25,819 nt of DNA. Origin: a virus. The stretch's first letter is position 1. Each line of letters opens with the position of its first letter. Below the pieces are notes generated by a model, which did not search any database, was not told the origin of the DNA, and saw only the letters and a list, made by a program, of their open reading frames with translations. The DNA lies in IMG/VR virus record IMGVR_UViG_3300025679_000019, positions 1-25,819 of that record. One strand, 5' to 3'. The position numbers and the translations under genes were made by a program. Below are positions 1-25,819 of the stretch, piece by piece.

Positions 1-80
1 CCGAGAGAATACGCGCCGCCGCCCTCGCCCGCTACGACGCCGAGAACGGAGAGAAGGGGATTGCGGAAAACGGGAAGTAA
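1..80 (+). CDS. 3' end of an unidentified gene (truncated by window edge)
   Basis: The frame starting at base 3 is open from the window edge and ends at TAA 78-80, giving a charged C-terminal tail of about 25 residues that ends in ENGK. It is Ala/Arg/Glu-rich and probably helical. The stop falls inside the spacer of the promoter for the next gene. The position just before the terminase genes would suit a DNA-modification, regulatory or packaging-associated gene, but too little is visible to recognise a family. It is reported because the frame is open and the following genes are tightly packed. Confidence 0.5.
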   Translation, partial: ERIRAAALARYDAENGEKGIAENGK

Positions 81-89
81 GGCTATAAT
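61..89 (+). promoter_or_regulatory. Promoter P1, leaderless type, ahead of the packaging genes
   Basis: TTGCGG (61-66), a 17-nt spacer and a perfect TATAAT (84-89) are followed after only 7 nt by ATG 97. Transcription would start at or next to the A of the start codon. No Shine-Dalgarno sequence lies within range of that ATG. The -35 matches consensus at 3 of 6 positions, while the -10 is perfect. The same geometry recurs at 1883, 8167 and, on the minus strand, 11051. Confidence 0.6.
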
Positions 90-96
90 AATTCGG

Positions 97-267
97 ATGG
101 ACAAACATATCGAATCGGTCCTATGTGCTTGCGGCTGTGGAGGAGTTCCTAACGTAGAGACTCGAAACAGGAAGTCTCGCGGCACAGTAAAAGGTCAACG
201 CGCTAAATTCGTCCCTGGTCACTGCGGAAGGTCACTAGTAAGTGGGAGATTTAGTGCCAAAGTTTGA
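97..267 (+). CDS. Small Cys-rich zinc-binding-type protein
   Basis: This 56-residue protein has a tight Cys cluster near the N-terminus (C10, C12, C14, in ACGCGG) and a C-terminal KFVPGHC segment (H42, C43). Small phage proteins pairing a CxCGCG motif with an R/K-F-x-x-GH motif are common in tailed phages and are thought to bind zinc. Their role is not established; a DNA- or RNA-binding regulator or packaging accessory is possible. ATG 97 is chosen because it sits 7 nt after a TATAAT box; an upstream in-frame TTG at 61 lies inside the -35 element. It overlaps the start of the small terminase gene by 14 nt and would be the first gene of the packaging transcript. Confidence 0.6.
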   Translation: MDKHIESVLCACGCGGVPNVETRNRKSRGTVKGQRAKFVPGHCGRSLVSGRFSAKV

Positions 268-556
268 GAAGGGTCACGCCAAGGTGGGGGGGCGTAAGCC
301 AGGCTCCGTGAATGGGTCTACGCGCTTCAAGGAGTTTATGGAAGAAGAAGGCGGGATAGACAAGCTCTTCGCCCTGGCTGACAGCGAAAAGGAAGCCGTC
401 CAGCTTGAAGCCTTGAAGTTCATCGCTGATCGAGCCTACGGAAAAGCCCCGCAAGCCCTAAAGCATACCGGGATAGGCGGCGGTCAAACGATTGTTGCGG
501 GAGACTTCCTCATCGCCCTCGCGGCCCGCATCAATGCTCAACGCATCAACCCTTAG
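254..556 (+). CDS. terS: Terminase small subunit (TerS)-like
   Basis: This 100-residue protein lies directly before the large terminase. The N-terminus has the basic, glycine-rich signature KVGGRKPGSVN (residues 10-20) common in small terminase-like phage proteins, and the C-terminal half carries DRAYGKAPQ. TerS subunits bind the packaging-initiation site and control the TerL motor. GTG 254 is preferred over GTG 242 because GGGAG (244-248) lies 5 nt before it and because the protein then opens with a family-like PKFEKGH. The gene overlaps terL by 23 nt, indicating translational coupling. The assignment rests on the motif and position. The protein is short for a TerS, and no classical helix-turn-helix is obvious by eye. 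Confidence 0.65.
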   Translation: MPKFEKGHAKVGGRKPGSVNGSTRFKEFMEEEGGIDKLFALADSEKEAVQLEALKFIADRAYGKAPQALKHTGIGGGQTIVAGDFLIALAARINAQRINP

Positions 557-1886
557 CGTCCTGGTTGAAGGATGTGGCCTTTCCTTCCCTGACCATTGGA
601 GGGAGTGGGAAAACCTCCTGGCGACCCATCCCAGGCTGTTATTGGTGGCCTCCCGCGACATGGGAAAGAGTACGCTTGTATCGAACTTCTACCCCATCCA
701 TCAGGCTATCATGCGGCCTGGTCTACAAGTCCTCATCATCAGCTATTCCGAAACCCAGTCCATGCGCCTGATTAGCGGGATCAAGGACCTGTTAGAGAAC
801 CGGGATATGCTCTGTACCCTGGTCCCCGAGGAAGGCGAGGATTGGTCGAAGTCTGCCCTCCACTTGAAGAACGGCAGCAGGATCAACAGCCTGACCTTCG
901 GAACCTCTGGGCGCGGCGGGCACTACGACCTCATCATCATCGACGATCCGGTCAAAGACTACAGCGGCATGGACCCTGAGCATCAGGAGGACTACTTCCT
1001 ACGCGCTATAGTGCCCATGGCGAGGCCAGACGCTCAGATCGTGGTAACTGGCACGTTCGTCTACCCGGATGACCTAATCGAGCGTATAAAGCGAAACAAG
1101 GCATACGCCACGTTTGAGTATCCGGCTATCAATTCGGCGGGTGAGCCTCTGTGGCCTACTCGCTGGCCGATTGAGAAGCTACAGACCAGACGCCTTGAAG
1201 TGGGGGAGTACGGTTTCAAGAGGGAATACCTGTTGGAAGCCATCGACCCTGAGGCGCAGTTCTTCAAGCGTTCCATGTTCAAGTTCTACGACCCCGACAA
1301 GATGCCGGAACTGATGAGCCGTGCGGCAAGCTGGGACCCCGCCATCAGCCTCAACGGAGATTTTAACGCCATGATGTGTACGGGGACGGACGAGAAGAAG
1401 GTAACGCGGGTCCTGCCTGAGTACGCAGAATTCAAGAGCGATAACGTCCAGGCCCTGATTGATGAGCAGTTCCGGTTGACTGAGCTTTACGATATCCCCT
1501 ATTGGATCGTGGAAGTCATCGGCTTCCAAAAGCTCTTGAAGGAGCATATCTATGACGCGATGCGCGAGAAAAACAAACACTTCGGGATCAAAGAGATTAA
1601 GCACCACATCAAGAGCAAGCAAGCCCGCATCATGGCATTACAGCCGCGCATTGTGGCTGGAAGCCTGTTATTCCATCCAACGGCGCATGAGGATATTATT
1701 AAACAGTTCTGCGCCTTCCCGAGAGGCCAGCACGACGACATGATAGACGCTCTCGCCTCAATGCTCCCCGATTGGGACGCCCCGCAGCCAGCGACGAAAC
1801 AAGCCCCGCCCGGGTCAATGGATTGGTGGCGGGAGCAGACCGAGGAACCGTCAGAAGGTTGGTACAAAAACCTCGCAAAGACTTGA
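534..1886 (+). CDS. terL: Terminase large subunit (packaging ATPase and nuclease)
   Basis: This 450-residue motor protein pumps genomic DNA through the portal into the prohead and cuts concatemers. The ATPase half has a variant Walker A, SRDMGKST (40-47), a Walker B, DLIIIDDP (132-139, with D137/D138), and a coupling motif, VVTGT (170-174). The RNase H-fold nuclease half has the first metal-ligand Asp in ASWDPA (D268) and the C-terminal QHDDMIDAL (399-407). All expected elements are present in order, so the protein looks intact. ATG 534 is chosen because it leaves a normal TerL N-terminus; in-frame TTGs at 492 and 495 would extend it and lack a good ribosome site. The stop codon overlaps the -35 box of promoter P2. 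Confidence 0.93.
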   Translation: MLNASTLSVLVEGCGLSFPDHWREWENLLATHPRLLLVASRDMGKSTLVSNFYPIHQAIMRPGLQVLIISYSETQSMRLISGIKDLLENRDMLCTLVPEEGEDWSKSALHLKNGSRINSLTFGTSGRGGHYDLIIIDDPVKDYSGMDPEHQEDYFLRAIVPMARPDAQIVVTGTFVYPDDLIERIKRNKAYATFEYPAINSAGEPLWPTRWPIEKLQTRRLEVGEYGFKREYLLEAIDPEAQFFKRSMFKFYDPDKMPELMSRAASWDPAISLNGDFNAMMCTGTDEKKVTRVLPEYAEFKSDNVQALIDEQFRLTELYDIPYWIVEVIGFQKLLKEHIYDAMREKNKHFGIKEIKHHIKSKQARIMALQPRIVAGSLLFHPTAHEDIIKQFCAFPRGQHDDMIDALASMLPDWDAPQPATKQAPPGSMDWWREQTEEPSEGWYKNLAKT

Positions 1887-1911
1887 CACGCTCGTACAGC
1901 CGTACTAGACT
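1883..1911 (+). promoter_or_regulatory. Promoter P2, leaderless type, after terL
   Basis: A perfect TTGACA (1883-1888, overlapping the terL stop), a 17-nt spacer and TAGACT (1906-1911) are followed after 7 nt by GTG 1919. The -10 region GTACTAGACTA (1902-1912) matches the P3 -10 region (8187-8197) at 10 of 11 positions. No Shine-Dalgarno precedes the GTG. It would drive the fibre-to-portal unit. Confidence 0.7.
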
Positions 1912-1918
1912 ATAGACG

Positions 1919-2152
1919 GTGCCAATCTCAACACCCGTTCCCCACGACCTGATAAAGCATGAGAGGGCTTTGTCTCAGTTGTTGAGCGAGATTTGCCGAC
2001 GTGCGATGGACGGGACTGGTCCTATCTCTCTTTCGTTCAACATCACTTTCCCTGCTGGCGTCGGGATCATCCTGACCACTCCAAACGGACTCCATACATA
2101 CCGAGTGAGCGTCCAGAACAACGGCGCACTTTCCTCGACCAAAGTAACGTGA
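1919..2152 (+). CDS. Small hypothetical protein, first gene of the fibre unit
   Basis: This 77-residue protein of unknown function opens with a charged helical stretch (residues 9-31: HDLIKHERALSQLLSEICRR and onward). It continues with a beta-rich half that includes SLSFNITFPAG and GLHTYRVSVQ. GTG 1919 is chosen because it lies 7 nt downstream of the P2 -10 box. No other start or ribosome site competes. Its TGA overlaps the GTG of the tail fibre (GTGA), so the two are likely translationally coupled. A fibre-attachment or chaperone role would fit the position but has no motif support. Confidence 0.6.
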   Translation: MPISTPVPHDLIKHERALSQLLSEICRRAMDGTGPISLSFNITFPAGVGIILTTPNGLHTYRVSVQNNGALSSTKVT

Positions 2153-4035
2153 GAGGATTAATCGCCGCCGCGCTGCTCTTTCTCGTCCCGAGGGCCGATG
2201 CCCAGATCATCACCGTTAACGAGAACTTACCCACGACTAACAGCGGAGTCACCGTACAGACTAGCCCCCCCACACTAGCACTCAATGCGACAACCTACAA
2301 CGGGACCGTACCGACGGTTAGCCTCTATGCGTCCTCTAACGTGGTTGTTGGTAATTGTGTTCTGTACGCTACTGGCACTATTGATTGCTTGGGTGTACGT
2401 CTATCAACGACTGACCCGGCTGGAATATACGTCCCGTACACCGGAGCGACTGGCGATGTGACTTTAGGCACTCACAAGATGCTTGCCGCTCAGTTTGGGG
2501 CCGGGACTTCGCCATCAACCAATTTTCTGTTCGACGGATTGAGCGTGGGCAGCTCATACGCCAGGGTGACGGCTGGCACTAATCTCGCCGCTGGTTACTA
2601 CTGGGGCGGCGCCAGGGGCTACTCGCTCCAAGAGCGTTACGACCTGACCGGAACGCCGTTCACGCTTCACGATGAACTGAATAACGTGGACAGGTTCTCG
2701 CTGGACACTTCGGGGGGCTGGTATTTCCCGGGGTCGGTTACGGCATCGAGCTTCACCGCGCTCGGGACTGGGTTCAAGGGGGCCTTGCAGGGCAACGCGA
2801 CTACGGCTACCTCCGCGACAACGGCTGGGACAATCACAGGGAATATCACCCCCGCACAGGTTGACGGCTCGACTTACACCGCCGCTATCGCCCTCAAAGC
2901 CCCACTCGCCAGCCCTACGTTCACCGGGACCGTGAATGGGGCCGCAGGGGTATTCACCGGAACATTCACCGCTGGCGGTTTCGCCTCCGCTGGTTCAATC
3001 ATCGCTTCAAGCGGGACGTTCACGGCGAATGGGACGGCGCAGTATAGCGTCTTGACCTCTTCGGGAATCCTCGCCAATGCCGGGGATATTTGCGCCGGGA
3101 CAAAGTGCCTGTCTACCGCTGGGACTGGTGCGACTGGACCCGCTGGACCGCCTGGCTCTCCCGCCGGAACGCTCGGCTTCATCACGGACAACTTCCTCGG
3201 ACTGGCGAACGGCGTCACCAAGACTTTCACGCTCACCTACACGCCCTCCGCGAACAGCGAGAACGTGATTCTCGACGGGACTTTGCTCTCGCCTACGTCG
3301 GATTACGTCCTGACCACCAACTCTATCGCGCTGACCACGGCCCCCGCTAAGGCCTGTACTGGCTCGGCTCCGTCTAACTGTACGTCAAGTTTCTACGTCA
3401 GGTATTCGACGGGGGCGTCGGGCGTCAATGCGTTCATCCTCAACTCGTCGCAGACGGTGAGCGGTCTACCCACATTCGCGGGCGGGCTCATCAATAGCAA
3501 TACGAACTTCCAGAGTGCTATGCCTTGGGTGGCATCTGGGACATTCGCCAATGTTTCCTGCGCGACATTCACCGTCCTGGTGTCCTCGGTGAATTGGTGG
3601 ATCGAGTACAACATGACGATCACAGCGACGACGGGACACCTTAAATGGAACTTCATCGCGGGGGCGAACACAGACTTCGGCGCGAACTACAACTGGTCCG
3701 AGAATGGAATCAATAGCGGCGGGAACCCAAATTCTAACCCTGACGAGGGCACAGGCATCGGCTTCTTCTCGTCGCGCGAGTCTCCCGGCGGCGACCCCGG
3801 CGTGGGCAACGGACAGGCGGGAAACCTCTATGTCTACCCGAAATACGGGTTCCCGAAGCAATGGAGATGGGTTCACAACAGCCAGTACGACAGCGCCAGT
3901 TCAGTTTATATAAGGCGATTCGGCGGAGGACTTTACTCCGGGGCCTCGTCGCCTACGGGGGTCCAGATGTGCCACTCAGTCGTAGGCGGTACGTTCAGTG
4001 GCGCTTGGTTCCTACATCGGATGGGGTCATGGTGA
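2149..4035 (+). CDS. Tail fibre-like protein with an N-terminal Sec-type signal peptide
   Basis: This 628-residue protein is rich in Thr, Ser, Gly and Ala. Residues 251-262 read APLASPTFTGTV, a motif recurring in phage tail fibres, followed by GTFTAGGF and SGTFTANG-type beta repeats. A short collagen-like stretch, TGATGPAGPPGSPAG, lies around 326-340. The C-terminal 180 residues are Trp/Tyr/Asn-rich and would suit a receptor-binding tip. The N-terminus looks like a signal peptide: basic R2, hydrophobic LIAAALLFLV and an ADA-Q cleavage site (16-19). GTG 2149 is chosen for its GTGA overlap with the previous gene; the next in-frame ATG is over 300 nt downstream and would cut into the protein. 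A signal peptide on a fibre is unusual, because virions assemble in the cytoplasm. Fibre identity is fairly sure; the export meaning is open. Confidence 0.75.
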   Translation: MRGLIAAALLFLVPRADAQIITVNENLPTTNSGVTVQTSPPTLALNATTYNGTVPTVSLYASSNVVVGNCVLYATGTIDCLGVRLSTTDPAGIYVPYTGATGDVTLGTHKMLAAQFGAGTSPSTNFLFDGLSVGSSYARVTAGTNLAAGYYWGGARGYSLQERYDLTGTPFTLHDELNNVDRFSLDTSGGWYFPGSVTASSFTALGTGFKGALQGNATTATSATTAGTITGNITPAQVDGSTYTAAIALKAPLASPTFTGTVNGAAGVFTGTFTAGGFASAGSIIASSGTFTANGTAQYSVLTSSGILANAGDICAGTKCLSTAGTGATGPAGPPGSPAGTLGFITDNFLGLANGVTKTFTLTYTPSANSENVILDGTLLSPTSDYVLTTNSIALTTAPAKACTGSAPSNCTSSFYVRYSTGASGVNAFILNSSQTVSGLPTFAGGLINSNTNFQSAMPWVASGTFANVSCATFTVLVSSVNWWIEYNMTITATTGHLKWNFIAGANTDFGANYNWSENGINSGGNPNSNPDEGTGIGFFSSRESPGGDPGVGNGQAGNLYVYPKYGFPKQWRWVHNSQYDSASSVYIRRFGGGLYSGASSPTGVQMCHSVVGGTFSGAWFLHRMGSW

Positions 4036-4475
4036 AATATCTCCTCCTCCTCCTCCTCTCCTCCCCCGCCCTCGCGGCCCCGCTCGTCCAGCCGCAGGAC
4101 GTGGCGTTCTCTAACTTCAGCGTCAAGGCCGTGGCCGTCGGCACGACCTCGCTACCGACATCTGCGTTAACCACCTACGGGATCGTGGCTTCCTCGACGA
4201 CCACGCCGACGGTATCTTGTACGGCGGGAACGGGCTTGGTCACGGCTGGGTCCACTACTCAGTTCGGATCATTCGCGGCTGGAACACTCGCCACGGCGTG
4301 TACGGTTACGTTCGGAACCGCGACACCGTTCCCATCGACTCCATTCTGCCAGTGCCAGTCGAACGCCAATCTGCTCGTCTTCGCCAGCGCCGTGAGCAAG
4401 ACCTCCCTGACCTGTACGGCGGCAACCGCCTTGACGGGCGACACGGTCACTTGGTTTTGCTGGGGACCACCTTGA
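4029..4475 (+). CDS. Exported six-cysteine protein resembling a tail-fibre tip domain
   Basis: This 148-residue protein begins MVKYLLLLLLSSPALA, a textbook signal peptide with cleavage expected after A16 or A17. The mature part has six Cys (64, 91, 107, 109, 129, 144), which could form disulfides after export. The segment pattern TVSCTAGTG, ACTVTFG, PFCQCQ, TGDTVTWFC resembles from memory a beta domain found at the C-terminus of many phage tail fibres; here it would be a separate polypeptide. It overlaps the fibre gene by 7 nt and the next gene by 4 nt (TTGA), so all three are coupled. Alternatives are a periplasmic fibre chaperone or a superinfection-exclusion lipid- or porin-binding protein. 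Export is well supported; the role is not. Confidence 0.65.
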   Translation: MVKYLLLLLLSSPALAAPLVQPQDVAFSNFSVKAVAVGTTSLPTSALTTYGIVASSTTTPTVSCTAGTGLVTAGSTTQFGSFAAGTLATACTVTFGTATPFPSTPFCQCQSNANLLVFASAVSKTSLTCTAATALTGDTVTWFCWGPP

Positions 4476-5827
4476 AGATTCTATTTGTCAGCAAAGAATC
4501 CGGCGCTGGAGACTTAGCCCTAAGACTGGCAATGGAGGGTCACGACCTCCGCTATCACGTTGTTGAGAAGGACGAATCCTCCAACCTGGACGGGCTCATT
4601 GAAAAAGAAAAGAACTGGCGGGCGGGAGTGGGATGGTGTGATTACGCCATACTCGACGATACGGGAATGGACGATATCTCGGCTTTCCTCCTCAAAGCAA
4701 AGAAACCCGCCTTCGGGATGGCTTACCGTGACGGGGAGTTCGGCGGGAAGAGTATTGTTGCTTCAAAATTTGCGACCACGCTAGAAAAGGACCGTTCTTT
4801 CAGCCATGAGATAATGGAGCATTTGAAGATCGGTAAGCCCATTGAGTCTCTACAGTTCTCGGATATCGCCCAGGCCATAGAGCATTTGAAGAAGCATCAG
4901 GTTCCGCACGTTATCAAGCCCGAGGTTCAGGGCAGCGGCTCGGAAAAGACCTACGTTGGTCATTTCTGGGACAACTCGGACTGTATCGGATGGCTGGAAC
5001 AGCTACCGAGCCTCCCCAACGCGGGGAAGATCAAGAGCATAGAGGTTGAGGAGCGCAAGGTCGGCGTAGAGGTTGCCGCCTCTACTTGGTTCAACGGAAA
5101 GGATTTCGTGGGGCCTCCCAATATAAATTTCGAGAATAAAAAAATAGCTACCCATAATATCGGATTCAACACTGGCGAAGCAGGGACATCCATGTTTTAC
5201 GGGAAGGACACGAACCGCCTAGCGAAAGAGACCGCCTACCGCATGGGCGACTTTCTACGCAAGTGGGACTATCGCGGACAATTGGATGTGAATTGTATTG
5301 TCAACGAGGAAGGAGTGTGGCCCCTTGAATTTACTCCTAGGCTTGGCTATCCGGCGTCCTACATCGAACAGGAGCTACACACCGAGTGGGGTGATTTCCT
5401 GGCTACGATTGCTAGGGGTGAGGAGTACAAGGGAAAGTTTTCAGAGGATTGGGCCCTCGGTGTTCTTTTGGTGGGGGAAGGCTACCCGTTTTGGACGGAG
5501 TGCGCCGAAAGGACCGAAGGGCATTTAATCCAGAACCTGACGAAAGAGAATATCGAGCATTTCCATCTTTACCATGTGAAGTACGAAAAAGAGAAGTTCA
5601 TCGCTACCGGATGCCTCCCGTTGGTTGTGACTGGGCGTGGCAAGACCGTGGCAGAAGCTAAGAAGAATGTGTACGATTTGATGCCGACTCCTGACGCCCA
5701 AGAGCCAAACTCAAAAGAGGTATACTTCCCTGGGTGCTACCCTGCGCGTCCTGACATTGGCGACAACGTAATAGAAAATTTGAAGAAGCTCAAGGAATGG
5801 GGCTACGACATGGGGCGGTCTGAATAG
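4472..5827 (+). CDS. ATP-grasp ligase, phosphoribosylamine-glycine ligase (PurD)-like
   Basis: This 451-residue protein has a PreATP-grasp-like N-terminus (KILFVSKESGAGDLALRLA) and an ATP-grasp core. The core shows HVIKPEVQGSGSEKTYVG (K149 as nucleotide ligand), the acidic strand EVEERKVGVEV (191-201), LDVNC (D272) and PLEFTPRLGYP (E286). ATP-grasp enzymes join a carboxylate to an amine or thiol through an acyl-phosphate. The usual metal-binding ExN of this family is EFT here (T288 for Asn). Overall length and layout suit the GARS/PurD branch, but its place among structural genes argues for another substrate. TTG 4472 is chosen: it is preceded by GGGGAC, overlaps the prior stop (TTGA) and gives a clean beta-alpha start. 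The real substrate is unknown. Confidence 0.75.
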   Translation: MKILFVSKESGAGDLALRLAMEGHDLRYHVVEKDESSNLDGLIEKEKNWRAGVGWCDYAILDDTGMDDISAFLLKAKKPAFGMAYRDGEFGGKSIVASKFATTLEKDRSFSHEIMEHLKIGKPIESLQFSDIAQAIEHLKKHQVPHVIKPEVQGSGSEKTYVGHFWDNSDCIGWLEQLPSLPNAGKIKSIEVEERKVGVEVAASTWFNGKDFVGPPNINFENKKIATHNIGFNTGEAGTSMFYGKDTNRLAKETAYRMGDFLRKWDYRGQLDVNCIVNEEGVWPLEFTPRLGYPASYIEQELHTEWGDFLATIARGEEYKGKFSEDWALGVLLVGEGYPFWTECAERTEGHLIQNLTKENIEHFHLYHVKYEKEKFIATGCLPLVVTGRGKTVAEAKKNVYDLMPTPDAQEPNSKEVYFPGCYPARPDIGDNVIENLKKLKEWGYDMGRSE

Positions 5828-6276
5828 TGATTACCGAGAAGAGAAAAGAGGCTTTCTTCAAATACGTTATGAAGAACTCGGAGCCATGCTGGATTTGGAC
5901 CGCCTCTAGAAATAAGTGCGGGTATGGGAATTTCAACGTAGAGTCAGGCAAAGGCAAGGAATTTAAGTCGGTATTAGCGCATCGAGTCGCCTGGGAAATA
6001 TTCTTTGGAGAAATCCCACATGGCCTATGCGTTCTCCACGAATGCGACAACCCCCCTTGCGTCAATCCTCGGCACTTGCGGCTTGGGACCCATCTAGAAA
6101 ACATGATCGACGCGGCGAAGAAGGGAAGAAAGGGCCGCTCTCCTCTTGTAGTTAAAAAAATCAGGAAGCTGCTCGGGACGATGACGCAGAGGAAGATAGC
6201 GGCTACTCTCGGCGTTACTGCTCAGCACGTTTCCGACGTTGCTACTGGAAAAACGTGGTCAAGGTATGTCTCTTGA
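5827..6276 (+). CDS. HNH endonuclease (HNH_3 type) with C-terminal helix-turn-helix
   Basis: This 149-residue protein is a likely free-standing homing-type nuclease. Its core is AHRVAWE, GEIPHGLCVLHECDNPPCVNPRHLRLGTH, with H71, C73, C78, N80 and H83 as probable metal or catalytic residues. LENMIDAAKKGR follows, as usual in this family. Residues 119-143 (TQRKIAATLGVTAQHVSDVATG) look like a helix-turn-helix for target binding. GTG 5827 shares one base with the ATP-grasp stop and has GGGGCGG (5812-5818) 8 nt upstream; ATG 5869 would remove 14 residues. The nearby junctions are one-base or few-base overlaps, so any insertion was precise or has since been streamlined. Confidence 0.85.
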   Translation: MITEKRKEAFFKYVMKNSEPCWIWTASRNKCGYGNFNVESGKGKEFKSVLAHRVAWEIFFGEIPHGLCVLHECDNPPCVNPRHLRLGTHLENMIDAAKKGRKGRSPLVVKKIRKLLGTMTQRKIAATLGVTAQHVSDVATGKTWSRYVS

Positions 6277-6361
6277 TTGCCCGCGACCTCTCGACCGCGC
6301 CGAAGTCCTCCCCGATGAGGACGACGAGGATTATTGGATCGACGACGATCAGGACGACTAA
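6266..6361 (+). CDS. 31-residue acidic mini-protein
   Basis: ATG 6266 opens inside the end of the HNH gene and stops at TAA 6359-6361, where the last A is also the first base of the portal ATG (TAATG). The product is strongly acidic: the tail EVLPDEDDEDYWIDDDQDD contains 11 Asp/Glu in 19 residues. Support comes from the perfect bridging of the HNH-portal gap with an overlap at each end, matching the style of neighbouring junctions. The weak AAGG directly before the ATG and the small size count against it. It may mainly act to couple translation into the portal gene. Confidence 0.45.
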   Translation: MSLDCPRPLDRAEVLPDEDDEDYWIDDDQDD

Positions 6362-8163
6362 TGGCCTCTAAAGAAAAAGAAGAGAAGAACGACCCCTACC
6401 GCGTCACGGCGAGAGTCTGGATGGAGCGCATCAAGCGCGGACTAAAGTACCGCGACAAGATCAAGAAAGAGCAGGAGTGGGGCCGTCTCCAAAAGGAGTA
6501 CGAAGGCCGCTACTCAATCCAGGTCGGAGGCATTGACGCCCCGCCCATCAATCTCGTTTTCGGATACGTTGACACCGCCTCGGCCCGCATCTACTTCCGT
6601 GACCCGCACATGACGATCAACCCCAAGGGAGCGGAATCCATTGGTGCTGCGCGGATCATGGAACTAGACGTTAACTACGCCTTTAAGGCGTTGAAGCTAA
6701 AGCCCACGGTCAAGCAGGTTTTGAAGGATGCCCTGATTGTCTCGCACGGCTGGCTTAAGTTCGGCTACGTCTCCGAGACTGGCGAAATGCTCTCTGACCC
6801 TGGTACGGAGCCGTCCGAGTACATCAAGTCCGAAGAAATATTCATCAACTACGTTCCCTGGGAAGATATTATCTTCGATACGTCTATGTCGAAGAATCCC
6901 CCTTACGATTGCCGATGGATTGCCCATCGAATCGTAAAGAAAGTGGACGAGATTAAGAAGGACAATAACTACAAGAACACCGGGCGCATTTCTTCTAACA
7001 TCGCCACTCGGGACCTAAAGGACGGAGAGGATAAGAACAAAGCGGATCAACAGTCGGACTCCGATTCCGACCTCTTTGAGTTTTGGGAAGTCACTGACCT
7101 AGACTCCAAGAAGGTCTACGCGGTTTGCGACCAGTCGGACAAGTATCTCCGCGAGGACGATTACAAGTACGAAATGAAGGGACTCAATTATTCCATGCTG
7201 GCCTTTAATCGGGTCAACAACAAGCCCTACCCTATCTCCGATTGCTTCCTTGGTGAACCCCAGTGGTTAGAGCGTATCAAGCTCCGCTTCACTCAGCTAA
7301 ACCATATCAAGCGTTGGAACCGTCAGACCTCGGTTGAGGAAGGGTCTATGTCCAAGACGGAAATGGACAAAATGACGCAGGGCATTGACGGAGCCGTGAT
7401 TCAGAGGCTCAAGGGTTCCGCCCCGCCGACTCCGATTGAATACGCGGCTCTACAGTCTGAGATTTTCGCGGTTGATAACTTGCTACAGGCCGACGTAGAC
7501 GCGGCCCTAGGTCAGTCAGACCTTGACCGTGGCGGGCCTCCCAAGACCAACGCCAAGACGACCAAGTACCAACTCCAAGAGCAGAACCAGGGGACCAACG
7601 TCCGTCAGAATTCAAAGCAGGACGTTCTAGAGGATTTCCTAGAGGAAGTCACTGACAAGTACATCGCCTTGGTCAAGCAGTTCCAAGATACCCCCAAGTT
7701 CGTCCGCATTACCGGAATGAACGCCAAGGATATCGCGGCGACGTTCGCCAAGATTCCCGGCGTTACCGCCGATGAAACCGGGATCAAGTTCACCAAGGAA
7801 GCGATTCGGGGTGAGTTTGAAGTTGATGCCAAGGCGGGCTCTACTCTCCCTCTCAACCGAGAGAACAAGATTCGATTACTAGAAACCACTCTGGACAAAG
7901 GCCCGGCTCTAGGAATCGTCCCCGGCTCTCCGATTGGTAACGCGGTCAGGAAAGCTTTACTGAGGGAGTTGGACATTCAGGAATTGGAAGTCGCTTGCGA
8001 CGAGCAAGAGGCGATGGAAAAGAAGATGGCGCAACAGCCTCGTCCTCCGCAGCCGCAACAGAAATCAAACGAGCATCACGTTATCCACCACCAGGGGCCG
8101 CCAGCGCGTCCGCATCCTGGCGGGGCTAACGCTGGACCTCTCCCGGCTCCGAGCGCACAATAA
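6361..8163 (+). CDS. Portal protein
   Basis: This 600-residue protein would form the dodecameric DNA gate at the capsid vertex. Portal-like features are size, a Lys/Glu-rich N-terminus, RGLKYRDKIKKEQEWGRLQKEYEG, LKDALIVSHGWLKFGY, VPWEDIIFDTS, a long helical segment (VEEGSMSKTEMDKMTQG; AVDNLLQADVDAALG) matching the wing/stem of portals of podo- and siphoviruses, and a His/Pro-rich disordered tail (HHVIHHQGPPARPHPGG). ATG 6361 has AGGA (6351-6354) upstream and overlaps the preceding 31-residue ORF. The gene lies between terL and scaffold/coat genes, as expected, though the fibre genes intervene. P3 follows the stop by 3 nt. Confidence 0.8.
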   Translation: MASKEKEEKNDPYRVTARVWMERIKRGLKYRDKIKKEQEWGRLQKEYEGRYSIQVGGIDAPPINLVFGYVDTASARIYFRDPHMTINPKGAESIGAARIMELDVNYAFKALKLKPTVKQVLKDALIVSHGWLKFGYVSETGEMLSDPGTEPSEYIKSEEIFINYVPWEDIIFDTSMSKNPPYDCRWIAHRIVKKVDEIKKDNNYKNTGRISSNIATRDLKDGEDKNKADQQSDSDSDLFEFWEVTDLDSKKVYAVCDQSDKYLREDDYKYEMKGLNYSMLAFNRVNNKPYPISDCFLGEPQWLERIKLRFTQLNHIKRWNRQTSVEEGSMSKTEMDKMTQGIDGAVIQRLKGSAPPTPIEYAALQSEIFAVDNLLQADVDAALGQSDLDRGGPPKTNAKTTKYQLQEQNQGTNVRQNSKQDVLEDFLEEVTDKYIALVKQFQDTPKFVRITGMNAKDIAATFAKIPGVTADETGIKFTKEAIRGEFEVDAKAGSTLPLNRENKIRLLETTLDKGPALGIVPGSPIGNAVRKALLRELDIQELEVACDEQEAMEKKMAQQPRPPQPQQKSNEHHVIHHQGPPARPHPGGANAGPLPAPSAQ

Positions 8164-8166
8164 CCC

Positions 8167-8196
8167 TTGACACAAATCGGACAAGAGTACTACACT
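8167..8196 (+). promoter_or_regulatory. Promoter P3, leaderless type, after the portal gene
   Basis: A perfect TTGACA (8167-8172), an 18-nt spacer and TACACT (8191-8196) are followed after 8 nt by ATG 8205. GTACTACACTA (8187-8197) is nearly identical to the P2 -10 region. No Shine-Dalgarno lies between the -10 and the ATG. It would drive the capsid-assembly unit and possibly everything downstream. Confidence 0.7.
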
Positions 8197-8204
8197 AATC
8201 GCCA

Positions 8205-8483
8205 ATGACCTGTAACGGTTGCCAGAACAAGGAAGCCCACCGGATTTCCTATTCCTCCAAGGGCGAGTCATGCGACAAGTGCGGCAATCCTGGCAAGGTC
8301 ACTTTCGCGGACGTTTTCTTTGACGCGAAGAAAGGCGCGTATCTCGACCACAATATCACGGACCCCGTTAAGGCCCCGTTCGGAACCATGATTACATCAC
8401 GTTCCCATAAGGCCGAAGTGATGAAGCAGAACGGACTCCGTGAAGTCGGAGACAAGCGGCACGGATCGAGGGACAGGTTTTGA
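8205..8483 (+). CDS. Small zinc-ribbon protein (FmdB-like)
   Basis: This 92-residue protein has two CxxC pairs (C3/C6 and C23/C26), typical of a zinc ribbon. A C-terminal segment, TSRSHKAEVMKQNGLREVGD, recurs in small phage proteins found near portal and capsid genes, often labelled FmdB-family regulators. It would bind zinc and possibly nucleic acid; a role in late transcription or assembly is conjecture. ATG 8205 lies 8 nt after the P3 -10 box and is the first gene of that unit. Its TGA overlaps the TTG of the next gene. Confidence 0.6.
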   Translation: MTCNGCQNKEAHRISYSSKGESCDKCGNPGKVTFADVFFDAKKGAYLDHNITDPVKAPFGTMITSRSHKAEVMKQNGLREVGDKRHGSRDRF

Positions 8484-8650
8484 ACGACGCTCGATTGATT
8501 GTCATTATGTCGTCCGGAGAGAAGAAAGACTTGGTTAAGCTGTTCGACCAAAAGACCAAGGAGTTTTTCGACGAGAAGGTGAACGGCTCTATCCGTTTAC
8601 ATTTCAGTCAGGGATACTTAGCCAAGATCGAAAGCACGACGTTCGACTGA
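8480..8650 (+). CDS. 56-residue hypothetical protein
   Basis: The TTG at 8480 overlaps the previous stop (TTGA) and has GAGGGA (8468-8473) 6 nt upstream. The later ATG 8507 has no ribosome site, so TTG is preferred. The protein begins MNDARLIVIMSS, has a Lys/Asp-rich helix (GEKKDLVKLFDQKTKEFFDEK) and a short beta tail (SIRLHFSQGYLAKIE). No family is recognised. Junction style and ribosome site support that it is real, and it fills what would otherwise be a gap. Confidence 0.5.
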   Translation: MNDARLIVIMSSGEKKDLVKLFDQKTKEFFDEKVNGSIRLHFSQGYLAKIESTTFD

Positions 8651-8699
8651 CGTTAGTTCGTAAACCATCGTAAAAATACTTGCGGTAAGGGCACGAACC

Positions 8700-8721
8700 C
8701 TCTCCAAGAAGTAAAGGAGAG
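8700..8721 (+). promoter_or_regulatory. Hairpin masking the ribosome binding site of the next gene
   Basis: CTCTCC (8700-8705) and GGAGAG (8716-8721) are exact 6-bp complements separated by a 10-nt loop. The right arm contains the GGAG of the AAGGAG site (8714-8719) for TTG 8725. If formed in mRNA, the stem would occlude ribosome entry, a possible brake on translation. There is no U-run, so it is not a typical terminator. The rest of 8651-8724 is AT-richer spacer with no clear promoter. Confidence 0.4.
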
Positions 8722-8724
8722 ATA

Positions 8725-9495
8725 TTGCCTGACAACGCAACCGGGTACGATCCACTTAGCGGACTAAACTCCGGTAACTTGGATTTCCAGTCCCTTCAAG
8801 GGAACTTGGGCGGCTATTTGTACAACGCCCCCGTTGCGTTCAATCCTGACGCCATTCCCGGCGTCAACTCCCAGACCGGATATATTGATTTCGGGGCCAA
8901 CTACAACCCCAATCCCGGGGCCCCCGGCAATAACGACTATCTCTACTACGGGAATTACGGGGAAGCCCTCGCCGCTTCCAACCCCACTCATGGCGCGGTT
9001 TCCTACGGCTCCGCAGCCGAAAATTCTCTAGTCGGCACTCCCGGCAATGGCGACCCGATGATTAACGGCGTGGACTACACTTCCGGGGCTTCTTACGCTA
9101 GTCTCGCCGCGCAGGGTATAGGCACTTACAACCCTGGCGGTATCGGGACCCCTGAGAACGGCGCGGCGTCTAGCTATATCACGCCCTACAATCAGTACAC
9201 AGAACCCGGCTACACGGCCCCTACGGCGACCGCTACGGGGCCTACAGGCTCTCAGAGCTACGGACCTGATGGGTCTGCCCTATCCGGTGGCTATAACCCC
9301 ACCTCGTTCCTTTACGGCAACAACGGGAGCGCGGGAAGCCTCTCTGGGACGTTCACCAATACGACCCCAGGACAGTCCAGCCAATTCTATCAGTCTGAGC
9401 CCGGGAGCCTGACCAACGGCACTCCGTCAACTCTCGGAACTCTACAGCCCTATAATCCTGCCCTACAAGCCCTCAACACTTCACGGAGCCAATAA
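8725..9495 (+). CDS. Gly/Asn/Tyr-rich hypothetical protein
   Basis: This 256-residue protein is dominated by Gly, Asn, Tyr, Ser, Thr and Pro in loose repeats (GANYNPNPG, GNNDYLYYGNYG, GTPGNGDP, GTPENGAAS, NNGSAGSLSGT). It has almost no charged residues or predicted helix, so it is probably disordered or amyloid-like. TTG 8725 has a strong AAGGAG 5 nt upstream, partly buried in the hairpin at 8700-8721. It sits between portal and scaffold, where minor capsid or internal proteins are often encoded. A virion component is likely, but no family is recognised. Its stop overlaps the next ATG (TAATG). Confidence 0.7.
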   Translation: MPDNATGYDPLSGLNSGNLDFQSLQGNLGGYLYNAPVAFNPDAIPGVNSQTGYIDFGANYNPNPGAPGNNDYLYYGNYGEALAASNPTHGAVSYGSAAENSLVGTPGNGDPMINGVDYTSGASYASLAAQGIGTYNPGGIGTPENGAASSYITPYNQYTEPGYTAPTATATGPTGSQSYGPDGSALSGGYNPTSFLYGNNGSAGSLSGTFTNTTPGQSSQFYQSEPGSLTNGTPSTLGTLQPYNPALQALNTSRSQ

Positions 9496-9785
9496 TGCCC
9501 CCTAACGCGATGATGGACGCCCTACAGGCCAGCCGTGGAGCGAACCCTGCGCCGTCCGGCGGCCCCCCGGCTCCTGGCGGTATGCCGCCTCCGATGCCTA
9601 CGGGTGATCCTGCCCAGGCCCAGGCTATCGCCAAGCTCTCTAGCGGTATTCAGGACATTACCGCGAAGCTCGATAAGCTGATTGAGGCTATCTCCGGTCA
9701 GTACACCGGGAAGGCCGAAGGATCGGAACCCGTCGAAGATGATGAGAAGGGAGAAGAGTCGGGCGAAGCAAAGACTTTCAAGTAA
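9495..9785 (+). CDS. 96-residue hypothetical protein, Pro-rich then coiled
   Basis: The N-terminal half is Pro/Gly/Met-rich (APSGGPPAPGGMPPPMPTGDP). The middle is a helix with heptad-like spacing (IAKLSSGIQDITAKLDKLIEAI), and the tail is acidic (EPVEDDEKGEESGEA). This layout suits a small oligomeric assembly factor or scaffold-like partner, encoded just before the scaffold gene. ATG 9495 overlaps the preceding stop (TAATG). No family is recognised. Confidence 0.65.
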   Translation: MPPNAMMDALQASRGANPAPSGGPPAPGGMPPPMPTGDPAQAQAIAKLSSGIQDITAKLDKLIEAISGQYTGKAEGSEPVEDDEKGEESGEAKTFK

Positions 9786-9803
9786 TGAACCAGGAGAACA
9801 AAA

Positions 9804-10568
9804 ATGGAATCCACGGCTACGGAAACTAACCCCGCCGAATCGCAGACCGAAACCGCCCCGGAAACGGTGACGGAGACTCCCGCGCCCGAAAACCAGGCCC
9901 CGGCGTTCGACCCGTCTAAGATCGACGCTAAGACCCGCGAGTATTTCGAGAACGAAACCAAGACCAAATACCAGGACTACGAACCGTCCAAGCGGGCCGC
10001 GCAAGAGCTTAACGCGATCAAGAATGACCCCGGATTCCAAAAGTGGATTGCCGAGCGCAACGCCCCCGCCCCGGCCAAGCCGTTTGAACTGACGGACGAC
10101 CAGTTTACCGCCGCCCTGACAGACAAAGCACAGTTCGCCAAGTTGGTTCAGGAAGCCGCGAAGGACTTGCTACAGCGTGAAGTCCAGCCGAAGCTACAGC
10201 AGCAGGAACAGCACGTCCAGCTACAGGCCCGCTCCGTTGAGCTTAAAGAAGTCATGGACAAGTTCCCCGACTTCAAGGAACTGGACAAGCGCGGACTTAT
10301 CGCTGATTTCGTGGAACGGTACGGCCAGGTCCCGGGATTCAAGTTTGAGGACGCCTACTGGATGGCTAAGCGTCACACGTTCAAGGACGATGTGGCGAAG
10401 GCCGCTAGGGGTCAGGTGACTGAGCGCAAGGGTGCCGGGGTTGAGCGCGGCAACAACGCTCCCGCCGCCAAGCGGACGTTTGTTAAGGTTGAGGACCGAT
10501 TGGAAGCAATGACTCGCACGGCAGAGGACTTTGCCGCTGGGAGAGAACAGCAGGAATACGATTGGTAA
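9804..10568 (+). CDS. Capsid scaffolding protein candidate
   Basis: This 254-residue protein lies upstream of the coat gene. It has a disordered Glu/Thr/Pro-rich start (residues 1-35), then charged helices including a Gln-rich stretch (LLQREVQPKLQQQEQHVQLQ) and a basic C-terminal region (VTERKGAGVERGNNAPAAKRTF) before a final EYDW. Acidic, helical, Gln/Glu-rich proteins just before the coat gene are typically scaffolds that template prohead assembly and then leave. AGGAG (9792-9796) precedes ATG 9804. No protease motif is visible. Position and composition are the main evidence. Confidence 0.65.
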   Translation: MESTATETNPAESQTETAPETVTETPAPENQAPAFDPSKIDAKTREYFENETKTKYQDYEPSKRAAQELNAIKNDPGFQKWIAERNAPAPAKPFELTDDQFTAALTDKAQFAKLVQEAAKDLLQREVQPKLQQQEQHVQLQARSVELKEVMDKFPDFKELDKRGLIADFVERYGQVPGFKFEDAYWMAKRHTFKDDVAKAARGQVTERKGAGVERGNNAPAAKRTFVKVEDRLEAMTRTAEDFAAGREQQEYDW

Positions 10569-10573
10569 ACAGA

Positions 10574-11044
10574 CTAAACGGGGTTGAGGCGTCCGAACTC
10601 TCCATGGTACTTGATGGAGGCGGCGTTGTACGCCTTTGCGGCTTCAATGGCAGTTTTGAATCTCCCAATGTATTTCGTTCTGCCATCGTAGCTAATTCGG
10701 GCGTAGTATCTCCCCTTGCGCTTGGATACGCCTTTTATCCTAGTTTTACTGTTGGCATTGACTCGGCGGTTTCTTTGGTTTTGGGCGTGAGTCGCCCCTC
10801 TGAGATTTTCCTTGCGGCAATCGAGTCCGTCTCCGTTTATGTGGTCAACCTCATAGGGGGGCAAGCGCATAACAAGACGGTGGAGGGCGACGTCTTTGCT
10901 TGGCCGTCCGCTCTGAGGGATACAAGCCATCGCATAAAAACGATGCCTGTCTTTTTGCGCTCTCCACTTGAAGCGACTAACAATGTCCGCATCCTCGTCG
11001 TCGATTATTGCCGTCTTGCCTTGCGTGAGTTTTACATGGGCCAT
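10574..11044 (-). CDS. HNH homing-type endonuclease with AP2 DNA-binding domain, antisense insertion
   Basis: This 156-residue protein has the HNH signature LHRLVMRLPPYEVDHINGDG and CRKENLR (H55, D67-H68, N80). An AP2-type domain (102-155) with KGVSKRKGRYYARI, YIGRFKTAIEAAKAYN and a final HGEFGRLN follows. This HNH-AP2 pairing is common in phage homing endonucleases, which cut intronless alleles and are copied in by repair. It is the only gene on the minus strand and exactly fills the scaffold-coat gap; its stop lies 6 nt past the scaffold stop. ATG 11044 has no ribosome site but lies 6 nt after a TACAAT box, so it probably has its own leaderless promoter. It looks intact. Confidence 0.9.
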   Translation of the reverse strand: MAHVKLTQGKTAIIDDEDADIVSRFKWRAQKDRHRFYAMACIPQSGRPSKDVALHRLVMRLPPYEVDHINGDGLDCRKENLRGATHAQNQRNRRVNANSKTRIKGVSKRKGRYYARISYDGRTKYIGRFKTAIEAAKAYNAASIKYHGEFGRLNPV

Positions 11045-11050
11045 AGCAAG

Positions 11051-11056
11051 ATTGTA
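11051..11056 (-). promoter_or_regulatory. Minus-strand -10 element P4 for the antisense endonuclease
   Basis: Read on the minus strand, TACAAT (11056 to 11051) is followed after 6 nt by ATG 11044, the same start-at-ATG spacing as P1-P3. The -35 is poor: TTGTTT (11081-11076) with a 19-nt spacer is the best candidate. No Shine-Dalgarno precedes the ATG. The site lies between the divergent endonuclease and coat genes. Confidence 0.4.
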
Positions 11057-11121
11057 CCAAATTTAACCGAAATGGAAACAACTCCACCGGGTATCAAAAA
11101 TAAACCTAAGGAGAAAACGAC

Positions 11122-12093
11122 ATGAGCGTCCCCGGCCAGCAGTTTAGTTATGGACCCTCCAATGTGGACGCTCTATTGAGCACCACTTTGGCGTCCATTC
11201 CGAAAAAGAAGTTCGCGGATAACATCTTCACGAAGATTCCCCTCTTCATGTGGTTCAAGAAGAAAGGGAAAATGACCGTGGATGGCGGGGCTAACTTGAT
11301 GATGCCCCTCATGTACGGTAAGAACACGACCGCGAAGTCTTACAGCGGTTATGGGATTATCGACACGACCCCGCAGGAAGGCTTGACGGCTGCTTCTTAC
11401 CTGTGGGCGCAGTACGCCGCGACGGTCAGCATTTCGGGTCTTGAAGATCGGGTCCAGAACGTCGGGACCGCCGCTATCATCAAGATTCTTGAGTCCAAGG
11501 TGACTCAGTCCGAAATGTCCCTCGCGGACAAGCTGGACATTGACCTGTGGGCGACGACTGTGACGGGCACGAACATCAACACCGTTCAGACCGTCGTTGA
11601 CCAGACGACCACGATTGGTCAGGTCAGCAAGTCGGCTAACTCCTGGTGGCAGTGTCAGACGACTGCTTCCGGTTCGTTCGCGGCGCGTGGCCTGTCCGAC
11701 ATGAGGAACCTGTACAACAACATCACTAACCAGTCCTTGGCTAAGGGTGCGCCGGACCTCATCATCTCGGATCAGGCTTCCTTCCAGTATTACGAAGGAA
11801 CGGTCCAGCCGCAGATTCGGTATTCCGATACCGACATGGCCGACGCTGGCTTTGAGAACCTGCGTTTCAAGGGCGCGACCATGACCTACGACCCAAATAC
11901 GCCTTCGGGCAAGATGTATATGCTGTCCTCGGACGCCTTGAAGTTGGTTACGAACAAGGGTACGAACTTCATCACCACGAAGTTCATCCAGCCCGCCAAC
12001 CAGGACGCCAAGGTTGCTCAGATTCTCTGGGCGGGTCAGCTTGCGTCGGATAACATCCGCCGCTTGGGCTCTCTGACCGGGATCACGGCGTAA
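11122..12093 (+). CDS. Major capsid (coat) protein
   Basis: This 323-residue protein follows the scaffold and has a strong AAGGAG (11108-11113). Its size and alternating alpha/beta layout suit an HK97-fold coat. Coat-like segments include the N-terminal FADNIFTKIPLFMWFKKKGK and GGANLMMPLMYGKN, a long helix region (AIIKILESKVTQSEMSLADKLDIDLW), GAPDLIISDQASFQYYEG (an alpha/beta strand of the A-domain) and the C-terminal GQLASDNIRRLGSLTG. There is no N-terminal delta domain, consistent with a separate scaffold. Exact family membership was not checked. Confidence 0.8.
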   Translation: MSVPGQQFSYGPSNVDALLSTTLASIPKKKFADNIFTKIPLFMWFKKKGKMTVDGGANLMMPLMYGKNTTAKSYSGYGIIDTTPQEGLTAASYLWAQYAATVSISGLEDRVQNVGTAAIIKILESKVTQSEMSLADKLDIDLWATTVTGTNINTVQTVVDQTTTIGQVSKSANSWWQCQTTASGSFAARGLSDMRNLYNNITNQSLAKGAPDLIISDQASFQYYEGTVQPQIRYSDTDMADAGFENLRFKGATMTYDPNTPSGKMYMLSSDALKLVTNKGTNFITTKFIQPANQDAKVAQILWAGQLASDNIRRLGSLTGITA

Positions 12094-12096
12094 GCC

Positions 12097-12372
12097 ATGT
12101 CCTTTGCTACGAATAACGTGAAGTCGGTTTCCCTCGGAGGGGCTGTCAAGCTCACCGTGGGAGACTGGAGCGGAGTCGCCGGGGATGTTCCCGGTACTCT
12201 ACAGATCGGTGCTGGCAAGGTCTATCAGGCGAACTTCCTGACCATGCTTGCCTCCGGTCCCGCTCCGGTTGACGTTCTGGTGTCACCGTCTGGTACGGCT
12301 GGCATCGTGACTCTTACGGTCTACAATCAGGCGACCGTGACCGCAGGGCAGTTCAGCATCATCTCGGCGTAA
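12097..12372 (+). CDS. Small beta-rich capsid-associated candidate
   Basis: This 91-residue protein is nearly free of charged residues and rich in Val, Gly, Thr and Ser (SVSLGGAVKLTVGDW, GTAGIVTLTVYNQATVTAG), with an expected all-beta fold. It lies 3 nt after the coat gene without a good ribosome site, so translation probably relies on coupling. Small beta proteins directly after the coat gene often decorate or cement capsids; that role is inferred from position only. Confidence 0.6.
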   Translation: MSFATNNVKSVSLGGAVKLTVGDWSGVAGDVPGTLQIGAGKVYQANFLTMLASGPAPVDVLVSPSGTAGIVTLTVYNQATVTAGQFSIISA

Positions 12373-12384
12373 AGGAGAAATAAA

Positions 12385-12822
12385 ATGCTCATTCAGCAGT
12401 TGGCTTCCAGTCAGGCCGAGGCGGTGTTCATCGTTGGACAGAATGTGTCCACGGCGACTCTCTCGGGCAACACGCTCGTCTGTTTCGAGTCGGCTCCGAC
12501 CATCGCCGCCGCTGTCAGCTACGGTAACGCCGTGAACTCCCCGTCCACTTCCAACGTGGCCGCGTTCGCTGGCGTTCTCAATGCGGACTTGGCGGCGGGT
12601 GCCTACGGCCTCGTCCAGGCTTACGGTGCGCGTCAGTCCATCGCCATGTATCCGTCTAAGGCGGCGGTCAGCCTCTCGGCTCAGGGTTTCATCGTCGGCC
12701 CTGCGGCGGGTCAGGTGTCGGCTCAGTCGAACGGCTCCTCGTTCGCCCTGGGTCCTATCGTCGTTCTTTCGAACGACATCAGCGGAGTCGGTTTTTTCGC
12801 TGGTCTGATTCGGGCTCTCTAA
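12385..12822 (+). CDS. Small Ala/Ser-rich structural candidate
   Basis: This 145-residue protein has AAGGAG (12372-12377) 7 nt before the ATG. Its composition is Ala, Ser, Val and Gly with very few charges (TIAAAVSYGNAVNS, SNVAAFAGVLNADLAAGAYG, GISGVGFF-like ending). A compact beta fold is likely, as in decoration or head-fibre-like proteins encoded after the coat gene. No family is recognised. Abundant Ser/Thr would make it a possible target of the downstream glycosyltransferases, but this is speculation. Confidence 0.65.
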   Translation: MLIQQLASSQAEAVFIVGQNVSTATLSGNTLVCFESAPTIAAAVSYGNAVNSPSTSNVAAFAGVLNADLAAGAYGLVQAYGARQSIAMYPSKAAVSLSAQGFIVGPAAGQVSAQSNGSSFALGPIVVLSNDISGVGFFAGLIRAL

Positions 12823-12842
12823 AGATCAATAGGGATATTGAA

Positions 12843-13010
12843 ATGTCTCAATCCCCCAATCTTTATCGTTGCGATTTCGACGATCAGTTATTGCGTGAAA
12901 AGGACATCGCGGACGGAAAGCATTTAGGACACCGGATTCACTACGCCCGCAAAGGGGATGTGTGGGACTGGCTCTTGATTCAGTATTGGAAATTAACAGG
13001 GGGTCTATGA
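12843..13010 (+). CDS. 55-residue hypothetical protein ahead of the glycosyltransferases
   Basis: ATG 12843 follows AGGG about 8 nt upstream, and the TGA at 13008-13010 overlaps the next ATG (ATGA). The product begins MSQSPNLYRCDFDDQLLREK and has a Trp-rich C-terminus (GDVWDWLLIQYWKLTGG). It is charged, likely helical and matches no family recognised here. Filling the gap exactly, with a four-base overlap onto the glycosyltransferase, supports it as a real gene in that operon. Confidence 0.5.
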   Translation: MSQSPNLYRCDFDDQLLREKDIADGKHLGHRIHYARKGDVWDWLLIQYWKLTGGL

Positions 13011-13780
13011 CGATGGAAACGAATCCATTCAAAGACGACACGAAGATCAAGGTTCTTCTCGCGGAGCCGTCGGCGGGGATGGTGGACTGTATCGCCCACG
13101 ACAACCGATTGGATCAGTATATCGAGATGGGACGCCTTGAGTCTGCCGGGAGGTTCAAGTTCTTCACCGGGAACACCGGACGTTGCGGCATAAACTACGC
13201 CCGCGAAACGATGGCGAATGAGGCCATCAAACTCGGCATGGACTATTTGTTTATGACCGATGACGACATGATTCTTCCGCGCAAGTGCTTTGAGCGCGTG
13301 TACGAAACTCTAGTCGCAGAGAAAGCGGATATCGCCGCACCGATTTGCACACAGCGGGTATACCCGTTCAAGCCCGTGATGTATCAGCACGAATGGATCA
13401 AGGGCGACACCGGAGAAAGACTCTCCAATAACATGGTCGAGGACTACGAGCCCAATTCCGTCGTCAAGGTTGACGGCATCGGCTTTGGAGTGGTCCTCAT
13501 CTCCGTCCCCTTCCTCGTCAAGATGAAAGAGAAGATGCCTCGCGGAATGTTCTTCTCCAACTCCGACATCGGAGAGGATATTTGGTTCTGTATTAACGCG
13601 AAGCGGCTGCTTGATGCCAAGATCGTAGTTGATACCTCGGTCAAGGTGGGACACCTGAGACATCCCGAGATGGCGACGGAGTGGGACTACATCAAGGCAA
13701 CTGGACGTAAAGAGAAGTTCGCCGGGGTCTACAGGGATGACGGGTCTTTCGTTTGCGTCCCTCAGGCGGTGGCCGCTTGA
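13007..13780 (+). CDS. Glycosyltransferase, GT-A fold (GT2-like)
   Basis: This 257-residue protein should transfer a sugar from a nucleotide-sugar donor. It has a KVLLAEPSAG opening strand, NYARETMANEAI (nucleotide-binding region), the DXD-type triad MTDDDM (D85-D87) for the metal-diphosphate, GIGFGVVLIS acceptor-loop elements, GEDIWFC (E190/D191, catalytic-base region) and HLRHPE (216-221). GT-A enzymes of this sort are common in phage genomes. ATG 13007 (GGGGG upstream, ATGA overlap) is chosen; ATG 13013 is also possible. It ends overlapping the next glycosyltransferase start (TTGA). Donor and acceptor are unknown; the location in the capsid operon suggests a virion substrate. Confidence 0.8.
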   Translation: MTMETNPFKDDTKIKVLLAEPSAGMVDCIAHDNRLDQYIEMGRLESAGRFKFFTGNTGRCGINYARETMANEAIKLGMDYLFMTDDDMILPRKCFERVYETLVAEKADIAAPICTQRVYPFKPVMYQHEWIKGDTGERLSNNMVEDYEPNSVVKVDGIGFGVVLISVPFLVKMKEKMPRGMFFSNSDIGEDIWFCINAKRLLDAKIVVDTSVKVGHLRHPEMATEWDYIKATGRKEKFAGVYRDDGSFVCVPQAVAA

Positions 13781-15156
13781 AAACCCAACAGTCAGCCAAT
13801 ACGGCGCGGGCCACAGTGGACTTCATTTGCCCCACGTTCAACAGCCATACCGTAAATAATTTCGTCAATTCCTTGGTTCGCTTCACGGCTGAACCGTTCC
13901 GACTCATCCTCGTCAACAACGGGGACAAGTGGCCCGCGTCAGCCATCCCCGACGACTCCCGCATCGTCGTCTTAAACGCCGGGAATAACCTCGGATGGAT
14001 GGGCGGGATTAACGGGGGACTTGAGTGGGCATTGGCGCACGATCCGGCAAAGTACATTTGCTTCATCAATGACGACGTTCAAATCATGGAGCATGACTAC
14101 GGCTGGCTACCCAAGATGATCGCCGCCTTTGATAAGCCGGGAGTCGGTGCCGTCGGTCCCACTTCAAACGCGATCATGGGCTATCAGTCCTTCAACCATA
14201 TCGGCTTGCCCCCGTACCTCGAAACGGCGGCTCTCTCCGGTATGTGTATGCTCGTCAAAAGAGAAGTAATCGAGAAGATTGGGAACCTCGACGAGTCTTT
14301 GCCGGGAGGAGACGACCTTGATTATTCTATCCGAATTCGCAACGCGGGCTATCGCCTTGGCATCTGTCGTCGTACTTTTCTTTACCACCATTACGCTGCT
14401 ACTGGTAAGCGTGTCCATGGTGAATACTGGGACTCCCAGGCCCATTCCGAAGCCATCAACGCGGCCCTGATTAAGAAGCATGGCTTCAAGACTTGGTACA
14501 CGACGACCAACAATATGCTTCCGGGAGCGGGTGGATTCGATTTCATCAAGTCCGAGGAGAAACTAGCCCTTGAAGAACTGGCCCCGCATCTTGACGGAAA
14601 GGTCCTCGACCTCGGATGCGGAGGCAAGAAAATTGACCCGCGAGTTATTGGCGTCGATATCCGGCCAAACGGAGACTACGGCGTCGGATACAACGCCCTT
14701 ATCCCTTCGGGCGGGGAAGTGGCTTGCGATGTGGTCAAACTTGACCCATTCGCGGATCGGTCGGTAGACGCCATCCTCGCCAAGCATCTAACCGAGCATA
14801 TCCTAGACGTTCCGAAGGCGTTGCGCGAATGGTCCAGGGTTTTGAAGTACGGCGGTCAGCTTGTCATCATCGTGCCTGACTGGCGATACTGCGAAGCTAT
14901 TTCCTGCGATCCGAGCCATGTCCATGCGTTCACCCCTGAAAGCCTCAAGTCTATAATCGAGGTTTCCACGGACCTGACTATAACGCGAACGGAAAGCGTT
15001 GAGCCCGGCTACGTGTTCATGATTTCTTGCCAAAAGAAACCATTAGTCATCAGCGAGTACGTCCAGATGAACTACGCCGAGGATATTTGGGAGTCGCGGG
15101 AGTGCGACCGACTCAACATGCCCGTCGAAATGCGAATGTGCGCGGTGGCGGCATGA
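13777..15156 (+). CDS. Bifunctional glycosyltransferase family 2 - SAM methyltransferase
   Basis: This 459-residue fusion has a GT2 domain (about 1-245): FICPTFNS, NNLGWMGGINGGLEWAL, FINDDVQI (D99/D100), SGMCMLVKREVIEKIG, GGDDLDYSIRIRNAGYRLG (D179/D180/D182) and YHHYAATGK. A class I methyltransferase domain (about 260-420) follows: VLDLGCGG (276-283), GVDIRP (D294), HLTEHILD and a VLKYGGQLVIIVP strand. A bifunctional enzyme of this sort could add a sugar (often rhamnose-type) and methylate it. TTG 13777 overlaps the prior stop (TTGA); upstream GTG candidates lie inside the previous gene. Both catalytic cores look complete. Confidence 0.85.
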   Translation: MKTQQSANTARATVDFICPTFNSHTVNNFVNSLVRFTAEPFRLILVNNGDKWPASAIPDDSRIVVLNAGNNLGWMGGINGGLEWALAHDPAKYICFINDDVQIMEHDYGWLPKMIAAFDKPGVGAVGPTSNAIMGYQSFNHIGLPPYLETAALSGMCMLVKREVIEKIGNLDESLPGGDDLDYSIRIRNAGYRLGICRRTFLYHHYAATGKRVHGEYWDSQAHSEAINAALIKKHGFKTWYTTTNNMLPGAGGFDFIKSEEKLALEELAPHLDGKVLDLGCGGKKIDPRVIGVDIRPNGDYGVGYNALIPSGGEVACDVVKLDPFADRSVDAILAKHLTEHILDVPKALREWSRVLKYGGQLVIIVPDWRYCEAISCDPSHVHAFTPESLKSIIEVSTDLTITRTESVEPGYVFMISCQKKPLVISEYVQMNYAEDIWESRECDRLNMPVEMRMCAVAA

Positions 15157-16019
15157 AGATCATCGTTTCCTACGAGGACCGCGTTAGGCCCGATTCAACT
15201 GGAATCTATTTTAAACGTGCGGCTGAACAGCTTGGACATGAAGTCCAGCACGTTTACCCCGATGACATCCACAAGGTGAAGCCGGGGGACGCTGATTTCT
15301 TCCTCAAGGTTGACGACGGCCTTCCCGAACAGGTTTGGAATCCCGAACTCCATCCGTCGGCCTACTACGCCATCGACGTACACCTTGACACAGATTGGCG
15401 TTTGAAGTTCGTAGAGGCGGGGAAGTTCGATTACGTCACCGTCGCTCAGTCCTGCGGCCTTGACCTTCCATGGCACGTTAACCCGTCCTACCTGGCCCTG
15501 GGTTGCGACCCTGAGATTCACCATGTCGGGGAACGTGAAAAGGTCTACGACGGCTGTTTCATCGGTAACTTTCACACCCAACACGCCGGGGCGCGGGTTG
15601 AAACCGTCCATGCGTTCTTCGATGTGGTCCCCAAGCTCTACTTCGGAAATCGGATGTTCCGCGAGATGACCGAAAAGTACGCTCAGTCAAAACTGGTATT
15701 GAACCAGGCGATCAATCACGATGTCGGGATGCGTCCGTTTGAGGCGATGTGTTCCGGCTCTTGCCTCGTCAGCCCCCGCCTACCCGACATGGAGCGTCTT
15801 GGTTTCATAGACGGCGTTCACTACGCGGCCTATTCGGACCTTGATGAGCTTAGGTCCGTCGTCAAAGACCTCCTCGCCAATGACGCCAAGCGGGAAGGCA
15901 TCGCCAGGAATGGACGTCGCGTCTCGATTTCTCATACCTACGCCGTCCGGTTGAGAGAGTTGCTGGAAAAACTACCTAACAAAAAGGAGCTTGAACATGG
16001 CACTACTGTCAGCCGATAA
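15153..16019 (+). CDS. GT-B glycosyltransferase, CgeB-like
   Basis: This 288-residue protein resembles the CgeB/Glyco_trans_1 group: an N-terminal IVSYEDR domain, the linker YDGCFIGNF and the donor-binding block KLVLNQAINHDVGMRPFEAMCSGSCLVSP with R194-E197-A198 and G202. DLDELRSVVKDLLAN and a GIARNGRRV tail follow. In GT-B enzymes, this conserved block binds the nucleotide-sugar. ATG 15153 overlaps the methyltransferase-fusion stop (ATGA). It is the third sugar enzyme in a row. Its end overlaps the next gene by 23 nt. It is short compared with full GT4 enzymes, so the N-terminal acceptor domain is reduced. Confidence 0.75.
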   Translation: MKIIVSYEDRVRPDSTGIYFKRAAEQLGHEVQHVYPDDIHKVKPGDADFFLKVDDGLPEQVWNPELHPSAYYAIDVHLDTDWRLKFVEAGKFDYVTVAQSCGLDLPWHVNPSYLALGCDPEIHHVGEREKVYDGCFIGNFHTQHAGARVETVHAFFDVVPKLYFGNRMFREMTEKYAQSKLVLNQAINHDVGMRPFEAMCSGSCLVSPRLPDMERLGFIDGVHYAAYSDLDELRSVVKDLLANDAKREGIARNGRRVSISHTYAVRLRELLEKLPNKKELEHGTTVSR

Positions 16020-16470
16020 TCGCCTTCGCCAGAAGGTTTGCGCCGTCGAAGGAACCGTCCTACTCGTCGGTGCGGGATTCGTGGACCGGGTGATCCGGTT
16101 CGCCAAAACCCCTCCATGCTTGAAGCCTTTTATGACCAAGATTCAGGACGACGATGGATCAGACGTTCCCGTTTTCCCGGTAGTTCTTAATCTTGATCGC
16201 GGCCCCGGTCAGGAAGCCTGGAAAGAAGCGATGCGGGATGCTCAGAGCCGCGCCCGCCGAGATAAGGCGATCCCGCAGCCGCTTGAAGTTTCCGCAGACC
16301 CCAAGGAAGGTTGGGCCGTGGACAATGAGGACGTTCCTGTTATCGAGTACGACGAGAACGCGGCCACTAAGACCGCCGTTGAGTTTAAGTGCCAGGCCGA
16401 AGGATGCGGAATGGAGTTTAGATCAGAGAACGGACTTCGCATCCACAAGGCCCGCAAGAAGCACGACTAA
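15997..16470 (+). CDS. Protein with a C-terminal C2H2 zinc finger
   Basis: This 157-residue protein has a globular N-terminal part (KVCAVEGTVLLVGAGFVDRVI, PVFPVVLNLDRG) and a C-terminal classical C2H2 finger. C132, C137, H150 and H156 have spacing C-x4-C-x12-H-x5-H, with the structural F141 and L147 (FKCQAEGCGMEFRSENGLRI). This matches the eukaryotic-type finger consensus almost exactly. C2H2 fingers are rare in bacteria and phages and bind DNA or proteins. AAGGAG (15984-15989) precedes ATG 15997. Lying between glycosyltransferases and neck genes, it may be regulatory or structural; the N-terminal part is unidentified. Confidence 0.7.
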   Translation: MALLSADNRLRQKVCAVEGTVLLVGAGFVDRVIRFAKTPPCLKPFMTKIQDDDGSDVPVFPVVLNLDRGPGQEAWKEAMRDAQSRARRDKAIPQPLEVSADPKEGWAVDNEDVPVIEYDENAATKTAVEFKCQAEGCGMEFRSENGLRIHKARKKHD

Positions 16471-16479
16471 GGAGAATCT

Positions 16480-16770
16480 ATGGCTGGCGGGAACAAGCAC
16501 GGAACGGCTTACTTAACGACCTCGGGGCAGATTGGTAAGGCCGCTACGCCAATTACCATCTACGCCGTTCACGTTATAAGCACTAGCACGGCGGCGGTAG
16601 TCAAGTTCAACAACGTGGGTGTTGGAGGGACCGTCTACATTCAGGAAACGGGAACTTTGAGCAAAGGCGTCACTTTCAACTACTCGGAGGGTTTCTATCT
16701 CCCTGGCGGGGCGTACTACACCGCAGACGGAAACCAAACCTCAGTTCTCGTTTCTTACGACCAACTCTAG
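16480..16770 (+). CDS. Paralogue A of a small beta-rich virion protein candidate
   Basis: This 96-residue protein begins MAGGNKHGTAYLTTSG and ends TSVLVSYDQL. It has alternating short strands (TPITIYAVHVIS, GTVYIQETGT, SKGVTFNYSEGFYLPGG) and few charges. It is a clear paralogue of the next gene, sharing the N-terminus, the central KGVTFNYSEGFY block and the C-terminus. AAGGAG (16469-16474) precedes the ATG. Position before the tail adaptor, composition and size suit a capsid decoration, neck or head-fibre protein. No family is recognised. Confidence 0.7.
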   Translation: MAGGNKHGTAYLTTSGQIGKAATPITIYAVHVISTSTAAVVKFNNVGVGGTVYIQETGTLSKGVTFNYSEGFYLPGGAYYTADGNQTSVLVSYDQL

Positions 16771-16778
16771 GAGAAAAT

Positions 16779-17075
16779 ATGGCGGGTGGAAATAAGCACG
16801 GAACGGCTCTAGTAACGGCGGCGGGTGTTGTCGGCCTTTCTGGGAAGCCCATTACTGTCTACGCCATGAACATCATCAGCACAGGCGGGGGCGGCTCCGT
16901 TGTGACGTTGCGCGACGGGACCACTTCCTCTGGGACTATCTACATCGCGGAAACCGGGACTACGAGCAAAGGGGTGACTTTCAACTACTCCGAGGGTTTT
17001 TACTTTCCCGATGGTCTTTACGTTTCCGTTGACGCGAACCTGACTTCTGTTTTGATTTCTTACGACCAACTCTAG
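16779..17075 (+). CDS. Paralogue B of a small beta-rich virion protein candidate
   Basis: This 98-residue paralogue of the preceding gene begins MAGGNKHGTALVTAAG and ends TSVLISYDQL. It differs most in a Gly-rich turn (ISTGGGGSVVTLRDGTTSSG) where the first copy has a shorter segment. The AGGAG ribosome site overlaps the stop of copy A. Two divergent copies suggest subfunctionalised virion subunits, for example a decoration protein and a second surface protein. No function is proven. Confidence 0.7.
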   Translation: MAGGNKHGTALVTAAGVVGLSGKPITVYAMNIISTGGGGSVVTLRDGTTSSGTIYIAETGTTSKGVTFNYSEGFYFPDGLYVSVDANLTSVLISYDQL

Positions 17076-17082
17076 AGGATAA

Positions 17083-18018
17083 ATGGCCTTCACGCTCCAA
17101 AATATCTGGGATGGAGTCGGTGACCGTCTAAACCTCGACCCCACAATTACGGCCAACCAAACCCGCCTGACGCGGTGGGCGAACATCATCATTCAGGATA
17201 TCGCCTCTAGAAATGACGGTCAGTGGGAATGGCTCTACACTAACGGATTCATTCAGACCGTCACGGACCAAACGACGGGAACCATTACCACGGTCAAGGG
17301 GAGCGCGAACTTTACCGGGCTTGGAACCGCCTTTACGACGGCCAACGCCGCCGGGTGCTATATCCAGGTTGCCAATGATACGAACTGGTATGAGGTTTCT
17401 TCGGTTTCAGGCCAGGTCCTTACTTGTACGGAGCCCGCTATCGCTTCCGCGAGTGGTCTTACATACACTTTGCGGACTACTTACTACGATTTGCCGTCGA
17501 ATTGCTGGAAGGTTCTAGACGTCAGGCAGACGAACACCCCGGCCAAACTAACCTGTCTTGGGATTTACTCGCTCGACCTGTTCCAGCCCGACATTAACAC
17601 GACCTCAAACCCGACGGGATATTTCCTTTTCGGCCTCGACCCTAAGATAGCGGTCAGCGCGGCCAAGCAGGAGCAGATAGCGTTCTTCCCTTGCCCCGAC
17701 TCCCTCTACAATATCCAGTTCCGCTACCAACTCATTCAAACCGATTTGGCTACGAACACCGATATCCCGCTCATCCCTGTGGTCTATCAAAACGTCCTCT
17801 ATGATGGCGTGGAGTGGTTGGGAAACAAGTTCCTGAACGACCCCGGCGAGGAAAAGTGTAAAGCGATGTACGAGAACGGTATCGAGAACATGATCCTGTC
17901 CGAGTCGGCCAACGGCGATTACTTTCCTATCGTCCAGTCGTCGGACAACATGATTAACCAAAACCCATTTTTGAATATGCCCGGGAATTTCCCTAGCCCC
18001 AACGGCGGTGACTACTAG
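17083..18018 (+). CDS. Head-tail adaptor, tail tubular A-like, with an inserted beta domain
   Basis: This 311-residue protein starts with a helical adaptor-like part (LQNIWDGVGDRLNLDP, LTRWANIIIQDIASR) and resumes at YYDLPSNCWKVLDVRQT, ending with FRYQLIQTD, VVYQNVLYDGVEWLG and a helix. This fits the podoviral adaptor that extends the portal (T7 gp11-type). Between these, residues 66-130 form a Gly/Thr-rich beta unit (GTITTVKGSANFTGLGTAF to SGLTYTL) that recurs twice in the next protein. GAGG lies just before ATG 17083. The stop overlaps the next start (TAGTG). Confidence 0.7.
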   Translation: MAFTLQNIWDGVGDRLNLDPTITANQTRLTRWANIIIQDIASRNDGQWEWLYTNGFIQTVTDQTTGTITTVKGSANFTGLGTAFTTANAAGCYIQVANDTNWYEVSSVSGQVLTCTEPAIASASGLTYTLRTTYYDLPSNCWKVLDVRQTNTPAKLTCLGIYSLDLFQPDINTTSNPTGYFLFGLDPKIAVSAAKQEQIAFFPCPDSLYNIQFRYQLIQTDLATNTDIPLIPVVYQNVLYDGVEWLGNKFLNDPGEEKCKAMYENGIENMILSESANGDYFPIVQSSDNMINQNPFLNMPGNFPSPNGGDY

Positions 18019-19961
18019 TGGCGAAGGTTGAAACTACCGACGATCCTAGCGTACTTCAAGACTTCTCCGGGGGTCTTAACACCCTTATTTCCCCAAACCG
18101 TTTGCCGCAGACTCAAACCCCTTCCGCGAATAATGTTTGGTACGACGACGGGGCATTGACCAAGAAGCCGGGCCAGCTACAGACCAACACCGGGACCGTG
18201 ATTGGCCGGGCGTTCTCGGGATACTCCACCCACGATTCTGTTTTCTCGGGTGCCGAGCAGATGATTATTTACGGATCGGCGGGCGTCTCCAAGAACTTCC
18301 TCTGCTATAGCGCGTTAGGTACGGACCTTAACCTTTGCGTTACGGCGACCACCGGGACGGCCTCCTGTCCCGCGAGTACGGCGGTCACTGGCGTTGGAAC
18401 GAACTGGCTTACGGGCGGGACATACGGAGTCGGGACGGCTGCTCCCGGTGCCCTGTTCATTTCCAGCAACGTGGTCGGGGTCATTCAATCCGTAAACTCT
18501 GATACGTCCCTGACCCTTACGGGAGTCTTTGGAGCGACCATCAGCGGGGCTTCCTACAACATCACGAACGGCTGGCCGTCTAGCTACCGCGTTAGCTTTG
18601 CGGACATGAATCAGAATTGTTGGATCAGCGGTTGGGGCGGGGCTCCCGTCGCCTGGGACGGGTCCAATCTTCAATTCATAAACCCCCTGCCCATCGGTAC
18701 TATCGTCACTGCCAACAACTCGACTACGGTTACGGGTACCGGGACTAAGTTCTCCTGTATCTCTGCCCTGGCGATATCTCAGGGGTTCGCGTCTATCTCT
18801 ACTCCCGACGGGAGTACTGGAACGATTCTCTCCGTCCAAAGCGATACGTCTTTGACGTTGGCCGCGAACTACCCTACGACCAATTCCGGTGGCGTCTCTT
18901 ACACTCTCCCCAATTTCCCGCAGATGGCGTACTCATTGCCGTTCTCCAACTACATTTTCGCGGCGAACAGCATAGCGGCCCCGTCCCTTGTTCAGTGGTC
19001 TAACCTGTTCCAGCCGCAAATTTGGCCCCCGTCGAATAATCAGCCCGTAAACCCTAACGACGGATTTCCTATCGTCGGTCTTTTCTACGACGGACAATCG
19101 AACTGTATCCTAAAAAATAATTCGATGTGGAAGCTAAACGGAACGGCGTTCAATCCAGCCTCCCCGACGTACACGTTGACTCAGGTATACGTCCCGTCGG
19201 ATTTCTTCATCAACAGCCCCAAGTCAGTACAGCTATTTGAACTGGCCCAAGGATTCCTCATGCTTGGTAAGAATGGGTTTTACTCCTACAACGGGGCCGG
19301 GGCCGTTTCCAAGATTCTCAAATACGACATTGTTAGATCGGAATTCGCGCAGATGAACGCTTTCAATACCGGGAACGTCCCTACGGTGACGGCTGAGCCC
19401 TCGTCAATCATCGTGAACGGTTCCTACTGGCTCCAAGTCCCTAACGCTCTCTCCGCTTTCTCAAACGTAGACAAAGAGCTTACCTACGTCATTGATAAGA
19501 CCGGGGCGTTTTGGCAGTGGCAGAGTAACGCCAACGGTGTTATCGCGGATTTCTGCTACTTCCTCGGGAACCTCTACGGGGTCAATTCTTATTCGGGCGG
19601 CACTCCTGGGATCATTCAGCTTAACCAAATAACGACCTCGGACGCTCAATCGACCGCCATCTCAGGAACATTCACGACCAAACTTATTCAGTTCAAGAAT
19701 CAGCACAGGTTTGGACTGGCCTACATTTACTACAAAAAACAGAGTGCCGGAAACCTGACTTTTTCGTATGCTATAGATGAAGGATCGTACACCAGTACGA
19801 CTATCGACATGACGACAGGGACGGGAGTTAGAACCAAGTCTGCCCCTATCTTGGTCGGACAGGTCGGGTACTCGATTCAGTTCCAGGTTTCAAACAGCAC
19901 CGCAGCGCAGAATTTTGAGATTTATTCGATTGAGTTTGACCATCAGGAATTGAGGCAATAA
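18018..19961 (+). CDS. Tail hub/stopper-like protein, tail tubular B or gp10-like
   Basis: This 647-residue protein opens with LQDFSGGLNTLISPNRLP, ANNVWYDDGALTKKPGQ, a pattern common at the start of podoviral hub proteins (P22 gp10 or T7 gp12 type). Repeated strand-turn blocks (MLGKNGFYSYNGAG, GSYWLQVPNA, GAFWQWQSNANG) suggest a beta-propeller. Two inserted beta units (about 113-182 and 227-297) each contain VTGxGTxW/F and SDTSLTL. It would plug the portal channel and seat the fibres. GTG 18018 shares a base with the adaptor stop. Length fits this class. Confidence 0.7.
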   Translation: MAKVETTDDPSVLQDFSGGLNTLISPNRLPQTQTPSANNVWYDDGALTKKPGQLQTNTGTVIGRAFSGYSTHDSVFSGAEQMIIYGSAGVSKNFLCYSALGTDLNLCVTATTGTASCPASTAVTGVGTNWLTGGTYGVGTAAPGALFISSNVVGVIQSVNSDTSLTLTGVFGATISGASYNITNGWPSSYRVSFADMNQNCWISGWGGAPVAWDGSNLQFINPLPIGTIVTANNSTTVTGTGTKFSCISALAISQGFASISTPDGSTGTILSVQSDTSLTLAANYPTTNSGGVSYTLPNFPQMAYSLPFSNYIFAANSIAAPSLVQWSNLFQPQIWPPSNNQPVNPNDGFPIVGLFYDGQSNCILKNNSMWKLNGTAFNPASPTYTLTQVYVPSDFFINSPKSVQLFELAQGFLMLGKNGFYSYNGAGAVSKILKYDIVRSEFAQMNAFNTGNVPTVTAEPSSIIVNGSYWLQVPNALSAFSNVDKELTYVIDKTGAFWQWQSNANGVIADFCYFLGNLYGVNSYSGGTPGIIQLNQITTSDAQSTAISGTFTTKLIQFKNQHRFGLAYIYYKKQSAGNLTFSYAIDEGSYTSTTIDMTTGTGVRTKSAPILVGQVGYSIQFQVSNSTAAQNFEIYSIEFDHQELRQ

Positions 19962-19962
19962 A

Positions 19963-20286
19963 ATGTTACAGAATCCAAATCAGGTTGGCGGCGCGGTCCC
20001 GGCCCAGGGGAATCCGTCCCAGGCCCCCAAGCTCTCTACACAAGCTCTCATGGCTCTACGCAAAGACCCGCAACTGATTCAGGCGGTGACTAAGGCTTTT
20101 GGAAAACCTGTCCCTCTCGACCAGTTGCCGGAACACGTTTTGACGGAGCTTGCCGGGGCCGTGGCTAAACTCGGGGTGGACGGGGCCGCTCAACTCATCA
20201 ACAAAGTTATCCCGCCCGAAATCAAGGCTCAGATCATGGCGAAGCACGGAGCGCATGGTGCGCCGATGCCTCAGGGGCCGATGTGA
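19963..20286 (+). CDS. 107-residue hypothetical protein
   Basis: The N-terminus is Gln/Pro/Gly-rich (QVGGAVPAQGNPSQAP). A helical core follows (TQALMALRKDPQLIQAVTKAF, LPEHVLTELAGAVAKLG, AAQLINKVIPPEIKAQIM), and a flexible Gly/Pro/Met tail ends it. No family is recognised. The position between hub and internal virion proteins suits a minor virion or assembly factor. ATG 19963 follows the hub stop by 1 nt; a GTGA overlap joins it to the next gene. Confidence 0.65.
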   Translation: MLQNPNQVGGAVPAQGNPSQAPKLSTQALMALRKDPQLIQAVTKAFGKPVPLDQLPEHVLTELAGAVAKLGVDGAAQLINKVIPPEIKAQIMAKHGAHGAPMPQGPM

Positions 20287-20744
20287 TTACCGCTACGACT
20301 AAAGCGACATTCGCGCGAGAAACCGTCCTGGCGATTGAGGATGAGATTAAACCTCTCATTGAGAAGCATTGGCGGGAAGTTGCCCATTTCAAGGATATTC
20401 CCCTTGACCCTGATTGGGATTACTACCGTATGCTGGATGAGCGCGGATTCCTGGGCGTATATACGGCGCGAGAGAACGGGGTCCTTATCGGATACTCCAT
20501 CTACGCGGTGAAGCCTAACCCCCACTATAAGGCGTCTCTCCAAGCCCACCAGGATATTATTTTCATCGACCCCGAAAAGAGGGGATTCGGAAAGGAATTT
20601 ATCAACTGGTGCGACGGGGAGCTAAAGTCTCTTGGCGTCCAGGCTGTCTATCATCACGTTAAGAAGGACCACGATTTTTCCCCGCTTCTACGTCGCCTTG
20701 GTTACACCTTGGTTGACCTAATCTATGCTCGGAGGCTAAGCTAA
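20283..20744 (+). CDS. GNAT-family acetyltransferase-like protein
   Basis: This 153-residue protein shows a GNAT layout: an N-terminal helical pair, GVYTARENGVLIGYSIYAV (strands 2-4), DIIFIDPEKRGFGKEFINWCD (motif A with R100-G101-x-G103, the acetyl-CoA pyrophosphate loop), then GVQAVYHHV and a C-terminal LLRRLGYTLVDLIYAR. GNAT enzymes move acetyl groups to amines. From general knowledge, GNAT-like genes recur next to ejection-protein genes in podoviruses, where an enzymatic role is unclear. GTG 20283 overlaps the previous stop (GTGA); the stop overlaps ATG 20744. Confidence 0.75.
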   Translation: MITATTKATFARETVLAIEDEIKPLIEKHWREVAHFKDIPLDPDWDYYRMLDERGFLGVYTARENGVLIGYSIYAVKPNPHYKASLQAHQDIIFIDPEKRGFGKEFINWCDGELKSLGVQAVYHHVKKDHDFSPLLRRLGYTLVDLIYARRLS

Positions 20745-21619
20745 TGGCCGTCACTGGAACTATCGTCGCCATAGGTTCTCTTGGCTATGGAATCTACGCG
20801 GGCCAACAGGCTCAGTCCGCGCAGAAATCCGCCGTCGCCCAGGCCAATCAGAACGCGCAGAACGCGCAGAAGCAACAGCAGGACCAGTATCAGCAACAGG
20901 TGGCGGCAGAAGCCGCACAGACGGCTCAGAACCTTGCTACCGAGCAACAGACCGCCTCAGACACTAAATCGGCCCAGGCTACCGCTCTAGCCCAGGAACA
21001 GGCGGCGATTGGTACCAACTCGACGACCCTACAGAACGCCTTGACCGGACAGGAGACGGCGGCTTTCGCTCAACAGTCTCCGATTATCCAGAGCCAGCTT
21101 CAAGGATCAGGTCTTGCGAACGGCGGGGCAGCGTCTGAGGCTTACGCCCGCTACCAGGCGGGTCTTGCCGCCAACGCCCAGACCGCCCTATCAAACTATC
21201 AGGTCAGCGCGGACCAACAGCTTAACCAGGACACCAACGCGGCAACCGCGAGTCAGGTCCAGTTAGCCGAACAAAACGCCATGACCAATATCGGCGTTGG
21301 CGAACAGAACATGGCGACCAACTTTGCGACCCAGGGAGCCGACAACCAAAACAACGCCGCCTACCAGTCCTACCTGACTAGCCTACAGTTGGGACAGGCT
21401 CAGTCACAGCAACAGGCGGCTAACTCTTACACCGGACTCGCGGGGACGGTTGGCGGCGGTCTTATGAGCTATTACGGCTCCCAGACAAATCCGGCCCTTC
21501 AAGCCCTACAGATGAATCAGAATGTTAACACTCTCGGGAATCAGAGCTACGTCAACAGCAACACCTACAATCCTGGCGCGACAAATGCGAACAATTCGTA
21601 TACGGGGTTCTACTCCTAA
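20744..21619 (+). CDS. Internal virion / DNA-ejection-type protein, Gln/Ala-rich
   Basis: This 291-residue protein has a short hydrophobic N-terminus (VTGTIVAIGSLGYGIYAG), then a very Gln/Ala-rich probable coiled coil (about residues 20-90, e.g. AQANQNAQNAQKQQQDQYQQ) and an Asn/Ser/Tyr-rich tail. It resembles T7 gp14-type ejection proteins in layout: an outer-membrane-inserting N-terminus with helical body. ATG 20744 overlaps the GNAT stop (TAATG), and its own stop overlaps the next gene likewise. Sequence homology was not tested. Confidence 0.6.
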   Translation: MAVTGTIVAIGSLGYGIYAGQQAQSAQKSAVAQANQNAQNAQKQQQDQYQQQVAAEAAQTAQNLATEQQTASDTKSAQATALAQEQAAIGTNSTTLQNALTGQETAAFAQQSPIIQSQLQGSGLANGGAASEAYARYQAGLAANAQTALSNYQVSADQQLNQDTNAATASQVQLAEQNAMTNIGVGEQNMATNFATQGADNQNNAAYQSYLTSLQLGQAQSQQQAANSYTGLAGTVGGGLMSYYGSQTNPALQALQMNQNVNTLGNQSYVNSNTYNPGATNANNSYTGFYS

Positions 21620-22773
21620 TGGACTACGGACCGATTTACCAACCGCAAAGCGTTGCCCCTATCTTGGAACGGGCGGCACAAGTCCAGGTCCCATTGGTGT
21701 CTCAGCCGACGGGATTTTCTAACGCATTACCCGCTCTCGGTGGACTCGCGCAAACCGGGTTCGACGTTGCGTCCCAGAACAAAAAGAAGCAATCGGTCAT
21801 GGAAGCCCAACAGGCGTACTCTCAGTATCTTGCGAAGGTTGACGACGGAACCGCCACGCAACAGGATCACGCCATGGGACGCATGGCCGCTCTTTCCCTC
21901 GGTATCACCCCCCCTGATACCCTGGGAATGAACTTGAAGAAGTCGGAGATTGACAAAAACAACGCGCAGACCAACGTATTGAAGAACAAGCCGGGGCCCA
22001 TTTCCGAGGATCAGAAGATTAGCAATATCTCTCGGGAGACTTCTGCTAGGTACGCGGCTGGGGCGGGCGGTCAGAGTGCCTTGACCCCGCAGGAAATGAA
22101 CGCGCTGCGGTTGGCGGCTAGACGGTCTAATAACCCGCTCCCGGTTTCAATGGTCAATTTCAAGGGGCCTCGCGCTAAGATCATCGCTCAATCCTTGATG
22201 GAGGACCCGAATTGGTCCCCCGTCGCGGGAGAGCAGAGCCTCAACGCGGCCAAGGCTACGGGACGGATGGAAGGCGGTAAGGGTTTCGAGATTGCGTCTA
22301 ACGTGGGTTCTCTGGACGATACCTTGCGCCAGATGGAGCCGCTTGTTAAAAACCTGTCCCCTACCTCTCTACAGATTCTCAACAACGCTTGGCAAAAGGG
22401 ACTAGCTCAGACGAACGACCCACAGGCCAACCAAGTCCTAGCCCTCGCCAACTCGGCTAGAGGATTGTACTCCCAGGTTATCGCGGGCGGGGCCGGGACT
22501 CAGGAGTCCGACAAGAAAGCCAACGAGACTATCGCCCGTGGACTTAACTCGACTGGATTCCAGGGCATGAAGGCGGCTGTCATGGCCGAGGGCTATTCCA
22601 GGGCCTCTAGAATGACCGGGGCGACCCCTAACACGCTGGACAAGCCATCCGGCTATATCGACCAACCCGGCGCGGCCAAGCCCCATCCCCAGGACTCCCA
22701 GGCCGTCCAGTGGGCCAAGGCCAACCCTAACGATCCTCGGGCGGCGAAGATTATCTCTCTAAATGGGCAATAG
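21619..22773 (+). CDS. Internal virion protein candidate
   Basis: This 384-residue protein is mostly helical with Gln/Ala/Asn-rich stretches (ASQNKKKQSVMEAQQAYSQY, KSEIDKNNAQTNVLKNK, DPQANQVLALANSARGLYSQ) and flexible Pro/Gly ends. It sits in the middle of three such genes, where podoviruses encode the proteins of the core or ejection apparatus. No enzymatic motif (such as a transglycosylase ExxSxF pattern) was recognised. ATG 21619 overlaps the preceding stop (TAATG), and its 3' end overlaps the next gene by 11 nt. Confidence 0.6.
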   Translation: MDYGPIYQPQSVAPILERAAQVQVPLVSQPTGFSNALPALGGLAQTGFDVASQNKKKQSVMEAQQAYSQYLAKVDDGTATQQDHAMGRMAALSLGITPPDTLGMNLKKSEIDKNNAQTNVLKNKPGPISEDQKISNISRETSARYAAGAGGQSALTPQEMNALRLAARRSNNPLPVSMVNFKGPRAKIIAQSLMEDPNWSPVAGEQSLNAAKATGRMEGGKGFEIASNVGSLDDTLRQMEPLVKNLSPTSLQILNNAWQKGLAQTNDPQANQVLALANSARGLYSQVIAGGAGTQESDKKANETIARGLNSTGFQGMKAAVMAEGYSRASRMTGATPNTLDKPSGYIDQPGAAKPHPQDSQAVQWAKANPNDPRAAKIISLNGQ

Positions 22774-24442
22774 CTTCGACCCAGACGCATACCTCGCTCA
22801 GAAGGCCCCCGCCGCAGGGGGTTTTAACCCTGACGCCTATATCGCGGCGAAGTCAGGAACCGCGCCCGACAAATCAGGCTACGCCGATACCCAGGACCCC
22901 AACTCCCCGCGCAACGTCCCCGGCGTGTTCCCCGCTCAGATGGAACATGACGCCTGGACTAAGGCTATCGCTGAACATCCCAACGACTACAACGCGGCCA
23001 AGAATCAGGTTCTCGCGGCCCGCAACGCTTACACCCAATCTAGACCCGCTGGCGGTATCGGAGAGAACATTCAGGGCGCGTCGGGTATCGTCGCCGGGAC
23101 GGCCATGGCCCCGCTAGGGATGGCGCAGGACGGTCTACGGAAGGCAGGGCAGAGCCTAGAGGACCGCTACCCTGGATTGTCTACAAGCCTCATCGGCGGG
23201 GCCTTGAAGATGGGCGGGTACGCTATCCCCGCCAGCCCGAAACAGTTGCTTGGAAACGAAGCGGCGGGCGCGGCTATCGGCTACGCCGGGAACAAGGTCG
23301 GGAGCGTATTCAACCACTATATCGAAAAGGCTGGAAACGCCCTTAAAGAGAAATTGCCCGCTGGACTGGCTCAGTACGTTGGCATCCCCGCCCCCATCAC
23401 TGAATACGTCCAGGGCAGAGGATCGAAAGAAGTCTTTACCCCGCAGAACCTTGAAAAAGGAGCGGCCATGGCGAACGTCGGGGAAGCCACGGAAGGACTG
23501 AGCGCGGCTAGGACGGCCAAGGGCGAGGCAATCGGTGAGGCTGAAAACGCCGTGAAGTCCTCCCCCAAGGGCGACAAAATACCTCAGGTCAGGCACATCC
23601 TCGAAAAGATTAAGTCCTCAATGTTCTACCGGGGATTGTCCGATCCCAGGACCGAAGAACTGGCCGGGAAGATGGTCGGGAAGGATTCGTCTATCCTTGC
23701 GACCCTTGAAAAGACCCTGGAACCTCAAGAGCTTGGCGAGACGAGAATCGCCGCCGATGGGATTACCCGCGTCCCCCAGGCCGAAAAGATCAATCTCCGT
23801 CAGGCCCTCAACGCGAAGAAAATAATTGATGAGGGCATGTCTCTTGAGTCGGGGAAAATAACCCCCTCGACCAAACAGCTTTTAGTCCAGGCTAACGCCA
23901 TGCTCCGGTCCTCTGTCCGTGATGACGTAGGCCCCGCCGTGGCGAAACTTTGGGATGAATTCGGACCAATCGCGGACGCACAGGAAAAGCTACAGGAATT
24001 CACCGGAACCCGCGTCAGGAGCAAGCTACAGCAGAACGCTGTTGACTCCCTCCGCTCAGTGATGACGAGGAACCCGAAGGAAGCCGAGAACGTGATTAAA
24101 GTTCTAGGCGCGGGACTCCCTGGCGGCGAAGCCCAGGCGCGAAACATTTTCAACTCAATTGCTGCCGAAGCGTTCACGACTGGCGGGAAGGGTGCCCCGT
24201 CAAGCTGGACCCTCAAGGCGGCTTCTATGATGGGTCTTACTGGCGGGAAGATGGCGCGGCGGGCCGTTGCCGCTTCCGAGAATCTTCCGTTAGGTCCTCT
24301 CTCTCAAGGCGCGGAAGGAAAATATCTCCCTGATGCGGCTACGGACTTGTGGTCAAAAAGTGCGCTACCTAAAATGAAGGGCGCGAAGGTCGGGGCGGCT
24401 CTTAGGGCACTCATGAACTCAAGGGATGACAATGGACAATGA
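22763..24442 (+). CDS. Large internal virion / ejection protein candidate
   Basis: This 559-residue protein opens with a doubled motif, FDPDAYLAQKAP and FNPDAYIAAKSG, a type of repeat seen at the N-terminus of large phage internal proteins. A middle part rich in Gly/Ala with glycine-zipper-like stretches (ASGIVAGTAMAPLG, GNEAAGAAIGYAGNKVG) could enter membranes. The second half is charged helices (KINLRQALNAKKIIDEG, LLVQANAMLRSSVRDDVG). It is the last and largest of the ejection-type set, next to the lysis genes. No lytic-enzyme motif was seen. ATG 22763 lies within the end of the previous gene. Confidence 0.6.
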   Translation: MGNSFDPDAYLAQKAPAAGGFNPDAYIAAKSGTAPDKSGYADTQDPNSPRNVPGVFPAQMEHDAWTKAIAEHPNDYNAAKNQVLAARNAYTQSRPAGGIGENIQGASGIVAGTAMAPLGMAQDGLRKAGQSLEDRYPGLSTSLIGGALKMGGYAIPASPKQLLGNEAAGAAIGYAGNKVGSVFNHYIEKAGNALKEKLPAGLAQYVGIPAPITEYVQGRGSKEVFTPQNLEKGAAMANVGEATEGLSAARTAKGEAIGEAENAVKSSPKGDKIPQVRHILEKIKSSMFYRGLSDPRTEELAGKMVGKDSSILATLEKTLEPQELGETRIAADGITRVPQAEKINLRQALNAKKIIDEGMSLESGKITPSTKQLLVQANAMLRSSVRDDVGPAVAKLWDEFGPIADAQEKLQEFTGTRVRSKLQQNAVDSLRSVMTRNPKEAENVIKVLGAGLPGGEAQARNIFNSIAAEAFTTGGKGAPSSWTLKAASMMGLTGGKMARRAVAASENLPLGPLSQGAEGKYLPDAATDLWSKSALPKMKGAKVGAALRALMNSRDDNGQ

Positions 24443-24632
24443 CCGCCGAAAATCAGACCTAACCCGCGACGAATTCAAAGCGGCGATGAAAGACGCCTTG
24501 AAAGAGTGGCTAGACGGGAAGTTTGCGGAGTTTGGACGATGGTCACTTGGAGCTTTTATCGCGGCTGTAGTGGGAGCCCTTACGCTCCTGATTCTTCATG
24601 CTAACGGGTGGCAGAAAGTGGTTTCCAAATGA
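24432..24632 (+). CDS. Holin candidate, one transmembrane segment
   Basis: This 66-residue protein has a charged amphipathic N-terminal helix (RDEFKAAMKDALKEWLDGKF), one hydrophobic segment of about 20 residues (LGAFIAAVVGALTLLILHA, near 40-58) and a short basic tail. Size and layout match small one-TM phage holins such as T7 gp17.5, though no homology is claimed. AAGGG (24421-24425) lies 6 nt before ATG 24432, so this is preferred over ATG 24426. It overlaps the previous gene, and its stop overlaps the next start (ATGA), putting it directly before the amidohydrolase candidate. Confidence 0.65.
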   Translation: MDNDRRKSDLTRDEFKAAMKDALKEWLDGKFAEFGRWSLGAFIAAVVGALTLLILHANGWQKVVSK

Positions 24633-25087
24633 CCGATATCAAAGACGTTTGCGATGCGGCACTAAACGACCCGTCCTTTAAGCCGAAGAAAGGGACGACT
24701 TACTGTAACCTCGCGGTTGACTGGATTGCGGACCAAATGGGCTGTACGGAGTTTGACGGGCTCATGGCCGATGAAATCTATCAGACCATGCTAACGAACA
24801 AGTCGGGAAAGTGGGCGAAGGTTGACGCCTCAGATGCGACGATTTGGGCACTCTCTAACGGCCTCGCTATCGCGGGCCTACCCTCTCAGCGTTTAGGAGA
24901 AGCGCATGGGCACGTTTGCGTCATATATGCTGTCTCGATGGAACCTAGCAGTTCTCTTGGTCACGATGTGCCGATGGTGGCGAATGTAGGCAAGTCGGTT
25001 GGCGTCATGCGGTCTAGTCAGGCGTTCCCGGTTGAGGACCCGTCGGGGAAATCTCTGGAAGCGGATTACTTCACTTACGCCGGATAG
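24629..25087 (+). CDS. Endolysin candidate, cysteine-type peptidoglycan amidohydrolase
   Basis: This 152-residue protein shows a layout recalled from phage NlpC/P60- or CHAP-like enzymes: KGTTYCNLAVDWIADQMG with C26 at the head of a helix, ADEIYQTM, then EAHGHVCVIYA with H93/H95 and PMVANVGKSVGVM with N119. C26, H95 and N119 are the likely catalytic set. Such enzymes cut peptide cross-links of the cell wall. No signal peptide is present, so release would need the adjacent holin candidate. ATG 24629 overlaps the holin stop (ATGA). Mapping to NlpC/P60 versus CHAP is not possible by eye. Confidence 0.65.
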   Translation: MTDIKDVCDAALNDPSFKPKKGTTYCNLAVDWIADQMGCTEFDGLMADEIYQTMLTNKSGKWAKVDASDATIWALSNGLAIAGLPSQRLGEAHGHVCVIYAVSMEPSSSLGHDVPMVANVGKSVGVMRSSQAFPVEDPSGKSLEADYFTYAG

Positions 25088-25094
25088 GAGAGTT

Positions 25095-25583
25095 ATGAAC
25101 AAATTATCCACAGTTGTGATTAGTTTTTTACTGGCGTCGGCGGCTTCCGCGAATCCTTATTTCCGTCCGAATCCGGTATTCACTGACCCCGCGCATCCCG
25201 TTCTTATCGCCGGGGCCTTGGTTGATCCTGTGAGCCTTGGCAGATCGTCGGCGGGCTCCATGCTCCCGGCATTTACTCATAGCCCGAAAGACGGCTGCTT
25301 GCTTCCGAACATAGTTTGCGAGTCTTGGACCCCGCTGGCTATTGGCGGTTCTTTAAATGCGGGGAAACTTACCTTAGACGTTGGCCCCGTCGCTAACGTC
25401 CTGCCCTGGTTTCAGAACGCGGCCCTGGCCGTTGTCCCGGCCAAGTGGACCGGACTAATCAACGTCCTGACGCCTTCGACGGCTGGCCCGGTCACGTTTA
25501 GCGCGGGTCCTATTTGGGAGTATAGCCAGCTAAAGAACCATGGATATTTCAAGGTGTTCACTGGCTTACAGCTTAACTTCTAG
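25095..25583 (+). CDS. Exported protein with outer-membrane-like C-terminus
   Basis: This 162-residue protein begins MNKLSTVVISFLLASAASA-N, a strong signal peptide with an ASA cleavage motif after residue 19. The mature chain is mostly alternating strands (TPLAIGGSLNAGKLTLDVG, VTFSAGPIWEYSQL) and ends FKVFTGLQLNF, with an aromatic last residue as in outer-membrane beta-barrels. Two Cys (DGCLLPNIVC) might pair after export. TAGGAGAG (25085-25092) precedes ATG 25095. In the lysis cluster it could be a spanin-like, exclusion or envelope protein. No lipobox is present and no family is recognised. Confidence 0.65.
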   Translation: MNKLSTVVISFLLASAASANPYFRPNPVFTDPAHPVLIAGALVDPVSLGRSSAGSMLPAFTHSPKDGCLLPNIVCESWTPLAIGGSLNAGKLTLDVGPVANVLPWFQNAALAVVPAKWTGLINVLTPSTAGPVTFSAGPIWEYSQLKNHGYFKVFTGLQLNF

Positions 25584-25591
25584 GAGGAATC

Positions 25592-25819
25592 ATGGAGAAC
25601 TGGCTTTTTAACGTGATGCTTGGAAAACTCGTCGCCCGGGCTTGTGTCACTATCGCGGCCTTTGTCGCCTCGTCCGCTGTCCAGGCCGCACTAGCCCATT
25701 ACGGCGTTCACGGAGTCACGGTTGATCCCGTTGAACTGAATACTGGATTGGTCCTCGCGGCCCATGCGGCCTACGAGTGGTTCAAGGCGTGGCGGCAGAA
25801 GCCGACGGCGGTTGTCCCT
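25592..25819 (+). CDS. Two-TM holin-like protein, 3' end beyond the window
   Basis: AGGAGG just before ATG 25592 is a near-perfect ribosome site. The 76 residues visible (no stop before the edge) have two hydrophobic segments: LVARACVTIAAFVASSAVQAAL (13-34) and LNTGLVLAAHAAYEWFKAW (49-67), separated by a GVHGVTVDPVE loop and followed by a basic region. This resembles small two-TM holins or lysis-associated membrane proteins. With the one-TM protein at 24432, it makes two membrane proteins in one lysis cluster. The truncated C-terminus prevents a firm call. Confidence 0.6.
   Translation, partial: MENWLFNVMLGKLVARACVTIAAFVASSAVQAALAHYGVHGVTVDPVELNTGLVLAAHAAYEWFKAWRQKPTAVVP

Follow-up and report, generated by a model that had tools for sequence, protein, structure and literature searches.

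Genome organization

The window, by which we mean the whole 25.8-kb stretch of DNA analyzed here, is the tailed phage record IMGVR_UViG_3300025679_000019 (55% G+C). It is a genome fragment that starts 96 nt ahead of the gene behind P1, one of four candidate promoters (P1 to P4), and stops inside a gene (Table 1). The capsid protein is distantly similar to those of Myxococcus phage Mx8, a Bradyrhizobium phage and Stenotrophomonas phage BUCT555 (24-32% identity).

Table 1. Candidate promoters and selected genes of the window
Feature	Position	Strand	Details
P1	61-89	+	weak -35 TTGCGG (61-66), 17 nt, perfect -10 TATAAT (84-89), 7 nt to ATG 97
Head gene of terminase operon, predicted leaderless	97-267	+	56 aa; function not assigned; phrog_25114
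Probable small terminase	254-556 (alternative start 242)	+	own SD-like GGGAGA; overlaps head gene
Large terminase subunit	534-1886	+	phrog_38, E=9.8e-73
P2	1883-1911	+	TTGACA (1883-1888), 17 nt, TAGACT (1906-1911), 7 nt to GTG 1919
P2 head gene, predicted leaderless	1919-2152	+	77 aa; GTG start; in-frame TAG 6 nt upstream
Fibre-like structural gene	2149-4035	+	4-nt GTGA overlap with P2 head gene; no SD
Portal, SU10/P22 type	6361-8163
P3, probable head-operon promoter	8167-8196	+	TTGACA (8167-8172), 18 nt, TACACT (8191-8196), 8 nt to ATG 8205
P3 head gene, predicted leaderless	8205-8483	+	92 aa; four-cysteine zinc-ribbon-like, starts MTC; in-frame TAA 9 nt upstream
56-aa gene	8480-8650	+	TTGA 4-nt overlap with P3 head gene
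HNH endonuclease	10574-11044	-	PF13392, E=4.3e-9; phrog_99, E=1.5e-40
P4	11051-11059	-	extended -10 TGGTACAAT; TACAAT (11056-11051) 6 nt ahead of ATG 11044
Major head protein (capsid)	11122-12093		phrog_9953; tail genes downstream

One relative, IMGVR_UViG_3300050020_000068 (27,357 bp; "rel" coordinates refer to the reverse complement of this contig), overlaps the window from the terminase onward with 70-81% DNA identity in the aligned stretches and has ~10.8 kb more to the left. Searches of IMG/VR with the terminase, portal, capsid, P3 protein, P1 protein and HNH queries identified no close relative beyond this one.

An ATP-grasp or phosphoribosylglycinamide synthetase-like gene (4472-5827; GARS_A and GARS_C, under the curated cut-off) lies between the fibre-like genes and the portal gene, and is kept in the relative with ~73% DNA identity. 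A second HNH gene is found at 5827-6276. Inside the structural operon, between the capsid-region and tail genes, there is a three-gene cluster (13007-16019) in which glycosyltransferase profiles match one gene and methyltransferase profiles another. The small tandem paralogues at 16480-16770 and 16779-17075 each begin MAGGNKHGTA. Rfam identified no structured RNA in the window or in the relative.

Candidate promoters ahead of operon head genes

The original prediction was that four TANNNT boxes lie 6-8 nt before start codons, that they mark every apparent transcript start and that the genes behind them lack Shine-Dalgarno (SD) sites. Each of the four sites was confirmed where it had been placed, with its box, spacing and start codon as predicted; the first T of TANNNT lies 13, 13, 14 and 12 nt from the start in P1 to P4, respectively. 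By sequence, P2 and P3 are strong full promoters, each with a perfect TTGACA, and their conservation in a relative supports both as real. P1 and P4 are plausible but weaker candidates: the -35 of P1 matches the consensus at only 3/6 bases and that of P4 is poor (TTTCCA-16, 4/6 consensus bases), although the TGG ahead of the P4 TACAAT makes an extended -10. In sigma-70 promoters, an extended -10 can stand in for a -35.

Anti-SD duplex energies, scored on the stretch 4-18 nt upstream of the start, were -2.9, 0.2, 0.8 and -2.9 kcal/mol for P1 to P4, which is no better than random 15-mers from the window (median -2.9); the lack of SD sites in these four genes is thus borne out. At most of the remaining starts there is an SD site or an overlap with the preceding gene, as had also been noted. 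The four start codons (ATG, GTG, ATG and ATG) all fall within the RTG-only rule described for leaderless starts in mycobacteria (PMC4633059).

A TANNNT box 5-9 nt upstream is present at 4 of the 37 assigned start codons in the window, and these are exactly P1 to P4. Of the six starts with an intergenic gap >25 nt, four have such a box, versus none of the 31 others (Fisher P = 2.3e-4), and a gap of at least 32 nt lies ahead of all three forward starts (P1 to P3). The other two starts with a gap >25 nt, at 8725 and 11122, use a strong AAGGAG with no adjacent promoter-like box, such that the claim for every apparent transcript start nearly holds, with these two as exceptions. The spacing had also been expected to exceed chance. 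It does so mildly: four boxes 6-8 nt before a start were observed versus 1.1 expected from shuffled upstream regions (P = 0.027). Because this raw count is only mildly above the shuffles, P1 and P4 are unconvincing alone; what carries the case is the exact -35/-10 pairs, together with where they lie and the fact that they are conserved.

Exact TTGACA-16..18-TANNNT pairs number two in the window and four in the relative (0.24 and 0.22, respectively, in shuffles). Five of these six, in the 53 kb of both phages, sit 6-8 nt ahead of an ATG or GTG, while an ATG or GTG falls within any three consecutive positions at ~7% of places. The full arrangement TTGACA-16..18-TANNNT-6..8-[AG]TG occurs twice in the window (shuffle mean 0.03) and three times in the relative (0.003). 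Mx8, lambda and ϕC31 contain no exact TTGACA-TANNNT pair and are therefore weak negative controls only. A promoter-like sequence at 19936-19964 (TTGACC-17-TAAAAT) was discarded because its -10 runs into the start codon ATG 19963. We also rejected an archaeal TATA box, as the -35/-10 layout and the 17-18 nt spacing are bacterial.

Conservation in the relative

At the P2 and P3 positions, the relative has TTGACA-17-TATCAT-8-ATG and TTGACA-17-TACACT-8-ATG, respectively, and these hexamers and the 8-nt start distance survive while the spacers and flanks diverge. The start codons are pinned by the in-frame stops ahead of them and by the proteins. The P2 proteins of the two phages align in register and without gaps, beginning at the start codon and continuing through PHxLxKxERxLSQ, while the P3 protein retains C3-x2-C6 and C23-x2-C26 in the relative amid many synonymous changes. 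In the left arm of the relative, TTGACA-18-TATACT-6-ATG lies ahead of a 34-aa reading frame, which shares an ATGA overlap with the next gene, and a TTGACA-17-TATATT with its -10 at rel 3801 is not ahead of an obvious leaderless gene. The leaderless-start pattern therefore extends to three of the four exact promoters of the relative, with that at rel 3801 departing from it. Two of the relative's head genes encode 34 and 149 aa, and the overlaps behind its head genes are ATGA twice and TAATG once. The promoter pattern was not seen in the stretches examined from the distant capsid relatives L015-L017, L019 and L020 (capsid ~40% identity or less).

P2 and P3 share GTACTA[G/C]ACTA at 10/11 bases, in agreement with the original prediction. 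Directly ahead of the -10, a spacer element, TCGKACAnnnGTAC, is common to window P2, window P3 and relative P2, with window P3 and relative P2 identical at 14/15 bases. When IMG/VR was scanned for this element, no contig other than the same relative was found. The two left-arm promoters of the relative differ, having extended -10 boxes with CTACT(T)GCTATA[T/C]T. The shared TCGKACAnnnGTAC may reflect duplication or exchange of promoter cassettes, or a site for a regulator.

Predicted leaderless translation and re-initiation

When a -10 hexamer ends 6-8 nt before a start codon, sigma-70-type polymerase starts there or 1-2 nt before. We consider it likely that P2 and P3 act as host sigma-70-type promoters whose transcription start lies no more than 2 nt from the start codon, producing leaderless or near-leaderless mRNA; the same probably holds for P1 and P4. 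Leaders of 0-2 nt are well supported for P2 and P3 by conservation and pinned start codons, and are a reasonable prediction for P1 and P4. For comparison, leaders of <5 nt are counted in the leaderless class in Lactococcus (PMC10986495).

From these sequence features we infer the transcription start, leaderless translation and coupling of the genes behind it as follows. The host sigma-70-type polymerase would start at, or within 2 nt of, the head-gene start codon. Since the mRNA would then begin right at the start codon, ribosomes would have to load on a bare RNA end and recognise its 5'-terminal AUG or GUG. In the forward-strand operons, the small leaderless first gene (56, 77 or 92 aa) would be translated first, and later genes would be reached via SD sites and stop-start overlaps. 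The overlapping starts behind the head genes make the originally proposed link to re-initiation a sensible one; in the terminase operon, the overlap between the head gene and the small terminase gene is 14 nt (or 26 nt with the alternative start).

The fibre-like gene is the clearest candidate for such coupling. Its SD energy is -0.4 kcal/mol in the window and 0.0 kcal/mol in the relative, where the gene behind P2 has a matching layout with an ATGA overlap with the head gene. As there is no SD in either phage, this gene is probably translated by re-initiation of ribosomes from the leaderless 5' end, and apparently by re-initiation alone. A broader reading is that ribosome entry only at the mRNA 5' end is a general gate to the operons, with re-initiation the only route to key structural genes like the SD-less fibre-like one, and with TCGKACAnnnGTAC marking a phage-regulated late-promoter class separate from the extended -10 type in the other arm; we think this unlikely.

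Two structural-type genes, 2149-4035 (RGLIAAALLFLVPRADA) and 4029-4475 (MVKYLLLLLLSSPALAA), encode signal-peptide-like N-termini, and the relative's gene behind P2 likewise begins MIKLLVAAILSLSVS. Export would be unusual for phage fibre-like proteins.

At P4, the HNH gene is an antisense insert between the capsid gene and the gene preceding it, with its own predicted leaderless-type promoter. An in-frame stop is found 21 nt upstream of the P4 start, and the HNH protein starts at the same place as in its homologues. Both P4 and this gene are absent from the relative. At P1, the PHROG profile phrog_25114 matches the 56-aa protein from near its first residue. An alternative TTG at 61 is formally open for this gene because there is no in-frame stop upstream within the window.

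Alternative explanations

It is possible, although we favor the contrary, that P2 and P3 alone are truly leaderless and that the P1 and P4 boxes are chance -10 matches, with their genes read from promoters further upstream or on other transcripts. The poor -35 sequences are consistent with this, as is the expectation of about one TANNNT at such a distance by chance among 37 starts. Promoters upstream of P1 would lie outside our view, and no P4-type box was found ahead of the HNH homologues L021, L025 and L026. However, the TATAAT of P1 is perfect, the -10 of P4 is extended, and neither start has an SD site. In a third phage, the 39% G+C viral contig L034, the homologue of the P1 gene starts at the equivalent ATG, and an extended -10 (TGATATATT) is located 6 nt ahead of it; this box provides independent support for a leaderless P1 gene. 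The relative also carries TTGGAA-16-TATGAT-5-ATG at the matching position, ahead of its small terminase gene and terminase operon.

The conserved elements could instead serve chiefly as operators or as sites bound by a late regulator of the phage, in which case their closeness to start codons would follow from how compact the intergenic regions are (32-41 nt). The recurrence of TCGKACAnnnGTAC beside the -10 and the tight intergenic room would fit such sites, but this element is missing at P3 of the relative, which still keeps its -35, -10 and 8-nt distance. Compactness also does not force the loss of SD sites, since these fit into gaps of 7-12 nt elsewhere in the window. We regard this explanation as quite improbable. 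Least credible of all is that the promoters are real and that the working start codons lie further downstream, behind ordinary leaders. The P2 gene does have TTG codons at positions 18, 21 and 22 and a purine-rich stretch ahead of codon 18, but the residues before codon 18 (PHxLxKxER) are conserved in register with the start, and the first 40 codons of the P3 gene contain no further start codon, with the zinc-binding cysteines of its protein beginning at residue 3. The preferred reading remains that of leaderless or near-leaderless head genes, firmest at P2 and P3.

Host

The original prediction took the promoter pattern as a possible clue to the host, naming Deinococcus-Thermus and actinobacterial hosts as ones in which such mRNAs are well known. 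TANNNT-led leaderless genes do make up 39% of genes in Deinococcus-Thermus and 19% in Actinobacteria, but they also account for 26% in Aquificae and 13% in Acidobacteria and are found in other groups (PMC3160421; PMC12340547). Because several phyla use this style and no host was found, the clue is weak. No relative of the portal was found in 84,980 genomes. The only capsid relatives at ~40% identity were two marine MAG contigs, L019 (a Euryarchaeota MAG) and L020 (an Acidimicrobiaceae MAG), which are possibly mis-binned viral contigs; among 296 genomes of the phylum of the Acidimicrobiaceae MAG, the sole portal match was that same MAG. Leaderless GTG starts are well translated in mycobacteria and Streptomyces and poorly in E. 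coli and Caulobacter (PMC9031893). As a host clue, the P2 start favors bacteria that translate GUG-led leaderless mRNA well and names none of them, and it is a hint only since the relative has ATG at that position.

Comparison with known leaderless systems

In bacterial leaderless genes, TANNNT is located ~12 bp before the start (PMC3160421), and in mycobacteria a 5'-terminal ATG or GTG is both necessary and sufficient (PMC4633059). P1 to P4 resemble TANNNT-led leaderless genes in their 12-14 nt spacing, lack of SD sites, ATG or GTG starts and mixture with SD-led genes (PMC3160421, PMC12340547, PMC4633059). They differ from those of Deinococcus-Thermus and Actinobacteria in that the latter are cellular genes with TANNNT as the main signal described, whereas P2 and P3 add a perfect TTGACA.

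Leaderless phage promoters are already known from lambda cI and Corndog, but the strategy is under-described. The lambda cI mRNA from PRM is a leaderless phage mRNA made by host RNA polymerase; there, only a single repressor gene is concerned and lambda otherwise relies on SD leaders, while the window phage has predicted leaderless starts at most of its apparent operon heads. If this is confirmed, nearly every operon of the phage would be headed by a leaderless gene, making it a clean natural system for the study of 5'-end ribosome loading and re-initiation, and gene callers that rely on SD sites may misplace or miss the small head genes of such phages.

In the cluster O mycobacteriophage Corndog, PL1, PR2 and PL2 are predicted leaderless SigA-like promoters with +1 at the first base of the start codon (PMC4351075). 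One Corndog leaderless promoter serves a gene running leftward within the structural operon, which makes it comparable to P4 (PMC4351075). The promoters are predicted in both cases, but Corndog belongs to unrelated Mycobacterium siphoviruses, while those described here head structural operons with a P22/SU10-type portal. Thermus phage P23-45 is another unrelated phage, with a thermophilic host, in which a scan of the first 50 kb gave one exact TTGACA-TANNNT pair followed 5-9 nt later by a start codon; leaderless mRNAs were reportedly described in this phage by Berdygulova et al. in 2011.
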